Position numbers and translations under genes: made by a program
Notes under the pieces: generated by a model
What the model saw: the letters and a program-made list of their open reading frames with translations, nothing else
The model's database searches: none
What the model was told of the DNA's origin: nothing
Shown: piece by piece, positions 1 to 64,000 of the stretch
Layout of the letters: the number at the start of each line of letters is the position of its first letter
Numbering within the stretch: position 1 is the first letter of the stretch
DNA from: Sphingomonas sanguinis
Lineage (GTDB): Bacteria; Pseudomonadota; Alphaproteobacteria; Sphingomonadales; Sphingomonadaceae
Assembly (NCBI RefSeq): GCF_019297835.1
Contig: NZ_CP079203.1
Span: forward strand, 4,211,168 to 4,275,167
Direction of reading: 5' to 3'
Length of the DNA stretch: 64,000 bases

Positions 1-734
1 TGGCCAAGCAGCGTGTCGACCAGATGCTCGTGGATCGCGGACTCGTGGAATCCCGGTCCCGCGCGCAGGCGCTGGTGATGGCGGGCCTCGTCTTTTCGGG
101 CGAGACGAAGATCGCCAAGCCCGGCCAGCAGCTGGCCGAGGACGCCGTGCTCGACGTGCGCGGGCGCGATCACCCCTGGGTGTCGCGCGGCGGGATCAAG
201 CTCGCGCATGGGCTGGAGCATTTCGGCTGGGACGTGACCGACGCGGTCGCGATCGATGTCGGCAGCTCGACCGGCGGCTTTACCGACGTGCTGCTGCAAA
301 AGGGCGCGGCGAAGGTCTATGCGGTCGACAGCGGCACCAACCAGCTGGCGTGGTCGCTCCGCCAGGACCCGCGCGTCATCGTCCATGAACAGACCAGCGC
401 CCGCATCCTGACCGAGGCGCATATTCCCGAACCGGTCGATATCATCGTGTGTGACGCCAGCTTCATCGGGCTGGCCAAGGTGCTGGAACGGCCGTTGAGC
501 TTCGCTAAGTCCGGCGCACGCTTGCTCGCACTGATCAAGCCGCAGTTCGAGGCGGGGCGTGAAGAGGTCGGCAAGGGCGGGGTGGTCCGCGATCCGGCGG
601 TCCACCAGCGGGTCTGCGATCAAGTCGTCGCGTGGCTGACCGACAGCGGCTGGCAGGTGGCGGGCGTGACACAAAGTCCGATCACCGGACCCGAGGGGAA
701 TATCGAGTTTTTGGTGGCCGCATCCCGAAATTGA
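1..734 (+). CDS. tlyA: TlyA family rRNA 2'-O-methyltransferase (5' end cut by one base)
   Basis: TlyA/hemolysin A family, predicted SAM-dependent 2'-O-methyltransferase acting on ribosomal RNA. The window opens at the second base of what is almost certainly the start codon: reading in frame from the missing A gives MAKQRVDQMLVDRGLVES, the usual TlyA start, rather than the internal ATG at 24. An N-terminal S4 RNA-binding domain (about residues 1-65, with SRAQALVMAGLVF) is followed by an FtsJ/RrmJ-like methyltransferase domain with the SAM-binding motif DVGSSTGGFTD near residue 86. The length of about 244 codons is normal for the family. The family is known; the exact methylation site in this organism is inference. 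Confidence 0.92.
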   Translation, partial: AKQRVDQMLVDRGLVESRSRAQALVMAGLVFSGETKIAKPGQQLAEDAVLDVRGRDHPWVSRGGIKLAHGLEHFGWDVTDAVAIDVGSSTGGFTDVLLQKGAAKVYAVDSGTNQLAWSLRQDPRVIVHEQTSARILTEAHIPEPVDIIVCDASFIGLAKVLERPLSFAKSGARLLALIKPQFEAGREEVGKGGVVRDPAVHQRVCDQVVAWLTDSGWQVAGVTQSPITGPEGNIEFLVAASRN

Positions 735-857
735 ACGGGTGGGGACCGAACGGCGTTGACCTTTCCGTTTACTGTGCCCCGACCCTGGGGCAGATCGACG
801 GGCATCATGGCGAAAGAGGAACGAGTGGGCACGATCGCGTCTAAGGGGCAGTTGCGC

Positions 858-1376
858 ATGTCATTCCTGCGCTGGGCGGTCGTGATCGTTCCGCTGATCC
901 TGTTGCTCGGCTTCGCGTCGGGGCGGGTGGTGCCGTCGGGGAGCGAGAATAGCTGGTACGTCGCGCTGACCAAGCCCGAACTGAACCCGCCGGGCTGGGT
1001 GTTTCCAGTCGTGTGGTCCACGCTCTACGTCCTGATCGGCCTGGCGTTGGCGATGATCGTCCATGCGCGCGGGGCCAGGGGGCGCGGGGTCGCGATCGGC
1101 CTGTTCGCTGTCCAGTTCCTGCTCAACCTGTCCTGGACGCCGCTGTTCTTCGGTGGGCACAAGGTGCAGCTGGCGCTGTTCGTCATCATCGTCATCCTGC
1201 TCCTGGCGATCGCCACCACGGTCGCCTTCTCGCGCATTCGCAAGGGCGCGGCGTGGCTAATGGTGCCCTATCTGGTGTGGCTGTCCTTTGCAGGCGTGCT
1301 CAACTGGCGGATCGACCAGCTCAATCCCGATGCGGAAAGGCTTGTGCCGGGGGCGCAGACCTCCCAAATGCTGTGA
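858..1376 (+). CDS. tspO: TspO/MBR family tryptophan-rich sensory protein
   Basis: Integral membrane protein of the TspO/peripheral benzodiazepine receptor family, which binds porphyrins and other hydrophobic ligands. About five hydrophobic segments are visible, and the conserved W/P-rich stretch NPPGWVFPVVWSTLY follows the first helix; WTPLFFGGH and the final NWRIDQLN also fit the family. In-frame starts exist at 756, 807 and 858. I chose ATG 858 because it is preceded by AAGGGG and puts the start directly before helix 1, as in family members. If the 807 start were used the protein would gain a 17-residue polar leader. Roles in stress or tetrapyrrole handling are family knowledge. Confidence 0.85.
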   Translation: MSFLRWAVVIVPLILLLGFASGRVVPSGSENSWYVALTKPELNPPGWVFPVVWSTLYVLIGLALAMIVHARGARGRGVAIGLFAVQFLLNLSWTPLFFGGHKVQLALFVIIVILLLAIATTVAFSRIRKGAAWLMVPYLVWLSFAGVLNWRIDQLNPDAERLVPGAQTSQML

Positions 1377-1397
1377 AACGACTTTTGGGAATTTGAT

Positions 1398-1667
1398 ATG
1401 CAGGCCGACAACAAGCTGTTCGACGATTTCGCCAAGGTGATGAACGGCCTGGCAGGCACCGTGGCGGGCATGGGTCGTGAGGCCGAGGCGAGCGCCCGGT
1501 CGCGCGCACGCGAATGGATCGGCGGGCTGGACTTCGTCAGCCGCGAAGAGTTCGAGGTCGCCAAGGCGATGGCCGTCGCCGCTCGGGACGAGGCAGATGC
1601 GCTGAAGGCGCGTCTGGATGCGCTGGAAGCGCGCCTCAACGGTACGACGACCGGGGCGCAATCCTGA
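1398..1667 (+). CDS. ubiK: UbiK/BMFP family ubiquinone biosynthesis accessory factor
   Basis: Small (89 aa) soluble protein of the membrane fusogenic/BMFP family, now known as UbiK, an accessory factor of aerobic ubiquinone biosynthesis. It begins MQADNKLFDDFAKVMNGLAG, and a helical C-terminal half (about residues 50-82) with a heptad-like pattern of D, A, L and R residues forms the coiled coil through which the family trimerises. The linker contains DFVSREEFEVAKAMA, the most conserved part. It follows tspO by 21 bp on the same strand and is followed by a strong hairpin. The function is by family; nothing local tests it. Confidence 0.85.
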   Translation: MQADNKLFDDFAKVMNGLAGTVAGMGREAEASARSRAREWIGGLDFVSREEFEVAKAMAVAARDEADALKARLDALEARLNGTTTGAQS

Positions 1668-1690
1668 CCGACCTGATATCTGAACGGAGC

Positions 1691-1715
1691 CTGTCCGGCC
1701 CGCCCGGCCGGACAG
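1691..1715 (+). terminator. GC-rich hairpin after ubiK
   Basis: A perfect 10-bp inverted repeat (CTGTCCGGCC and its complement) closes a 5-base loop 23 bp after the ubiK stop. No T-tract follows, so intrinsic termination would be weak; it may instead protect the 3' end of the transcript. Confidence 0.45.
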
Positions 1716-1805
1716 CTATCCACAGATTTCGGCATCGGATGGCTTGCGGCCTGCCCCCGCGCAGTGCAACCTGCGCTGGTCTGGGTTTGTTCGCAAAGGC
1801 CTGTG

Positions 1806-2309
1806 ATGCTTGAATCGACCGATCATGAAGCCGAAGAATCGGCCCCCATCGACATGCTGGAGGCCTATTTCGCCGCGCATGGATGGGAACATGAGCGCCA
1901 CGACGAGGAAATCGTCGCGACGGTCAAGGGCAGCTGGGCCAGCTACGAACTCCGCGCGCTCTGGCGCGACGACGACAGCGTCCTGCAATTCCTGGCTTTT
2001 CCCGACATCAAGGTGACGGAAGACCGCCGGTCCAGCATCTATGAGGCGCTGGCGCTGGTCAACGAACAGCTGTGGATCGGCCATTTCGAGCTGTGGTCGA
2101 ACAGCGGCATTCTTCTCTATCGTCATGCCGCGATGGTCGATGGCGGCGAGGACGGCACCATCTCGCTCTCCGCGACCGAATTGCTGGTCGAATCGGCGAT
2201 CGAGGAGTGCGAGCGCTTCTATCCCGTCTTTCAGTTCGTCCTGTGGGGCGGCAAGACCCCGCGCGAGGCGCTGGCCGCGGCGCTGATCGAAACCCAGGGC
2301 GAAGCGTGA
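1806..2309 (+). CDS. YbjN domain-containing protein
   Basis: Protein of 167 aa in the YbjN family, alphaproteobacterial type, which resembles type III secretion chaperones in fold but whose role is unproven. Recognisable stretches are MLEAYFAAHGWEHERHDEEI, then a beta-rich middle (LWRDDDSVLQFLAFPDIKV) and VNEQLWIGHFELWSNSGILL. An in-frame start at 1764 exists, but ATG 1806, preceded by AAAGG, gives the usual short acidic leader before the domain. Its TGA overlaps the GTG start of proC, so the two genes are probably translationally coupled. This ybjN-proC neighbourhood is common in alphaproteobacteria, to my knowledge. Confidence 0.8.
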   Translation: MLESTDHEAEESAPIDMLEAYFAAHGWEHERHDEEIVATVKGSWASYELRALWRDDDSVLQFLAFPDIKVTEDRRSSIYEALALVNEQLWIGHFELWSNSGILLYRHAAMVDGGEDGTISLSATELLVESAIEECERFYPVFQFVLWGGKTPREALAAALIETQGEA

Positions 2310-3106
2310 GTTTTCCGTCCGGGCCGATCTGGCTGATCGGGTGCGGCAACATGGCGGGGGCGATGCTCCGCCGCTGGCTGGCCGAAGGGCTGGACCCCGC
2401 GCAAGTCACCGTCATCACCCGCAGTGGCACGCGCGCGCCCGAGGGCGTCCGCTCGCTGACCACGCTGCCGGTCGATGAGACGCCTGCGATCCTGATGCTG
2501 GGGTTCAAGCCGCAGCAACTGGGCGGCATCGCCCCGGCGCTGGCGCATCTGAACCCCGCGATCCTGCTGTCGATCCTGGCCGGAGTCGAGGAACAGACGC
2601 TCGCCAGCCATATTCCGGCGGGCGCGGTGGTGCGGATGATGCCCAACCTGCCGGTCGCGATCGGGCAGGGGGTGACGGCGCTCTACACCCGCTCCACCGA
2701 CCCGGTCGTGCGTGAGACCGCCGAGGCATTGGCCCGGCCGCTGGGTCTGGCCCCCTGGGTGGAGGACGAAGCGCGGTTCGACGCGGTCACCGCGCTGGCG
2801 GGATGCGGGCCTGCCTTCGTGTTCCGCTTCATCGACGCGCTGGCGCAGGCCGGGATGGGGCTGGGCCTGTCCCCCGAATTGGCGCAGCAACTGGCATTGG
2901 CCACCGTCGACGGGGCAGGGGCCATGGCGATCGCAGCAGACGCCCCGCCCGCTGTGCTGGCGGATCGTGTGGCCAGCCCGGGTGGTTCGACCCGCGAGGG
3001 GCTGAACGTCCTGGACGCGGATGATGCGCTCAAGCGGTTGATGGCCGAAACGCTGACCGCTTCGGAACGCCGCAATCGCGAAATGGCCGCCGCCGCGCGA
3101 CGGTGA
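2306..3106 (+). CDS. proC: pyrroline-5-carboxylate reductase
   Basis: Catalyses the last step of proline synthesis, NAD(P)H-dependent reduction of 1-pyrroline-5-carboxylate to L-proline, in the cytoplasm. The N-terminal Rossmann motif is IWLIGCGNMAGAML, and the P5CR signature region (TALAGCGPAFVFRFIDALA, then GLSPELAQQLA) lies near residues 155-190. The C-terminal dimerisation part contains VASPGGSTREGLNVL. The start is the GTG at 2306, inside the stop of the upstream gene (GTGA overlap), giving 266 aa, the normal size. A longer reading from 2072 runs antiparallel to family expectations and is only an open frame inside ybjN. Confidence 0.93.
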   Translation: MSFPSGPIWLIGCGNMAGAMLRRWLAEGLDPAQVTVITRSGTRAPEGVRSLTTLPVDETPAILMLGFKPQQLGGIAPALAHLNPAILLSILAGVEEQTLASHIPAGAVVRMMPNLPVAIGQGVTALYTRSTDPVVRETAEALARPLGLAPWVEDEARFDAVTALAGCGPAFVFRFIDALAQAGMGLGLSPELAQQLALATVDGAGAMAIAADAPPAVLADRVASPGGSTREGLNVLDADDALKRLMAETLTASERRNREMAAAARR

Positions 3107-3137
3107 CATCGGTCGTAGAGACAGGTAGGCTGCATAT

Positions 3138-3253
3138 TCCTCCCCTGTAAGGGGAGGGGGACCATGCGCAGCATGGTGGAGGGGTGTCGCCCTCTCGGTA
3201 GCTGGACACCCCTCCGTCAGGCTACGCCTGCCACCTCCCCTTACAGGGGAGGA
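3138..3253. repeat. long palindromic intergenic repeat (REP-like)
   Basis: Outer arms TCCTCCCCTGTAAGGGGAGG and CCTCCCCTTACAGGGGAGGA lie about 75 bp apart, and an inner pair (GGAGGGGTGTC and GACACCCCTCC) nests between them. The whole can fold into one long cruciform or RNA hairpin in the gap between convergent proC and the MarR gene. Elements of this look are common between sphingomonad genes; it may end transcription from both sides. Confidence 0.75.
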
Positions 3254-3284
3254 AAGTACGGGAATTTATCTGGGCGAACAAACG

Positions 3285-3782
3285 TCAGCCGTCGTTGGAC
3301 CGCAAATCCTCGATCCGGGCGCGCTCATTCTCGGGGATGAACCCCTCCAGCACGGTCCAGAACCCCGTCACCGCCTGCTGCCCCGCCCGCGCATAGGCCT
3401 TGGACAGCTTTTCGCGCAGCGCGTCGAACAACTCGGCCTCCATCGCCGCGCCCGTGGGCGTTAGTCGGAGCAGCCTTTGCCGACGGTCGCGATCGCCGGG
3501 CCGCGTCTCGATGAGGTCACGGCTCGCCAGTTCGTTGAGCACGCGGCCCAGCGATTGCTTGGTGATCGCCAGCAGCGACAACAGCTCGCTGACCGTCATG
3601 TCGGGCTTGCGCGCCATGAAATAAAGGGCGCGGTGATGGGCACGGCCCAACCCCTGCGCGGCAAGACCGCGATCGATCGAGCGCACGAGATGGCTATTGC
3701 CGAAATACAGCAATTCCATACCCCTGCGGAGTTCTGGTTCGCGGAGAAACTGTGCCGATGCGGACTGGTTAGAGGCAGCCAT
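3285..3782 (-). CDS. MarR family transcriptional regulator
   Basis: Winged helix-turn-helix DNA-binding regulator of 165 aa. The wHTH lies at about residues 60-120: MTVSELLSLLAITKQSLGRV is the HTH and RDRRQRLLRLTPTG the wing with its usual DxRxxx loop. A long N-terminal helix and C-terminal helices would form the dimer interface. It is transcribed divergently from the aminotransferase gene with a 51-bp gap, so it may control that gene and itself; this is inference from layout. The ATG at 3782 is the first methionine that gives a normal MarR length; the frame stays open upstream only because it is the antisense of the aminotransferase gene. Confidence 0.85.
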   Translation of the reverse strand: MAASNQSASAQFLREPELRRGMELLYFGNSHLVRSIDRGLAAQGLGRAHHRALYFMARKPDMTVSELLSLLAITKQSLGRVLNELASRDLIETRPGDRDRRQRLLRLTPTGAAMEAELFDALREKLSKAYARAGQQAVTGFWTVLEGFIPENERARIEDLRSNDG

Positions 3783-3833
3783 GTTGACCCGTCTACTCAC
3801 ACGCCCTAGGCCACGGCAACCCAAAACAGAGAG

Positions 3834-4937
3834 ATGACCATGGAAGCGCCCCAAGCCCTTACGTTTCGTTTCGATCCGTCCGCGACTCCCGTCGCGGCGA
3901 GCGAGCGGGCGGCGCGTCTGGTAGATCCAGGCTTCGGGCGTGTGTTCACCGATCACATGGCGCTGATCCGCTATAGTGACGACAAGGGCTGGCATGACGC
4001 GCAGATCACCGCCCGCGCGCCGCTTCAGGTCGATCCGGCCGCTTCGGTCCTGCACTATGCGCAGGAAATCTTCGAGGGCATGAAGGCCTATCGCCTGGCC
4101 GATGGCGGCACCGCGCTGTTCCGGCCCGAGGCGAATGCCCGCCGCTTCCAGGATTCGGCGCGGCGCATGGCGATGCCCGAGCTGCCCGAGACGCTGTTCC
4201 TGGAGTCCGTCGAGCGGCTGGTCGAGATCGAGCGCAACTGGATCCCCGAACAGGATGGCGGCGCGCTGTACCTCCGCCCCTTCATGTTCGCCAGCGAGGT
4301 GTTCCTGGGCGTGAAGCCCTCGGCAGAATATCTCTACATGGTCATCGCCTCGTCGGTGGGCGCGTACTTCAAGGGCGGTGCGCCCGCCGTGTCGATCTGG
4401 GTGAGCCAGGGCTATACCCGCGCGGCCCCCGGCGGGACCGGCGCGGCCAAGTGCGGCGGCAACTATGCCGCCAGCCTGCTCGCGCAGAAGGAAGCGATCG
4501 CCAATGGTTGCGACCAGGTGGTCTTCCTCGACGCGGTCGAGCGCCGCTGGGTCGAGGAGCTTGGCGGCATGAACGTCTTCTTCGTGTTCGACGACGGCAG
4601 CCTCGTGACCCCGCCGCTGACCGGCACGATCCTGCCCGGCATCACCCGCGATTCGATCCTGACCATCGCGCGGGCGCAAGGACTGACCGTGCGCGAGGAA
4701 CCCTATGCCATCGACCAGTGGCGCGCCGATGCCGCCAGCGGCCGCCTGGTCGAGGCCTTCGCCTGCGGCACCGCCGCCGTCGTCACCCCGATCGGCAGCG
4801 TCGCGGAACCCGCGGGCCGCTTCACCATCGGCACCGGCGGCCCCGGCCAGCTGACCACCACCTTGCGCGAGCAGTTGGTCGCGATCCAACGCGGCCAGGC
4901 CCCCGACCCCCATGGCTGGATGCGCCGCCTGGGCTGA
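3834..4937 (+). CDS. ilvE: branched-chain amino acid aminotransferase
   Basis: PLP-dependent class IV (fold type IV) aminotransferase of 367 aa, the longer BCAT type that resembles the eukaryotic enzymes. It interconverts leucine, isoleucine and valine with their 2-oxo acids. The family hallmarks are VLHYAQEIFEGMKAYR (residues 67-82), GGTGAAKCGGNYAASL, where the lysine is the PLP-binding residue, EELGGMNVFFVF and GTILPGITRDSIL. GAGAG lies five bases before ATG 3834. It is divergent from a MarR regulator and followed by a small GC palindrome and tRNA-Gln. Specificity for branched-chain substrates follows from the family, not from any single residue seen. Confidence 0.92.
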   Translation: MTMEAPQALTFRFDPSATPVAASERAARLVDPGFGRVFTDHMALIRYSDDKGWHDAQITARAPLQVDPAASVLHYAQEIFEGMKAYRLADGGTALFRPEANARRFQDSARRMAMPELPETLFLESVERLVEIERNWIPEQDGGALYLRPFMFASEVFLGVKPSAEYLYMVIASSVGAYFKGGAPAVSIWVSQGYTRAAPGGTGAAKCGGNYAASLLAQKEAIANGCDQVVFLDAVERRWVEELGGMNVFFVFDDGSLVTPPLTGTILPGITRDSILTIARAQGLTVREEPYAIDQWRADAASGRLVEAFACGTAAVVTPIGSVAEPAGRFTIGTGGPGQLTTTLREQLVAIQRGQAPDPHGWMRRLG

Positions 4938-4969
4938 TAATTTCAAGCCGATAAGGGCTTTTCAAGAGC

Positions 4970-4993
4970 GGCGCGCCCGGTATAAGGCGCGCC
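4970..4993 (+). terminator. possible hairpin between ilvE and tRNA-Gln
   Basis: Two copies of the self-complementary GGCGCGCC flank CGGTATAA and can pair as an 8-bp stem. It lies 33 bp after the aminotransferase stop and just ahead of the tRNA. No T-run follows. Confidence 0.3.
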
Positions 4994-5000
4994 TCTCCAC

Positions 5001-5075
5001 TGGGGCGTCGCCAAGCGGTAAGGCAACGGTTTTTGGTACCGTCATACGCAGGTTCGAATCCTGCCGCCCCAGCCA
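5001..5075 (+). tRNA. tRNA-Gln(TTG)
   Basis: A full cloverleaf can be read. The acceptor stem TGGGGCG pairs with CGCCCCA. The anticodon stem ACGGT/ACCGT carries the loop TTTTGGT, whose central triplet TTG reads CAA glutamine codons. The T arm has GGTTCGAATCC. The discriminator is G, and CCA is encoded at 5073-5075. The 3' end is followed at once by integrase sequence, so it is the likely attachment site of an integrated element. Confidence 0.97.
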
Positions 5076-5238
5076 GCAGAATCACTCGATTCGGCTGTAA
5101 AGTGAATACCTTGAGCGCGGTTCAGCAAAACTTGGATGCGGACGGATGCGGCCTGAAATGGCCTCATGCGGACGCGTATTGTGCCCGATTTGTGCCCGCG
5201 TTTTTGTGTCGCTTCGCAGCCCGTGAGGGATTCGAAAC

Positions 5239-6526
5239 GTGGCATCGAGACAGCCTTTCACCCCGGCCAGCCTGGACAATCTGAGGTCCGGCTCGCTCAC
5301 CGATCCGCAGACGCCCGGCCTCATCATCGAGGTCGGTGCCCGCGGTAAGAAGACCTGGAAGTATCGCCGTCGCCTCCCGGATCAGGATGTGACGGTGAAG
5401 ATGACGCTGGGCAGCTATCCTGCGTACCGGATCGGCGATGCCCGCGAATGGGCGCGGGAACTTAATAGTGACGTCGAGACCGGCATCGACCCGCGCGAGG
5501 CGCTTCGCGAGGCGGCGGCACGGGCGGAGATGACCGTCGCCCGCGCGCACGCCCTCTATATGACGGCCGCGCGGGAAGGGCGCGCGTCGCGGGCCAAGCG
5601 CCTGAACAAGCCGCGCACGATCAAGGACAAGCAGGACATCTACGATCGCGATATCGCACCCACATTGGGTGCGAAGATCATCTACGAAGTGACCGAGAAA
5701 GACCTGATCAAACTGGTCTCGAAGAAGGGCGAAACCGCCAAGGTCCGGGCAAACCGGCTGGCCGCCGAACTGAAGGTCTTCTTCGGCTGGGCGGCGGGCT
5801 TGCGCGGACTGGTCGTCGGCCTGGAAAACGACCCGTCCCGGCGGCTGGGTGATCTGAAGTTCGTTGAAACACGTCGGACGCGAAAGCTCGACCTCGATGA
5901 GATCCGCTGGTTCCTGCAGGCCGTCGCGCCGGAGAAACGCGACTTCCGGCGTGGCCTGATCCTGTCCCTCCTGACCGCAACGAGGATCAGCGAACTGGTC
6001 AAGGCTCGTAGCTCCGAGATCGAGAATGGCGTGTGGACGATCCCCGCCGCCCGATCCAAGAACTCGACCGCGCATGCCATCGCCCTGGGGCCGTTGGGGG
6101 CAGCGGCTATTTGCGAGTAATCACGAGTGGGTTTTTCCCGCCGAGAGGGTGGAAGGGCCGCGTACCACCGGCTGGTACAAGGCCAGGGATCGCGTGCTGG
6201 CCCGAATGGAGAAGATCGCCGACAGGCCCGTTGATCGCTTTTGCCCGCACGATTTTCGACGAACGGCGCGGAGCAACACCAAGCGGCTGAAGGTCGACTT
6301 CGAGACGGCCGAAGCGATGCTGAACCACCTGAAGGTTGGAATGGAACGGATTTACGATGGATATGAGCTCGAAGAGGAAAAGGCAGCCTGGTTCCTCAAG
6401 TGGGAGCGTGAGATCATCCAGTTAGCGGAGAAGGCGGGGGTGGCAGCTGAACTCGAAGTCCCGGTTCAGCCGAAGCGAGCCGTAAAGGCACCTTCCGGGC
6501 AACGCCGTTGTACGCGACGATCGTAG
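5239..6526 (+). pseudogene. tyrosine integrase with Arm-DNA-binding domain, frameshifted
   Basis: Phage or island integrase of the DUF4102-plus-catalytic-domain type, reading from a GTG at 5239. The N-terminal arm-binding domain has RKKTWKYR-like and TLGSYPAYRIGDAREWA stretches, followed by a SAM-like core-binding domain (about residues 95-180) and the catalytic domain. Catalytic residues are seen in TATRISEL (Arg), HDFRRTARSN (His-x-x-Arg) and LNHLKVGMERIYDGYE (Tyr). The frame breaks near 6115, where a stop appears after AAAICE; the rest (NHEWVFPAERVEG onward) continues in another frame, as a single-base insertion would produce. Probably inactive unless the shift is a sequencing error. Its place beside tRNA-Gln fits site-specific insertion there. 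Confidence 0.85.
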
Positions 6527-6612
6527 GCTGCGTGAGAGCGGTCAGAGGAAGCCGGAGGTTTGAGAGTCTCCTCCGCGTGACAGTAATTGGGTATTGCGAC
6601 CGCGGCAGGTGT

Positions 6613-6678
6613 CGACCAGACCCGGTCGTTCGCGTTCACTCCGGCGAACGTCTGGTCCCGGCAGTAGCTGCCGTTCGC
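6613..6678 (-). repeat. dispersed 60-bp repeat, diverged copy on minus strand
   Basis: On the minus strand GCGAACGGCAGCTACTG is followed about 35 bases on by GAACGCGAACGACCGGGT, the same two-half layout as the family described at 55661. It is one of the weaker copies. Confidence 0.45.
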
Positions 6679-6902
6679 CCTGATGAAGGCCAGCGACCGA
6701 AACATGCCGAATGGGCGACCGTCTGCACCGCATTCAAATCCTGGGCCGCGACCCAGCACGTCGGAACTCTGGTGGGAGCACGAACCCGCTGCGCGGGAGG
6801 GGCGTGCGGGGCATGGTTGAGGTGATACAACGGGCGTTGCGCGCCGGTTGAGCCCTGCGGGCGAGAGGCAGAGCATCGGGGTTCCACGAAAGGAGCCCTG
6901 CC

Positions 6903-7811
6903 ATGACCATTATTGCCCCGGTTGTTGCCGTCAGCCCGCTACGCCAGCGTCTCATCGACGAGATGGATATGCGCCGTTTCGGTCACGAGACGCAGCGTAA
7001 CTACATCCGCGATGTCGGCCGGTTCGCCACGTTCCTCGGGCGCCCGCCGGACACGGCAACGGCGGAGGATGTCCGGCGCTTCCAGATCGAGCAATGTGAC
7101 CTGGGCGTGCCGGCACCGACCATGAACGCCATCGTGTCGGCGCTGCGGTTCTTCTTCACGCAGACGCTCGACCGGCCGGACCTGGCGCGCAAGCTGGTCC
7201 GCATGCGGCACGTGCGCAAGCTGCCGGTGGTGCTGAGCCAGGACGAGGTGGCGCGGCTGCTCGCGGCGACCACGTGCCTGAAGCATCAGGCGGCGTTGTC
7301 CGTCGCCTATGGCGCGGGGTTGCGCGCGTCCGAGATCGCCGCGCTCAAGGTCCGCGACATCGACAGCGAGCGCATGCTGCTCCGGGTCGAGCGCGGCAAG
7401 GGCGGACGGTACCGGAACGCCATGCTCCCGGCCGGGCTGCTGGCGTTGCTGCGGGAATGGTGGCGGGTCGGTCGGCGGGAGGGTGTGTTGCACGTCGATG
7501 GCTGGCTGTTCCCCGGCCAGCACTATCTCAAGCCAGTCAGCACCCGGCAGTTGCACCGTATCGTCGTCGAGGCGAGCGTGGCGGCGGGCATCGGCAAGCG
7601 GGTTGGGCCGCACACGCTGCGGCACTGCTTCGCCACGCATCTTCTCGAGGATGGTATCGACGTCCGCATCATCCAGACGCTGCTGGGGCACGCGAAGCTG
7701 GAGACCACCGCCTATTACACGCAGGTCGCCACCCGGGTGTTGCGCAACGTCACCAGCCCATTCGACCGGCTGGCGGCAACCGCCAGAGAAGCAAGGGCGT
7801 CGAGCGGCTGA
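6903..7811 (+). CDS. IS91-associated site-specific tyrosine recombinase
   Basis: XerC/D-like recombinase of 302 aa. The N-terminal core-binding domain (about residues 12-100) contains RFGHETQRNYIRDVGRFATF. The catalytic domain has GAGLRASEIAALKVRDID (first Arg), HTLRHCFATHLLEDG (His-x-x-Arg), LGHAKLETTAYY (His and the nucleophilic Tyr). All catalytic positions are present and the frame is open, so it is probably functional. AAAGGAG lies ahead of the ATG at 6903. It is followed after 6 bp by the HUH transposase gene, with which it is usually mobilised; whether it is needed for transposition is not settled in the family. Confidence 0.9.
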   Translation: MTIIAPVVAVSPLRQRLIDEMDMRRFGHETQRNYIRDVGRFATFLGRPPDTATAEDVRRFQIEQCDLGVPAPTMNAIVSALRFFFTQTLDRPDLARKLVRMRHVRKLPVVLSQDEVARLLAATTCLKHQAALSVAYGAGLRASEIAALKVRDIDSERMLLRVERGKGGRYRNAMLPAGLLALLREWWRVGRREGVLHVDGWLFPGQHYLKPVSTRQLHRIVVEASVAAGIGKRVGPHTLRHCFATHLLEDGIDVRIIQTLLGHAKLETTAYYTQVATRVLRNVTSPFDRLAATAREARASSG

Positions 7812-7817
7812 GCGGGC

Positions 7818-9011
7818 ATGCGCGCCTCCATCGAGGTCGCCGACATCTTCCGTGCCGCAGGTCCTGCGTACCGGGCTGCCCGCGCCGGGCATCTGAGCCT
7901 CGACCAGCTCAAGGTCATGTCGGCCATCGAACATTGCCGCACCGCCGTCATGGGCGGGCACGTCGAAGCCTGTACCGACTGCGGGCACTGGCGGGTTGCC
8001 TATAACTCCTGCCGCAACCGGCACTGCCCGCGATGCCAGGGCGCGGCCGCGCGGACGTGGCTTGCCGAGCGCGAAGCCGACCTGCTGCCGGTCGGCTATT
8101 TCCATGTCGTCTTCACGCTGCCGGCCGAGGTCGCCGACATTGCGCTCCAGAACAAGGCGGCGGTCTATGGGCTGCTGTTCCAGGCGGCGTCCGGGACGAT
8201 GACGACCATCGCTGCGGACCCGAAGCATCTGGGTGCCCGTATCGGCATCACCGCGGTGCTCCATACGTGGGGCTCGGCGATGACCCATCATCCGCACATC
8301 CACATGATTGTGCCGGGTGGCGGGCTGTCGCCGGACGGCAGCCGCTGGGTGTCGTCACGCCCGGCGTTTCTGCTGCCGGTGCGCGTGCTGGGAAAGCTCT
8401 TCCGCCGCCTGTTCCTGACCCGGCTGATGGCCCTGCACGACGCCGGGCGGCTCGCCTTCCATGGCAGCCTCGCGCACCTCGCCGACCGGCGGGCGTTCCT
8501 GCGCCACATGGCACCGATCCGGAAGAAGCGCTGGGTGGTCTACGCCAAGCCGCCGTTTGCCGGACCGGAGACGGTGCTCGCCTATCTGTCGCGCTACACC
8601 CACCGCGTTGCGATCTCGAACAGTCGGCTGCTGCGCTTAGACGAGACCGGCGTCACCTTCCGCTACAAGGATTACCGCCGGGGTGGTGCTGAACGACAGC
8701 AGGTCATGACGCTGGCCGCCGAGGAGTTCATCCGTCGGTTCCTGCTCCACGTCCTGCCCAAGGGCTTCCACCGCATCCGCCACTACGGCCTGCTCGCCGG
8801 CGCCACCCGCAAGGCGCATCTCGAACGTGCCCGCGAACTGCTTGGGGTTGTGCAGCCTGTCGCGCCCGATGCTCCGGTCGAACCGGACGACATCCGACCG
8901 CCATGCCCGTGTTGCGGCGGGCGTATGGTCGTCGTCGAAACCTTCGAGCGCCAATGCCAGCCCCGCGCTCCGCCGGCCCATGCTCTTCTATCCGGGATGC
9001 AGGCGTCGTGA
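7818..9011 (+). CDS. IS91 family HUH transposase
   Basis: Rolling-circle transposase of 397 aa. An N-terminal zinc ribbon (CTDCGHWRVAYNSCRNRHCPRC, split here as CTDCGHW and CRNRHCPRC, residues about 53-73) precedes the catalytic domain. The HUH metal site is in HHPHIHMIVPGGG, and the tyrosine motif is near YLSRYTHRVAISNSRL. The C-terminal part has another CPCC pair. The tail after about residue 380 (PRAPPAHALLS) is shorter and less orderly than usual, so the last few residues may have been lost or replaced. It starts 6 bp after the recombinase gene and is probably co-transcribed with it. Confidence 0.88.
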   Translation: MRASIEVADIFRAAGPAYRAARAGHLSLDQLKVMSAIEHCRTAVMGGHVEACTDCGHWRVAYNSCRNRHCPRCQGAAARTWLAEREADLLPVGYFHVVFTLPAEVADIALQNKAAVYGLLFQAASGTMTTIAADPKHLGARIGITAVLHTWGSAMTHHPHIHMIVPGGGLSPDGSRWVSSRPAFLLPVRVLGKLFRRLFLTRLMALHDAGRLAFHGSLAHLADRRAFLRHMAPIRKKRWVVYAKPPFAGPETVLAYLSRYTHRVAISNSRLLRLDETGVTFRYKDYRRGGAERQQVMTLAAEEFIRRFLLHVLPKGFHRIRHYGLLAGATRKAHLERARELLGVVQPVAPDAPVEPDDIRPPCPCCGGRMVVVETFERQCQPRAPPAHALLSGMQAS

Positions 9012-9496
9012 CCCGGCACGGCCCGAGAGCAACATACCCCGCAGCGCCGGTGCTCGCGGAGACGGTGCCATCCGCGCCGACCGCCGCCAGAGCGCTGGCC
9101 ACGTCGACTGTTACCGGGCTGTCCCCGCCGGTGAACCCATCCTGCTCACCCGATTCCGGACGGTCCACCTTCAGGGGCGCGTCCACATATGCCGTGTTGC
9201 TGCGCACCCCAGCAGGCCGGAAACCGAAAACCCCATAGCGCACCGCTTGCGGCCCGCGGGTTCGGGCTTCCAAGACTTTCGTACGCCTGCCGGCATCCGA
9301 AACTCTTCAGGGAAGCGGCCCGTCCGGTTCCGGACGTGCACACCGCGAAATCAGACGTTCGTTGACCGGACAGGCAGCGACCGCTTTGCGCCCTAATTCC
9401 GGTCATCTAAGTCTGTCCGCTGAGCACCCGAAAGCGGATATCCGTTTCGTGCCGGCGCAACGGCTATAGCGTTGGCCGTGTACATTGAAGAGGAGC
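9012..9496. other. non-coding stretch between the IS91-type and IS3-type elements
   Basis: No convincing gene. Several short open frames on both strands have arginine- and proline-rich, random-looking translations. It probably contains the terminal region of the IS91-type element and some older flanking DNA. Confidence 0.5.
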
Positions 9497-9575
9497 TGAC
9501 GTCCTCCCTGTTTTTTCATCCAAGCTGGGTGAGAGTTTTCCGGCCCTTTGAAGCCTGTGGGCAAGGAGCTGGGAC

Positions 9576-9842
9576 ATGAAGAAGTCGAGGTACACGGAAG
9601 AGCAGATCGCCTTTGCGCTGAAGCAAGCGGAGCCGGGCACGCCGGTGGCGGAGGTCATCCGCCGTATGGGCGTATCGGAGCAGACCTTCTATCGCTGGAA
9701 GAAGGTGTATGGCGGGCTGGGCGTCGGCGAGCTGCGGCGGGTGAAGCAGCTCGAGGACGAGAACCGCAAGCTGAAGCAGCTCGTCGCGGATCTGAGCCTG
9801 GACAAGCATATTCTGCAGAATGTCCTGGCAAAAAAGCTCTGA
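9576..9842 (+). CDS. IS3 family transposase OrfA
   Basis: DNA-binding N-terminal part of an IS3-type transposase (88 aa): an HTH (KQAEPGTPVAEVIRRMGVSE, then TFYRWKKVYGG) followed by a leucine-zipper helix (VKQLEDENRKLKQLVADLSL). It ends in LAKKL across A6G at 9830-9836, a classical slippery heptamer context (A AAA AAG). A -1 shift there leads directly into the orfB frame (KKALTPGRRREIV), as in other IS3 elements that make an OrfAB fusion. The start ATG follows GGGACATG, with GGAG eight bases upstream. Confidence 0.9.
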   Translation: MKKSRYTEEQIAFALKQAEPGTPVAEVIRRMGVSEQTFYRWKKVYGGLGVGELRRVKQLEDENRKLKQLVADLSLDKHILQNVLAKKL

Positions 9843-10706
9843 CGCCTGGGCGACGGCGCGAGATCGTCGCGCACGTCCAGGCGTCCCACGGCGTCAGCGA
9901 GCGGCGCAGTTGCCTCGCGCTCGGGGTCGACCGCTCATCGGTGCGCTACGTGTCGCATAAGCCTGACCAGGCGCCGCTGCGGCTGCGCATCCACGATCTG
10001 GCGGCAGCACGGGTGCGCTATGGCTTTTTCCGGATCTACATCCTGCTACGCAGGGAGGGCTGGCTGGTGAACCATAAGCGGGTTTACCGGCTCTACCGGG
10101 AGGACGGGTTGAGCCTTCGGCTCAAGCGCCCCCGTCGAGGGCGTCAGCGCGGCGAACCGCGAACGCCAGCCTGCGGCCTCGGCGCCCAACGAGATGTGGT
10201 CGATGGACTTTGTCTCGGATGCCTTGTTCGATGGCCGGCGGCTGCGGGCACTGACGGTGGTCGATGCGTTCACCCGCGAGGCGCTGGCGATCGACGTCGA
10301 TCAGGGCATCAAGGGCGACCAGGTTGTCGCGGCGGTGACGCGGATCGCGTCAGTACGTGGTGCGCCGAAGACCATTCGGGTCGACAACGGCCCGGAGTTC
10401 ATCCCGAAGGCGCTCGACCGATGGGCGTATGAGAACGGCGTCACGCTTGATTTCTCGCGGCCGGGCAAACCGACCGACAACGCCTTCGTCGAGAGCTTCA
10501 ACGGCCGGCTTCGCGACGAGTGCCTGAACAGCCACTGGTTCCTGTCGCTGGCGGAAGCTCGTGCCAAGATCGAGGTCTGGCGCCGGGACTATAACGATAG
10601 CCGTCCTCACACGGCGCTTGGCTGGCTCACGCCAGCCGAATATGCTGCATCCGTCGGGGTTAACCCCGACGGATGCAAACCGGAAACTCGCATCATGCCC
10701 GGATGA
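9830..10706 (+). pseudogene. IS3 family transposase OrfB, frameshifted
   Basis: DDE-type catalytic half of the transposase. Its N-terminal part (KKALTPGRRREIVAHVQ, then RVRYGFFRIYILLRREGW) is in the -1 frame relative to orfA. Near 10135, in the CCCCCGTCGAGGGC stretch, the frame jumps: the rve domain proper continues in the next frame with MWSMDFVSDALFDGRRLRAL. The acidic residues are visible in MDFVSD, RVDNGPEFI and FVESFNGRLRDE. The internal break means no full transposase is made unless a second shift occurs. The family usually needs OrfAB intact, so this copy is probably immobile by itself. Confidence 0.85.
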
Positions 10707-10867
10707 AAAACAGGGGGACCGTCAAACACCGGTCGGTCTCTGGTTGCCGCTGGATGAGAGATTGGGGTCACGTCAGAGCGTCAATCATACGCCGCGAGCG
10801 TACCGTTGTAGTTGCCGAAAGGAACCTATAGAGAACGCTCTCCATCGTCGTTTGAGTAAGTGAGCCG

Positions 10868-10886
10868 TCCCAAAGATATTTTGGGA
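10868..10886. promoter_or_regulatory. short inverted repeat before the nuclease-STAND gene
   Basis: TCCCAAA and TTTGGGA flank GATAT, 74 bp before the GTG start of the giant gene at 10961. It is a candidate operator or a small hairpin in the leader. The rest of the 236-bp gap after the IS3 end shows no gene. Confidence 0.25.
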
Positions 10887-10960
10887 TCAGCACTACTTTC
10901 GAAAGCGAGAACGGCAGGACGAATAGAACCGATCCGGATCAAACGGGCAGGATAGAACAG

Positions 10961-13900
10961 GTGAGCGATTTTACAGGCGCCCGGGGGTCCAATACCGGCG
11001 ACGATTTCCATGAACTCTGGGCCGCACGGCATGCGATGCGGCTCCTAGATGACCGCGATCCGTTACAGGCAATGACGGTCGAGGGCATCGTCCCGACCGA
11101 CGCGACCGGTGTGGTAGATTCGACTTGGGATGGTGTCGATTGCGCGCTCTACGAAGGTGGGCGCAGCGCGTCGGACGCCGATCGCATCGTAATCGAACAG
11201 CTCAAATATTCGGCGGCCAATCCTACGGCCAGCTGGACTGTCGCGCGGATTTGGCAAGGCGAAAAGCGCGAGGACAGCGTGCTCCATCGCTTGGCGAAAG
11301 CCTGGTCAGGAATCCGGAGTTTGAAGCCCAAGGGCCCGATCGAGGTATCGCTGGTCACCAACCAGCCCATTGCCGAGGCCTTGGCTGCCGCGACGGTGAA
11401 GGTCGCGACCGGCGATGTCGCGGTGCCTCGCGACCGTCCGAAGGGGCAGGCCACGGACGAAATCAAGCTGGCCTACGCTTCTGGCTTGGCCAAAAAAGAT
11501 TTGCCGCTCTTCGCCGGCGCGCTCCGCTTCGACGGCAGCACGGGGTCTCGCTTCGCCATTGAGGACAAACTGCTCGGCGACATGGCCGGCTGGACCGATC
11601 TCGAGATGCAAACTGCGGTCGCCAAACTGCGGCAGTTCATCCGCCATCGCATGCGGCCGGAGTTCGCGGGGGAGGTGATCACCAAGGAGAAGATACTCAT
11701 CGGGTTGGGCGTCGCGGACATCGGCGCGCTGTTTCCATGTCCCGCGGAACTAAAGTCGGTCGCGAACCGGGTGCCGCGGGCAAGCGTAGCCGACGCGGCC
11801 TCGAAACTTCTCGCCGGCGAGCAGCGCATCTGCCTTCACGGTGTCGGCGGAATCGGCAAGACGACTGCGCTCCAGCAGATCGAGGCGACCCTCCCGGATC
11901 ATTCGGTCATGGTCACCTTCGATTGCTATGGTGGCGGCACCTATCTCGACGCGGCTGCGCTGCGGCATCGCCCGATCGACGCTTTTCTGCAGCTAAGCAA
12001 CGAGCTTGCGACCCGGCTTCGATTGCCCATCCTACTCGGGCGGCATCAGTTCAGCGACCCGGCACGGCTGTTCTGGAATCGTCTTTGCCATGCCGCCAAG
12101 GCGCATGCGGCCGAATATCCTGATGGCCTAATCGTGATCGCAGTCGACGCGGCGGACAATTCCGTCACCGCCGCCGCCGCCCGCAAGCCGGCAGAACAGA
12201 GTTTCATTCGGGATTTTCTCGAACTGGGCGAGCTGCCAGCAAATGTGCGGTTCGTCGTCACCGCGCGCACCGGCCGGTTGCCGGAGATCGCTCTGCCTGG
12301 CAATTATGTGCCGATGGAGCTCCGGCCGTTCAGTCGTGCCGAGACCGAAGCCCATGTGCGTTCGGTCTGGAACGCGCCGGCCGAGTGGCTCGATCTTTTC
12401 CATGAGCTGACGCACGGCGTGCCGCGCGTCCAGGCCTATGCCTTGGACCTGGGCGTGGCTGCGCCAGAACTCGCCATCGACCGCCTCCTGCCCGGCGGCC
12501 GGTCGCTGGATCAGGTATTCCGCGAACAATTCCGGCTGGCGCTCGGCAAGAGCGGCAATCCGGCTGACGTCGCGAAATATTGTGCAGGACTGATTGCGCT
12601 TGCCCGCCCTGTACCGCTGACGGACTTGAGTGGCGTCCTCGATATCCCCGTCCCAGCGCTGATCGACATCTGTACCGACATGGCACCGGCGATCCGTTTG
12701 CGCGACGGCCAGGTCGGGTTTGCCGACGAGGACTTTGAGCATTTCGTGCGCAAAGAGGGCGCGTCGACACTTAACGAGATTACGCGCCGAACCGCCGAAT
12801 GGCTATTCGCGCGGTGCAAGAGCGATGCCTATGCCGCGCAGCACGTCGCGGGCGCGCTCCTGTCTGCGGACCGCGGCGCCGATCTGCTGAACTTGGTCGA
12901 GGAAGAGCCGTCCCCGCCCGTGATCCTCGATCCCGTGGAGCGCCGCGAAGCCGAGCTTACCCGCCTGCGTCTTGCGATCCTCGCTTGTCGCAAGGCGGGC
13001 GATGCTGCGCGCGCGATGCGATTCGTGTTGATCGGCGGCGAGGGGTTGAAGACCGAGCGCGCACTCCGTGCGCTGCTCGCAAACAATCCTGATCTTGCCG
13101 TGCGCTTTGCGCCGGAGACAGCCGGGCGGCTGATCCTAACCGACCCTGAGCAGATCGCCTATCATGGCGCCTTTCTGATCCAGAAGCAGGTCGTCGATGC
13201 CATTGCGGGCGATCACGTCTCGCTCCGCGAAGGCAGGCGTCTGATCCGCGCATGGATGGCCGAGCGCCAGGACAGCACAGCCGAGCGCGACCGGCGCGAC
13301 TGGCGAGTCGACGTTTCCGATGTCACGGCGAACATCGAGACCGTGCTACGCGCAAAGGGGCCAGCAGAGGCACTGGAAGCACTTGGCACCTGGCGACCGA
13401 GGCGGCTGCGGCTGAAGGTCGCAAGGCAGCTCGTGCCCCGCCTTCTTGCGCAGGGCGAGGGCGATCTCCTTCATCGGATTCTTGCAACCGGTGTACTGAA
13501 ACTTTGGGAAGAGCCGTTCCTACTCGTGCCGATGACGATAGCTGGCGAGACTGTCGATCCGAGCCGCCTCGCGGCAGGAATCGCCGCTCTGCTGCGGCGT
13601 CGGCTCGACATAGGACGCTTCCTGTCGGCTCAGACATCGACGACGGATCTGCGTGGCTGGATTATCGATATCATCATGTCGGGGTGCGAGCTGCTGGCCA
13701 CCGAGGCCGCGGCGAAGACCATGGTGGATGACTTTCTCGACGCCATTTTGCGGCCTGCCAACAGACGGATCGAGAATCAGTTCATCAGCGCGACCGCAAG
13801 TCTGGACTTGCTCTTTCGTGCGCATGCACTCCGTGCTGCCCGTGCTAAGGCGACGCCGGTATCGACCGACCTATATGTCCCGCGTCCCGAGCCGGAAACG

Positions 13901-16900
13901 AAGGAAGAGAAAGAGCGCCGTGCTTGGCGCGAGAACGATGCGGACCGCAAGCTCAACGAACTCACAAACGCGATCTTCCCGATCTACGCGGCCACTGCAA
14001 CGGCGCTGGTCGTCGCTTCTGAACCGGCCGCCCTCGCGGAAATGCTGGAAGCGGCAGCCAGGAAGCGCGAAGACAATAGTTGGCGTCTGGCGCGCGATTT
14101 GAGCGGAAGCGCGCTCGCCCAGGCGGCGGCGCGCACCATGATGCTTCTGGCCGCGCGCGGCGCCGATTCCAACCTGCTGCTGTCCACGGCGCGGCGCGTG
14201 CATGGACGATGGGGAACCGGAGACCTTGCCCCCGATCTCGCATTCGGAGAGCGCATCGCGCTTCGCTCGGAACTGCACACCGACATGCTCGCCTATATCA
14301 CCAAATCGGTCGTGGCCATTCGCGGACATCGTATCGGTGCGGACGAAAAATCAAAGGCGCTGCTCGCTTATGCGCGTCTGTTGGTGCCGATCAGTCCCGA
14401 CGATGCCAGCGCGATCTTCCAGAGCGCAGTGGAGGCGGCGAGCCAATTGGATCGGGAGATCATTGGACAGCTGAAACTGCTGGCGGTGCTGTTCAAGCAG
14501 GGGTGCGCCGATGTGGCGGATCGACGTACAGCCGCACGCGAGCTCTCCGAAGTGCTGGCCGACGCCGCGATCCGCCTGGACGGAGAGGGAGAGCTTCCAT
14601 GGGATTCCGTGATGGACGCCCTTGCCCAACTCGACCTTCCAGTCGCCCTGGCCAATGCCGCCAAATGGGAAGACGCAAACCTCGCAAGTTTTCGAGAGAC
14701 GCTCGAGCCTGTCCTGAAATCAGGTTTGGCGACCGGCCTGGTTTCGCCGTCTGTCGCTATGGCACTCGCGCTGATGATGCAGGGCGATCACGGCGTCGTC
14801 GAAGCATCGTTGCATCATCTCCCCTCCGATGCCCCCCTTGCGTCGTTTCTGGAAGAAGCCGCCTGGGATGCGCTCATCCGGCACAATCACCGTGACAACG
14901 GTAAGCTAATCGCGCGTGTTGAAAAGGTGCAATCGCCGGGATTCATGGGGAATGCGCTGCTCCAACGCGGCGCGTTCCTCGCTAAGTTGCCGGAGGTAAA
15001 GCGGGGTCGCGCCTCCGGCGGATTGGGAGGTATCGACAGGACCTCCAAGGCGACAACGCCCCGGCCTAGCTGGGCGCGGGATGTCCTGCTCGACACCGAA
15101 AAGCTCGAACAAGAGATCAAAGCGGCGCTCAACGTCGCGCGTGCGAGCAAGAATTATATCTCTGCCTCCGAGGTTGTCGGATGGGCCGCTTGCAATGTTG
15201 ACCTGCGGGATCGCACCGCTTTTCTGGACGCCCTGACCGGCGTGAAGATTGGCGTAGGCGGTGAAGTCGTCGAGCGGCTTTTGACCCTGTTGCCGCAATG
15301 GGATTCCCCGGCAATTCGGCATTGGGCATCGTCAAAACTTCCGGGCGTGATTACCCGCCGGCTCCCGGATTTCATTCGCTACATCGCGCACGGCGAGACG
15401 TCGCTCCCCACGGCGATCGAATGGACCGGGATGGCCTCCGCTTCGGTCGTCGATCTTATCCTCCGCGGGGTGGAAGTGCACGGGCAAGCATTCAGCGGTG
15501 ACCAAGTCTTTGCCCTGGCAGTGTTGATTGCGGGCCATCTCGGATCGCAATCGGCGGCTGGCACGGCGACCTGGTATGCGCGAAGACTGGCAGACCGTAT
15601 CGACCTCGAAGACCGCGACCAAATCTGGGCGTCGGAAGATGTGCCTGTTGGCATCCCCGAGGCCGTTGCCCGCTTCTTGTATGCATGCATGGGCGATTAC
15701 GATGTCCGAGTCCGATGGCGTGCCGCACACGCGATGCGGCGTCTGGCGAGGCTCGGCGCAACCGCGGAGCTGCAAGCGCTGACTCGCGAGCATGGCCGCA
15801 AGACCGAGACCGTATTTCGTTCGCCCGCTCTCGATTTTTACTGGATCGCCGCGCGGATGTGGTTCGTCATCGCGTTCGATCGCATTGCGGGCGAGGTGCC
15901 GCAGGTCGCCACGCTCGCCGGCACGGAACTTCTGCGCACAGCATTGGATCAGGATTTCCCGCACATTCTCCTGACAAGCTTCGCGCGCGACGCTTGTCTC
16001 AAGCTGGCCGCGGCGAGCGTGCTTCCGCTTGATAAGGACACCCGGCACGCTCTCGAATGCGTGGGCAAATCGACCCTCGAACCGGTCGAACGTCCGGATT
16101 GGTCTGCACGCACGCGAAACCCCCTTTCGGTCGACAAGGAACGACGCTTCGATTTCGATCCGATGGACACCATACCCTATTGGTACGATCGCGTGCTCGA
16201 TGCCTTTGCCGATGTTTCTCAGGCGCAGCTGCTTGCCGAAGCGGAAAACTGGATCATCGACCGCTGGGGCTATGACGGAAAAATCCGCTCCTATGAAGCC
16301 GAACGCCGCGGTCACCGGTTCTCGGAGCGGGAATGGTCGCTCGCCAGCAATGGGCATGGGGCGAACCCGACACTGGAAAGGCTCAACACGCATCTCGAGT
16401 GGCACGCCTTATGGTGCGCGGTCGGTCAATTGATGAAAACCGAGCCACTCGCGGCAATCCCCGATAGCGATTGGGATGCCATGGCTCGGAGGGTGTCGGG
16501 CGAAATGCTTACCCAGCCGCCGCACTGGGCCACGGACATTCGGCAACCCGTGCCGCTTTGCGAGGACTTCTGGCGCCAGCCCAGCGAGCCTCTGGGCACG
16601 TGGGTCGATCAAGTAACGGAAGCCAAGATGCGTAGTGAGCTAATGCCGGCGGATCGCCCGGAGTATCTGCTGGTTGCCGGCGGTTGGCGGATCGCCACCT
16701 ACGAACGTTCCGAGACAGTTGCGTTTTCGAGCGCGCTTGTGGACCCGGAGCTCGCACCATCGCTGCTGCGCACGCTCCAGACGATGGAGAGTGCCTGGGA
16801 CTATGGGCTCCCGCGAGACGGAGACGAGTCGGATCATGACGAGGCCGAACACGGCCCATACCAAATGATTCCATGGCTTCGCACGATCTCGGCGGTTGGC

Positions 16901-17356
16901 GATATCGATGAGCTCGATCCGCTGCGCGGGAATGCCAGCCTGATCGACTGGACGCCGGGCCGTCGCGTGTCCGGAGCGCACGGCCTGGCCCGAAACGATG
17001 AAGGCAGGATCTCTTGGTCCACGCCCGGCAAGCCGCCCATGTTCCTCTACGAGGTTTGGGGAGAGAATGAGCGCGACGAAGAACGCTATCAGGCGCAACA
17101 ATTCGTGGCCGGCCGTCGGCTTTTGGTTGAGCGCGAGCAATTGCGGGAATTTCTGGCAGCCGAGGGTCTCGAGCTGGTGATCGAAGTGGAGATCAGACGT
17201 GAAGGACGTAACAGTCGACGAAGCTATGACGCGGAAGATCAAACCCCCGAGGCGGCGTACGACAGAGTCTACCGCTTCGACGGGGCTGGGAGATTCCACG
17301 TCGCCGAAGGATATATTGGGCGTTGGACGGGAGATCGTTCGGCAACTTCAGCTTGA
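10961..17356 (+). CDS. giant STAND NTPase with N-terminal Cap4/DUF4297-like nuclease domain (2131 aa)
   Basis: Built like an antiviral STAND sensor. Residues about 1-120 look like a PD-(D/E)xK nuclease of the Cap4/DUF4297 type: a GSNTGDDFHELWAARHAMRLL helix, then STWDGVDCALYEG (D57, D60) and IVIEQLKYS (Q80-x-K82). The P-loop NTPase follows, with Walker A GVGGIGKTT at 294-302, Walker B GLIVIAVDAADN at about 389-400, and FVVTARTGR as a likely sensor strand near 431-439. The remaining 1500 or so residues are helical and repeat-like, the place where Avs-type proteins bind a phage protein. GTG start. No frameshift over 6.4 kb argues for selection. It overlaps the next gene by 158 nt. The sensor-effector role is inference from architecture; the target is unknown. 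Size exceeds typical Avs proteins known to me. Confidence 0.8.
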   Translation: MSDFTGARGSNTGDDFHELWAARHAMRLLDDRDPLQAMTVEGIVPTDATGVVDSTWDGVDCALYEGGRSASDADRIVIEQLKYSAANPTASWTVARIWQGEKREDSVLHRLAKAWSGIRSLKPKGPIEVSLVTNQPIAEALAAATVKVATGDVAVPRDRPKGQATDEIKLAYASGLAKKDLPLFAGALRFDGSTGSRFAIEDKLLGDMAGWTDLEMQTAVAKLRQFIRHRMRPEFAGEVITKEKILIGLGVADIGALFPCPAELKSVANRVPRASVADAASKLLAGEQRICLHGVGGIGKTTALQQIEATLPDHSVMVTFDCYGGGTYLDAAALRHRPIDAFLQLSNELATRLRLPILLGRHQFSDPARLFWNRLCHAAKAHAAEYPDGLIVIAVDAADNSVTAAAARKPAEQSFIRDFLELGELPANVRFVVTARTGRLPEIALPGNYVPMELRPFSRAETEAHVRSVWNAPAEWLDLFHELTHGVPRVQAYALDLGVAAPELAIDRLLPGGRSLDQVFREQFRLALGKSGNPADVAKYCAGLIALARPVPLTDLSGVLDIPVPALIDICTDMAPAIRLRDGQVGFADEDFEHFVRKEGASTLNEITRRTAEWLFARCKSDAYAAQHVAGALLSADRGADLLNLVEEEPSPPVILDPVERREAELTRLRLAILACRKAGDAARAMRFVLIGGEGLKTERALRALLANNPDLAVRFAPETAGRLILTDPEQIAYHGAFLIQKQVVDAIAGDHVSLREGRRLIRAWMAERQDSTAERDRRDWRVDVSDVTANIETVLRAKGPAEALEALGTWRPRRLRLKVARQLVPRLLAQGEGDLLHRILATGVLKLWEEPFLLVPMTIAGETVDPSRLAAGIAALLRRRLDIGRFLSAQTSTTDLRGWIIDIIMSGCELLATEAAAKTMVDDFLDAILRPANRRIENQFISATASLDLLFRAHALRAARAKATPVSTDLYVPRPEPETKEEKERRAWRENDADRKLNELTNAIFPIYAATATALVVASEPAALAEMLEAAARKREDNSWRLARDLSGSALAQAAARTMMLLAARGADSNLLLSTARRVHGRWGTGDLAPDLAFGERIALRSELHTDMLAYITKSVVAIRGHRIGADEKSKALLAYARLLVPISPDDASAIFQSAVEAASQLDREIIGQLKLLAVLFKQGCADVADRRTAARELSEVLADAAIRLDGEGELPWDSVMDALAQLDLPVALANAAKWEDANLASFRETLEPVLKSGLATGLVSPSVAMALALMMQGDHGVVEASLHHLPSDAPLASFLEEAAWDALIRHNHRDNGKLIARVEKVQSPGFMGNALLQRGAFLAKLPEVKRGRASGGLGGIDRTSKATTPRPSWARDVLLDTEKLEQEIKAALNVARASKNYISASEVVGWAACNVDLRDRTAFLDALTGVKIGVGGEVVERLLTLLPQWDSPAIRHWASSKLPGVITRRLPDFIRYIAHGETSLPTAIEWTGMASASVVDLILRGVEVHGQAFSGDQVFALAVLIAGHLGSQSAAGTATWYARRLADRIDLEDRDQIWASEDVPVGIPEAVARFLYACMGDYDVRVRWRAAHAMRRLARLGATAELQALTREHGRKTETVFRSPALDFYWIAARMWFVIAFDRIAGEVPQVATLAGTELLRTALDQDFPHILLTSFARDACLKLAAASVLPLDKDTRHALECVGKSTLEPVERPDWSARTRNPLSVDKERRFDFDPMDTIPYWYDRVLDAFADVSQAQLLAEAENWIIDRWGYDGKIRSYEAERRGHRFSEREWSLASNGHGANPTLERLNTHLEWHALWCAVGQLMKTEPLAAIPDSDWDAMARRVSGEMLTQPPHWATDIRQPVPLCEDFWRQPSEPLGTWVDQVTEAKMRSELMPADRPEYLLVAGGWRIATYERSETVAFSSALVDPELAPSLLRTLQTMESAWDYGLPRDGDESDHDEAEHGPYQMIPWLRTISAVGDIDELDPLRGNASLIDWTPGRRVSGAHGLARNDEGRISWSTPGKPPMFLYEVWGENERDEERYQAQQFVAGRRLLVEREQLREFLAAEGLELVIEVEIRREGRNSRRSYDAEDQTPEAAYDRVYRFDGAGRFHVAEGYIGRWTGDRSATSA

Positions 17357-18044
17357 TGCCCGCGGCGAACTTCCGACACGATGGATGGCACATCATCTCG
17401 CCCAGTTGATCGAGATCGCCGAGCGAAGCGATGGGAACGAACGTAAGTCGGCGGAGGATCGCGCTGTCGACCTCATTCTAAAGCTCTGGACGAATCGCCG
17501 AGCTCTCCCAATCCCGGCTGACCCCTTGGCGGGATATGGCCCGGCCATCAAAGTTCTCGCCTCTATGGTGCCCGGTGGCGATCCCTGGCGGATATATGGC
17601 CGCAGGGAGACGAGTGACGATCTGCTGCGCGAGATGTACGCTGCGCTGGTACATCTGGTGATGAGCGGCCTGCTCCTAACCCGCGGCCCTGAGATCCGCG
17701 CGATCGACAATGCGGAATGGCAAGCGCTTACCGATGAAGAGCGAGAGCTTGTTGCCTTTTTTGAGCGCTGGCGGGCATTCTTTGCAACACCGGTGCCCAA
17801 CAAGGCAGATTTGAAGAGTCTCTACGAAAAATTGATCAACGGTGACTTCGAGTCACTGAAAGACCAACCAGCACCGTCAGGGCAGAGTGAAGAAGTCTCG
17901 ATTGATCTGGAAGGCGAGCGCCGCGCGATCTTGTCCCATGTCGAAGTTTTTCAGGAGCGCTTGGAGAAGCTGGTTGAAAAATGGCGCGAGACTCTGGCGG
18001 ATGATATGGCGGGCGAAACTGATAATAGTGGGGACGATGCGTAG
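17199..18044 (+). CDS. unrecognised partner of the nuclease-STAND gene (281 aa)
   Basis: I do not recognise a family. The protein is hydrophilic, with a basic leader (MTRKIKPPRRRTTE), a helical middle (DDLLREMYAALVHLVMSGLL) and a C-terminal segment of about 30 residues likely to be a coiled coil (VEVFQERLEKLVEKWRETL). A GTG at 17199 is preceded at 7 bases by GGAG, so the first 53 codons lie inside the end of the upstream gene in another frame; an ATG at 17226 is the alternative. Either start leaves an overlap of over 130 nt and implies coupled synthesis. Its position suggests an accessory or adaptor of the STAND protein. No nuclease, protease or toxin motif is seen. Confidence 0.75.
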   Translation: MKDVTVDEAMTRKIKPPRRRTTESTASTGLGDSTSPKDILGVGREIVRQLQLDARGELPTRWMAHHLAQLIEIAERSDGNERKSAEDRAVDLILKLWTNRRALPIPADPLAGYGPAIKVLASMVPGGDPWRIYGRRETSDDLLREMYAALVHLVMSGLLLTRGPEIRAIDNAEWQALTDEERELVAFFERWRAFFATPVPNKADLKSLYEKLINGDFESLKDQPAPSGQSEEVSIDLEGERRAILSHVEVFQERLEKLVEKWRETLADDMAGETDNSGDDA

Positions 18045-18092
18045 CGTTTTTCAAACGCAGGACGAACGGTTTCTGCTGTCGATTGATAGCCC

Positions 18093-18281
18093 CTAGGCGC
18101 CGCTGCACGCGGCTGTCGGCGTCATCGGGATTCGCATCCACACGTGGCCGCGCCGGTCGATGCATGCGAGCAGCAAGGTCCATGCGGCGTAAGTCTCGTT
18201 GTCCCCGGTAACCGTCCAGTACGTGTCCCACCAGTGCCGCGCGAACGCACCGCGCCTCTCTTCAGGTAGGAGCCATCGTCA
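18093..18281 (-). pseudogene. short open fragment, possible remnant of a helical-repeat gene
   Basis: On the minus strand a frame stays open for about 60 codons before a TAG at 18093-18095 and reads EERRGAFARHWWDTYWTV, then NETYAAWTLLLACIDRRGHV. Composition is protein-like (aromatic and aliphatic residues well spaced) but no start codon fits. It lies just beyond the end of the hydrolase-STAND gene and out of frame with it, so it may be the tail of a deleted related gene. Weak evidence. Confidence 0.35.
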
Positions 18282-18322
18282 ACCGCGATACTGCGGAGGC
18301 CGTCCGCCTTGCACCGCCCCGC

Positions 18323-21300
18323 TCAGGCACCGTTGATGATGTTTCCGACCGTAGCGCCTGACACGTGCGTGTGCTTGAGAGTGACAGAGGCGTCGTTCCG
18401 TGCGGTCTTCATCGCATTCCCGAAGAAGTCGAGCCATTGCGCGCGCCAGCTCGCAGGAGAGACACGGTACGGCTTTTCTTGGAAGTAGAGCGAGTATCTG
18501 AGATCGCTCGTCCGATTGAAGAGCCAGAAAGCGCGATATGCCTCCTCCTCGGATGCCGCGCTTCGAAGATTTCGGTACCAATGGCTCGCGGCTTGAACGC
18601 GACTAAACCACGATCTCGCGCTCGAACGAACCTCTCCCAGCCAGCCGGAAGGAGCCGCGTCGGCGTCAAGGCCTTCCCAGAAGCTGATCGCGTCGTCGCT
18701 CGCGACGAGGAACCCGGCTGCGGTCAGCCCCCTGGCGCGCATGAGCGCCCGACCGCCCGTGAGGCTCGCGGCGATCCAGTTCAGCAGGAACTCGCGGTGT
18801 CCGTGCCGTTCCAGCCCGCGCACCGCGGTGAAGAGCCTTTCGTCATTGTTCGCGCGGCCAAGCATTTCGGCTCGAAGGTCGTCGAACAGGCGACCTGCCG
18901 GAAGGTCGCAGGGGAACTCCTCGATCGAGCCTACCCAGATGCTACCGCCGTCGCCGACGCATTCCCGCCAGATGGTCTTGACCAGCTCCGGTTCCCGCGT
19001 GGCGAGGGCCTTGATCAGCGCCCAGGCGGGACCTTCGCCGTGCTCCCAGCGGATGTTGTCGCGCATGGCCCGATCTTCCCACGCGGTTCGAAGGAGGCGG
19101 GTCATGGGGTCATGTTCGTCGGCTACGTATGCCGCAAAGGCCTCGTCGCGCTGGGCGAAGTAGCTGTAGCTTCCGCCGAACGATCGGGAGGTCCGAGGGG
19201 TAAGCAGCTTCGCCTCCGCCCAGGCGCGGATGCGTGGCGAGATCTCGGATTGAAGCTGGGGACGGTGCAGGTAGCTCTGGACGAGCGCTTCGGGGTGAAG
19301 GCGATGCAGCAGCGGCCGCAGCACGTCGTCGGACGTCTTGAGGAGCAGAGCGGACGTGTCGAAGCCGAGCGGATCTACACCGACGATCGATCCCGCCCCC
19401 GTGATCGTCAGGAGCTGCGCGGCCGCGCTCTCGCCATCGGAGTATGTCGCAGTCTGGAGAGTGATCAGACGGACGTCCTCATCCGGATGATCCAGGCCGG
19501 CGCGCCAGTCGCGCGCGCAGCTGACGCCGAACCGCATCACCAGCGTCTTCAAGAGCCTCAGCATCGGCGTCAGCTCGCCGGCGGGTGCCGAAAGGTCGAC
19601 GCGGGCGACCAAATCCACGGCCTCGCTGCCGACCGGCTCGTTCAACAAGTATCGGTAGTCGCGCGGCCACGAACTACTCGGCGTACCCTCGAGCAGAGCG
19701 ATCTGCTCGAATAAAGGGCGATGCGCGAGCCTCAAGGCGTTGGCCGCGTCCCGGCCGGCGCCGTCCGGTGCCGCTCGCCCGTCGACCAGCTCAGCGAGGG
19801 CGGCGCACTCATCCGGCGAGAGGAACGGTAGCGCGCCCAGCGCGTGACGACGAAAGTCCGCGTCGGCATAGGCGTCTTCGGCGCGCTCATGCTGCGATGC
19901 TCCGTGAGATGCGGGCATAGCGACCGGATTGCTAAGAAACTTGCGATAGAGAGCGACAAGCGTCTCCGGCTGCCAGCGGAGCACCACCGCCAACTTCGCT
20001 CCGCCGTGGTCGAAGAGACCCGGAAGGTCCGTCGACGACAAGCCTTCCACATGGACGCGCAGGGCTTCGGCGAGCGAAGGATCGAGCGTGATCGTCGGAT
20101 CGGCTGCGAAGTCTGCAAGCACGTCGATCACCATGCCGGGGCGCGGAAGCGTAGAGGTCAGGCGCAGGACGTCCGTCCTTGGCATCCGCTCGACCCATGA
20201 CCGGCCCACCCTTCCACGCTTAGGATCCAGCGTCTCGGCGCGTTCGGCGTCCTCGGGCTCGCCCGTGGCGCGCAGCAGGTGCGCCGCGGCGATTGAACCA
20301 TGTCCGTGGATCGAGGAGAGGCGATCCGCTTCCGCTCGGACGGCGTTCAGGGTAGCCTCGTGGTCCAAATCGTTGTGCCGGAGGAGCGTAGCGATCTCCC
20401 AATCGTGTGAGACATGCCCTGCTGCGGCGTGGTTCTCCGCCCAGTCGGCAAAGGCGGGCACGAAGGCCAGTCGGGGCAGGAAGCCGATGACCTGCGCGGC
20501 GGTGCGGGCCGCCGCAGCCGGCCATGTGCCGGCAGGCTGACCAATGCGCGACGTCCAGCGGCCTGGTTCCGACAGCTCGAGGTCGGCCAGACGCTCACGC
20601 TGCGTCCGCCTGTCGCGATTGACGAGGGCATCGTAGCCCGGCTGGTCGCTTTCGTGATCCTCGGGGAGCGGAACCACCGAAAGCCATTCGCCCACCTTTC
20701 GTTCCACCCGCGGACGAAGCGACGGGTGATCCTCCCAGAGGCACGCGATTGCCCAGGGCAGCAGCCAGTTGAAGGCGCCGCGTGCGTGCCTAGCGCAATA
20801 GTCGAGGAAGAGCTCCGGCCGGAATACGTGAAGGCGTCGCCAGAAGTCCTGACCGGCACTGCCATGCGCCGGGCTGCGCTCCCAACGCTCCATGACTGCT
20901 TCGCACAAGTCGTCGCCGTTGCTCGGATCGACGATCAGGGCGGTGGCGCAGGTCCGCAGAACCTTCTCCACGAGATCGTCCGCGCCCCAAGGCTCCAGGA
21001 ATCGGTCGATCTCCGGTAGCGCGGCTTCAGGTCCGCTCCCCCGTACGAGATCGGCCAGCGCGAACCCGACCGCGTCCGGCAGCGAACTGTCGCTTAAGAC
21101 GAGCAGGTGAGCCGACGTTGGGTCTCTCTGAAGCCAATCGCCTGATATTAGATCGCTCAGTACGGTTCTCATCTGCCCGCGATCATAGCCGCTAATGTCG
21201 GCCGCGGCGTCGACGAGCGCACCCGGGGTGACGCGGTACGACTGCTGTGCCAGCGCCGCCGCCTGAGCTGCGGCGGCTTGTGTAATCACTAGCGCCTTGA

Positions 21301-22906
21301 AGCCGTCGGGAGTGAGGAGACCGCCCTTCACGACTTGTCGGTTTTGGAAGTCACGGAGCAGGAGCTGCTCTCGCGTGATCCTGGTCATGTCGCCGAGCTC
21401 CGCGGCGAGGCGCGTAAGATGGAAAGCCGTTCGTGGGTGCAGAGCGGCTTCCAGCACGTGCTCGGAGACGGCCGCGAGATCGACGTGACGGCTTCTCAGA
21501 TACTCGTCCCGCTCGTCGGTGCTGAAGCGCGTCACCGATCCCTGCTCAGTCCCGACGGGCAAGACCTCGTCCAGACCTACCCTGTGGCGCCAGTCGTCCT
21601 CCCGGCAGGTCAGGACCAGCCGGAACAAGCCGGACCACTGCTCGGTCAGAAGCGGGGCGATCCAAGTGTCCCACCTGAATGGATCGACCTCGTCGAGCCC
21701 GTCCACGAGGATGAGCAGCCGCAGCCGCAACTCCGGAGCGGCGGTCGCCCAGCGCGCAAGCCGCTCAAGCCAAATCTTTCTCGTCCCTCCGCCACGCAGG
21801 CCTGCGTGCTCGCCCACGTCCGACAGCGCGGAAAGCACCGCCTCCAATCCGTCCTTGCTCCCGGCCGCATGCTGTGCGGTGAGGATCACCGGCAGAGGAC
21901 CGTTCGACCTTGCGCTCAGTACCCGCAGAAGATCAAGCGCCCCCCACGTCTTCCCCATGCCCTCGCTACCCAGCTGGACGAGAACCTGCTGATCGCCATT
22001 CCACCAAGTCTCCCCAGCTTCGCGCAGCGAGAGGCGCGCTACAGGGGGCGCGGCGGCGAGAAGGGCCGGCGACGGCCCCGCGATCGAACGGGCTGCGGCT
22101 GGATCGACAAAGATCCTGCGCAGCTGCATCGAGGCGGCCTGCTGCGCCTCCACGAAGTCGGCATCGGAAGGAAGGCTGGTCGACTGCGCGAGCAGCACGA
22201 GCTCGCGTTGCTGCTCGCTTTCGAGCGACGTCGGCTTGGCGATGGAGCCATGGTCGGTGTTTGCGATGATGCGTGACTTGGCGAAGTACTTGGCAGCAGA
22301 ATGTGGCGCCACGATCTGCCATCCGGACAACAAACCTCGCAGGAACATCGGGTGTTCCTCGACAAGCTCCTTGCCGAACAAGGGGAAGAGGTCCTTCTCC
22401 TTCATGTCGATGAAATCGGCGTCGAGCTCGTTCAGCCACTTGTTGTCTTGCGAGAAGCGAAGCCCTCGCAGCTGGACATGGTGGAAGAGGAAGGCACCCA
22501 GGCTCGCGTAGTGCGAGCCCAGCGACGGAGACGCCACAAGCAGCAGCCCGACCCGCGTTCGTTGCCGCTCGTACTCGCGCTGCTCCCTCACCAGATGGTG
22601 CCGTACGACGATCCCGCCTTGGCTGTGACATACGAAGACGATTTCGCTCAGATCGACAAGCCCGTCCGACCGCATGAGAGCCGTCAGCGACTTGGCCGCG
22701 TCCCCCGCGCCGTACAGCCTCGAACTCGTGGTAGTCTGGTAGTCGAACAGGTAGATCCCATAACCGTCGAGTTGCGGATCTGCGAATACCAGCTCGGGCC
22801 AGCTTGTGTCCGCGCTCGACCACGCGGAGTGGTTGTTCGACCAGAGACCATGCACGAAGATGATAGCGCGGCCGGCGGTCGGCTCACGAAGCCAGGTACC
22901 CTGCAT
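18323..22906 (-). CDS. giant alpha/beta-hydrolase-STAND NTPase fusion (1527 aa)
   Basis: The N-terminal domain (about 1-230) is a SERAC1/PGAP1-like alpha/beta hydrolase: oxyanion strand IIFVHGLWSN at 15-24, nucleophile elbow VCHSQGG with S95, and a DHGSIAKP motif with H219 as the likely catalytic histidine. A P-loop NTPase follows, with Walker A GSEGMGKT at 313-320 and Walker B LLILVDGLDEVD at 397-408, typical of NACHT/STAND proteins. The last 1000 or so residues are alpha-helical and repeat-like, the expected sensor. The parts suggest a lipase or esterase effector released by ligand binding, which is inference. The gene is convergent with the nuclease-STAND operon 279 bp away and intact over 4.6 kb. 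Start ATG 22906, shortly before the hydrolase core. Confidence 0.82.
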   Translation of the reverse strand: MQGTWLREPTAGRAIIFVHGLWSNNHSAWSSADTSWPELVFADPQLDGYGIYLFDYQTTTSSRLYGAGDAAKSLTALMRSDGLVDLSEIVFVCHSQGGIVVRHHLVREQREYERQRTRVGLLLVASPSLGSHYASLGAFLFHHVQLRGLRFSQDNKWLNELDADFIDMKEKDLFPLFGKELVEEHPMFLRGLLSGWQIVAPHSAAKYFAKSRIIANTDHGSIAKPTSLESEQQRELVLLAQSTSLPSDADFVEAQQAASMQLRRIFVDPAAARSIAGPSPALLAAAPPVARLSLREAGETWWNGDQQVLVQLGSEGMGKTWGALDLLRVLSARSNGPLPVILTAQHAAGSKDGLEAVLSALSDVGEHAGLRGGGTRKIWLERLARWATAAPELRLRLLILVDGLDEVDPFRWDTWIAPLLTEQWSGLFRLVLTCREDDWRHRVGLDEVLPVGTEQGSVTRFSTDERDEYLRSRHVDLAAVSEHVLEAALHPRTAFHLTRLAAELGDMTRITREQLLLRDFQNRQVVKGGLLTPDGFKALVITQAAAAQAAALAQQSYRVTPGALVDAAADISGYDRGQMRTVLSDLISGDWLQRDPTSAHLLVLSDSSLPDAVGFALADLVRGSGPEAALPEIDRFLEPWGADDLVEKVLRTCATALIVDPSNGDDLCEAVMERWERSPAHGSAGQDFWRRLHVFRPELFLDYCARHARGAFNWLLPWAIACLWEDHPSLRPRVERKVGEWLSVVPLPEDHESDQPGYDALVNRDRRTQRERLADLELSEPGRWTSRIGQPAGTWPAAAARTAAQVIGFLPRLAFVPAFADWAENHAAAGHVSHDWEIATLLRHNDLDHEATLNAVRAEADRLSSIHGHGSIAAAHLLRATGEPEDAERAETLDPKRGRVGRSWVERMPRTDVLRLTSTLPRPGMVIDVLADFAADPTITLDPSLAEALRVHVEGLSSTDLPGLFDHGGAKLAVVLRWQPETLVALYRKFLSNPVAMPASHGASQHERAEDAYADADFRRHALGALPFLSPDECAALAELVDGRAAPDGAGRDAANALRLAHRPLFEQIALLEGTPSSSWPRDYRYLLNEPVGSEAVDLVARVDLSAPAGELTPMLRLLKTLVMRFGVSCARDWRAGLDHPDEDVRLITLQTATYSDGESAAAQLLTITGAGSIVGVDPLGFDTSALLLKTSDDVLRPLLHRLHPEALVQSYLHRPQLQSEISPRIRAWAEAKLLTPRTSRSFGGSYSYFAQRDEAFAAYVADEHDPMTRLLRTAWEDRAMRDNIRWEHGEGPAWALIKALATREPELVKTIWRECVGDGGSIWVGSIEEFPCDLPAGRLFDDLRAEMLGRANNDERLFTAVRGLERHGHREFLLNWIAASLTGGRALMRARGLTAAGFLVASDDAISFWEGLDADAAPSGWLGEVRSSARSWFSRVQAASHWYRNLRSAASEEEAYRAFWLFNRTSDLRYSLYFQEKPYRVSPASWRAQWLDFFGNAMKTARNDASVTLKHTHVSGATVGNIINGA

Positions 22907-23043
22907 GCCATCTCCGTTACCAAACGTTTTGAGGGACTAGCCGGAGTCCGTCCGCTTAGACAATGGCGTCGTGCTCCGGATCAGGTGCAGTTCATCCTGC
23001 TCACTGGACAGAGCATGCCGCGTGACGCGCTCCCCAAAGCTCT

Positions 23044-23397
23044 ACCAGTCAGGCGTCAAAGCTTTGTTGACAGGACGTCCTGAAGGATGTGCTTGTCCAA
23101 GCTCAGATCCGCGACCGGCTGCTTCAGCTTCCGGTTCTCGTCCTCGAGCTGCTTCACCCGCCACAGCTCACCGACACCAGCCCGCCGTACACCTTCTTCC
23201 AGCGATAGAAGGTCTGCTCCGATACGCCCATACGGCGGATGACCTCCGCCACCGGCGTGCCCGTTTCCGCCTGCTTCAGCGCGCAGGCGATCTGCTCTTC
23301 CGTATACCTCGACTTCTTCATGTCCTGGCTCCTTGCCCGAGGCTTCAAAGGCCGGAAAACTCTCACTCAACATGGATGAAAAGCAGGGGGAACGTCA
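23044..23397 (-). mobile_element. remnant of IS3 element (inverted partial copy of 9497-10724)
   Basis: The right-hand end carries the same terminal repeat as the element at 9497, read on the minus strand (TGACGTTCCCCCTGCTTTTC), and then the same leader and an orfA. OrfA begins MKKSRYTEEQIACALKQAE and breaks by frameshift after KKVYGGL; VKQLEDENRKLKQPVADLSL resumes in another frame and ends at 23056. OrfB is gone beyond a few codons. With the copy at 9497 it brackets the STAND genes in inverted orientation. Confidence 0.88.
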
Positions 23398-23407
23398 CGA
23401 GCGAACA

Positions 23408-23466
23408 TGAATGAATGTCCGAAGTTGGGGAGCGCAAAAAGACCGCTGAATGTCGTGTTGTGGGTC
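23408..23466 (+). repeat. dispersed 60-bp repeat copy
   Basis: TGAATGAATGTCCGAAGTTG, then about 35 bases on TGAATGTCGTGTTGTGGGTC. It sits just outside the IS3 remnant. From here to 23733 I see no gene. Confidence 0.6.
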
Positions 23467-23733
23467 ACCGCGATCGCAAAGCTGCAATGCACCTGAACAC
23501 CACTGTCTAATGGTTGGGAAAGAGGGCACGGTACACAGCAATAGATAGCCGTATATGCAACAGAGCGGTTAAAAGGCAGGAGATCGGTTGTGAGCGCCGG
23601 CAATCGCATTATTACCGGTAGTTCTTGCCGATTAGGCATCCTCCTGTTCGCTAGCGATCCACTGGGGTACGCCGCTTGAATGAATGACGACGTTCACGCC
23701 CTATGAACCACCGCGTTGAACAATGGGGGACTC

Positions 23734-24756
23734 ATGAAATGTCGATATTTGGCGGCTATAGGCGCAGGTGTGATCTTGGTGCCCCTGTATCTGGCGAACG
23801 CTTCTTGGCTGGCAAAGCTACCGACAGGGCGGCCGATACTAATTGCTCAACGCGGCGTACATCAGCTTTTCGAGGGGAGCTCGGATAATCCCCAGGATTG
23901 CAAGGCCAGGCATATTCTGCCGCCACGCCATCGCCTGATCGAGAACACGTTACCCTCGATCCGCGCCGCCATCGATGCCGGCGCGGATGTCGTCGAGGTC
24001 GATGTCAGGGAGGCGGCCGATGGAGAGTTTGTCCTCTTCCATGATTTCGGCCTGGAATGCCGGACGGACGGAGCAGGTGCGGTCAATCGGACGACCTTCG
24101 CGGACATGAAGTCCCTGGATGTCGGCTATGGCTACACGGCGGACGGCGGCAAGACCTACCCGCTCCGGGGTCAGGGGCGGGGGCTGATGACCACGCTGGA
24201 CGAAGCGTTGCGCGCCTTTCCGAAGCAGCGCTTCCTCGTCCAGTTGAAGGACGGCGCGTCGTCGGGCACGAACCTTATCCTGTACATCGACAAGCGGCAT
24301 CCCGAGGCTTGGGGCCGCATCGCCCTGTTCGGCGACACGCCTGCCACGGAGGCAGCCAAGAGACTTCGACCGCAACTGCCGGTGGTCCATGACAGACGCG
24401 GCGCGAAATGCACGCTCACCTATGCTGCACTGGGCTGGACAGGTTACGTTCCAAAGGCGTGTAGAGACGGGACGGTTCTCGCCGCGATGAACATGCGGGG
24501 GTTGGCCTGGGGCTGGCCCAACCGCTTTCTTGCGCGCATGGCCAACGCCAGTACCGATGTCATGCTGGTCGGGTCGGTGTCCGGCCTGGGTTCCAATGAC
24601 TTCACGCGGCTGGACACGGTCGACGAACTTGCCAAGGTACCGGACGGCTTCGGCGGCCTGATCTGGACTGACCGCGTCGAGGTCATCGGACCGGCCATTC
24701 GCAAACGGTGGCCGCGTCGATCCGGCGGTTCGAAGGCTCCGCAATATTGGCCATGA
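23734..24756 (+). CDS. glycerophosphodiester phosphodiesterase family protein, exported
   Basis: GDPD-type TIM-barrel phosphodiesterase of 340 aa. An N-terminal hydrophobic segment (YLAAIGAGVILVPLYLANAS) is a signal peptide or anchor, so the enzyme probably acts in the periplasm. Catalytic-site motifs are ILIAQRGVHQ (in place of the usual HRG), ENTLPSIRAAIDAGADVVEV with the Glu-Asn metal/acid pair, DVREAADGEFVLFHD and the C-terminal GLIWTDRVEVIG. The common first His of HRG is Gln here (AQRG), an oddity that could lower activity or change the substrate. The start at 23734 has GGGGGA five bases before it. It may cleave glycerophosphodiesters from lipid turnover. Confidence 0.82.
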   Translation: MKCRYLAAIGAGVILVPLYLANASWLAKLPTGRPILIAQRGVHQLFEGSSDNPQDCKARHILPPRHRLIENTLPSIRAAIDAGADVVEVDVREAADGEFVLFHDFGLECRTDGAGAVNRTTFADMKSLDVGYGYTADGGKTYPLRGQGRGLMTTLDEALRAFPKQRFLVQLKDGASSGTNLILYIDKRHPEAWGRIALFGDTPATEAAKRLRPQLPVVHDRRGAKCTLTYAALGWTGYVPKACRDGTVLAAMNMRGLAWGWPNRFLARMANASTDVMLVGSVSGLGSNDFTRLDTVDELAKVPDGFGGLIWTDRVEVIGPAIRKRWPRRSGGSKAPQYWP

Positions 24757-24911
24757 GATAAACTATGGCCTGCCGGGATTTAATATCCTTTGTCGGCTCG
24801 AACAGGCCGAACATATACTTCCGCCGGCGCCGACAAGACATGTAGCCATGAGGTTTCTGCGCCCATCCCGTGCAGAGGCCGTTTCCATTCACCATGATGA
24901 GGAGATCGCGC

Positions 24912-25907
24912 GTGACCCGATCGAAGATGGTATGGCTTTTTGCGGTAACGGCGGCTCTTTGCGCTTGCGGTGGTTCGACGGCCGCCGAGCAAGGCAAGCC
25001 TGCTTCTCCCCCTGACGATACGCTCGAGAAGGTCGAGATCTGGCGAGCGCCCACAGGATCGCGCCAGATGAATATCTGGCCGGGCGCTGCGCCCGACGGG
25101 ACGTTCAGGCCGCAGTCCGGCGAAACGGTCAGGACGTATCGGGACCCCGGCGTGGCAAGCGGCCGGTCACAGGTGGTCATGAACGTCGCGGTTCCGACGA
25201 TGACCATCATGCCCGCGAAAGAGCCGAGAACGAAGACAGCGGTTATCGTCTTTCCAGGGGGCGGCTTCCAGAAGGTGTTCGTCGGGCTGGAAGGCACGGA
25301 AATTTGCGATTGGCTGGTAGCCCGGGGCGTCACCTGCATCGTCTCGAAATACCGTACGCCGGGCGGCAACGACTTTTGGGACCCGGTGACGCAGCGCCAG
25401 ATTACGCCGAAAATTCCACGCGCTCTGCAGGATGCCCAGCGTACCATAAGGTTGGTACGGTCCAAGGCGGCTGAGCTCGGCATCGATGCCAACCGTATCG
25501 GTGTTCTGGGCATGTCGGCCGGCGGCTATCTGGTAGCGCAGACCAGCAACATCCTCGCGCCGACCTATCGCCCCGTCGATGCGATCGACACGATCAGTAG
25601 CCGTCCGGACTTCGGCATCGCGCTCTATCCCGGCCATATCTGCAGGGACGACGGTTCATTCGATCCGAAGCTGCCCGTAACGAAAGCCGCGCCCCCGCAA
25701 TTCATCGTTCAAGCCTGGAACGACGAGACGGACCCCGTCTGCAACAGCCTGATGTATGCCTCCGCACTCGACAAGGCGGGCGTCCCCACCGAATTGCATC
25801 TGTTCGCGCATGGCGGCCACGCCTTCGCGCTCCGCCACCCGAACGAGCCTGTCGGCAAGTGGCCGGAGCTGGTTGAACTGTGGCTCAGGCAAATCAACAT
25901 GCTGTGA
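24912..25907 (+). CDS. alpha/beta hydrolase lipoprotein
   Basis: Esterase/peptidase-like alpha/beta hydrolase (331 aa) with a lipoprotein signal: VTRSKMVWLFAVTAALCACG ends in a lipobox-like LCAC. I chose GTG 24912, because GAGGAG lies 7 bases upstream and it gives a clean signal peptide; ATGs at 24894 and 24897 are alternatives. Catalytic features are FPGGGF (oxyanion hole), VLGMSAGGYLVAQT (nucleophile Ser), a later Asp in AWNDETDPV and His in FAHGGHAF. The BD-FAE/xylanase-esterase subfamily is the nearest fit. It is downstream of a GDPD gene on the same strand with a 155-bp gap. The substrate is unknown. Confidence 0.82.
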   Translation: MTRSKMVWLFAVTAALCACGGSTAAEQGKPASPPDDTLEKVEIWRAPTGSRQMNIWPGAAPDGTFRPQSGETVRTYRDPGVASGRSQVVMNVAVPTMTIMPAKEPRTKTAVIVFPGGGFQKVFVGLEGTEICDWLVARGVTCIVSKYRTPGGNDFWDPVTQRQITPKIPRALQDAQRTIRLVRSKAAELGIDANRIGVLGMSAGGYLVAQTSNILAPTYRPVDAIDTISSRPDFGIALYPGHICRDDGSFDPKLPVTKAAPPQFIVQAWNDETDPVCNSLMYASALDKAGVPTELHLFAHGGHAFALRHPNEPVGKWPELVELWLRQINML

Positions 25908-25982
25908 TTTTAGGACTGGCGCCCGCATCAGCTTGCTCGACCTGCGGAGGCGCCTTGATTGGGGTACCGCCAAACTCGGGTA

Positions 25983-26041
25983 TGAACGAATGGCCGAAAG
26001 TCGGACGCAGTCAAGGTAGGTCGAGTGGCCGGAATTGGGTC
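25983..26041 (+). repeat. dispersed 60-bp repeat copy
   Basis: TGAACGAATGGCCGAAAGTC, then AGTGGCCGGAATTGGGTC. It lies between the convergent hydrolase and TIR-like genes. Confidence 0.75.
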
Positions 26042-26098
26042 GTGGTGGCTGCGGCGGCGAGTGAGCCAGGAACAAGCTAAACCGTAGGTTGAACGACC

Positions 26099-26722
26099 TC
26101 AGACAGGGCGGCCTGCGTCGACCCATTCGCGCATCGCTTCAACCATCTGCACGGTTGGATAAGCCTTGATGTCATCTTCTGAAGCGCCGAGCGCTAGTTC
26201 GCGCTCCCAATACCATTCTTGGAAGGCAGCGTAATTTCCGAGGATGCGGGATGCACCAACGGCAACTGCTCCGGCCTGCCGCACAAGCCATGTCCGGACG
26301 CTTCGAACGGCTTCGATGTAGTCGCCGCCATGCGGGTGGATGTCCCATCCGGCGATGTCGGAAAGGCCCTTTTGATAATCGTAACGGGTCGCCTCCAGAA
26401 TAAGGATGGCTTTACCGGTAAGCTGACCTCCACCGAACTTCCGGCATCCGTGATCAATGCCGAGTTCGAATGGCATATTTAGCCGCGCGTACTCGTCGAC
26501 CTTGGTCGATTTACAGCGGCTCAGATCATGGATGCCGTACTTCGAGCCACGGACGAGTTCTAAGATGCGATCTAGCCGGTTAGCGGCATTGTCCGCGTTC
26601 TCAGGGGCGAGACGGGGATAGAAACCCAAATCGGTTATGCAGAAGGCAATCGCCTGCAGGATTGGAGCGAAATCGTCGTCGAAGGGGCAATTTACAAAGA
26701 CCGACCGGTCAAAAGGCGGCAC
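26099..26722 (-). CDS. TIR-like / nucleoside-2-deoxyribosyltransferase-like protein (207 aa)
   Basis: Belongs to a widespread uncharacterised family that starts (F/V)VNCPFDDDF, has a helix-strand pattern close to TIR or nucleoside deoxyribosyltransferase folds, and contains DLSRCKSTKVDEYARLNMPF followed by ELG. The glutamate in NMPFELG sits where TIR NADases and deoxyribosyltransferases place their catalytic Glu; this comparison is from memory. The start is GTG 26722, two bases after the stop of the DUF2188 gene, so the two form one transcript. The gene is intact. A role as a nucleotide-acting effector is inference; an alternative is a small signalling protein with no enzymatic function. Confidence 0.6.
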   Translation of the reverse strand: MPPFDRSVFVNCPFDDDFAPILQAIAFCITDLGFYPRLAPENADNAANRLDRILELVRGSKYGIHDLSRCKSTKVDEYARLNMPFELGIDHGCRKFGGGQLTGKAILILEATRYDYQKGLSDIAGWDIHPHGGDYIEAVRSVRTWLVRQAGAVAVGASRILGNYAAFQEWYWERELALGASEDDIKAYPTVQMVEAMREWVDAGRPV

Positions 26723-26724
26723 GA

Positions 26725-26946
26725 TCAGCCCTTAGGCGGACGGGGATCGTTTCCATAGGAATTGCGCTCGCGGATTCGTCCGTCACGGCCGTGAATGTAT
26801 AGTTCGGTCTTCTGGTTGCGTGCAATCTGCGTAGCTGCTGCGATCGCTTCGGCTTGCGTCGTGTGAACGCTCGACGCGCGCGACGCGCCCGCCTTCTTTA
26901 CTCCCCAACCACCCGCGTTTGGGACGACGTGTTGACCCTTAGCCAT
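26725..26946 (-). CDS. DUF2188 domain protein (73 aa)
   Basis: A clear DUF2188 protein: MAKGQHVVPNAGGWGVKKAG at the start, then TTQAEAIAAATQIARNQKTE and HGRDGRIRERNSYGNDPRPP. These small basic proteins (lysine-rich, IHGRDGRIR core) have no proven function. The start at 26946 has AGGAG 11 bases upstream and a TATGAT box at about 20 bases. It is the first gene of a two-gene unit with the TIR-like protein, which suggests a functional link such as a regulator, antitoxin or DNA-binding partner; this is inference. Confidence 0.88.
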   Translation of the reverse strand: MAKGQHVVPNAGGWGVKKAGASRASSVHTTQAEAIAAATQIARNQKTELYIHGRDGRIRERNSYGNDPRPPKG

Positions 26947-26965
26947 GACCCTCGATTCTCCTTGT

Positions 26966-26971
26966 ATCATA
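26966..26971 (-). promoter_or_regulatory. possible -10 box of the DUF2188/TIR-like unit
   Basis: TATGAT on the minus strand inside the AT-rich TATATATGATAC, about 20 bases before the DUF2188 start. No clear -35 is seen. Confidence 0.35.
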
Positions 26972-27021
26972 TATAAGCGAAGCACGGCCTTTCCGCTAGC
27001 ATCCCTCCCGACACCGCAAGC

Positions 27022-27318
27022 TGAACGGGCGTCCGAAGCTGGGGACGGGAAGAGGTGCCTTAAGCGTCTGCAACTGGGTCTTTCGTAGCGGCTGAGCCAC
27101 CGATGGCGGTGTGGTCGACCTTAGCCGCCCACCGTGCCGATCGCGCTTCCGAAACGCCCCGCTTGGGGCGGTTGCGGCATTCCCATTTCTCCGTCCTCAC
27201 AGGGCAGTTTTGGGAAAATGCATTCGGGAACAGATTTCGGGAAAGTGGAGCCCGAAGGCGTCCGTCAGCACGACCGGCGCGGCAGGGTTCCCGTCACGGG
27301 TTCCCAAACGGGAATGCC
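27022..27318 (+). repeat. 300-bp non-coding repeat block, copy 1 (starts with a 60-bp repeat copy)
   Basis: The block opens with a copy of the dispersed repeat (TGAACGGGCGTCCGAAGCTG, then GCGTCTGCAACTGGGTC, 27022-27080). It then continues through CCGAAACGCCCCGCTTGGGG, TTTTGGGAAAATGCATTCGG and TTTCGGGAAAGTGGAGCCCG to CCCGTCACGGGTTCCCA. The same order of motifs is found at 30877-31172. Open frames here are arginine-rich and not gene-like. It covers the gap between the DUF2188 promoter and the end of the SGNH gene. Confidence 0.8.
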
Positions 27319-27356
27319 CTTATTCAGCCGGATGACTTGTAGGGCTGTCTGCTACG

Positions 27357-28520
27357 TCAATGAAAGTTGGAAGTTCTCCACAATTCTGGCCGATCATTCA
27401 ACCATGCGGTCATCCACTGTGCTAGACGCCGATGATCGTTGCGGCTTCCGTGATAATCACACGCAGAGTTTTCCGGCTCAAAATCAGGCAATATTGGGAA
27501 GTCGATGTGCGTTGCGCCAGCGTTGATCGCTGCGGAGCGGATGTCAGCCTGCGCGCTGGCGCTGAATTGCTTCGTCGTTATATCGGTAATTTTGTCTAAA
27601 TTTGGCCACGGGAGTATAAAGGTCGTCCTAGGGGAGCGCCGATGGATTGTATCAATGAGATGTCGGTAGGCCTGAACGTAGTCCGCAACCAAGGCAGCCC
27701 GATCCGGCCAATGCTCGCCCGGACGTAGTTCAGTCCCAAAGTCATTGAAGAGCATGATAACCACGACTTGGGGACGCCATGAAGGGTCGAGCCATTCTTG
27801 CGGGGCATTTGGCAGCGTGCGGGGATAAAGCGCCGACATGACCCGCTTCGGCGTAACGCCGCTGAAATCGCGCACTAGACCGATGCCGGATATGGCATTC
27901 ACCTGATAATCTGCGTCAATCGAATGCGCGACGATCGAAGGCCAAGCCGCCGAACTATCTGAACGTAACCGAACTTCCTCTTTCGTGCAGGCACGCGTAT
28001 CGGATCGGACACCATACCCAGTCATTCCCGAGTCCCCGATGAACTCGATCTGTCGGGGGCGTGGATTGGGCGGTGGTAGAGCCGTTTCATTGCGCGGGAT
28101 AAAGAATCCGTTGAATGCGCGCACAAAATCGACGCTTTCCGTCAATTTATCGAGACGCACATGGTGGCGTCCCGGCCCCAGCCCTTTGACTAGAAGCTCC
28201 ACCCGGCCGGGCTGCGGGATCGATCGAAATGCGGTGCCATCAATCGTCAGCCGATACTCATTTTTGTCATCGTCGAATTTTAGCAACAATTTATCGCCGA
28301 CGAAGGCCGCCTCCCAATATACAGCAGGCCACTGGTGATAATATGCCCATGAATCCTTTGGGGTGGGAAACTCCTGTGGCGAGGTAGCAACCCGGCCACC
28401 TATATGCGGCAACAGAGGGCGGGCATCCTTTCTGATGCTACGGCTATTCGCGTCGATAGTCAGGCTGGCCCCTGCTGGGTCCGAGGCCGCTAGCAAAACC
28501 CAAACCATAAATGCCAACAC
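27357..28520 (-). CDS. exported SGNH/GDSL esterase, CE2-like
   Basis: Secreted two-domain esterase of 387 aa. The N-terminus (MVWVLLAASDPAGASL) is a short signal peptide. An N-terminal beta-rich domain (about 30-155) with YYHQWPAVYWEAAFVGDKLL resembles the jelly-roll of CE2 acetyl esterases. The SGNH domain follows: IEFIGDSGMTGYG holds the nucleophile Ser, NAISGIGLVRDF the block II Gly, IMLFNDFGTE the block III Asn, and near the C-terminus DYHGSRNDHRRLA the His. CE2 enzymes usually remove acetyl groups from polysaccharides. GTG 28520 (GAGG 8 bases upstream) or ATG 28508 is the start. Lower GC than the core genes suggests transfer. Confidence 0.82.
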   Translation of the reverse strand: MLAFMVWVLLAASDPAGASLTIDANSRSIRKDARPLLPHIGGRVATSPQEFPTPKDSWAYYHQWPAVYWEAAFVGDKLLLKFDDDKNEYRLTIDGTAFRSIPQPGRVELLVKGLGPGRHHVRLDKLTESVDFVRAFNGFFIPRNETALPPPNPRPRQIEFIGDSGMTGYGVRSDTRACTKEEVRLRSDSSAAWPSIVAHSIDADYQVNAISGIGLVRDFSGVTPKRVMSALYPRTLPNAPQEWLDPSWRPQVVVIMLFNDFGTELRPGEHWPDRAALVADYVQAYRHLIDTIHRRSPRTTFILPWPNLDKITDITTKQFSASAQADIRSAAINAGATHIDFPILPDFEPENSACDYHGSRNDHRRLAQWMTAWLNDRPELWRTSNFH

Positions 28521-28593
28521 TGTTACTGCCTCAGTACGTGACGCTGGCCCCTTTTTGGCGTCAGATAGGCTTTCACGCCATTCCCAATTCTCG

Positions 28594-28641
28594 ATCCCAT
28601 GCGAGACGGTGCCGGCCGTCTCGTTGGTCGTTCGTTTTGGG
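28594..28641 (+). repeat. hairpin-containing repeat, copy 1
   Basis: ATCCCATGCGAGACGG, six bases, CCGTCTCGTTGGTCGTTC. A second copy lies at 33098-33145. GAGACGG/CCGTCTC can pair as a 7-bp stem. Confidence 0.6.
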
Positions 28642-28721
28642 GTGGATGACGGCCCGTTGAGCTTGAGCTATGACGCCATACCTTTTTCGTAAAAGCGCAC
28701 ACGCGGCTGCTGGGTGAACAA

Positions 28722-29240
28722 ATGAATACGGGGCGGGCTGTCAGCACACGTTTTGTAGGAATGTCCGTTGCGGTAGCGGCATTCCTCCTTGACCAAATTT
28801 CAAAGTGGCTAGTAACGTATCCTGCCGCGCTTCGTTCGCGCGAAGTCATCGATCTTATCCCATTCTTTAGCCTACGATGGGCCGAGAACTACGGCGTTTC
28901 GTTAAGCTATCTTCAAGCTGATAGCGACCTTGCACGCTGGGCGCTTGTTGCGTTCACAAGCGTTATTGCGGGTGGCGTCGCCATATGGCTCTTGATGAAC
29001 TGCGATCCAATCAATGGGGTCGGCTTAGGTCTAATTCTTGGCGGCGCCCTCGGTAACATAGCAGATCGAACCCGCCTCGGTCATGTTGTTGACTTTCTTG
29101 ATCTTCACTTCGGTGGGTGGCGACCGTTCGCGATTTTCAACGTAGCGGACTGTATGATCTCAATCGGCGTCATTGTTCTGCTGCTAAGTTCATGGGCGTC
29201 TAGGGAGAAGCACTCTCGTTCGAACCCGCTGCCGAATTAG
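28722..29240 (+). CDS. lspA: lipoprotein signal peptidase (signal peptidase II), accessory copy
   Basis: Inner-membrane aspartyl protease that removes signal peptides from diacylated prolipoproteins. Four hydrophobic segments are seen. Family motifs are DQISKWLVTY in helix 1, ENYGVSLSYL (usually NxGxxF), GALGNIADRTRLGHVVDF and FNVADCMISIGV. Both catalytic aspartates, in VVDF and NVAD, are present. The length of 172 aa is normal. It stands alone, away from ileS and other usual neighbours, and is AT-richer than the core, so it is probably an acquired second copy. The lipoprotein hydrolase at 24912 lies nearby but is not in the same unit. Confidence 0.9.
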   Translation: MNTGRAVSTRFVGMSVAVAAFLLDQISKWLVTYPAALRSREVIDLIPFFSLRWAENYGVSLSYLQADSDLARWALVAFTSVIAGGVAIWLLMNCDPINGVGLGLILGGALGNIADRTRLGHVVDFLDLHFGGWRPFAIFNVADCMISIGVIVLLLSSWASREKHSRSNPLPN

Positions 29241-29251
29241 GCGGACAGGCA

Positions 29252-29460
29252 ATTCCCGATATTCGATCCCAATGGGAAAGCCTCTCCGGTCTCGATCGCC
29301 GTTCCCAATCGGGAAGGGCAGTCGGTTACGTTGCCGGCTCGACAATCTCATAAAGACAGGCATACTGCTCGCATGACCTTCGTTGTTCACATCGCGGTAG
29401 CGACCAGCGGACGATTTAATAACCCGGCCTGATACGTCAGGTCGGGTCCGTCCGAGTGAA
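29252..29460 (+). repeat. 210-bp non-coding repeat block, copy 1
   Basis: Motif order: CGATCCCAATGGGAAAGCCT, GGTCTCGATCGCCGTTCCCA, ATAAAGACAGGCAT, TTCACATCGC, AGCGGACGATTTAATAACCC, then the hairpin CCCGGCCTGA-TACG-TCAGGTCGGG. The same order appears at 29971-30200. The two copies flank the SnoaL-like gene. Confidence 0.8.
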
Positions 29461-29554
29461 CCGATGCCGACAGGCATTGTCAGTTTGAAGCGGGAGCTGC
29501 CTTGCCAAACGTAATGGCGACAGGCTCCGCGCTCCTGGAAGAAGGGCGATAGCT

Positions 29555-29926
29555 GTGACGCTACCTGCAATCATCCAACGCTACATCGATGCGTACAATC
29601 GTAAGGACGCAGCCGCGCTGGTGGCATGTGTCGGCGACGATGTTGTGTTCGAAAACGTATCAAACTCGGGACAAAGCATGAAGATCAAGGGTCGGGCAGC
29701 CTTCGCCGAACTTGCGGAACAAGCGGCCACGATGTTCGCGACCCGCCATCAGACCATCACCAACGCAGTTGTTGATGGTGATCGTGTCGCAATGGAGGTG
29801 GATTGGACCGGCACCCCGGCTGTCGATCTTGACTCTATGAAGGCCGGTGAACCGGTCGCCATGCGAGGTGCATCATTCATGACGATCAGGGAAGGCTTGC
29901 TGACGCGGATCGTGGATTTGAGCTGA
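29555..29926 (+). CDS. SnoaL-like / NTF2 superfamily protein
   Basis: A 123-aa cone-shaped alpha+beta barrel protein of the SnoaL/NTF2 superfamily. It starts with the usual helix (IIQRYIDAYNRKDAAALVAC), then VGDDVVFENVSNSG, and ends in strands with AMEVDWTGTP and SFMTIREGLLTRIVDLS. Members include isomerases, hydrolases and simple ligand binders, so no reaction is assigned. The start is GTG 29555 preceded by GAAGGGCGAT. It stands alone between two direct copies of a non-coding repeat, like a cassette. Confidence 0.8.
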   Translation: MTLPAIIQRYIDAYNRKDAAALVACVGDDVVFENVSNSGQSMKIKGRAAFAELAEQAATMFATRHQTITNAVVDGDRVAMEVDWTGTPAVDLDSMKAGEPVAMRGASFMTIREGLLTRIVDLS

Positions 29927-29970
29927 TTTGTGCGACAATCGACGATGTGGGGGGGGCTTTGGCCCTTCCC

Positions 29971-30200
29971 ATTTCCCGATCCCAATGGGAAAGCCTCGCC
30001 GGTCTCGATCGCCGTTCCCAATCGGGAGCCGCAACATGGTGGGGGCGACCAGCGACCTCGGATGCCGTTCCACGCTGGACTACCGCCATAAGGACTGGCA
30101 TCTTCATGCAATGCCTTTCGTGATTCACATCGCCATTGCGAACAGCGGACGAATTAACCACCCGGCTTGATGCGTCGGGCCGGGTCTATCCGCTTGTGAA
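29971..30200 (+). repeat. 210-bp non-coding repeat block, copy 2
   Basis: Diverged direct copy of 29252-29460, ending in CCCGGCTTGA-TGCG-TCGGGCCGGG (30161-30184). Base changes between the copies keep every pair of the 10-bp stem, with G-U pairs allowed. Confidence 0.8.
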
Positions 30201-30240
30201 TTTAATGATGCTGCATGCATCCGCGAAGGTTTTTGGAAAT

Positions 30241-30732
30241 ATGTCTTGGGAACAACCAACCCTGCACCTTGTGTGCGGTAAAATCGCTGCTGGGAAATCC
30301 ACGCTTACGAGTGCCTTGGGGGAGCAGGCCCATACGGTCGTTGTGAAGGAAGATCACTGGTTGGCTCGCTTGTACCCCGACGAGCAAAATAGCCTCGCTG
30401 ATTATGTTCGCAACGCGACACGTCTGCGAGAAGCAATGAGCGCGCATCTTGTTGACCTACTACGGTCAGGTCTTTCGGTTGTCTTGGACTTCCCCGCTAA
30501 CACACCTGCAAGCCGGGCGTGGATGCAATCCTTGTTTGAAGATGCGGGGTGCCGGCATCAACTCCACTATCTCGACGTGCCCGATGAAGTCTGCAAATCC
30601 CGGCTAAGTCAGCGAAATAGCGACGGTACGCACGAATTTACCGTGAGCGATGACGACTTCGCCTTATTCACTAAGCATTTCGTCCCGCCAGCGCCCGAGG
30701 AAGGATTCGACGTAGTTCTGCATCAGTCCTAA
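30241..30732 (+). CDS. P-loop kinase-like AAA family ATPase
   Basis: Small (163 aa) nucleotide-binding protein. Walker A is GKIAAGKST near residue 12, followed by a DHW motif (VVVKEDHWLARLYPDEQN), a Walker B-like strand SVVLDFPANT, and a lid region with SRLSQRNSDGTHEF. The layout resembles small-molecule kinases and zeta-toxin-like kinases. ATG 30241 starts just before the beta-strand and P-loop; upstream codons belong to the repeat block. No antitoxin-like gene is adjacent. The substrate is unknown. A perfect 19-bp palindrome follows the stop. Confidence 0.78.
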   Translation: MSWEQPTLHLVCGKIAAGKSTLTSALGEQAHTVVVKEDHWLARLYPDEQNSLADYVRNATRLREAMSAHLVDLLRSGLSVVLDFPANTPASRAWMQSLFEDAGCRHQLHYLDVPDEVCKSRLSQRNSDGTHEFTVSDDDFALFTKHFVPPAPEEGFDVVLHQS

Positions 30733-30738
30733 CGACAT

Positions 30739-30779
30739 ATCCTCTCCCGTTGTACGCCAAGCGTACAACGGGAGAGGAT
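30739..30779. repeat. perfect 19-bp inverted repeat with 3-base loop
   Basis: ATCCTCTCCCGTTGTACGC, CAA, and its exact complement, 6 bp after the kinase gene stop. It would form a very stable hairpin, probably a terminator or 3'-end stabiliser, although no T-tract follows. Confidence 0.85.
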
Positions 30780-30876
30780 CAGAATTGCCCGCCTTCCCAT
30801 TTCACCATCCTTTTCGGGACAGCTCACGACCGCCTGGCCCGCGCTGATGCTGGCTGCAAGACTCCCGCTCCGAACA

Positions 30877-31172
30877 TGAACGAACGTCTGAAGTTGGGAA
30901 GCGATGAAGACGGCGCGAATGACCGGATGTGGGTCTTCACAGCGGTTGAGCGAGTGATCGCGACATGGACGATCTTGGTCGCTCACCGCGTCGATTGCGT
31001 TCTCGAAACGCACTGCTTGGGATGGGGAGCGGCTTTCCCGTTACTCCGCCTTCGCCCTATAGTTTCGGGAAAATGCATTCGAATAGATTTCGGGAAAGTG
31101 GGCCCCGCAGGCGGCCGTCAGCCCGATCGGCGCTGCGGGATTCCCGTCACGGGTTCCCAGTCGAGAGTGACG
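30877..31172 (+). repeat. 300-bp non-coding repeat block, copy 2 (starts with a 60-bp repeat copy)
   Basis: Begins TGAACGAACGTCTGAAGTTG, GAATGACCGGATGTGGGTC (30877-30935) and continues in the same motif order as 27022-27318, with GGGAAAATGCATTCGAATAG, TTTCGGGAAAGTGGGCCCCG and TTCCCGTCACGGGTTCCCA. It fills the gap between the kinase gene and the convergent GNAT remnant. Confidence 0.8.
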
Positions 31173-31694
31173 ATCGGCATGGCATCACCATAGGATGTGT
31201 CCAGTTGGCGCTTTATGCCGTCATAACGCTTTCCCGTCCCAAGGTCTTCGAAAAGCAGACTGCCTCAGGCCGTCCAACATATTTGCCAAAGTTGGGAATG
31301 CGATGGTAGCCGTTCCTCTCGTAGAACTTAACGGCGCGGCTGTTTACCAATCGTGTTTCCAGCCACAACTCGCGATAGCCATCGGCTTCTGCTCTCCTTT
31401 CAAGATCGTTTAGAATAGCTGATCCCACCCCTTTACTTGCCGGAATGGCGAACATCCGCTTTAACTCCGCCACGCCCTTCTGAAGCGGTCGATATGCCCC
31501 GCACCCCAGAGCGTTACCCTGTGCGTCATACGCCAGTACAAACGAGGCCCCGGCTCCCTCTACATCGTAGGGGTCGAATGACGATCTCCCGCTATCTCCG
31601 GTTATACCAGCCAGCGTGACCGAAAGTTGATCGAGTAGCTGTAGTGAACCGCGCCGGGTTTGTCGGAGGCTCCAACTCCTGAGAGGAAGGGGCT

Positions 31695-32021
31695 ATGACG
31701 AGCAAGACCACGAACAAGTTTTCGCCTGAGGTGCGCGCGCGCGCCGTGCGGATGGTGCTGGATCACGAGAAGGATCACCCGTCGCGCTGGGCAACGGTGG
31801 TGTCGATTGCAGCGAAGATTGGCTGTGCCGGCCAAACTCTGCACGAGTGGGTGAAGAAGGCCGAGGTCGATAGCGGCACGCGTGTCGGCGTGCCGAGCGA
31901 TGTTGCCGACCGGATGAAGGCGTTGGAACGCGAGAACCGGGAGCTGCGCCAGGCCAACGAGATACTCAGGAAAGCGTCGGCGTATTTTGCGATGGCGGAG
32001 CTCGACCGCCGAGCGAGGTGA
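31695..32021 (+). CDS. IS3 family transposase OrfA
   Basis: DNA-binding part of the transposase, 108 aa. HTH-like region [20 protein letters not shown] to [20 protein letters not shown], then a leucine zipper ([20 protein letters not shown]). A GAGGAAGGGG stretch precedes the ATG. It overlaps orfB by 4 bases in the -1 frame. Confidence 0.92.
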
Positions 32022-32926
32022 TGGTGTCGTTCATCGACGCGCATCGTGAGGTGTACGGGGTCGAGCCGATCTGCCGGGTTCTGCCGATCGCCCCATCCAC
32101 CTACCATGCGCATGCAGCCAGAAGGATTGAGCCGACCAGGAGGTCGGCTCGGGCTCGGCGTGATGATGCGCTCGGGCTGGAGGTGCGCCGCGTGTTCGAG
32201 GAGAACTTCCGCGTCTACGGCGTGCGCAAGGTCTGGCGCCAGCTGCGGCGGGAGGGGTTCGACATCGCCCGCTGCACCGTTGCCCGCCTGATGCGGACGA
32301 TGGGCTTGGCCGGCGTGATCCGCGGCAAGCCGGTGCGCACCACTGTCAGCGACAGGACGGCGTCATGCCCGCTCGACCGGGTAAACCGGCAATTCCGTGC
32401 GCCGGCGCCGAACATGCTCTGGGTGTCGGACTTCACCTACGTCGCGACCTGGGCAGGCTTTGTCTACGTCGCCTTCGTCATTGACACCTATGCCCGCCGG
32501 ATCGTCGGCTGGCGCGCCAGCCAGAGCGCGCATGCCGGCTTCGTCCTTGATGCGCTTGAGCAGGCACTGCACGACCGTCGGCCACTTCGGGGTGGCGGCC
32601 TCGTCCACCACTCCGACCGCGGCAGCCAGTATGTGTCCATCAAGTACACCGAGCGCCTCACCGAAGCGGGCATCGAGCCGTCGGTCGGAAGCGTCGGAGA
32701 CAGCTACGACAACGCTTTGGCCGAGACCATCAACGGCCTCTACAAGGCCGAGGTGATCCACAAGCGCGGACCCTGGCGCAGCTTCGAGGCCGTCGAATAC
32801 GCCACGCTGGAATGGGTCGACTGGTTCAACCATCGCCGGCTGCTAGAACCCATCGGCAACATCCCGCCTGCCGAAGCCGAAGAGCAATTCTATGCTGCCG
32901 CCAACATCATCGATATGGCAGCGTGA
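32018..32926 (+). CDS. IS3 family transposase OrfB (DDE)
   Basis: Catalytic half, 302 aa. An HTH_21 segment ([34 protein letters not shown]) precedes the rve integrase core, where the DDE triad is visible in [17 protein letters not shown] and [14 protein letters not shown]. The C-terminal part has [20 protein letters not shown]. It begins at GTG 32018 or ATG 32021, inside the orfA stop, or is made as a frameshift fusion with OrfA. Intact, so the element may be active. Confidence 0.93.
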
Positions 32927-33097
32927 CTCACATCCAATGGCCTCCGGCAAACCCGGAGCGGTTCAGTAGCGCCATCGGATCAGAGGGGTGGACCGGCTCA
33001 ACGCGCATTCGCAAAAGCTCCTTTGCAACATCAGAATGCTGCGCCAGCCGACAGGCGGCGCCCACATATTCCATTGCCTCTGCATTTTCGAAAAACC

Positions 33098-33145
33098 ATC
33101 CCAAACGAGACGGCGCAGGCCGTCTTGTTGGTCGTTCCCAAACGG
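33098..33145 (+). repeat. hairpin-containing repeat, copy 2
   Basis: ATCCCAAACGAGACGG, six bases, CCGTCTTGTTGGTCGTTCCC. Matches 28594-28641 over most of its length. It lies upstream of the GNAT start and downstream of the ArsR gene. Confidence 0.6.
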
Positions 33146-33160
33146 GAACGACACAGCCGG

Positions 33161-33874
33161 TTATTGTTCGGTTAGTTTGATACCGAAGTTGACGTTGAGC
33201 GCCAGCGCTCCGGCCCTCGTGATCGAGATAATCCGCGAGCGATCGTTGCGTCGCATCCAGCCCTGTTCGATGCACGCATTCAGGAGGGCTGCACCGACCG
33301 TCCCGGCGATGTGCGGGCGGCGTTCGCTCCAATCGAGGCAGGGGCGGCAAAACAGCCTGCGCGCCGTCGTGCGGTTCAGTGCCGTATCGATATCAACACC
33401 GATCGATCGGAAGAACATGATTCCTTCGGCGGATAGCTCGCCTCCATCAGCCAGATCGGTGATGTAGCCTCGCTCACCCATGCGATCAGCGACAGCTACG
33501 GCGATGCTGCCAGCTAGATGGTCGTAGCAGGAGCGGGCGCGTCGCATTGCGGCATCGCGAGGGCCTGTCCTTACTTTGCGGTTTGCAAGGTTCGCGGGTT
33601 CGGCCGCGACCGCCATGATGCTTTCGATCATGGTGGCGACGGTCACCGAGGCGAGCCGATGATACCGGTGGCGTCCCTGCCGTTCGACCGCCAGCAGCCC
33701 CGCCTCCGTCATCCGCCCCAAGTGACTGCTCGCCGTCTGGGGGGTGATCCCCGCAACGTCGGCCAGCTCGGTCGCCGTCAGCGCGCGCCCGTCCATCAGC
33801 GTCACCAGCATCGCGCTTCGGGCAGGATCGCCGATCAGGGCGGCGATTTCGGCAATTCCGGTCGTAGTCAGCAT
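33161..33874 (-). CDS. ArsR-type winged-helix regulator with C-terminal extension
   Basis: Transcriptional regulator of 237 aa. The N-terminal wHTH (about 1-75) reads LIGDPARSAMLVTLMDGRAL, then ITPQTASSHLGRMTEAGLLA and RQGRHRYHRL, typical of ArsR. A C-terminal region of about 150 residues includes LFCRPCLDWSERRPHIAG, with a Cys pair that could bind metal or sense oxidation; this larger architecture recurs in a known helix-turn-helix subfamily. Its start is divergent from NIPSNAP and monooxygenase genes, with 138 bp between, and it probably controls them. The signal is not evident. Confidence 0.85.
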   Translation of the reverse strand: MLTTTGIAEIAALIGDPARSAMLVTLMDGRALTATELADVAGITPQTASSHLGRMTEAGLLAVERQGRHRYHRLASVTVATMIESIMAVAAEPANLANRKVRTGPRDAAMRRARSCYDHLAGSIAVAVADRMGERGYITDLADGGELSAEGIMFFRSIGVDIDTALNRTTARRLFCRPCLDWSERRPHIAGTVGAALLNACIEQGWMRRNDRSRIISITRAGALALNVNFGIKLTEQ

Positions 33875-34012
33875 TTATCTCTCACCCGAAGCGGGTTTCG
33901 TTGCACACGTCCTCGCATATGCGGCTTCCGTAATGGTTCGATGCCGATCGAAGCATCGCCCAAAGCCCGCGATCTATGAAGGCCCGGTCACGGCAACACC
34001 GGAAGGCCATTC

Positions 34013-34342
34013 ATGATTACGTGTTTTATCCGCTATGAAATCGACCCCTTTCGTGTCGATGCGTTCGAGGAATATGCCTGCAACTGGGGGCAAGCAATCC
34101 CGCGTTGCGGGGCCGATCTGATCGGCTATTTCGCCCCTCATGAGGGGTCGGCGACCACAGCCTATGGCCTCTACAACATCGAAAACCTCGCCGCCTACGA
34201 GGGTTACCGTGCGCGACTGCGCGATGATCCCCTTGGCCGAAGCAACTACGAGTTCGCGAAGCGGGAACGCTTCATCCTGCACGAGGATCGGATGTTCCTC
34301 AGACTTGCCTCGACGCCCCATGCGCCGCTGGTAAAACCATGA
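34013..34342 (+). CDS. NIPSNAP family protein
   Basis: Small ferredoxin-like-fold protein of 109 aa: it begins [20 protein letters not shown], continues with [20 protein letters not shown] and ends in [19 protein letters not shown] proteins form dimeric alpha/beta barrels like antibiotic monooxygenases, and the bacterial members have no fixed function. GGAAGG lies before the ATG. The stop overlaps the next start (ATGA), so the two genes are coupled, and both are divergent from an ArsR regulator. A joint role in removing a small reactive compound is plausible but only inferred. Confidence 0.85.
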
Positions 34343-34686
34343 TCGCTGTCATCTTCGAGGTCGATTTGGCCGAGGGGCGAACGGACCAGTATCTTGCGCT
34401 CGCCGCTGCATTGCGCGGCGAGTTGGAAACGATCGACGGCTTCCTGTCAGTCGAGCGCTTTCAAAGTATGTCCACGCCAAACAGGATGGTGTCGCTCTCG
34501 TTCTTTCGGGACGAGCAGGCTGTTCAACAGTGGCGAAACACGTTCGCGCACCGTGCCACGCAGGCGCAAGGGCGAGCAGGCATCTTCACGAACTATCGGC
34601 TGCGGGTCGCCAGCGTCGTCCGCGATTACGGGATGCTCGATCGTATCGAGGCTCCAGCAGATAGCCTAGCTGTTCATTCGATGTAG
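34339..34686 (+). CDS. antibiotic biosynthesis monooxygenase (ABM) domain protein
   Basis: A 115-aa ABM-fold protein: [20 protein letters not shown], then [20 protein letters not shown] and [16 protein letters not shown] with HRATQAQGR, the usual conserved His. Members oxidise quinols or similar aromatics without cofactor, or act as heme or dye-handling enzymes. It is translated from an ATG inside the NIPSNAP stop codon region. The operon and its ArsR neighbour suggest an inducible detoxification unit. Confidence 0.88.
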
Positions 34687-35154
34687 GACAGTCGCCCCAC
34701 ACTGAAACACGTCTACCCTTCCCATTTCCCCTGCCAGGGGAGGTTTCGGGAAGCCTAGCGGCTTCCCGCTCAACCATGGTTTTTGGCAAAGGCGGTCCGC
34801 CGCGACATCGGCTAGCGCCATCTGCGTACCCGCAGGTGAACTGCCCGCTCTTAACATTTGAGGACATTCAAGCATCCAGCCTTGATGTGAGTGATCGGCT
34901 ATCGCGAGATGAACAAATGGCAGAAAGCGGGAAGCGGCTTGGCAGCCTTAAGCGGCCGTTTCTGGGTCATCTAGCCGGTTGCGTTCGTAGGTTCACGATC
35001 GCCAACGCCATCGCTCGATCCAGCGCAGATACTGAAGCTGGATCATGGAGCCGGGAGCCGCACAATGAGCAAGGATGGCCACGTGCCGGGGCTCTCCCTC
35101 TGAGACTTCCGCCCGTTCTACGCGTTCAGCCAAGACGACGTGAAGGGGAAGAAG
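34687..35154. other. intergenic region with a 60-bp repeat copy
   Basis: No gene seen. 34910-34968 is a copy of the dispersed repeat (TGAACAAATGGCAGAAAGCG, then AGCGGCCGTTTCTGGGTC). 34726-34770 holds CCCTGCCAGGGG and GGGAAGC/GCTTCCC palindromes. A longer frame through the region (34776-35555) is arginine-rich and runs into the next gene in the wrong frame. Confidence 0.6.
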
Positions 35155-37521
35155 ATGGCGCGGGTCTATCGGGTGGTGCTGGCATGGGTGATCGCCCTGC
35201 TCGGCGGTTTCTTTGCGGTGGCGGGCGCCGTCCTCGCATCGATCGGCGGGTCGCCCTATTACCTCATCGTCGGCATCGCGATGGTGGCAAGCGGTGCGCT
35301 GCTTGGGCGGGGCAGCCCGCTGGGGCGCTGGCTATTCATCGCCATCTGGGTCGCGACGCTGGTCTGGGCGCTGTGGGAGGTCGGGCTCGACGGGCTACAG
35401 CTGGTGCCTCGCGTAGTCGCGCCGACGGTGCTGCTGATTCTTGTGCTGCTGACGGGCTGGCGAGCGCGGTCCTGGCGATCACGCGCGCATGCCGTGCCCG
35501 CGGTCGCAGCGGCGCTGGTCGTGGCAGGCCTAGCTGGGCTGGTGTTGCATGGTGACGGCGTGGAAGCGCAGAACGCACCAGCCGTACCCTCGATCGCGCC
35601 GGCGCCGATCGGCGAAGCCGACGGCGACTGGCGCGATTACGGCGGCACGTTGTCAGGGCGCCGCTACTCCGCGCTGGCCGATATCACGCCTCAGAATGTC
35701 GGGCGGCTGCAGCTAGCCTGGACGCAGCGCACCGGCGACCTGCCGATGGCGGCTGAGACCCAGGAACATAAGCGAGAGTATCATTCCGAGGCGACGCCGA
35801 TCCACATCGGCGACACGCTCTATACCTGCACGCCGCACTCCTTCGTCCAGGCGATCGACGCGACCACCGGCAAGACGAAGTGGAGCTGGCACGAGGACGC
35901 AGCCATCGCTGGCAACAACTATCTGGTCTGCCGCGGGGTCACCTATTTCGAAGCGCCGATGGGAACGCCGTGCCCGCGCCGCATCTTCGCGCCCACATTC
36001 AACGCAAGGTTGGTCGCGCTCGATGCCGATACCGGACGGCCGTGCCCGAGCTTCGCCAATGGCGGTGCGATCGACCTGCGCACCAACATGGGGACCTCGA
36101 AGCCGTCGGATCAGATCGGTACGACACCCCCCGTGGTGGTCAACAATCGCCTGATCATCGGCGAGCGGATCATCGACAACGTCAATCGCGATATCCCATC
36201 GGGCGTCGTGCGCGCCTATGATCCGGTGTCGGGCGCGCCGGTCTGGGCCTGGGACGTCGGCCGTTCGCAGGATGCGATCGCGCCGCTGCGGGCAGGACAG
36301 ACCTATACCCGCGGCACGCCGAATGTGTGGGGAGCAATCACCGCCGATGCCGCCAACGGCCTCGTCTATTTGGGGACGGGCAATGCCTCGCCCGATTACT
36401 GGATCGGCTATCGCCGGCCGTTCGATGACCGGTTCGGCTCGTCGATCGTCGCGCTTGACGTCGCGACCGGCAAGCTGCGCTGGACGCGGCAGCTCGTTCA
36501 CCGCGACATGTGGGACATGGATCTGCCGATCGGGCCCTCACTGTTCGATTACCGCGCTCCGAACGGACAGGTCATCCCCGCGCTGATCCAGACCACCAAG
36601 ATGGGGCAGGTGTTCTTCCTCAACCGCCTGACCGGCGCGCCGCTCGCTGCGATCACCGAACGGCCGGTGCGCACTGACGGTGCCACCCCGGGCGTGCGGG
36701 TCTCACCGACCCAGCCCTTCTCGACCGGCATGCCGAGCTTCACCCCGGCGGCACCGACCGAAACCGCGACCTGGGGCGCGACGCCGATCGACCAGCTGTT
36801 CTGCCGCATCGACATCCGCCGCGCGCAGGGCACCGGCATCTACCAGCCGATGGGGCTGAACCCGATCATCGGACATCCGGCATTCGACGGGGTGACCGAC
36901 TGGGGCGGCGCTGCGGTCGATCCCGTCCGCGGGGTGATGACCGTCAACACCATGGAGATGCCGTTCAAGCTGTGGCTGATGCGCCGCGACGATCCGCGCG
37001 TGGCACCGATGATGAAGCAGAAGCAGGGCGGTGAGAACGCCATGCAGGCGCAGCTGCAAACCCAGTACAACACCCCCTACGTCGCGGTAGTAAAGGCATG
37101 GGTGGGAATCTTCGGGGCGCCCTGCGTAGCGCCGCCTTGGGGCCATCTGACCGCAGTCGATCTGAACACGCGCCGCATCTTGTGGAAGAAGGTGCTTGGC
37201 ACCGCGCGCGATACCGGGTTGTTCGGATCCCACCTTGGCGTGCCGATCAAGACCGGCGTGCCGAACCTCGGCGGGTCGATCATCACCGCGGGTGGCCTAG
37301 CGTTCATCGGGGCGACGACGGACCAGTATCTCCGTGCTTACGACCTCAACACAGGCGAGGTGGTTTGGAAAGCGCGGCTGCCAGCGGGCGCGCAGGCGAC
37401 GCCGATGACCTATCGCGGGCGCGACGGGCGGCAATATGTCGTGATCACCGCGGGCGGACACGGCGCTCTGGGTACCCGGTACGGCGATTACACGCTCGCC
37501 TACGCGCTACCGAGAAGCTGA
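35155..37521 (+). CDS. gcd: membrane-bound PQQ-dependent glucose dehydrogenase
   Basis: Quinoprotein dehydrogenase of the glucose/quinate/shikimate type (788 aa), which oxidises glucose in the periplasm and passes electrons to ubiquinone. Four to five hydrophobic segments in the first 125 residues form the anchor, followed by the eight-bladed propeller. Family motifs include WRDYGGTLSGRRYSALADIT, KTKWSWHEDA, GTPNVWGAITADA, YLGTGNASPDYW and LGVPIKTGVPNLGGSI. ATG 35155 has GGGGAAG 5 bases upstream; GTG 35140 is less likely. It stands alone; PQQ synthesis genes are not in the window, so the cofactor must come from elsewhere. Confidence 0.93.
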   Translation: MARVYRVVLAWVIALLGGFFAVAGAVLASIGGSPYYLIVGIAMVASGALLGRGSPLGRWLFIAIWVATLVWALWEVGLDGLQLVPRVVAPTVLLILVLLTGWRARSWRSRAHAVPAVAAALVVAGLAGLVLHGDGVEAQNAPAVPSIAPAPIGEADGDWRDYGGTLSGRRYSALADITPQNVGRLQLAWTQRTGDLPMAAETQEHKREYHSEATPIHIGDTLYTCTPHSFVQAIDATTGKTKWSWHEDAAIAGNNYLVCRGVTYFEAPMGTPCPRRIFAPTFNARLVALDADTGRPCPSFANGGAIDLRTNMGTSKPSDQIGTTPPVVVNNRLIIGERIIDNVNRDIPSGVVRAYDPVSGAPVWAWDVGRSQDAIAPLRAGQTYTRGTPNVWGAITADAANGLVYLGTGNASPDYWIGYRRPFDDRFGSSIVALDVATGKLRWTRQLVHRDMWDMDLPIGPSLFDYRAPNGQVIPALIQTTKMGQVFFLNRLTGAPLAAITERPVRTDGATPGVRVSPTQPFSTGMPSFTPAAPTETATWGATPIDQLFCRIDIRRAQGTGIYQPMGLNPIIGHPAFDGVTDWGGAAVDPVRGVMTVNTMEMPFKLWLMRRDDPRVAPMMKQKQGGENAMQAQLQTQYNTPYVAVVKAWVGIFGAPCVAPPWGHLTAVDLNTRRILWKKVLGTARDTGLFGSHLGVPIKTGVPNLGGSIITAGGLAFIGATTDQYLRAYDLNTGEVVWKARLPAGAQATPMTYRGRDGRQYVVITAGGHGALGTRYGDYTLAYALPRS

Positions 37522-37563
37522 CACGACCGCGATGTTCGCCACCATAGCTGATGTGGGTAGTCC

Positions 37564-38553
37564 ATGCGCCTGATCGCCATCGAAGAACATGTCTTGCCCT
37601 AGTTTGTCCGGAACGCCTGGGCGTTCGCTCCTCCACCACATGATCCCGTATCGGACATCGCCGATGGCGGGATCACGGGCGAACGTCTGGCGGACCTTGG
37701 TGAAGGTCGTCTCGCCTTGATGGATGAGCAGGGCGTCGACGTCCAAGTGCTTTCATTGACCACGCCCGGTCTTCACAATCTGGAGGCAGGACCGGCTGTC
37801 GAGACGGCGCAGCGCGTGAACGACCGAATTGCCGATGCGTGCGCTCGCCATTCCACCCGCTTCCAGGGTTTTGCAGCCCTGCCGACGGCTGATTCCGATG
37901 CCGCTCCGCGCGAGCTCGAGCGCGCGGTGAATGACCTCGGCCTCAAGGGTGCTATGCTGTGTGGGCGCACCCGGGACCGTCACCTCGACCATCCGGCGCT
38001 GCGGCCCATGCTCGCCAAGGCCGCGGAACTCAGCGTGCCGCTTTTCATCCACCCCCAGACACCGGCACCGTCGGTGCGTGCGGCCCAGTATGCGGGGATC
38101 GGCGAGCGGGCCGATCTCGCGCTCGCCGCCTTTGGCCTTGGTTGGCATTATGAGGCGGGGTTGGAATGGATCCGCCTTGCCGCGGCCGGCGTCTTCGACG
38201 CACTGCCGGAGCTGCAGATCATCCTTGGCCATTGGGGCGAGGTGGTGCTGTTCTACCTTGAGCGCACATCCGCCGTCATGGAGCGCGCTCTCGATCTCGA
38301 TCAGTCGCTGATCGAATATGCACGCCGCAACCTCTATGTCACCGGCAGCGGTATGTGGAGTGCTACCTATCTTCAGCAGTGCCTAGATATTGTCGGTCCC
38401 GAGCGCCTGCTGTTCTCGACAGACTTCCCATATCAATATCGCGAGGGTGGCGAGCCGCGACGTTTTCTGGAAACCGTGGCTATCGATGAGGCGATGCGCC
38501 GTAGCCTCGCATTCGCGAACTGGGAACGCCTGATAACAGCGACAAAAAAGTAG
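37564..38553 (+). pseudogene. amidohydrolase family 2 gene with nonsense codon 13
   Basis: Paralogue of the gene at 42153, same strand. From ATG 37564 it reads MRLIAIEEHVLP, then TAG at 37600-37602 where the other copy has a sense codon (HD), then FVRNAWAFAPPPHDPVSD and so on in frame to the normal end. All metal-site motifs remain (EEH, FIHPQTPAP, GHWGE, FSTDFPYQY). A start at TTG 37717 or ATG 37720 would skip the first 50 or so codons, including the EEH metal ligands, so a shortened product should be inactive. Suppression of the TAG or a sequencing error are alternatives. Confidence 0.85.
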
Positions 38554-38600
38554 ATCGTAACGGGATGCGCTGATCGAGCTGCGAGTTCGTCAAATTGGGA

Positions 38601-38661
38601 TGAACGAACGGCAGATTTAGGCACGTCGTTCAGCGGCCGTGCATGACTGAAATTGGGTCAT
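38601..38661 (+). repeat. dispersed 60-bp repeat copy
   Basis: TGAACGAACGGCAGATTTAG, then GCATGACTGAAATTGGGTCA, 48 bp after the amidohydrolase pseudogene. The rest of the gap to 38930 shows no gene. Confidence 0.75.
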
Positions 38662-38929
38662 GCTTTCGGCATTTCAGTCACGGCAGCTTACAACCAGATG
38701 CTGTCGTTCACATATGCCGGGCCGAACGTCTGAATCTGATGGAAGCTGCCATCCGAACGTCCCCTGACCCCTGCATTAAAAGAGCCCCAAACTTTGCGAC
38801 TAGATAGACAATCCCAGCTTCGATGATCGGGACAGACTATCTGAATGTCCTGCGATAGTGCTTCATTTGTACTTTCGTTTTAGCCCGAATGCGGCAGGCG
38901 GCTTGGCGGGACCGCTATTTGTGCTTATT

Positions 38930-39652
38930 TTAAGCGTTGCCTGTGCTGCGACGACTTGTGGTGAGCCACGTTTCTGCAATGCGCCATGCCCGCTCATCGT
39001 CAACATCGATCCATCCAAGATCGCTGCAATCGCGGATGCCAGCAGTACGGTCGGATGCCAGGCGCCGCATTCCTTCGGTTAGAGAGGGCTTGTCCAATCC
39101 CCGGAGTGCGTCGAACAGACCCTTGCCCACAGCGAAGACACCCGTATCGAAGCAATCATATACCGCGAGACCCTTGCCAATGCCGATCAAGCGTTCGCCA
39201 TCCGTCTGAGCGCACGTCACATCGTCAAGATCGATCCAATCGTGATCGATCCGACGATCGATCCCGAGCGATGCGCCGCCCCCCGTATCGGCATGAGCCA
39301 TTCGCCGATAAAATTCCGGTTCGACGAGATGGTCGCACATCGCGAGGATCGCCTCCTCACCGTACAGCAATGGTTCCGCTGCGAGCAACGACGAGCCGTT
39401 GGGATAGCGATGATCTTCTACCCGGACGGTTTCGACTGTGATCGGCCAATTTTCCGCCGCGACATAGGCCTCGATCGTCTCGGCCTCATAACCGACGACC
39501 ACGACCGTCCGAGCCAGCCCCGCCTGCGCCATGCCGGACACGGCATGGGCAAGCAGTGTCCGCCCGCCCACGCGGCAGAGCGGCTTGAGCGGGGCGACAG
39601 CGCGAAGGCGGGATCCTTCGCCTGCCGCGAGAACAATACCGGTTTCGATCAT
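38930..39652 (-). CDS. sugar-phosphate / inositol-1-phosphate nucleotidyltransferase
   Basis: NTP-transferase of 240 aa. The N-terminal Rossmann-like signature is IVLAAGEGSRLRAVAPLKPL, with the GxGxR loop and the catalytic Lys. AILAMCDHLVEPEF places the metal-binding Asp, and DRRIDHDWIDLDDV follows. Together with the next two genes upstream, it best fits a CTP:inositol-1-phosphate cytidylyltransferase, which makes CDP-inositol. It overlaps the inositol-phosphate synthase gene by 4 bases (ATGA) and is the last gene of the unit. Without context, a sugar-phosphate nucleotidyltransferase would be equally likely. Confidence 0.8.
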   Translation of the reverse strand: MIETGIVLAAGEGSRLRAVAPLKPLCRVGGRTLLAHAVSGMAQAGLARTVVVVGYEAETIEAYVAAENWPITVETVRVEDHRYPNGSSLLAAEPLLYGEEAILAMCDHLVEPEFYRRMAHADTGGGASLGIDRRIDHDWIDLDDVTCAQTDGERLIGIGKGLAVYDCFDTGVFAVGKGLFDALRGLDKPSLTEGMRRLASDRTAGIRDCSDLGWIDVDDERAWRIAETWLTTSRRSTGNA

Positions 39653-40746
39653 TCAGCCGCTACGGCAATGAACTCGTCGACCGCCTGCGCCGCAAGGTCA
39701 TCGGTCATCTGAATACGCGGATGCTTGCAGAAATACGCCGAGGCCGCGTCGATCGGCCCGGCCAAGCCGCGATCCTTCGCCAGCTTGGCGCACCGGATCA
39801 TATCGATGGCGACGCCCGCACTGTTCGGGCTGTCCTCGACGGACAGGCGCAACTCGATGTTCATCGGCACACCGCCGAACATCGTCCCTTCCATCCGCAG
39901 AAAGCAGATCTTGTTGTCATTCTGCCAGGGTACATAGTCGGACGGGCCGATATGAACATTGTCGTCGTGCAGCCGCTCCGCAGCGACGGACTGCACCGCC
40001 TCGGTCTTCGAGATTTTCTTCGAGGCAAGGCGGCGATGATTGGACATGTTGAGGAAGTCGGTGTTGCCGCCGGTATTAAGCTGATAGGTCCGCTCCAGCT
40101 TGACGCCCCGCTTGGCGAACAGATCGGTGAGCACGCGGTGAACGATGGTGGCGCCGAGCTGCGCCTTAATGTCGTCGCCGATGATCGGGACACCAGCCTC
40201 GGTGAAGCGGTCCGCCCATATGGGGTCACTGGCGATGAATACGGGAATGTTGTTCACAAACGCCACACCCGCCTCGAGCGCGCATTCGGCGTAGAACTCA
40301 CTGGCGGCCTGCGAACCCACCGGCAGATAGTTCATCAGCACATCGGTCTTGGTCTCGCGCAGGGCAGCGACCACTTCCGCTTTGGACGCCTCCTTTTCAT
40401 GCGCGAGCAGGAATGTCCGATGATCGTCATAATCCGACATATGTTCGGCGACGCCGTCAAGAACATGCCCCATCTGCACCTTGGTCCCCGTGGGAGGCAC
40501 GGTTTCGCAAAAGACGGTGGTGCAATTGGGCTTGGCGAAGATTGCCTCTGCTACGTCCTTGCCGACTTTTCGTTGGTCAATATCCCAAGCTGCAACGACT
40601 TGGATATCGGTCGGCCTATACCCGCCCAAGTCCCAATGCATGAGACCGACCGTTTCGTTTGCACCCTCGCGATAATAGGAAAGCCCCTGCACGAGAGAGC
40701 TGGCGCAGTTGCCTACCCCAACAATGGCAATATTAATGGCCGGCAT
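39649..40746 (-). CDS. ino1: inositol-3-phosphate synthase (myo-inositol-1-phosphate synthase)
   Basis: NAD-dependent enzyme that converts glucose 6-phosphate to 1L-myo-inositol 1-phosphate. It is the shorter, prokaryotic form (365 aa). The N-terminal Rossmann motif is IAIVGVGNCASSLVQGL (residues 5-21). Conserved stretches are DIQVVAAWDIDQRKVGKDVA, VLMNYLPVGSQAASEFYAEC, PIIGDDIKAQLGATIVHRVL and QLNTGGNTDFLNM. The C-terminal part contains VEDSPNSAGVAIDMIRCAKL, as in archaeal and actinobacterial enzymes. Its start codon overlaps the stop of the CDP-alcohol transferase gene by one base (TAATG), and its end overlaps the nucleotidyltransferase. The three form a tightly coupled operon. Confidence 0.93.
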   Translation of the reverse strand: MPAINIAIVGVGNCASSLVQGLSYYREGANETVGLMHWDLGGYRPTDIQVVAAWDIDQRKVGKDVAEAIFAKPNCTTVFCETVPPTGTKVQMGHVLDGVAEHMSDYDDHRTFLLAHEKEASKAEVVAALRETKTDVLMNYLPVGSQAASEFYAECALEAGVAFVNNIPVFIASDPIWADRFTEAGVPIIGDDIKAQLGATIVHRVLTDLFAKRGVKLERTYQLNTGGNTDFLNMSNHRRLASKKISKTEAVQSVAAERLHDDNVHIGPSDYVPWQNDNKICFLRMEGTMFGGVPMNIELRLSVEDSPNSAGVAIDMIRCAKLAKDRGLAGPIDAASAYFCKHPRIQMTDDLAAQAVDEFIAVAAE

Positions 40747-41597
40747 TACCTTTTGCTTCCTTCTATGTCTGGGAAATAATTTTCCGGCACTGTGAGGCGA
40801 TTTTCGACGGTGCGATGCTGGAAAAGTCCAAGGATGAGGATGATGTTCAGTGGGATAAGCTCAAACCACCAGAACAGGCGTGGATTACCAAAAAGACAGG
40901 CAAGGAAAATGGCATAGACCCGCACATTGGCGGATAGCAGGCTCATCAGCCGCATGGGCCTGACGGCGAGGGTGGCATATGTCGCCGCGAGCTCAGAGGG
41001 AGCTTGGTGCTGCCCCAGCGCGTGGTCGAACCGCGCCGCAACGCGATCCAATAATCCCCAGCAATGATCATAAAGTTGGACAAGCGGATTGCGGCTCGGT
41101 GTAGGGCTGACGATCTTTGCCACCGCATCCCGGCGCCGGTGAAAGCGGGCTCGCTCGCTCTCGTACATATTGGATTGGACCATATGTGCGATGCCTGCGG
41201 CGACCGCCAAGGCCCAAGCCTCCAACGTGCCGATGGAGAAGGCCAGCGAAACATAGATCAGGACGAAAACGCCATGATCGCACAACCCATCCAGCGCGCG
41301 TCCGAGCGGACTGGCGGTGCCTGTGGCCCGCGCGATCATCCCATCCATTCCGTCGGCGACAAGCCAGCAGACGGACAGCAGCAAGCCGACAACGGCAAAA
41401 GGCCATATTTCCCACTGGCTGTAGGCCAGCGCGGCCGATGTGCCCAAAGCCAGCCCGGCCAGGGAAACGGCATTGGCCGAGATTCCGCGCGCGATGAACC
41501 AAGGCACAAGAAAGCGTGCCGCTGGATGAACAATCCAGAGATTTGTCGGATCCTCTATCCGACGGTCCCGTGAGGTGTCGGGGATGGTAAATGTCAT
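40746..41597 (-). CDS. CDP-alcohol phosphatidyltransferase family protein
   Basis: Integral membrane enzyme of 283 aa. The hallmark motif D-G-x2-A-R-x8-G-x3-D-x3-D is present as DGMIARATGTASPLGRALDG followed by LCD. About six hydrophobic segments are seen. It is the first gene of the inositol unit. In this context it may join inositol phosphate to CDP-activated inositol (as in di-myo-inositol phosphate phosphate synthase) or to a CDP-linked lipid. Bacterial phosphatidylinositol-phosphate synthases use CDP-diacylglycerol and would not need the nucleotidyltransferase, so the first option is preferred but unproven. Confidence 0.88.
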   Translation of the reverse strand: MTFTIPDTSRDRRIEDPTNLWIVHPAARFLVPWFIARGISANAVSLAGLALGTSAALAYSQWEIWPFAVVGLLLSVCWLVADGMDGMIARATGTASPLGRALDGLCDHGVFVLIYVSLAFSIGTLEAWALAVAAGIAHMVQSNMYESERARFHRRRDAVAKIVSPTPSRNPLVQLYDHCWGLLDRVAARFDHALGQHQAPSELAATYATLAVRPMRLMSLLSANVRVYAIFLACLFGNPRLFWWFELIPLNIILILGLFQHRTVENRLTVPENYFPDIEGSKR

Positions 41598-42152
41598 TAA
41601 ATCGTAATGTATGAGCCTAGCTGTCTGACTTGCAAGCGATTTGCAACGAGCCTGTCACGCGTCGATCAGGCCGGTCGTTGAGGCAGGCTAGGGTTGGCGG
41701 TCAGCTCTGCGGTACCACGGCGGCCTGATGGATGGCGCCGTCATGCCGTTCTCAAGGCCATTTTCCGGATTTGATCGGTCGTGGTTCGACGACTTGTCAA
41801 TGCCACGGCTGGAGCTACGGCTCGCCAATCATCTCGCGTCGAGTCTCTTTCGCAGGACCACGCACAATGTATCCCCCCGGCCTCCAAAGGGGACAGCGAT
41901 CGTCATCAAAGGTCTGACGAATGCAGATCGGTGAGGTGACGCTAGCTGAGCAAGCAGCGGCCAGGCTGCAATTATTGAGCGTCCGCTTTCGGGAGGGGGC
42001 CGCGCGCCGTTGAATGGCCGACATATGGGTCAATCCAGGCGTTGGGCGACCTCCTGTGCAGCCGGGCTCATCATCCCGTTCAATAAGCGGTATTGCATCA
42101 GGAAACCGAGCAGCGGATTTAACGGTTGCCCTCGAGCATATGCGAGACGTCC
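41598..42152. other. intergenic region without a recognised gene
   Basis: 555 bp between the inositol unit (divergent start) and the intact amidohydrolase gene. An AT-rich stretch at 41597-41640 is a plausible promoter zone for the minus-strand operon. Short open frames at 41728-41934 look random. Confidence 0.5.
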
Positions 42153-43145
42153 ATGCGCCTGATCGCCATCGAAGAACATGTCCTGCCGCACGATGTTCGT
42201 GACGCTTGGGCGTCAGCACCGCCTCCACATGACCCTGTATCCGTTATCGCAGACGGGGGTGTAACGGGCGAGCGTCTGGCGGACCTTGGAGAGGGTCGCT
42301 TGGCGCTGATGGACGAGCAGGGCGTCGATGTCCAAGTGCTGTCCCTTACCACGCCGGGTCTACACAACCTCGAGCCTGTACCAGCGGTCGAGTCTGCTCG
42401 ACGCGTCAATGATCTGATTGCCGATGCATGCGCGCGTCATCCTACGCGCTTCCGGGGATTCGCGGCTCTTCCGACATCCGATCCAGATGCCGCCCCCCGC
42501 GAGCTGGAGCGCGCCGTGAAAGAGCTAGGGCTGAAGGGCGCGCTGCTCTGCGGCCGTACACGCGATCGGCATCTCGATCATATCGTGCTGCGGGCCATGC
42601 TGGCGAAAGCTGCAGAACTGGGCGTTCCTCTATTCATCCATCCCCAAACGCCGACACCGGAGGTACGCGCGTCCAACTATTCCGGGATCAATGAGATGGC
42701 GGATCTGGCACTCGCCGCCTTTGGACTTGGCTGGCATTATGAGGCAGGCTTGGAATGGGTCAGACTGGCGGCGGCGGGTGTCTTCGACGAGCTGCCGACG
42801 TTGCAGATCATCCTTGGTCATTGGGGCGAGGTGGTGCTGTTCTACCTCGAGCGGACGTCGGCTGTGATGGGCCGAGCCCTCGAACTTGAGCAATCGCTGA
42901 ATGAATATGCCCGCCGCAACCTTTACGTTACCGGCAGCGGCATGTGGAGTGAAGCCTATCTGCGGCAGTGCCTGGATATCGTCGGCCCCGATCGTCTGCT
43001 GTTCTCGACCGATTTCCCATACCAGTACCGACCGGGCGGCGAGCCACGTCGCTTCCTCGAGACCGTCGACCTGGACGACACGGCGCGCCGTGGTCTCGCC
43101 TTCGTAAACTGGGAGCGTCTGACGGCGCCAAATAGCCTAGGCTAG
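42153..43145 (+). CDS. amidohydrolase family 2 (ACMSD/gamma-resorcylate decarboxylase-like)
   Basis: Metal-dependent TIM-barrel enzyme of 330 aa. Metal ligands and active-site residues are in MRLIAIEEHVLP (Glu and His), PLFIHPQTPTP, ILGHWGEVV and FSTDFPYQY. It belongs to the family of decarboxylases and hydrolases related to 2-amino-3-carboxymuconate-6-semialdehyde decarboxylase and gamma-resorcylate decarboxylase. It probably acts on an aromatic or ring-opened acid, but the substrate cannot be read. ATG 42153 was chosen because the protein then begins exactly with the EEH motif, as in relatives. It is the intact member of a pair with 37564-38553, with the inositol operon between them. Confidence 0.87.
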   Translation: MRLIAIEEHVLPHDVRDAWASAPPPHDPVSVIADGGVTGERLADLGEGRLALMDEQGVDVQVLSLTTPGLHNLEPVPAVESARRVNDLIADACARHPTRFRGFAALPTSDPDAAPRELERAVKELGLKGALLCGRTRDRHLDHIVLRAMLAKAAELGVPLFIHPQTPTPEVRASNYSGINEMADLALAAFGLGWHYEAGLEWVRLAAAGVFDELPTLQIILGHWGEVVLFYLERTSAVMGRALELEQSLNEYARRNLYVTGSGMWSEAYLRQCLDIVGPDRLLFSTDFPYQYRPGGEPRRFLETVDLDDTARRGLAFVNWERLTAPNSLG

Positions 43146-43159
43146 ATTCCAGGAATGCC

Positions 43160-43221
43160 CGACGAACGAACGCCCACTTTAGGAAAACCACCTGCTCGCT
43201 GCGAACGCTCGGAATTGAGTC
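43160..43221 (+). repeat. dispersed 60-bp repeat copy
   Basis: CGACGAACGAACGCCCACTT, then GCGAACGCTCGGAATTGAGT, in the gap between the convergent amidohydrolase and AI-2E genes. Confidence 0.7.
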
Positions 43222-43249
43222 TCTGGCGCCACCGCCCTCGTCGTTTAAT

Positions 43250-44263
43250 TTAAGCAGACAGCAATTTCGTGATCCATCGGCTGCGATCGAACTGGCCGCA
43301 GATGATGACGATCGCGGCGGTGAGCGGCACCGCGATCAATGCGCCGGCGATACCCCAGACCCAGCTCCAGAACGTCATCGCGATGATGATCGCCAGCGGT
43401 GACAGCGACAGCTGCTTGCCTTGAAGCAGCGGGTAGATCACGTTGCTGATCGTCATCTGCAGGACGACGAAGCCGACGAAGACCAAGGCCGGCATCTGCC
43501 ACCCGCCGAACTGCACGAAGGCGAACAGCACGGGCGGCACGATGCCGACAATGTTGCCGATTACGGGCACGAAATTGAGGAGGAAGTTGAGGATACCCCA
43601 TACCAGCGCGAGCTCCAGCCCGGTCATCCACGACCATAGGGCGGAGGCGACACCGGTCAGGATACTGGTGGCCAGGGTCGTGCTGAGATACCGGCGGACC
43701 TGACCCGATATCTCCTCGCTCACCTCCAACATGTCGCGGCGCGCACGACCTTCGCACATCTCGTACAAGCGACGCCGCAGCCGCGGCACCTCGGGCAGGC
43801 CGAGCATCACGACGATGCCGATGAACCCGACATAGGTCACGAAGGCATAGGCACCGCTCGCCAGCATCTGCAGCATCGCCGTGATGCGCTGGCGATTGAG
43901 CGTCCCGGCGATCGGCACACCGCGATCGGCGGCCCAGGCCGCGAGCCGCGTATAGACTTTTTCGAGCCCCGCCCACTGCGCCGACATCGCCCCGATGACC
44001 TGCCCGATCGACAGGTACACCGCCGCCGCGAAAGCGACGAGGATGGCGATCAGCGACAGGAGCGTCAGCGTATAGGCGATCCACGACGGCATGAAGCGCG
44101 CCAACCAGCGCTTGAGCGGCCACAAGGCGGCGACAATGATCGCGGCGAAGGCGATCGGCATAATGACGGCGAAGCCTGCCCGGAGCGCTCCGATCAGCAG
44201 GATCGCGACGATGATCGTCAGCATACGCTGGCGGTAGCGGTCCTGTACCGGATCCTGGGTCAT
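43250..44263 (-). CDS. AI-2E family transporter / PerM-like permease
   Basis: Polytopic inner-membrane protein of 337 aa with about eight hydrophobic segments. Typical family features are the paired N-terminal helices (TIIVAILLIGALRAGFAVIM), a soluble central stretch with DRGVPIAGTLNRQRIT and the C-terminal LLNFVPVIGNIVGIVPPVLF loop, followed by GAALIAVP-like GALIAVPLTAAIV. Members export varied small solutes or Na+. ATG 44263 overlaps the stop of the YihY gene (ATGA), so both are co-transcribed. A longer open frame upstream is in the wrong frame for that gene. Confidence 0.9.
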   Translation of the reverse strand: MTQDPVQDRYRQRMLTIIVAILLIGALRAGFAVIMPIAFAAIIVAALWPLKRWLARFMPSWIAYTLTLLSLIAILVAFAAAVYLSIGQVIGAMSAQWAGLEKVYTRLAAWAADRGVPIAGTLNRQRITAMLQMLASGAYAFVTYVGFIGIVVMLGLPEVPRLRRRLYEMCEGRARRDMLEVSEEISGQVRRYLSTTLATSILTGVASALWSWMTGLELALVWGILNFLLNFVPVIGNIVGIVPPVLFAFVQFGGWQMPALVFVGFVVLQMTISNVIYPLLQGKQLSLSPLAIIIAMTFWSWVWGIAGALIAVPLTAAIVIICGQFDRSRWITKLLSA

Positions 44264-45159
44264 TCGCGTCGTTCCTCGATGCTGATACCGGAGGCAGCCA
44301 TCGCCTCCGCGTTGAGCCGCGCGCCGAGCAGCAGCGCCCATGCCGAGACCATCAGCCACAGCATCAGCACCACCACGGCGGCAAGCGAACCGTAAGTGTC
44401 GTCGAACCGCGCAACATGCGCGACATAGGTACGGAACAGTGTCGTCGCGACTAGCCACATCGTCACGCCGGCGATCGTGCCCGGCAAGACGCGGCGCCAC
44501 GGGATCCTCTGGTCCGCTGCAGGGGCATAACGATAGATCAGGATCAGCCCTGCGCCCGCACCCAGGGTCAGCGAGCCGAAGAGTGTGATAGTGGAGACGA
44601 GACGCGCGCCCGGCAGGCCATCGGGCACATAGCTTTGCAGGAACGCTAGCACGGACAGCGACACCAAGGCGGTCAACGTGAGCGCTGAGCAGCAGAGCAC
44701 CAGCGCCGTCGACACGAGCTGCCGGCGCAAGCCCTGGCGCTCCCGTTCAACGCAATAGGCGAGATTGATGCCGTGGAGCAGCGACCGTCCGGCGCGACGC
44801 GCACTGAACAGCGCGATGCCGATCGACAGGAGGAAGGCCGCGACCGACCCCCGGTTGGGCGCCAGTGCGTTGTGCAGGCCCCTGGACACGATCGGCCGCG
44901 CATCCACCGGCATGATCGCGGTCAATGTCGACAGATTGCGCGCGACCGTCTCGGCGGGGACGAAAAAGCCGTAAGCGCCAGCGATCAGGCCGATCAACGG
45001 GATCATTGCGAGGAAAGCGGCAAAAGCGATCGAGCTGGCCGCGATGCCGAAGTCGTCGCGCATGCCGCTGCGCACCGTCCGCCACGAAAGAACCGACCAG
45101 CGCAGCACATTCGAGGAGTCCGCCCGCTGACGCCTGCTGGTCGCTCCGTTCACCCCCAC
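44260..45159 (-). CDS. YihY/virulence factor BrkB family membrane protein
   Basis: Inner-membrane protein of 299 aa with about six hydrophobic segments. The family opening is seen in DFGIAASSIAFAAFLAMIPL, followed by GINLAYCVERERQGLRRQLV and the C-terminal FDDTYGSLAAVVVLMLWLM. Function is unproven; the RNase BN name sometimes given is wrong for this family. The start is GTG 45157-45159; no better ATG precedes the conserved region. It is divergent from a DUF2254 gene and coupled to the AI-2E gene by a 4-base overlap. Confidence 0.9.
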   Translation of the reverse strand: MGVNGATSRRQRADSSNVLRWSVLSWRTVRSGMRDDFGIAASSIAFAAFLAMIPLIGLIAGAYGFFVPAETVARNLSTLTAIMPVDARPIVSRGLHNALAPNRGSVAAFLLSIGIALFSARRAGRSLLHGINLAYCVERERQGLRRQLVSTALVLCCSALTLTALVSLSVLAFLQSYVPDGLPGARLVSTITLFGSLTLGAGAGLILIYRYAPAADQRIPWRRVLPGTIAGVTMWLVATTLFRTYVAHVARFDDTYGSLAAVVVLMLWLMVSAWALLLGARLNAEAMAASGISIEERRE

Positions 45160-45269
45160 GTCATGCCCCCGTGCCTCAATCGATTTGGATGCCCGTGTCC
45201 GGGTGAAGGACCCATAACGATCGTCTTCGATTTAGGTCCTATCGATTGCAAAAAGGACGGAAAGGCCCG

Positions 45270-46505
45270 GTGATCTCCAAGGCTCGCATCAGCTGGCTCG
45301 TCCGGCGTGTCGCCCGAAAAATCTGGTTCCGGGCAGCGCTTATCAGCGCCGCCAGCGTCTTGGTGGCTGCCTTTGCAGGGATCGTCGCGCGCGCGGTGCC
45401 GTACCACTTTACCGGCGACATCGGGCAGGATGCGGTCGGCACGGTACTGGAGATCATCGCCTCGTCGATGCTGGCTGTCACCACCTTCTCGCTGACGGCG
45501 ATGGTCAGCGCCTATTCGTCGGCTACCCAATTGGCTACCCCGCGTGCGACGCAATTGCTGATCTCCGACCGCATGTCGCAAAATGCGCTTTCGACGTTTC
45601 TCGGCGCGTTCATCTTCGCGATTGTCGGCATCATCGGCTTGCAGACGCGGTTGTACGGCGGGCAGGGGCGCGTGCTGTTGCTGATCGCCACCGTTCTCCT
45701 CGTGGCGCTGGTGGTCGTGACCTTATTACGCTGGATTGCCCATCTCGCGGCCTTCGGCCGGATGTCGGACGTGATCGACCGGGTCGAGGATGCGGCGCGC
45801 TCTGCGATGATGGCTTTTGCCAAAAACCCCCATGGCGGGGGAAGACCGGCGATACCAATCCCGAACGACGCACGACCGGTCCTGTCCGATACGATCGGCT
45901 ATGTGACGCATATCGACTTCGACCGTCTTGCGGCGCTGGCGCGGCGCTCCGGCATGGTCATTCATGTAGCGGCCATTCCAGGCACGTTGGTGCACACTGG
46001 GCGGCCGCTCCTTCATGTGGTCGGGCGCGATGAGGACGAACAGGATTGCGAATTGGCGCAGGCCTTCATGATCGAGCGGCACCGCGATTTCGATCATGAT
46101 CCCCGGCTTGGCCTCATCGCATTGGGAGAGATCGCAGGACGAGCGCTTGCCCCCGCCACCAACGATCCCGGTACTGCAATAGAGGTACTCAATGCGATCT
46201 TTCGCACCCTGAACGAATTGCCTGCGAAAGAGGTGGCCTTGGACGGTGATCTGCCGCCAGTATATGTACAGCGCCCGTCGGTAGAAGACCTGGTTCGAGC
46301 CGGCTTCGCGCCGATCATCCGAGAGGGCTCGGGTGAGGAGGAGGTCGCGATACGCACCTTCAAGGTGCTGGCCGCCCTAGGCGAGGAGTTTCCCGACGCG
46401 CGAGAGGTCACGCAAACATTGGCTGGCGAGCTTGAACAGAATGTCGAGCGGGAAATGCGCGATAAGGCCGCCATCGCCAGGACGTTGGCCGCGTTAAAAC
46501 ATTGA
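45270..46505 (+). CDS. DUF2254 family membrane protein
   Basis: Predicted inner-membrane protein (411 aa) with two pairs of hydrophobic segments in the N-terminal half (FRAALISAASVLVAAFAGIV; LGAFIFAIVGIIGL; VLLLIATVLLVALVVV) and a soluble C-terminal half. Hallmarks are ASSMLAVTTFSLTAMVSAYS and GEIAGRALAPATNDPGTAIE. GTG 45270 was preferred to TTG 45246, since AAAGGACGG precedes it. Function is unknown. It is divergent from the YihY-AI-2E unit, and YihY and DUF2254 genes recur near each other in proteobacteria, to my knowledge. Confidence 0.88.
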   Translation: MISKARISWLVRRVARKIWFRAALISAASVLVAAFAGIVARAVPYHFTGDIGQDAVGTVLEIIASSMLAVTTFSLTAMVSAYSSATQLATPRATQLLISDRMSQNALSTFLGAFIFAIVGIIGLQTRLYGGQGRVLLLIATVLLVALVVVTLLRWIAHLAAFGRMSDVIDRVEDAARSAMMAFAKNPHGGGRPAIPIPNDARPVLSDTIGYVTHIDFDRLAALARRSGMVIHVAAIPGTLVHTGRPLLHVVGRDEDEQDCELAQAFMIERHRDFDHDPRLGLIALGEIAGRALAPATNDPGTAIEVLNAIFRTLNELPAKEVALDGDLPPVYVQRPSVEDLVRAGFAPIIREGSGEEEVAIRTFKVLAALGEEFPDAREVTQTLAGELEQNVEREMRDKAAIARTLAALKH

Positions 46506-46551
46506 GCACTGAGGGGGCAGTCACGGAAAAGGGGATCAGCACGTGCCAATG

Positions 46552-46611
46552 TGAACGAACGGCAGAAACCTGGACACGATCGGCACGTGTCTAATGGCTG
46601 GTCCTGGGTCA
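46552..46611 (+). repeat. dispersed 60-bp repeat copy
   Basis: TGAACGAACGGCAGAAACCT, then CTAATGGCTGGTCCTGGGTC, between convergent DUF2254 and ABC permease genes. Confidence 0.75.
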
Positions 46612-46661
46612 AATCGGCCGCCGTGCTGATAAGACAACGCTTTTGTGAGTTTTTACAAACG

Positions 46662-49600
46662 TCATCCCGTTACGCTCACGACATTGTCATCGCCGTTACG
46701 ATCGATATATTTGTTATAGGGGTCGATGCCGACGAACATAGGCTTACGGGCGGTCATGATCCGTACCTGCTGGATGCCGCCCCGGATCGGGCGCCGTTCT
46801 ATGGCAAGTACGTCGGCGCGCGAGAAATCGCCGAAACCCGGACGCGCGACGAAGGCACCGATATCGAAACGGCCAGCGAGCGGGACCAATGTCTCGTTAC
46901 CCTTGCCATCTGCGACAAACTTGGCTGCGTCGACGGATAGCAACGTCTCCCAGCGGCCATCGGGCAGGCGTCGCGTCGTGGCGCCCTTCGCCTTCAAGTC
47001 CCAAAGGGTGATGCGCTCGAACAGGTCGGCGACCAGCGTCCGTTCCTCTGGCGTGCGCGCGAGCGCGGCAAAGCTGGCAACGAGATCGGTTGATCGTGGA
47101 TAGGGGCGGCCACGGAAGCGGTAGCGGTCGAGAAGCCCCGCGAGCATCGCGTTGACGCGATCCTCGCCGAGCCGGTCCTGCAGCAGATAGAGCGCCAGCG
47201 AGCCCTTGTTATAGTGGATATATGCCTGGTTCTCCACGCGCTCCAGCGGCAGCTCCTCCACCGCCTCGGCACGACGCCCGCGCAGATAGTCGTCGAGTTC
47301 GTATTTGAGGAAACGGCGGATCTTCTCGGGGCCGTAGAGCCGCTTCATCACCATCAGCGCGGAATATTGCGCCATCGTCTCCACCCACATCGTGCCGCCT
47401 TGCATGTCGGCGCTGATGATCTGGTGTGCCCAATATTGGTGCGCCAGTTCGTGCGCTGTGACGTAGGTGACATAGTCGATGCGGTCCTGGCTACGGGCAT
47501 CGGCGATGAAGCCGATCTTCTCCGAATAGGGGATCGTGCCGGCGAACGCTTGTGCATAGGTGGAGTAGCCGGGATATTCGACGATGCGGGCATAGTCGAA
47601 CTGGTAAGGGCCGAAATTCGCGTGGTAATAGCCGAGCGCGGCCTGCATAGCGGCAAGCATCCGATCGACGTTGAAGGCGTGCTTCGGATCGTAATGAACC
47701 GACAGCCGCACTCCGTCAGCCATCTTCGCCTTTTCCGCATAGCGCGCCGACTGGACCGAGAAGAAGGCAAGGATCGGCGTATCCGAGACGAAGCGCGCGG
47801 TTCGACGCTGGCCGATCGTGACGTCGGAGAGTTTACGGCCCGGCGCGATCGGTACCTGATCGGCGTCGGTCGACAGCGTGATGTCTGAGCGGACCCAGTC
47901 AGCGTGGACATAGTTGCGCCACTGCGCCGAGCGATCCTCGAGCTTCGCCAGCCGGAGTTCGGCGGGGAGGCCCTGCTTGCGGCGCTTGGTGCGGTCCTGG
48001 AGCAGCCCGGTCCGGTCCATGCCGATCACGGGCGCGAATTCGCGGTTGTTGAGGAAGCTGCCATTGCCAACGAGGCGGACATCGTCGTCGTTGGCGGTGA
48101 AGCCGCGAACTGCCCGCGCGGTACGGAAGTCTATCGTGCCGGTCGCGCCCGGTGCGAGCGGCCGGTCGAACCGGTAGATGCGGTACTGGAAATCGTCGTC
48201 GACCATCACCGGCCGTGCGCCCGGCACGACGACCGCGACCAGACGGGTCTTGTCGTCCTGCATCCGCAGATGGACGTCGCGCAAGGGCGCCCCGGTGTCA
48301 TTGATGAAGGCGTAACGCCCCGTCGTCGTCATCCGCCGCTCGGCGGGGTGGAGCGCGACATCGAGGCGGATCGCGGTGAGCGTCGGCTGGCGCAGCGACG
48401 CATATCGATAATATTTTCGCTCATACGCAGCCTGACGCGCCTCCTGCGCGGGTTCGCTGCGATAGGTGTTGAGGATGTCCATCTGGCGATAGGCAAAGGT
48501 GCCGGTCGCGACGATCACGACCAGTGCCGTCACCAGCAGAATACCCGGCCCGCCGGCCAACCGCCGCGGCACGAGGCGGAGGCGGTGGCCGAGCTTCACG
48601 TCGGTGCCGCGCCGCCAGAGCAGATGCGCGCAGACGCCCAGGACCAGCGCCCAGCCGGCCCAGTACAGCCTAAGCCACCAGCCGCGCGCGCCGCCAATCT
48701 GGTCGCCGTTCATGTCTGACAGCCGCATCGTTCCGGTCGAGCCGTACAGATAGAGCGGGTGATCCCAGCCGATGGTGGTGAAGATGCTGGTCGCGACGAA
48801 ATAGACGACCATGACCGCCCAACCGATATATTTGTTGGGACTGAGCGCCTGCACAAAGACCGAAAGTACCGCGATCAGCCCGAAATCGACCGCCAGGGGT
48901 GCGATATACCAGGCAAGATATTCGCCAGTATGCACGTCGGTGACGCCACGGGACAGCTGCACGGCGATCGCGACCAGCGCGGACAGGACCAAGGTCGTCG
49001 CGAGCACGGCGGTGATCGCCAGCGTCTTGGGCAGCATATAGGCCCAGCCGGGCAACGCCGTCGCATCGATGATCTCGTTCATGCCGCGTTCGCGATCGCG
49101 CCACACCAGTTCACCTGCATAATATATGGCGATGATGAGCGGCATGACCGCGAACGCGCCAGTCAGCAGGTCGATGATCGAGAATGTCAGCGGCCAGGTC
49201 GGCGTACCGTAACGTTCGCCGGAGAATAATAGTCGTGCGATCACATTGGCGAGGCCGATCGGCACCATAATGACGAAGCCGGGGCTGCGGAAGATCAGCG
49301 CCATCTCAAACCGGGTGCGGGCGATCAGTTGCGCGCGACGGGCGCTTGCGGGGGTGGCCGGCGGCAGCACCGATACGGTGTAGGGGCTGTGCGCGGCGAG
49401 CTTGGCGGCGCGGCGCTGTTCGCGGCGGAGCCGTCGCTTCGACACGCCGCGCTCGCTGAACGAGAAGCGGGCATAGGCCAGTGCCAGCGCGACGGCACCG
49501 AACAGCAGGCAGACGAGGCGGTTGACCGCCAGGATGCCGGCGAAGGCGGGCATGGCCGAGTTCGCCTCGGCTGCCGTCCAGTAGCGTGTAGTCCAGCTGA

Positions 49601-50246
49601 AGGCCCCGACACCGAACGGCTCCAGATAGGCGATCGTCTCGCGCAGCTCAGGTTTTGCCGTCGCGATCCCGACGAGCGAGAAATATAGGACTAGGAAGAC
49701 GATGACCGCGAGATAGCTATAGGTCATCGACCGCGTGATCGTCGCCACCGCGAAGAACACGCATGAGGTCAGGAACAGATTGGGCAGCGCAAGAAGCGCA
49801 TAGGCATAGAGATAGTCGCCGAGCCGATTGGGACCCAGCGTCTCGGGATCGACCCACGGCATCATCGAGCCGAGCCAGATCGCAAGCGGCACCACCAGGA
49901 AGGCGATCGCTGCGGCTGCAAAGGCCCCCAGAAAGCGGGCGAGTAGATAAGATGCCTTGGTGACGCGGGTCGAGCGGACCATCGATCCAAAGCCGCTCTC
50001 ATCGTCGCGCACGACCACGTTCGAGACGAACGCTGTCGTCACGAACATGAAGAAGAGCGACATGATGATGTGCGTGCGTGCGAGCGCGGTGGCTGCGTTT
50101 TTGTGCACGTTGCCACCGCTGCCAATCTGGATCTGATCAATCGTCATCGACCCGAAGGTCAAGAGGAAGAACAGGATGGAGACGACCCAGAAAACCGGGT
50201 TCCTGAGCTGGTAGCGCAGCTCGAAGCGGGCGATGGCATCGAACAT
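46662..50246 (-). CDS. ABC exporter permease fused to an M1-type aminopeptidase domain
   Basis: A 1194-aa fusion. The N-terminal half has two ABC-2-type blocks of membrane helices (about residues 1-270 and 310-580) starting FDAIARFELRYQLRNPVFWV. The C-terminal 600 residues are a periplasm-facing M1-like metallopeptidase domain with VTAHELAHQYWAHQ (HExxH) and, 18 residues after it, the zinc-binding Glu of MWVETMAQY. A usual GAMEN exopeptidase motif is not seen, so peptidase specificity is uncertain. It ends 6 bp... before the ATPase gene begins upstream, forming a two-gene transporter. This fusion type is known in Gram-negative genomes; its substrate is not. Confidence 0.92.
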   Translation of the reverse strand: MFDAIARFELRYQLRNPVFWVVSILFFLLTFGSMTIDQIQIGSGGNVHKNAATALARTHIIMSLFFMFVTTAFVSNVVVRDDESGFGSMVRSTRVTKASYLLARFLGAFAAAAIAFLVVPLAIWLGSMMPWVDPETLGPNRLGDYLYAYALLALPNLFLTSCVFFAVATITRSMTYSYLAVIVFLVLYFSLVGIATAKPELRETIAYLEPFGVGAFSWTTRYWTAAEANSAMPAFAGILAVNRLVCLLFGAVALALAYARFSFSERGVSKRRLRREQRRAAKLAAHSPYTVSVLPPATPASARRAQLIARTRFEMALIFRSPGFVIMVPIGLANVIARLLFSGERYGTPTWPLTFSIIDLLTGAFAVMPLIIAIYYAGELVWRDRERGMNEIIDATALPGWAYMLPKTLAITAVLATTLVLSALVAIAVQLSRGVTDVHTGEYLAWYIAPLAVDFGLIAVLSVFVQALSPNKYIGWAVMVVYFVATSIFTTIGWDHPLYLYGSTGTMRLSDMNGDQIGGARGWWLRLYWAGWALVLGVCAHLLWRRGTDVKLGHRLRLVPRRLAGGPGILLVTALVVIVATGTFAYRQMDILNTYRSEPAQEARQAAYERKYYRYASLRQPTLTAIRLDVALHPAERRMTTTGRYAFINDTGAPLRDVHLRMQDDKTRLVAVVVPGARPVMVDDDFQYRIYRFDRPLAPGATGTIDFRTARAVRGFTANDDDVRLVGNGSFLNNREFAPVIGMDRTGLLQDRTKRRKQGLPAELRLAKLEDRSAQWRNYVHADWVRSDITLSTDADQVPIAPGRKLSDVTIGQRRTARFVSDTPILAFFSVQSARYAEKAKMADGVRLSVHYDPKHAFNVDRMLAAMQAALGYYHANFGPYQFDYARIVEYPGYSTYAQAFAGTIPYSEKIGFIADARSQDRIDYVTYVTAHELAHQYWAHQIISADMQGGTMWVETMAQYSALMVMKRLYGPEKIRRFLKYELDDYLRGRRAEAVEELPLERVENQAYIHYNKGSLALYLLQDRLGEDRVNAMLAGLLDRYRFRGRPYPRSTDLVASFAALARTPEERTLVADLFERITLWDLKAKGATTRRLPDGRWETLLSVDAAKFVADGKGNETLVPLAGRFDIGAFVARPGFGDFSRADVLAIERRPIRGGIQQVRIMTARKPMFVGIDPYNKYIDRNGDDNVVSVTG

Positions 50247-50252
50247 GATCGC

Positions 50253-51164
50253 TCAGCCCGCGACGGGGAAGGGGACGGGCGCTACGCCCGGCGTGCGGCG
50301 CGAACGGGCGAGCGTGGAGAAGTACACGTCCTCCAGCCCGCCATCCGTTTGGTGGAAGCCGTCGCCGGGATCCTGATCGGCGAGGATATGGACGATGGTG
50401 CGGCCGGCGAACAGGCGGGTCGAGATGACCTCGTGCGTGCTACGCACGACCGCCATGTCGTCGCGCGCGATCGTTTTCGCCCACACGCTGCCGCGGGCAC
50501 GTGCGATCAGTTCGAGCGGGGCGCCTTCGAGCTGGATACGGCCGGCGGCAAGCACGGCCATGCGCGGGCACAGGTCGGCGACATCCTCAACGATGTGCGT
50601 CGATAGGATAACGACGACGTTCTCGCCAATCTCGGCTAGGAGGTTTAGGAAGCGGTTGCGCTCCTCGGGATCGAGACCGGCGGTCGGCTCGTCGACGATG
50701 ATAAGGCGTGGGTTGCCGATCAGCGCCTGCGCGATGCCGAACCGCTGGCGCATCCCGCCCGAGAAACCGGCGATCGCTTTCTTGCGATGCTGCCAAAGGT
50801 TGGTCTGGGAGAGGAGCGTTTCCACCGTCGCACGCCGATCCGCCGGCGAGGCGACGCCTTTTAGCACCGCCATGTGATCGAGCATGTCATAGGCAGAGAC
50901 GCGCGGATAGACGCCGAAATCCTGCGGCAGATAGCCAAGCGTTTCACGCAGACGCTCCGGCTGGGCGATCACGTCAACGTCGTCGAATCGGATGCTGCCG
51001 GCGGTCGGCGTCTGCAAAGTCGCCACCGTCCGCATCAGCGTCGACTTGCCTGCGCCGTTCGGGCCGAGGAGGCCGAACATGCCGGTGGGAACCGACAGGG
51101 ACACGTCGTCGAGCGCGCGTGTCCCGTTCGCGTATACGTGGCTCACGCCAGCAAGTTCGAGCAT
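50253..51164 (-). CDS. ABC transporter ATP-binding protein
   Basis: Cytoplasmic ATPase subunit, 303 aa. Walker A GLLGPNGAGKSTLM (about 33-46), the Q-loop GYLPQDFGVY, the signature FSGGMRQRFGIAQAL, Walker B RLIIVDEPTAGLDPEE and the switch His in STHIVED are all present. It is 6 bp from the start of the permease-peptidase fusion and is its partner. The type (CcmA/NatA-like, export) agrees with the ABC-2 permease. Confidence 0.95.
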   Translation of the reverse strand: MLELAGVSHVYANGTRALDDVSLSVPTGMFGLLGPNGAGKSTLMRTVATLQTPTAGSIRFDDVDVIAQPERLRETLGYLPQDFGVYPRVSAYDMLDHMAVLKGVASPADRRATVETLLSQTNLWQHRKKAIAGFSGGMRQRFGIAQALIGNPRLIIVDEPTAGLDPEERNRFLNLLAEIGENVVVILSTHIVEDVADLCPRMAVLAAGRIQLEGAPLELIARARGSVWAKTIARDDMAVVRSTHEVISTRLFAGRTIVHILADQDPGDGFHQTDGGLEDVYFSTLARSRRTPGVAPVPFPVAG

Positions 51165-51479
51165 CGTGATCCCCCAATTTGAGCTGGAACTCTACCGCGC
51201 CATGTCGTTGGTGCAATAGCGGAGTATCACACCTGGCGACGTTTCGACTTCTGCAGCTGATCATTAGGCCGGCACGCGGAGACATTTCTCCGGCGGGTGG
51301 CGCGATTCTGTGGCTGGGGCTTTGGTGTAATTAAGCAAGATTGCTCAGAACAGAGACTTGCAGAACGTTGCCTGTCGTGGCGGTTGCTAGCGGAATCAAT
51401 TTCGGTGGAGAAAAGTCACTCGGGGTCGAATGGCGGATAACGTGCCCAACGGCCACTGTGACGTCGTTGTAGAACGCGA

Positions 51480-51538
51480 TGAACGAGCGTCCGCTTCTGG
51501 GAAAAAAATATGACCCACCGAACGTCCGTTCCTGGGTC
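51480..51538 (+). repeat. dispersed 60-bp repeat copy (clearest two-half structure)
   Basis: TGAACGAGCGTCCGCTTCTG and, 38 bases on, CGAACGTCCGTTCCTGGGTC: the two halves are near-identical direct repeats here. It lies in a 482-bp gap (51165-51646) where no gene is seen; a 70-codon minus-strand frame at 51331-51543 begins inside the repeat. Confidence 0.8.
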
Positions 51539-51646
51539 ATCATCGCCCAATATCACCCACCCGTTGCCGATCGCACTCCAGCTTGATGGGCACCAATACC
51601 GGCGAGTACTCCGGCGGCTGACGCAAGGGTAGCATTGTGCATGGGA

Positions 51647-52096
51647 TTAGCCCTCGATATTGCCCATGCGCTGCCATGGCAGGAAGGCGGAGCCGGAGAG
51701 ATGCGCGGCCAATTGCGCCTCGCTCAGCCCCTGTTCGCGCCATAGCTTGCGCCAGACATAATCCTGCCCCTCCATGGCGAGCGGCATGTCGACGCCGTGG
51801 ACCGCCATCGCGTCGATCTCGCGTTCCCAGCGGGCCCAGTTCCACCAGGGGGTGGTGTAGCCATAGGTGCAGGTGTTCAGATAGGCGCGGTAGGCGAAGG
51901 GCGAGGAGACCCAGCCGCTGTCGCCGGGCGTCAGGCGGGTCATCGGGCCGACGCGATTGCCCTCCCAGGCGACCGACAACCGCCCTTGCGTCGTCAGCGC
52001 CGCCGCCGCGCCCCGGATCGCGGCGACCGGCGAGGATGCCGTGACCCGCAACCGATCCCGCGCGATCGTCACGCGGTAGCGCGGGGAGGGAAGTCT
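51647..52096 (-). pseudogene. GH89 alpha-N-acetylglucosaminidase fragment
   Basis: Reads like the N-terminal domain and first barrel strand of GH89: RVTASSPVAAIRGAAAAL, NTCTYGYTTPWWNWARWERE, then MAVHGVDMPLAMEGQDYVWR and LPWQRMGNIEG, where it stops. Full enzymes have about 700-800 residues, so roughly four fifths is missing, including the catalytic acids. Upstream an in-frame stop precedes the fragment and there is no signal peptide. It lies directly downstream of a TonB receptor on the same strand, a pairing typical of glycan-uptake loci. Confidence 0.8.
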
Positions 52097-52179
52097 TCAC
52101 GGGCGGCATTGTCCTTGGCATGGCCCCAAAAGGGAAGGGCGAACCGACCACCGGCCGATCCGCCCTCCAGCGGGGAACG

Positions 52180-54936
52180 TCAGAACCGCGTCGATACCGA
52201 CAGGTAGAAGGAACGACCGTAGAAGCTCGTCTCCTGCCAGATTGCGGGATTGTTGTTGTAATAGGCCTGTTCGCGGCTGTTGTTCAGGTTGATGATACCC
52301 GCCGCGAAGCTCAGCGTCTCATTGGGGGTATAGCCCGCACTCAGGTCGAACTGGGTGCGGCCGCGCACCGTATGCCCCTCGGTCGCGAAGAAGCTGTCCG
52401 CGCCGTTCTGCACATAGGAGCTGCGGTAATTGGCCGACAGCCGCAGGCTGAAATGCCGGTTTTCCCAATAGGGCGTGACGTTGACCGTGTTCTTCGACAG
52501 GTTGCGCACCGTAAAGCCGGTACCGATCGCCACCTGGGTGGGGATCACGCGGGTGTAATTGGCCATGAAGCCGAACCCGTCGACCGGCAGGATGCGGTCG
52601 AGCGATTGGTTCCAGCTGAACTCGACGCCCCGGATGCGGATGATGCGCGGGTCGTTCGAGGTCTGGGTGACGTTGTAGATATTGCCCGAGGCGTCGACGC
52701 AGTCGCCGCTCGACGCGCGGTTGAGCGCGGTCCCCCGGAACGAGGCCGGGCAGACCAGCGACGAGAAGGTGCCGTTCTTCACCCATTTGTAGAAGCCGTT
52801 GACCGAGATCGCGCTGGCCGTGCCATAATACCACTCCGCGCCCAGATCGATCTGGGCGGCGGTCAGCGGCTTGAGGCCCGCCTGGCCCAGGTCGACCGTG
52901 ACGGTGTTGGTCCCGGCGGGGAAGGTGTTGGCCACCGACGAGGTCGTCTGCGCCATCGAGGTATTGGCGTCCAGGATCGGGCGGACCAGCACCTTGGCGG
53001 CGGCGAAGCGCAGTTGCAGCTTCGACGTCGGCTCCAGCACCAGGTTCAGGCTGGGCAGGACGTTCTGGTAATCCTGCCGCGACGTGTAATCGCCGATCTT
53101 GTTGGTGACGTTGGTATAGGACCCGGTACGCGGCGCGGTGATATTGCCCTTCACCACCTGCAGCGTGTGTTCGTAGCGCACGCCGACATTGCCGCGCAGG
53201 GGCGCGTCGAACAGCGTCGTCTCGATATTCGCCATCGCATAGACGGCGGGGATGTAGCGATCGACGGTATAGCTCGATTCCGGCGCGGGCAGGTCGGGCA
53301 CGCTCAGCCCGGCGGCGGTCAGGGCCTGCTGATAGGCGCCGATGTCGGGCGCGATCCAGGCGGTCGGGATGCCGGCCATCCCGTTCAGGAAGCCGCCCAC
53401 CGGATAATTGCCGCTCGACAGCGCCGGAAAGACGGTCGCGGTGGCACCGGGGCGGTTGGACAGCGAGGCGAGGTCGTGGCGGCTGACGTCGCGCACGAAG
53501 CTCTCGTGCCGATACTTGGCCCCCACCGCGAATTGCGAGATGGGGCCGAGCGACACGTCCTTGGTCACGTCACCCTGGCCGGACACTTCCTTGCCGGTGG
53601 TGTAGCGCGTCGCGCCCACCGGATACTCGTTCCGCACCAGGGTCGACCGGTTGTAGAGCGACGGATCGGTCAGGTTGGCCGCGACGCTGTACTTGACGTT
53701 GAACGGATCGGAGATGTCGAGCGTTGCCGAGGGGATGGTGATGCCCAGGATTGCGGCATCCTCGCGCGAATAGGCATGGCCCCGCGTGAAGTTGCCGACC
53801 GCGCGCGCGGTCCAGCCATCCTCGCCATGCCATTTGGCGCTGAGCGTATAGCCCTGGCTCGACAGCTTGCGCGTCTCCTCCTGGCGGTTGTTCTCCATGG
53901 TGAAGTTGGTCGCGGTCGTGACCATCGAGGCGCCGTTCGCCACGCTGACCGGGGTCAGGCGCGCGGTGTTGAACAGGAACACCTGCTGGTTGACGTCGTA
54001 ATGGGTGTCGTCGCGCGCATAAATGGCGTTGGCGTCGACCTCCCACCGGTCGTTGGGGCGCCACTGCACGCCGCCGCTGCCCATGATCTGGTCGATCGAG
54101 CGGTCGATCCGGCGATAGCGGGGACGGCGCGGCACCGCGATCGTCGCGCCGTTCACGGACTGCGTCGCCCAGCGATCCTGGAACAGATAGTCGGCGCGAT
54201 CCTTGAGCTTTTGATAGCCCAGGTTCAGATAGACGCCCAGCGTCCCGCCCGCAAACTGGTCGACATAGCTGCCGCTGAATTTCGGCGTGATCGCGCGGCC
54301 CGCATATTCGGAATTCTGCGCCTTGGCTGACAGCACGATCTTGCGCGTCGCAAAGTCGAGCGGCTTCAGCGTGTTGATGTTGACCGTGCCGGACAGGCCG
54401 CCGCTGTCCATGTCGGCGGTCGGCGACTTGATCACCTGCACCGAATTGGCCAGCTCGGTCTGGATGATGTCGTACCGGAAACCATCGGTGAAATCGGCAC
54501 TCTTGAACGTCTGGCCGTTGATCGTCGTCAGCGCATATTGCGGGCCCAGGCCCCGGATGCTGATCGTCGCGCCGCGCCCGTTGATGTTCTGCATCTGGAC
54601 GCCGGAAATGCGCTGGATGGACTCGGTGATATTCTGCGCGGGAAACTTGCCGATATCCTCGGCGGAGATGCCGTCGCTGACCCGGATGTCCTTGCGCTTG
54701 GTGGCAAGCGCAGAGGCGATGCTGCGGCGATAGCCGGTGACGACGATGTCGCCCGCCGGCGCATCGCCCTTCGTCTCGGATGCCCCCTGCGCGGGGTCGG
54801 GAGCGGGCGCCGGCGCCGTCTGCGCCATGACGGGGGGCGACCCTGCCATGATCGTGAGCCAGGCCGCCGTGTGGAGCAACGCCGTGCGCCGCGGACGCCG
54901 CGGACGTCGTTCATTGATGTGCGATACGATAGTCAT
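52180..54936 (-). CDS. TonB-dependent receptor
   Basis: Outer-membrane gated beta-barrel of 918 aa. A signal peptide ends at PPVMAQ (about residue 38). A TonB-box-like GDIVVTGYRRS is followed by the plug domain (KRKDIRVSDGISAEDIGKFP, RGATISIRGLGPQYA) and the barrel, which ends in the aromatic YLSVSTRF. The subclass (SIASALATKR, ISAEDIGKFP) is the one common in sphingomonads and Caulobacter for carbohydrate-related substrates. Its neighbour is a GH89 remnant, which suggests that it once worked with an alpha-N-acetylglucosaminidase. No regulator or inner-membrane transporter is adjacent. Confidence 0.93.
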   Translation of the reverse strand: MTIVSHINERRPRRPRRTALLHTAAWLTIMAGSPPVMAQTAPAPAPDPAQGASETKGDAPAGDIVVTGYRRSIASALATKRKDIRVSDGISAEDIGKFPAQNITESIQRISGVQMQNINGRGATISIRGLGPQYALTTINGQTFKSADFTDGFRYDIIQTELANSVQVIKSPTADMDSGGLSGTVNINTLKPLDFATRKIVLSAKAQNSEYAGRAITPKFSGSYVDQFAGGTLGVYLNLGYQKLKDRADYLFQDRWATQSVNGATIAVPRRPRYRRIDRSIDQIMGSGGVQWRPNDRWEVDANAIYARDDTHYDVNQQVFLFNTARLTPVSVANGASMVTTATNFTMENNRQEETRKLSSQGYTLSAKWHGEDGWTARAVGNFTRGHAYSREDAAILGITIPSATLDISDPFNVKYSVAANLTDPSLYNRSTLVRNEYPVGATRYTTGKEVSGQGDVTKDVSLGPISQFAVGAKYRHESFVRDVSRHDLASLSNRPGATATVFPALSSGNYPVGGFLNGMAGIPTAWIAPDIGAYQQALTAAGLSVPDLPAPESSYTVDRYIPAVYAMANIETTLFDAPLRGNVGVRYEHTLQVVKGNITAPRTGSYTNVTNKIGDYTSRQDYQNVLPSLNLVLEPTSKLQLRFAAAKVLVRPILDANTSMAQTTSSVANTFPAGTNTVTVDLGQAGLKPLTAAQIDLGAEWYYGTASAISVNGFYKWVKNGTFSSLVCPASFRGTALNRASSGDCVDASGNIYNVTQTSNDPRIIRIRGVEFSWNQSLDRILPVDGFGFMANYTRVIPTQVAIGTGFTVRNLSKNTVNVTPYWENRHFSLRLSANYRSSYVQNGADSFFATEGHTVRGRTQFDLSAGYTPNETLSFAAGIINLNNSREQAYYNNNPAIWQETSFYGRSFYLSVSTRF

Positions 54937-55660
54937 GATCTGCCCCCTGTGTCGCCCGGCCGCCGAAACGGTCGAGCTCGATGTCGTCTATCGGCAGGGT
55001 CTTCCCGCATTGCAGGCACAGGTTCGCCATCGGCCGCGATCACGAAGCCAATCGCGGATCCGGTAGGGAAACCCCATGCTGCGCTGAGTTACGAAGCCCT
55101 ACGCCAACCATTGGCGCGCCCGTTGCTGGATAAACCCAGTCTGTCACGGACACGCCGCTAGTCGAAAATGTCGCCCTACGGTGCAAACTGCATCGTTATG
55201 GTTATATTGTTGGGCTAAATTGGCACTATCTGTCAACGGCAAATGTCATACCGCGCTTGCAAAGATGATGCTGCGAACCCGCTCGGACAAACGCAACAAA
55301 ATCAGGTATTTGCGTGCGTGAGTGCTGCATTGGTTTGTTTGAAGCGAATCGGGGCAGCATGTCCGCCAGCCTCGATTAGGCTATGGCAGGTTTCACGCTC
55401 CTGCCGGCGCAACAGCCTCGCCGCGTGCTGGGTTCAGCACAACTGCGAGCATAACCCGGATGCGACCCGGTCCTCATCCCGCTCCTCGTCTAGTCTACGC
55501 TTGGATGTCTCACTCTGTAACGGGGACATGACCGTGCCGCAGATTAAGGCATTGAATGCTATAGCATCTGATGCGAAGGGAAAGGCAGCCACCATCTTTT
55601 ATGGGAGAACTAGAAGGGCAGCGGGTCATGCCCAGGCTCAGCGTCTCCACGATGCTTACC
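54937..55660. other. long intergenic region before the small hypothetical genes
   Basis: No convincing gene. A plus-strand frame from 55243 to 55800 is open but low in typical codon pattern and runs through a dispersed-repeat copy. The stretch 55150-55260 is AT-rich and may hold promoters for the TonB receptor. Confidence 0.5.
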
Positions 55661-55720
55661 TGAATGAATGGCAGAAGGTGGGGAGCCGGCTAGAGGCCGC
55701 GAATGACCGAAACTGGGTCG
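55661..55720 (+). repeat. dispersed 60-bp repeat copy (reference form)
   Basis: TGAATGAATGGCAGAAGGTG, about 20 variable bases, then GCGAATGACCGAAACTGGGT. It shows the family rule: a first half TGAAnGAnnGnC(A/C)G and a second half GAAnGnCCGnAACTGGGTC. Confidence 0.8.
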
Positions 55721-55812
55721 TCGTGGCGGAGGGGAAGGGCGACCGCTTCCGCCCACTTGCCGACATTCTTGGGATGATCCAGCATGAGGCATTGGAATGA
55801 TGGAGCAGCCCT

Positions 55813-56055
55813 TTGCGATTGCCTATCCGCAATTATCTCGAAACACCGTTGACGATCTTCGTCGAGCCACTTTGCGACCAGTATGAGGTTCCGCCAAAAG
55901 GCGAAGCCCTTGTGATCCTTCAGGACGGCTACCCGCACTCGATCGACATTCACCCAGATAATTGGGTCTCAATCTGGAACGAGGGGCCGAAGTTGGCCAC
56001 TGTCGAGCTATTTGATGAGCACCAGTTCTCTAGACCTATGAGCCAATCAAAGTAG
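55813..56055 (+). CDS. small hypothetical protein (80 aa)
   Basis: Not recognised. It begins at TTG 55813 with GGAG 7 bases upstream; a stop lies just before, so no ATG is available. Acidic, with beta-strand-like runs: MRLPIRNYLETPLTIFVEPL, PPKGEALVILQDGYPHSIDI and NWVSIWNEGPKLATVELF. The translation has a natural composition, unlike its antisense. It may be a small soluble beta protein. Confidence 0.6.
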   Translation: MRLPIRNYLETPLTIFVEPLCDQYEVPPKGEALVILQDGYPHSIDIHPDNWVSIWNEGPKLATVELFDEHQFSRPMSQSK

Positions 56056-56096
56056 TCGGGTCCAATCGACCGCTTTTTACCCGAAAAGGGCATTGG

Positions 56097-56339
56097 TCAG
56101 GTAGTCCCGGTACCCTTGTCGTAGAGGTACAGCGTCACCGGACACACCTCTTCGTTGGCCCACGCGATCGCTTCCGCGACAGTGACATTCTCACGCTGGT
56201 CGTAGGTCAGATCGTAATTGGTCGGTCGTTGTTGGTCCGCATCCTCGCAGGCATTGTCATGCGAAGTCGCCTCGATGATGGCGTTAACCTCGCGCCAGCG
56301 ATACGGCCTCGTTCGCCTGTCGATGATGTTGCAGATCAT
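56097..56339 (-). CDS. small hypothetical protein (80 aa)
   Basis: Not recognised. It starts at ATG 56339 (MICNIIDRRTRPYRWREVNA). Middle part HDNACEDADQQRPTNYDLTY, then EAIAWANEEVCPVTLYLYD. Acidic with two cysteines in the visible stretches; no strong ribosome site. The C-terminal WANEEVCPVTLYLYDKG suggests a folded protein. It faces the previous small gene tail to tail. Confidence 0.55.
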   Translation of the reverse strand: MICNIIDRRTRPYRWREVNAIIEATSHDNACEDADQQRPTNYDLTYDQRENVTVAEAIAWANEEVCPVTLYLYDKGTGTT

Positions 56340-56444
56340 GCCGCGAATTTAGTGGCAGCCCGACATCATGCACCGTCGGCTTCCCACCAATCTCCGCCGT
56401 TCCGAATGGCCGAGCGGGCTCGCTCAATCAGCTAATCCGTTGAT

Positions 56445-56504
56445 ATGAATGAGCGGCAGCTTTCAGGAAGCGAGAAGGTACGTTCGAACGACTGGAATTG
56501 GGTC
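56445..56504 (+). repeat. dispersed 60-bp repeat copy
   Basis: TGAATGAGCGGCAGCTTTCA, then TCGAACGACTGGAATTGGGT, between divergent small genes. Confidence 0.75.
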
Positions 56505-56588
56505 GGTGCCGCCAACGACCCGTTAGAGAACCGACTGTAATCTCAGTCGTCTAAGGCCTCGGTAATGAGGAGGTGGTATTGTGCCAGC

Positions 56589-57101
56589 ATGAACTCAATG
56601 TCGCCCGCCCTCAATAGCCGCGTACAGTTGTCGCACATCGATGAGGCTTGCCTTTGGCGTGGCCGCTATATCGAGGAGTTCGCGATGGCCGAGGTTGCAG
56701 TCAGCGAAACGCTCGCGACGCTTTCAGGATTCGCCAGTAGCGGTGCTAAGAGCCTACTGCCCACCGCGGTTGGGCAGCGTTTCGAGGCACTCCAAGCGGT
56801 CGTAGGCCCGAGCGGACCGTTGGCGTCTGTAGGTAGCTGCGCGGCCAAAGCGCTGGATGACCTTGGCGAACACAGGCACCGCCGAAACTTCCTTTGTCAT
56901 AGCTCCAGCGAGGTTTCGGCCGACGGCAGGGGCGGATGGCTTATGACACTCTGCCTAACCAGCTTCCGCGCTGGCGCGATCGAGCGAAGCTCTATGCATA
57001 TTACCGCGGCTGAGGCTTCTATACTCCTAGACAAGCTTCGCTCAGCACGTCACCGCCTCGACGGTCAACTGCGAGGCGTGCTTGCATCATTCACGAAGTA
57101 G
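56589..57101 (+). CDS. hypothetical protein with a HEPN-like RNFLCH motif (170 aa)
   Basis: Not assigned to a family. It is mainly helical: SHIDEACLWRGRYIEEFAMA, AEVAVSETLATLSG, then LDDLGEHRHRRNFLCHSSSE. RNFLCH matches the Rx4H motif of HEPN ribonucleases and nucleotidyltransferase-associated proteins and lies at the end of a helix, as there. The C-terminal half (HITAAEASILLDKLRSARHR) is also helical. ATG 56589 is the likely start; ATG 56565 is possible but overlaps AGGAGG. No toxin-antitoxin partner is adjacent. A HEPN role is only suggested by the motif. Confidence 0.6.
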   Translation: MNSMSPALNSRVQLSHIDEACLWRGRYIEEFAMAEVAVSETLATLSGFASSGAKSLLPTAVGQRFEALQAVVGPSGPLASVGSCAAKALDDLGEHRHRRNFLCHSSSEVSADGRGGWLMTLCLTSFRAGAIERSSMHITAAEASILLDKLRSARHRLDGQLRGVLASFTK

Positions 57102-57222
57102 CCGGGTGTGGCCAGCGGGATGCAACGAACACTCACGATATGGCGGCTACACGCAACGCCTGCTCTCCGCCCGGTCCCATCTTTCGGTCAAGCACGGGCG
57201 GAATGCTTTGCTTGCTCTGCCC

Positions 57223-57285
57223 TGATGAACGGATGTCTGGAGTTGGGCGGTGCGGAAATGCGACTGAACGACCGCAACTGGGTCC
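57223..57285 (+). repeat. dispersed 60-bp repeat copy
   Basis: TGATGAACGGATGTCTGGAG, then ACTGAACGACCGCAACTGGG, 8 bp beyond the stop of the minus-strand aminopeptidase gene, between convergent genes. Confidence 0.75.
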
Positions 57286-57292
57286 TTCTTCA

Positions 57293-59902
57293 TTAAATAT
57301 CGGCGGCGGACACTGTAAATGCTGCGGTCCTGATACGCACGGTCAAAGCCAGTTCGTCGCGTGCGGTCAGAACCTTGCGACGTACATCGAGGGGAAGGGT
57401 GGGTTGCGCATCCAGGAACCGATCGACGACGTCGAGCGCCGCCGCATCGCGCTGGCCGCCGATGAAAGCGTCGATCCAGGCGGGCAGGAAGAAGATGCGC
57501 CGGTTCTGGCGAATCCATTCGAGTCGGTCGAGCGCCGGACGAAGGAAGGGCAAAGTAATGCCGGCCTGCTCGATGGCGTTGAAGGCGCCGAGGCTTTCGC
57601 TCGCCCAAGCTTCGTTGAGCGTGGCATCGTCGAAATAGCGGCTGAAATAGGCTGCCTTGACGGCGCGGTCGGGCGTCCCCGCGCGGGCGACGAAGGCGTC
57701 CTTCACGGCCTCGCTCGATTGGTCGAGATGCTGTTCGGTCGCGTAGAGCGCAGTGGCGTCGGGCGCGCCGATGGCGATCAGGCGGCGGACGATCGCCCAG
57801 CGCGTCGGCTGGCGGATCGCGGCCCCGACAAACGTCGTGCGGCCCGCCAGCAAGTCGCGCAGCCGGCCGAGGGCGAGCGGCGTCCGCGCGGTCGCGATCA
57901 GGCGATCGAGCGCGTCCTTGCGCAGGCCGTAGCCGAGCGTGGCGTCGTCGATGCGGGCGAACAGCGCCTGTTCCCATCGGGGCCGCAGCGGCGCGGATGC
58001 GTCGTCGGGCAGATAGACGTCGAGCGCGGCGGCGCCGCGTGACAGGATGATGCGCGAAATCTGCTCGTCGGACTCGGCGGGCAGGTGATCGAGCAGCATC
58101 GCGATATAGCGCGTCGGAGCGAAGCGGACGTCGCGGACTGTGTCCCAGACCGCGCTCCACAGCATGGCGCGGAGCAGCGGGTCCTTGACCGTGCCGACAT
58201 GCGCGACGATCCAGGCAATGGTGCGATCGTCGGGCAGGAACAGGCCGTATCCCTGATCGTCGTCGTTCGGCCAGACATAGTCCGGCACGGGCAGCCCCGC
58301 CGCCCCCGCGACCGTGGCCGTCTTTCCATCGAAGGCGGCATCGAGCACGACGTCGGGGCGGGTGTGATAGCCCAGCCGAACCCGGACCTTCATCGGCCAG
58401 GCGCCGCCGGCATCGCCGGGCAGCGCGCGCACCGGCTGCTGGAAGAGCGTCAGCGATGTGATCTTGCCGCCCGCGATCCTAAGCTTCGTCTCCACGCGCG
58501 GCAGGCCCGCGCGCAGGACATATTGTTTGCCGAAGGTCGTCAGATCGATGCCCGACGCGCCACCGACCGCGCCAAGCAGATCCTGCCAGGTCGCGTTGCC
58601 ATAGGCATGGTCGGTCAGGAAACGGTGCAGGCCGCGGCGGAACCCCGCCTCGCCGACCAGGAAGGCGAGCTGTTTGATGACCGCGGGCGCCTTGTTGTAG
58701 ACGATCGGGCCGTAATTGCTCTTGGCGGCATCGAGATTGTCGAGCGGCTGCCACAGCGCCTGCGTGCCGCTGGTCGCATCGGCGCGATAAGCAGGCGTCT
58801 TGGTCGACAGGAGGAAGGTGGTCCAGGCATTACTGTCTGGCTGAAGCTCCGCCTGGATGCGCGCGGCCATATAGGTCGAGAAGCCTTCCTTCAGCCACAG
58901 GTCGTCGAACCAGCACATGGTGACGTCGTCGCCGAACCATTGGTGGCTGATCTCGTGATAGATGGTGGCGTCGCGGCCGACGCGCTGCGGCAGTGTCGGC
59001 GGCTCGCGGAAGATGAAGCGATCCTCGTTGTAGAAGACCGCGCCGACATGCTCCATGCCGCCGAAGGGAAAGGCGGGCGCGAGCAGCAGGTCGAGCTTGG
59101 CGAAGGGGAAGGGGATGCCGAACCAGTCGGCGAGCCAGCGCACCGCGGCGCGGTTGGTCGCGATCTGCGCCTCGGCATCGACCTCGGCGCGGCGCGAGGC
59201 GCGCGCATAGAGGTTGATCGGCCGCTCCCCCGGGGGCGTCGACGTCCAACGCGTCCAGGGTCCGGCGGCGAAGGCGGCGAGATAGGTAGAGATCGGCTCG
59301 GTTTCGGCAAAGCGGCATCGCGTGCCGCCGGTCACTGGCTGTTGCCCGTTGAGCGGGCCGTTGGCGATCACCGTCCAGCCGCTCGGCGCGGTGATCGTCC
59401 AGCGGAAGGGCGCCTTGAGATCGGGCTGGTCGAAACAGGGAAACAGGAGATTGGCATCGGAGGGGACGAGCAGGGTGTAGAGATAGGTCTGGCCGTCCTT
59501 GTCGTCATGATAGCGAATGATCGCGGCGCCCGATGCCGCGATCGGCGTCGCGAACCGTGCGGCGACGACGTTGGCGCCGGTCTTCAACAGCGCGGCAGGC
59601 AGGACGAGATGGCCGTCTTTCCGCCCCTCGGCCGGTAGCGGACGACCGTTGACCGTCAGATCGGCGAGTGTGGGGCCGCGAAAGTCGAGGACGAGATCGC
59701 CACTGTTGCGCGCGCGATCGAAGCGGATGACGACCGTGCCGGCCGCACTGTCCGTCGCGGTCAGGTCGAGCGACAGGTCGTAATGGACGCCCGAAATCTG
59801 CCTCACTCGCTGCCGTGCGAGGTCGAGCGAAATGCCCCGCGCGATGCCGCTATCTGCCGACAGGCCGGCGGCACGCGCCTGTGCCGCGGTCCACAACCCC
59901 AT
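57293..59902 (-). CDS. M1 family zinc aminopeptidase, probably exported
   Basis: Zinc metallopeptidase of 869 aa, removing N-terminal residues from peptides. The order is an N-terminal beta domain (VHYDLSLDLTATDSAAGTVV), the exopeptidase motif FGGMEHVGAVFYNE, the zinc site YHEISHQWFGDDVTMCWFDD (HExxH) and WLKEGFSTYMA with the third ligand Glu, then an ERAP1-like C-terminal domain. ATG 59902 opens into a signal-like stretch LWTAAQARA. Codons just upstream in the same frame read DTRRTLLRSAILAP with no start codon, as if a twin-arginine leader had lost its start. It is divergent from the SPL-like gene. Confidence 0.92.
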   Translation of the reverse strand: MGLWTAAQARAAGLSADSGIARGISLDLARQRVRQISGVHYDLSLDLTATDSAAGTVVIRFDRARNSGDLVLDFRGPTLADLTVNGRPLPAEGRKDGHLVLPAALLKTGANVVAARFATPIAASGAAIIRYHDDKDGQTYLYTLLVPSDANLLFPCFDQPDLKAPFRWTITAPSGWTVIANGPLNGQQPVTGGTRCRFAETEPISTYLAAFAAGPWTRWTSTPPGERPINLYARASRRAEVDAEAQIATNRAAVRWLADWFGIPFPFAKLDLLLAPAFPFGGMEHVGAVFYNEDRFIFREPPTLPQRVGRDATIYHEISHQWFGDDVTMCWFDDLWLKEGFSTYMAARIQAELQPDSNAWTTFLLSTKTPAYRADATSGTQALWQPLDNLDAAKSNYGPIVYNKAPAVIKQLAFLVGEAGFRRGLHRFLTDHAYGNATWQDLLGAVGGASGIDLTTFGKQYVLRAGLPRVETKLRIAGGKITSLTLFQQPVRALPGDAGGAWPMKVRVRLGYHTRPDVVLDAAFDGKTATVAGAAGLPVPDYVWPNDDDQGYGLFLPDDRTIAWIVAHVGTVKDPLLRAMLWSAVWDTVRDVRFAPTRYIAMLLDHLPAESDEQISRIILSRGAAALDVYLPDDASAPLRPRWEQALFARIDDATLGYGLRKDALDRLIATARTPLALGRLRDLLAGRTTFVGAAIRQPTRWAIVRRLIAIGAPDATALYATEQHLDQSSEAVKDAFVARAGTPDRAVKAAYFSRYFDDATLNEAWASESLGAFNAIEQAGITLPFLRPALDRLEWIRQNRRIFFLPAWIDAFIGGQRDAAALDVVDRFLDAQPTLPLDVRRKVLTARDELALTVRIRTAAFTVSAADI

Positions 59903-60054
59903 TGGAGCGAGTATCGCCGAGCGGAGCAGCGTACGGCGTGTATCGAGGAAGTGCAGGTCGGCCCCCTGTCGCGGTGGAGCGCCGATCCTAAGACGATCCG
60001 GTCGCTCATGTCGATCGATCGGACCGTCGCCGCGGGTCGTTCGTTGACCCGGAC

Positions 60055-61152
60055 ATGGCTACGATAGCGACAGCACAGACGGCATCAGCCCGGCCTGTCA
60101 CGGGATGGCGCCCGCAGCGGTTGCTGGTGACCCGCTCGGCGCTGGGTTTCGCGCATGGGCGGGCGATCGTCGCGCGCGCCGAAGCGCAGGGCGTCGAGGT
60201 CGTGGCGCTGTCCGGCGATCGGCTGGCGCTGGATTTGCCCGACGATCCGCGGCGGGCCTATGCGGCAGCGAAATCGACGCTCGCTGTGGTGGTTGCGCCG
60301 CCCTCCAAGCGGCGATTGCAGCCGATCGCCCCCAGCGCCGACTGGCGGGTCGACCTTGCCGAAGGGTGTCCGGCGCATTGCAGCTATTGCTATCTGGCAG
60401 GATCGTTGAAGGGGCAACCAATCACCCGCGTCTACGCCAATCTCGACGAGATACTGGACGGGCTGCCAGCCTATCTGGGGCAGGGTAGCATCACTTCGCG
60501 CAGCCAGGATCGCGCCCACGAAGGCACGACGTTCGAGGCATCCTGCTACACCGATCCGCTGGGGCTGGAAGCGATCACCGGATCGCTGTCGGCGGCGATC
60601 ACCTGGTTCGGTCGCTGGGATGCGGCGGCGCAGCTGCGCTTCACCACGAAGTTCGCCGACGTCGGGCCGCTGCTCGGCCTCGACCACCAGAAGCGCACGC
60701 GGATGCGGGCGTCGATCAATCCGGCGATGTTCGCCCGGTTCGAGGGCGGTACGGCGCCCGTCACGGCCCGGCTCGCCGCCTTGGCCGACATGGCGCGCGT
60801 GGGATATCCGATCGGGCTGACGATCGCGCCGATCATCGCCGCCGAGGGCTGGCGAGAGGCGTATGACGCCTTGCTCGCCGATGCGGCGGCGGCGCTCGCC
60901 GGCATCGCCGGTGTCGACCTGACGATCGAACTCATCACGCATCGCTTCACGCCCGGATCGAAGGCGGTGCTGGAAACCTGGTATCCCGGCTCCGCGCTCG
61001 ACATGGGCGCGGACAACCGGACGACGAAGCGGACCAAGTTCGGCACCGAAAAGCGGGTCTACGACGCGCCGACGATGCGATCGCTTCGGACGTTGTTCGA
61101 GGAGAGGATCGCGCCGCTGCTGCCGGCGGCGCGCATTCTCTATTGGACATGA
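60055..61152 (+). CDS. spore photoproduct lyase-like radical SAM protein
   Basis: Radical SAM enzyme of 365 aa. The cluster motif CPAHCSYC (Cx3Cx2C, near residue 105) in EGCPAHCSYCYLAGSLKGQP matches SPL rather than most radical SAM families. Later stretches fit too: ASCYTDPLGLEAITG, RFTTKFADVGPLL, RMRASINPAMFARFEGGTAP, and TKRTKFGTEKRVYD near the end. In spore formers SPL repairs the thymine lesion 5-thyminyl-5,6-dihydrothymine; a sphingomonad has no spores, so a role in other DNA damage is inferred. The next gene overlaps it by 4 bases (ATGA), so the two act as a unit. Confidence 0.88.
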   Translation: MATIATAQTASARPVTGWRPQRLLVTRSALGFAHGRAIVARAEAQGVEVVALSGDRLALDLPDDPRRAYAAAKSTLAVVVAPPSKRRLQPIAPSADWRVDLAEGCPAHCSYCYLAGSLKGQPITRVYANLDEILDGLPAYLGQGSITSRSQDRAHEGTTFEASCYTDPLGLEAITGSLSAAITWFGRWDAAAQLRFTTKFADVGPLLGLDHQKRTRMRASINPAMFARFEGGTAPVTARLAALADMARVGYPIGLTIAPIIAAEGWREAYDALLADAAAALAGIAGVDLTIELITHRFTPGSKAVLETWYPGSALDMGADNRTTKRTKFGTEKRVYDAPTMRSLRTLFEERIAPLLPAARILYWT

Positions 61153-61655
61153 CCGTCTTCTTCACCGCCGACACGCATTTCGGCGATCACCGCACGATCA
61201 ACATCCACAAGCGACCCTTCGCCAGCGTGGCCGAGATGGATGCCGCGCTGATCGACCGGTGGAACGCCGTCGTGGGCGTAGAGGATGTCGTCTGGCATCT
61301 GGGTGATGTCGCGCGGCGGCCGGCTGATGTCGCGGCGCTGCTCACCAGGCTCAACGGAACCAAGCACCTGCTTCGTGGCAACAACGATCCCGAGGCCACG
61401 GGCGCGGCACCGGGCTGGGTGAGCGTCGGCGACTATGCCGAGATCGAGGTCGAAGGCCGTCCGCTCGTCCTGGGTCACTACGCCTTCCGCAGTTGGAACC
61501 GCCAGCACAAGGGCGCGCTCAACCTGCATGGCCACAGCCACGGCCGCCTGACATCGATGCCGCGCCAGTTCGACGTCGGCGTCGACGTGTGCGATTTTCG
61601 GCCGGTGACGCTGGAGCAGCTCCTTGCGAAGCGAACCACGGTGCCGGCGGGATGA
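61149..61655 (+). CDS. metallophosphoesterase
   Basis: Calcineurin-like phosphoesterase of 168 aa. Metal motifs: FFTADTHFGDHR (DxH), VVWHLGDVARRP (GD), LLRGNNDPEA (GNND), VLGHYAFRSW and LHGHSHGRL (GHxH). All di-metal ligands are visible. ATG 61149 lies within the stop of the SPL-like gene. The pair could process damaged DNA or nucleotides together; this is inference from coupling. Confidence 0.92.
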   Translation: MTVFFTADTHFGDHRTINIHKRPFASVAEMDAALIDRWNAVVGVEDVVWHLGDVARRPADVAALLTRLNGTKHLLRGNNDPEATGAAPGWVSVGDYAEIEVEGRPLVLGHYAFRSWNRQHKGALNLHGHSHGRLTSMPRQFDVGVDVCDFRPVTLEQLLAKRTTVPAG

Positions 61656-61697
61656 TCAGCCCCGCAACCAGCTTTGGTCGATCGGCCTGCGGGGCGT

Positions 61698-62678
61698 TTA
61701 CGAGAAGCCGACCACCGCATGCGGCACGTACGGCGCCTCCAACCGGGCGATCTCGTCGTCCGAAAGCTCCAAGTCGAGCGCCGCGATGGCGTCGTCTAGG
61801 TGCCCCGGCTTGGACGCGCCGACGATCGGCGCAGACACTTCGGGCTTGGCCAGCACCCAGGCGAGCGCGACCTGCGCACGCGGCACGCCGCGCTCGCTGG
61901 CGACGGCCGCCACGGCCTCTACCACCTTGCGATCCGCCTCTGCCGTCGCCGCGTAGAGCGTGTGGCCGAACTCATCGGTGGCCGAGCGTTCGGTCGTCTC
62001 GTCCCAGTCGCGAGTCAGCCGGCCGCGGGCAAGCGGGCTCCACGGGATCACACCGATACCCTCTGCTGCGCACAGCGGCAGCATCTCGCGCTCCTCCTCG
62101 CGGTAGAGCAGGTTGACGTAATTCTGCATCGTGGAGAAGCGCGTCCAGCCATTCGCCTCGGCGACGTGGAGCATCGTCGCAAACTGCCAGGCGAACATCG
62201 AAGATGCACCGATATAGCGCGCCTTGCCCGCCTTCACGACGTCGTGCAGAGCCTCCAGCGTCTCCTCGATCGGCACTTCATGGTCGAAGCGGTGGATCTG
62301 GTAGAGGTCGACATAATCGGTGCCGAGCCGGGTAAGGCTGGCGTCGATCTCGGCCATGATCGCCTTGCGGCTGAGCCCCGCGCCGTTCGGTCCGGGGCGC
62401 ATCCGGCCATGGACCTTGGTGGCGATCACCACCTCATCGCGGCGAGTGAAGTCCTTCAGCGCGCGGCCGACGATCTCCTCCGACGTGCCGTCCGAATAGA
62501 CGTTGGCGGTGTCGAAGAAATTGATGCCGGCCTCCACCGCTTGGCGCAGCAGTGGCCGGCTCGTCTCCTCATCGAGCGTCCAGGTGTGATTGCCGCGATC
62601 CGGGACGCCATAGGTCATGCAGCCGAGACACAGTCGCGAGACGTCGAGGCCGGTGCTGCCGAGTTTGATATAGTCCAT
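61698..62678 (-). CDS. aldo/keto reductase
   Basis: NADPH-dependent oxidoreductase of 326 aa, (beta/alpha)8 barrel. MDYIKLGSTGLDVSRLCLGC, NFFDTANVYSDGTSEEIVGR (catalytic Asp and Tyr), VIATKVHGRMRPGPNGAGLS (Lys), QIHRFDHEVPIEETLEAL (His), IPWSPLARGRLTRDW and IVGASKPGHLDDAIAALDLE. The length and loops fit the YajO/AKR11 type. ATG 62678 is the start; the open frame upstream reads low-complexity antisense of other DNA. It heads a cluster with a monooxygenase and an alcohol dehydrogenase on the same strand. Confidence 0.94.
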   Translation of the reverse strand: MDYIKLGSTGLDVSRLCLGCMTYGVPDRGNHTWTLDEETSRPLLRQAVEAGINFFDTANVYSDGTSEEIVGRALKDFTRRDEVVIATKVHGRMRPGPNGAGLSRKAIMAEIDASLTRLGTDYVDLYQIHRFDHEVPIEETLEALHDVVKAGKARYIGASSMFAWQFATMLHVAEANGWTRFSTMQNYVNLLYREEEREMLPLCAAEGIGVIPWSPLARGRLTRDWDETTERSATDEFGHTLYAATAEADRKVVEAVAAVASERGVPRAQVALAWVLAKPEVSAPIVGASKPGHLDDAIAALDLELSDDEIARLEAPYVPHAVVGFS

Positions 62679-62748
62679 GGATAATCTCGCTTGTCCGGTG
62701 TGCTGCTGCAACGAACGGGAGGCTCTTGTGTCGCAAGCGATGGAAAGA

Positions 62749-63048
62749 TCAGCCGATCCGCCGGAGTCGCTCGATCGCCGGCGGCTCAGCAAGCAACGCG
62801 TCGAAGCGGGCGGCAAGCCGGGTGAGGGCGGGAGCGCGGCCATGGGCGTCGAGGGCGGCCTGGTCAGCCCAGCTCTCCACCATCACGATCACGCCGGGCG
62901 CGTCGCGGCTCTCGTGCGCATCGTAGAGCAGGCAGCCCGGTTCCGCGCGCACCTCGTCAAGCATCTCGAGTAACGTGGTGGCCAGTTCCTCGGCCTTTCC
63001 GGGCCGCGGGACGAGGCGGGCGACGACGTGAACGATCGGATCAGTCAT
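62749..63048 (-). CDS. putative quinol monooxygenase (ABM domain)
   Basis: Small ABM-fold protein of 99 aa: MTDPIVHVVARLVPRPGKAE, LTTLLEMLDEVRAEPGCLL-like LLEMLDEVRAEPGCLLYDAH, then VESWADQAALDAHGRAPALT with the family His. Probably a cofactor-free oxidase of quinols or a reactive aldehyde. Its first 8 bases overlap the end of the alcohol dehydrogenase gene, so both are on one transcript and may handle the same compound. Confidence 0.88.
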   Translation of the reverse strand: MTDPIVHVVARLVPRPGKAEELATTLLEMLDEVRAEPGCLLYDAHESRDAPGVIVMVESWADQAALDAHGRAPALTRLAARFDALLAEPPAIERLRRIG

Positions 63049-64000
63049 GCTGGGCCTCCCATCCTTCCAGAACGATCTTGCCGCGCGTGGTGGTACTCTC
63101 GATGCGGCGGTGCGCCTCGATAAGGTTGGCGGCATTTATTGGCGAGAGCGTGTCAGTCGCCGTGGTGCGAACGCGCCCCACGTCCACCAGTTCGGCCACC
63201 GCGTCCAACAGTCGCCCCTGCTCGCCGACGTCCGGTGTGTCGAGGAGCGACCGGGTGAACATCAATTCCCAATGAACCGACACCGCCTTACGCTTGAAGG
63301 CGACGATGTCGAGGCTGGCGGGATCGTCGATCAGCGCGAAGCGTCCCTGCGGCGCGATCAACTCGGCAATGTCGGTCAGATGGCGATCGGTATGGGTGGT
63401 CGAGAAGACGAAGGCAGGCGCGCCTAACCCCAAGGCAGCGATCTGCGGTGCCATCGGTTGGGAATGATCGATGACATGATGCGCGCCTAGGTCACGCACC
63501 CAGCTTTCCGTCTCGGCGCGCGAGGCGGTGGCGATCACGGTCAGGTCGGTCCGGGCTCGCGCGATCTGGATCGTAGCGGAACCCACACCACCCGCGCCGC
63601 CGATGATCAGGATGGCGCGGGCACCGCTGGCCGGCTGATCGTCGACCTTCAACCGGTCGAACAGGGTTTCCCAGGCCGTGATCGCCGTCAGCGGCAGCGC
63701 TGCCGCCTCGGCGAAGCCGATGCTGCGTGGCCGATGGCCGACGATGCGCTCGTCGACCAGCTGATATTCCGCATTGCTGCCGTCGCGCATCAGGTCGCCC
63801 GCATAGAAGACCTCGTCACCCACCTTGAAGCGGGTGGCTTCCGGGCCGACCGCCTCGACGACGCCTGCCGCATCCCAACCAAGGACGCGTTCGTCACGTC
63901 CGTCGAACGGCGCGGCGCCGGCGCGAACCTTCGCGTCGACCGGGTTCACCGAGATGGCCCGAACCGCGACCAGGATATCGCGCCCGGTCGGAATGGGCCG
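63041..64000 (-). CDS. zinc-type alcohol dehydrogenase / quinone oxidoreductase family (5' end beyond the window)
   Basis: MDR-superfamily NADPH oxidoreductase. From the window edge it reads RDILVAVRAISVNPVDAKVR, then GWDAAGVVEAVGPEATRFKV, the cofactor motif LIIGGAGGVGSATIQIA, and GKIVLEGWEAQHD at the end. There is no zinc-binding catalytic pattern of true alcohol dehydrogenases, so it is of the zeta-crystallin/ZADH type. The first 15-20 codons are missing to the right. An ATG at 63949 is internal. Confidence 0.92.
   Translation of the reverse strand, partial: RPIPTGRDILVAVRAISVNPVDAKVRAGAAPFDGRDERVLGWDAAGVVEAVGPEATRFKVGDEVFYAGDLMRDGSNAEYQLVDERIVGHRPRSIGFAEAAALPLTAITAWETLFDRLKVDDQPASGARAILIIGGAGGVGSATIQIARARTDLTVIATASRAETESWVRDLGAHHVIDHSQPMAPQIAALGLGAPAFVFSTTHTDRHLTDIAELIAPQGRFALIDDPASLDIVAFKRKAVSVHWELMFTRSLLDTPDVGEQGRLLDAVAELVDVGRVRTTATDTLSPINAANLIEAHRRIESTTTRGKIVLEGWEAQHD

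Follow-up and report, generated by a model that had tools for sequence, protein, structure and literature searches.

The avs3 locus and its surroundings

Our analysis covered a window of 64,000 nucleotides from Sphingomonas sanguinis (bases 4211168-4275167 of contig 1 in a 4.37-Mb genome with two contigs), in which a tRNA gene and several mobile elements precede two overlapping genes that we label avs3a and avs3b:

5001-5075: tRNA-Gln
5239-6526: tyrosine integrase behind the tRNA-Gln, interrupted, with its domains in two frames
6903-9011: tyrosine recombinase and IS91-type transposase
9497..10775, forward strand: IS3-type element with HTH_Tnp_1 and rve domains, ends TGACGT...ACGTCA and a GAGC 4-bp repeat on both sides
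10776..18096: avs3 module, 95.7% identical to the Stakelama sediminis locus (L009) when taken with 9383-9496 beyond the IS element
10961..17356, forward strand: avs3a, GTG start, 2131-aa open reading frame for a STAND protein
17199..18044, forward strand: avs3b, GTG start, at most 281 aa, sharing at most 158 nt with avs3a

The first-pass annotation had described the 2131-aa and 281-aa reading frames at 10961..18044 as a gene pair set among transposons, and both parts of this description hold. The mobile setting consists of the tRNA-Gln with its broken integrase, the IS91-type transposase and the IS3-type element. Both frames are intact, and both genes are found in Stakelama sediminis (95.5% identity for avs3a and 94% for avs3b), with Nei-Gojobori dN/dS ratios of about 0.21 for avs3a (0.0209/0.0987) and about 0.19 for avs3b (0.0271/0.1398). 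Because this relative keeps both genes with ratios near 0.2, indicating purifying selection, neither is a chance frame; across the 52 overlapping codons the ratio is 0.35.

The Stakelama copy stands in other surroundings than the window copy. It is continuous with window positions 9383-9496 and 10776-18096 and lacks the IS3-type element, which is present as extra sequence in the window (9497-10775; blast break 9496/10776). Past 18096, the similarity of the window to the Stakelama locus and to those of Sphingomonas koreensis (L010) and Sphingomonas xinjiangensis (L011) stops. We considered whether a mobile module ends on the right at this position, given that window homology to L009, L010/L007 and L011 ends there, and rejected this idea: L009 and L010 stay alike for some tens of bases further, so 18096 is the point where the window departs. 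On the other side of the genes, a 191-nt stretch of the window (6602-6792) is 77% identical to a stretch near the avs3b remnant in L010 and L007.

The gene at 18323-22906, on the reverse strand and convergent to the pair, encodes 1527 aa that combine a DUF676 serine-esterase region at the N-terminus with a NACHT-like NTPase; neither PADLOC nor NCBIfam gave a match for this protein. Among 28 aligned relatives (itself included), DUF676 was found in 3 and Abhydrolase_6 in 1. In the majority consensus the N-terminus is a different one and contains the stretch GDQxGxDG...QAKRY; one relative of this type had a weak PADLOC REase match (3.3e-4). This neighbor looks like an unnamed STAND defense candidate with an exchangeable effector. 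A 207-aa protein beginning MPPFDRSVFVNCPFDDDF is encoded at 26099-26722, also on the reverse strand; neither Pfam, at E<=0.1, nor PADLOC gave a match for it, and it presumably resembles TIR-like or deoxyribosyltransferase-like domains.

Family assignment of the gene pair

Using PADLOC profiles, we found that Avs3a matches the model of that name with E=5e-191 (residues 1-2113 onto profile positions 1-2088 of 2090), and that Avs3b matches its namesake with E=2.5e-21, restricted to residues 34-138, the first approximately 100 residues of its core. The best NCBIfam matches were likewise the Avs3a and Avs3b models, respectively, with scores far under the curated cut-offs: 735 bits against a cut-off of 2800 for NF041816, and 69.6 bits against 200 for NF041817. 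We treat these cut-offs as protecting the name for close relatives, such that the pair would fail the narrow label and not the type, because four of the six other Avs3b partners that were scanned also fall under the NF041817 cut-off (all six, which served as seeds of our Avs3b search profile, match the model, two of them above the cut-off).

The sole PDB sequence matching Avs3a at E<=1 was SeAvs3 (PDB 8dgc, E=4.7e-123), aligned by phmmer in two separate segments (residues 1-1249 and residues 1486-2117), and searching PDB sequences with Avs3b alone gave no match at E<=1. Pfam returned only AAA/NACHT models for Avs3a, all sub-threshold, and nothing of note for Avs3b, which is why no known domain had been seen in the partner at first. 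The proposal of a Cap4/DUF4297-like nuclease, a STAND NTPase and a C-terminal sensor in an Avs-like defense protein is supported by the family models and the solved homolog. By comparison, two features that had been taken as departures from Avs are in fact ordinary: a length of approximately 2100 aa is normal for Avs3a (2092 aa in SeAvs3; 2083 positions in the NCBIfam model), and type 3 systems include the small second gene by name, as Avs3b, with an overlap of 107 nt in an annotated Klebsiella pair. Judged from sequence, the pair very probably belongs to AVAST type 3 (Avs3), as a divergent member of this anti-phage type. This system type is already known, and the points of interest are only its divergence and the role of Avs3b.

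Domains and conserved residues of Avs3a

The domain order and the putative functional residues of Avs3a are as follows, with the remainder of the protein outside the nuclease region and NTPase core forming a helical/sensor region:

Residues 1-250, forward strand: predicted nuclease region, by profile match to SeAvs3 1-242
11081..11206, forward strand: stretch with nuclease residues E41, D60, Q80 and K82, of PD-(D/E)xK type, here D...QxK
Residues about 265-440: NTPase core
11840..11863, forward strand: Walker A, GGIGKT with flanks, including K300
12146..12160, forward strand: Walker B region DAADN (D396, D399, N400)
15401..17353, forward strand: C-terminal region, residues about 1481-2131, the probable phage-protein sensor

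A profile of residues 1-250 built from eight relatives matched SeAvs3 1-242 alone (E=9.1e-57), and Pfam gave no nuclease model at E<=10 for this region. The GVGGIGKTT Walker A with K300 and the residues D57, D60 and K82 named in the first-pass annotation are all present, and the agreement of the two N-termini answers its concern that a nuclease might be lacking there. The N-terminus is thus predicted, on sequence grounds, to be a PD-(D/E)xK (Cap4-like) nuclease, followed by a STAND NTPase that carries both Walker motifs.

To count residues, we used the first 900 residues of the 120 matches listed out of at least 977 related proteins, and separately aligned 16 full-length Avs3a-type proteins. 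Among the matches listed, the catalytic residues are conserved: E41 and D60 are each found in 118 of 120 homologs (with 2 gaps each), Q80 in 120/120 and K82 in 119/120, while K300, D396, D399 and N400 are present in every one of the 120 and in all 10 canonical Avs3 rows. D57 is D in 113 of the 120 listed and E in 8 of the 10 canonical rows. In the 16-protein alignment, the mid region (621-1480) has just 11-28% identity to rows from outside Stakelama.

Conservation of the small partner

For avs3b, with 63 homologs found, the start position is uncertain: among the homologs listed, annotated starts span residues 1 to 63 of the 281-aa frame, many falling at approximately 33-45, and the conserved core begins at about residue 33. 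If avs3b begins further in, its overlap with avs3a is shorter than 158 nt. Annotated frames of the two genes overlap in Rhizobium, Klebsiella, Janthinobacterium, Shewanella, Priestia, Acinetobacter and one Rhodococcus, and lie apart in a second Rhodococcus (L044). Residues G43, W62, H65 and A68 are invariant in 21 aligned Avs3b sequences. Structure prediction for Avs3b gives helices throughout, at moderate confidence, and no clear relative of its fold was found. One Avs3b-like protein (P0055) has DUF6998 (PF22522) fused at its C-terminus.

We ran the Avs3b profile search over 29 loci, nine of which (L009-L017) had been fetched through Avs3b, while one is the window itself, the query. In the other 19, one (L008) stops at a contig end, leaving 18 testable loci, which were found through Avs3a and not Avs3b. 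Avs3b is present in 10 of these (L002, L024, L026, L027, L029, L030, L031, L044, L045, L046), six of which supplied the seeds of the search profile. It was not found in the remaining 8 (L021, L022, L023, L025, L028, L047, L048, L049), one of which, L028, is in pieces; Avs3a thus occurs with and without its partner. In most of the relatives tested, avs3a is followed by a small partner and not by unrelated genes; a recurring non-defense operon had been named as evidence against a defense role. Avs3a-like proteins with no Avs3b in the locus occur in Tistrella and in three further loci from two genera (L025, L022, L023, L021).

A Shewanella baltica plasmid (L029, 2272-9208) encodes an Avs3a body with another N-terminus that has no nuclease residues, the sole canonical row of this kind; its residues 232-2089 match PADLOC Avs3a with 1174.5 bits, and its Avs3b is kept (138.9 bits against NF041817, under the cut-off).

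Distribution and decay among relatives

At E<=0.001, the homolog search recovered at least 977 related proteins, and the most similar copies with a named source come from Stakelama and Sphingomonas. The NF041816 family was detected in 7 of 199 relatives and, among genomes sampled across the class, in 4 of 385, both figures including the source genome; none of 14 control genomes had it. Matches were found in 18 of 72,556 plasmid records, all at less than 60% identity (14 of the 18 were fetched as loci), and in 0 of 50,697 phage records. In a midpoint-rooted tree of 59 proteins (19 from the loci plus 40 of the 107 listed homologs longer than 2000 aa), the window protein falls within a group of 46, split with support of 0.992 from the annotated Avs3a of Klebsiella and Janthinobacterium; the 40 homologs were chosen by similarity to the window, such that the group size is not informative on abundance. 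Identity between the window Avs3a and the annotated Klebsiella protein is about 27%.

Among close relatives, avs3a is split over two frames in Sphingomonas xinjiangensis (L011), and Sphingomonas koreensis (L010) has a whole avs3b next to an avs3a reduced to about its last 61 residues, indicating that the system decays in relatives. L007 and L010, with identical match figures, are probably the same locus. Two further loci of the same genus (L005, L006) carry open reading frames of approximately 250-266 aa that match the N-terminus of the Avs3a model alone (1-239 and 1-211), apparently nuclease-only remnants or other proteins.

Proposed mechanism and alternative readings

For SeAvs3, one part of PMC11291478 describes how a viral protein on the sensor leads to a tetramer in which the nuclease domains are arranged as two dimers that cut DNA. 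In passages of PMC12931631, the nucleases of Avs1-Avs4 cut phage and host genomes upon encountering the terminase large subunit, the portal or Ksap1. By homology with SeAvs3, we infer a similar course for the window pair: Avs3a would act as a single-protein receptor-effector whose C-terminal half binds a phage protein (the large terminase subunit in the SeAvs3 model system), after which the NTPase domain, with ATP, would drive assembly into a tetramer. The PD-(D/E)xK nuclease domains at the N-terminus would then pair and cut DNA of both phage and host, which would halt the phage and sacrifice the cell. Avs3b is translated from the overlapping frame of the same operon.

The least certain step is terminase as the trigger in the window clade. 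The approximately 27% identity to Klebsiella Avs3a means that the trigger need not be terminase, and the same protein design could sense another phage protein in this clade. Such a change of trigger would fit the well-supported split from the canonical clade, the low identity of the C-terminal residues 1801-2131 to canonical rows (21-28% in the 16-protein alignment), and the variety of triggers reported for Avs proteins, which in passages of PMC12931631 include terminase, portal, Ksap1 and JADA. Against it, the C-terminal half aligns to SeAvs3 (residues 1486-2117, the second phmmer stretch, onto 1469-2083; i-Evalue 8.4e-55) with a score above that of the middle of the protein, and keeps invariant aromatic and charged residues in the 16-protein alignment. 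We regard a different trigger as rather unlikely.

The L029 locus bears on the partner, since it keeps Avs3b without nuclease residues, and some nuclease-bearing Avs3a proteins stand without Avs3b. In our view, Avs3b would most likely assist the receptor part, in assembly, stability or threshold, and not the nuclease. A stronger version, in which the clade is a functionally separate Avs3 branch with both a non-terminase trigger and Avs3b as a dedicated cofactor of the receptor/NTPase, not of the nuclease, seems to us unlikely.

The locus might also be a decayed or silenced Avs3 whose frames remain open while the IS3-type element severs the promoter, leaving no action in the host. With its right end 185 bp upstream of where avs3a begins, this element could change or abolish expression of the gene; its absence from the Stakelama copy and the broken relatives (L011 and L010/L007) point the same way. 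Both frames are fully open, however, and dN/dS against L009 is approximately 0.2, although this ratio mostly reflects evolution that preceded the insertion. Promoters can also be provided by IS ends. Silencing is doubtful in our view. A housekeeping or regulatory STAND protein outside defense, with which the lack of matches among phage records would agree, is highly improbable given the patchy presence in relatives and across the class, the plasmid-borne relatives, the retained nuclease residues and the mobile surroundings.

Read as a divergent Avs3, the pair adds an alphaproteobacterial branch to the family, whose members remain hypothetical proteins because the curated cut-offs fit close relatives of known Avs3. 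Loci with and without Avs3b, and with and without nuclease residues, provide a comparison set for the role of the partner.

Comparison with known systems

With SeAvs3 and AVAST type 3, the window pair has in common the length class, the nuclease-NTPase-C-terminus order over the full length, the overlapping two-gene operon, and the nuclease and Walker residues. It differs in that both proteins score below the curated NCBIfam cut-offs, in its low identity to Klebsiella Avs3a, in a Walker A of GVGG where the 10 canonical Avs3 rows have A at residue 294, and in an Avs3b that fits its family model in the 34-138 segment alone. Cap4 (CBASS) and DUF4297-HerA have a related PD-(D/E)xK nuclease domain, according to a passage of PMC11291478, but join it to other sensors, unlike the window Avs3a, and scans of the pair with Pfam, NCBIfam and PADLOC revealed no SAVED or HerA part. 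Avs1, Avs2, Avs4 and Avs5 have the STAND receptor logic in common with the window protein, as parts of PMC12931631 describe; in contrast to these, the large protein matched Avs3a as the only Avs model that PADLOC reports for it at E<=10.
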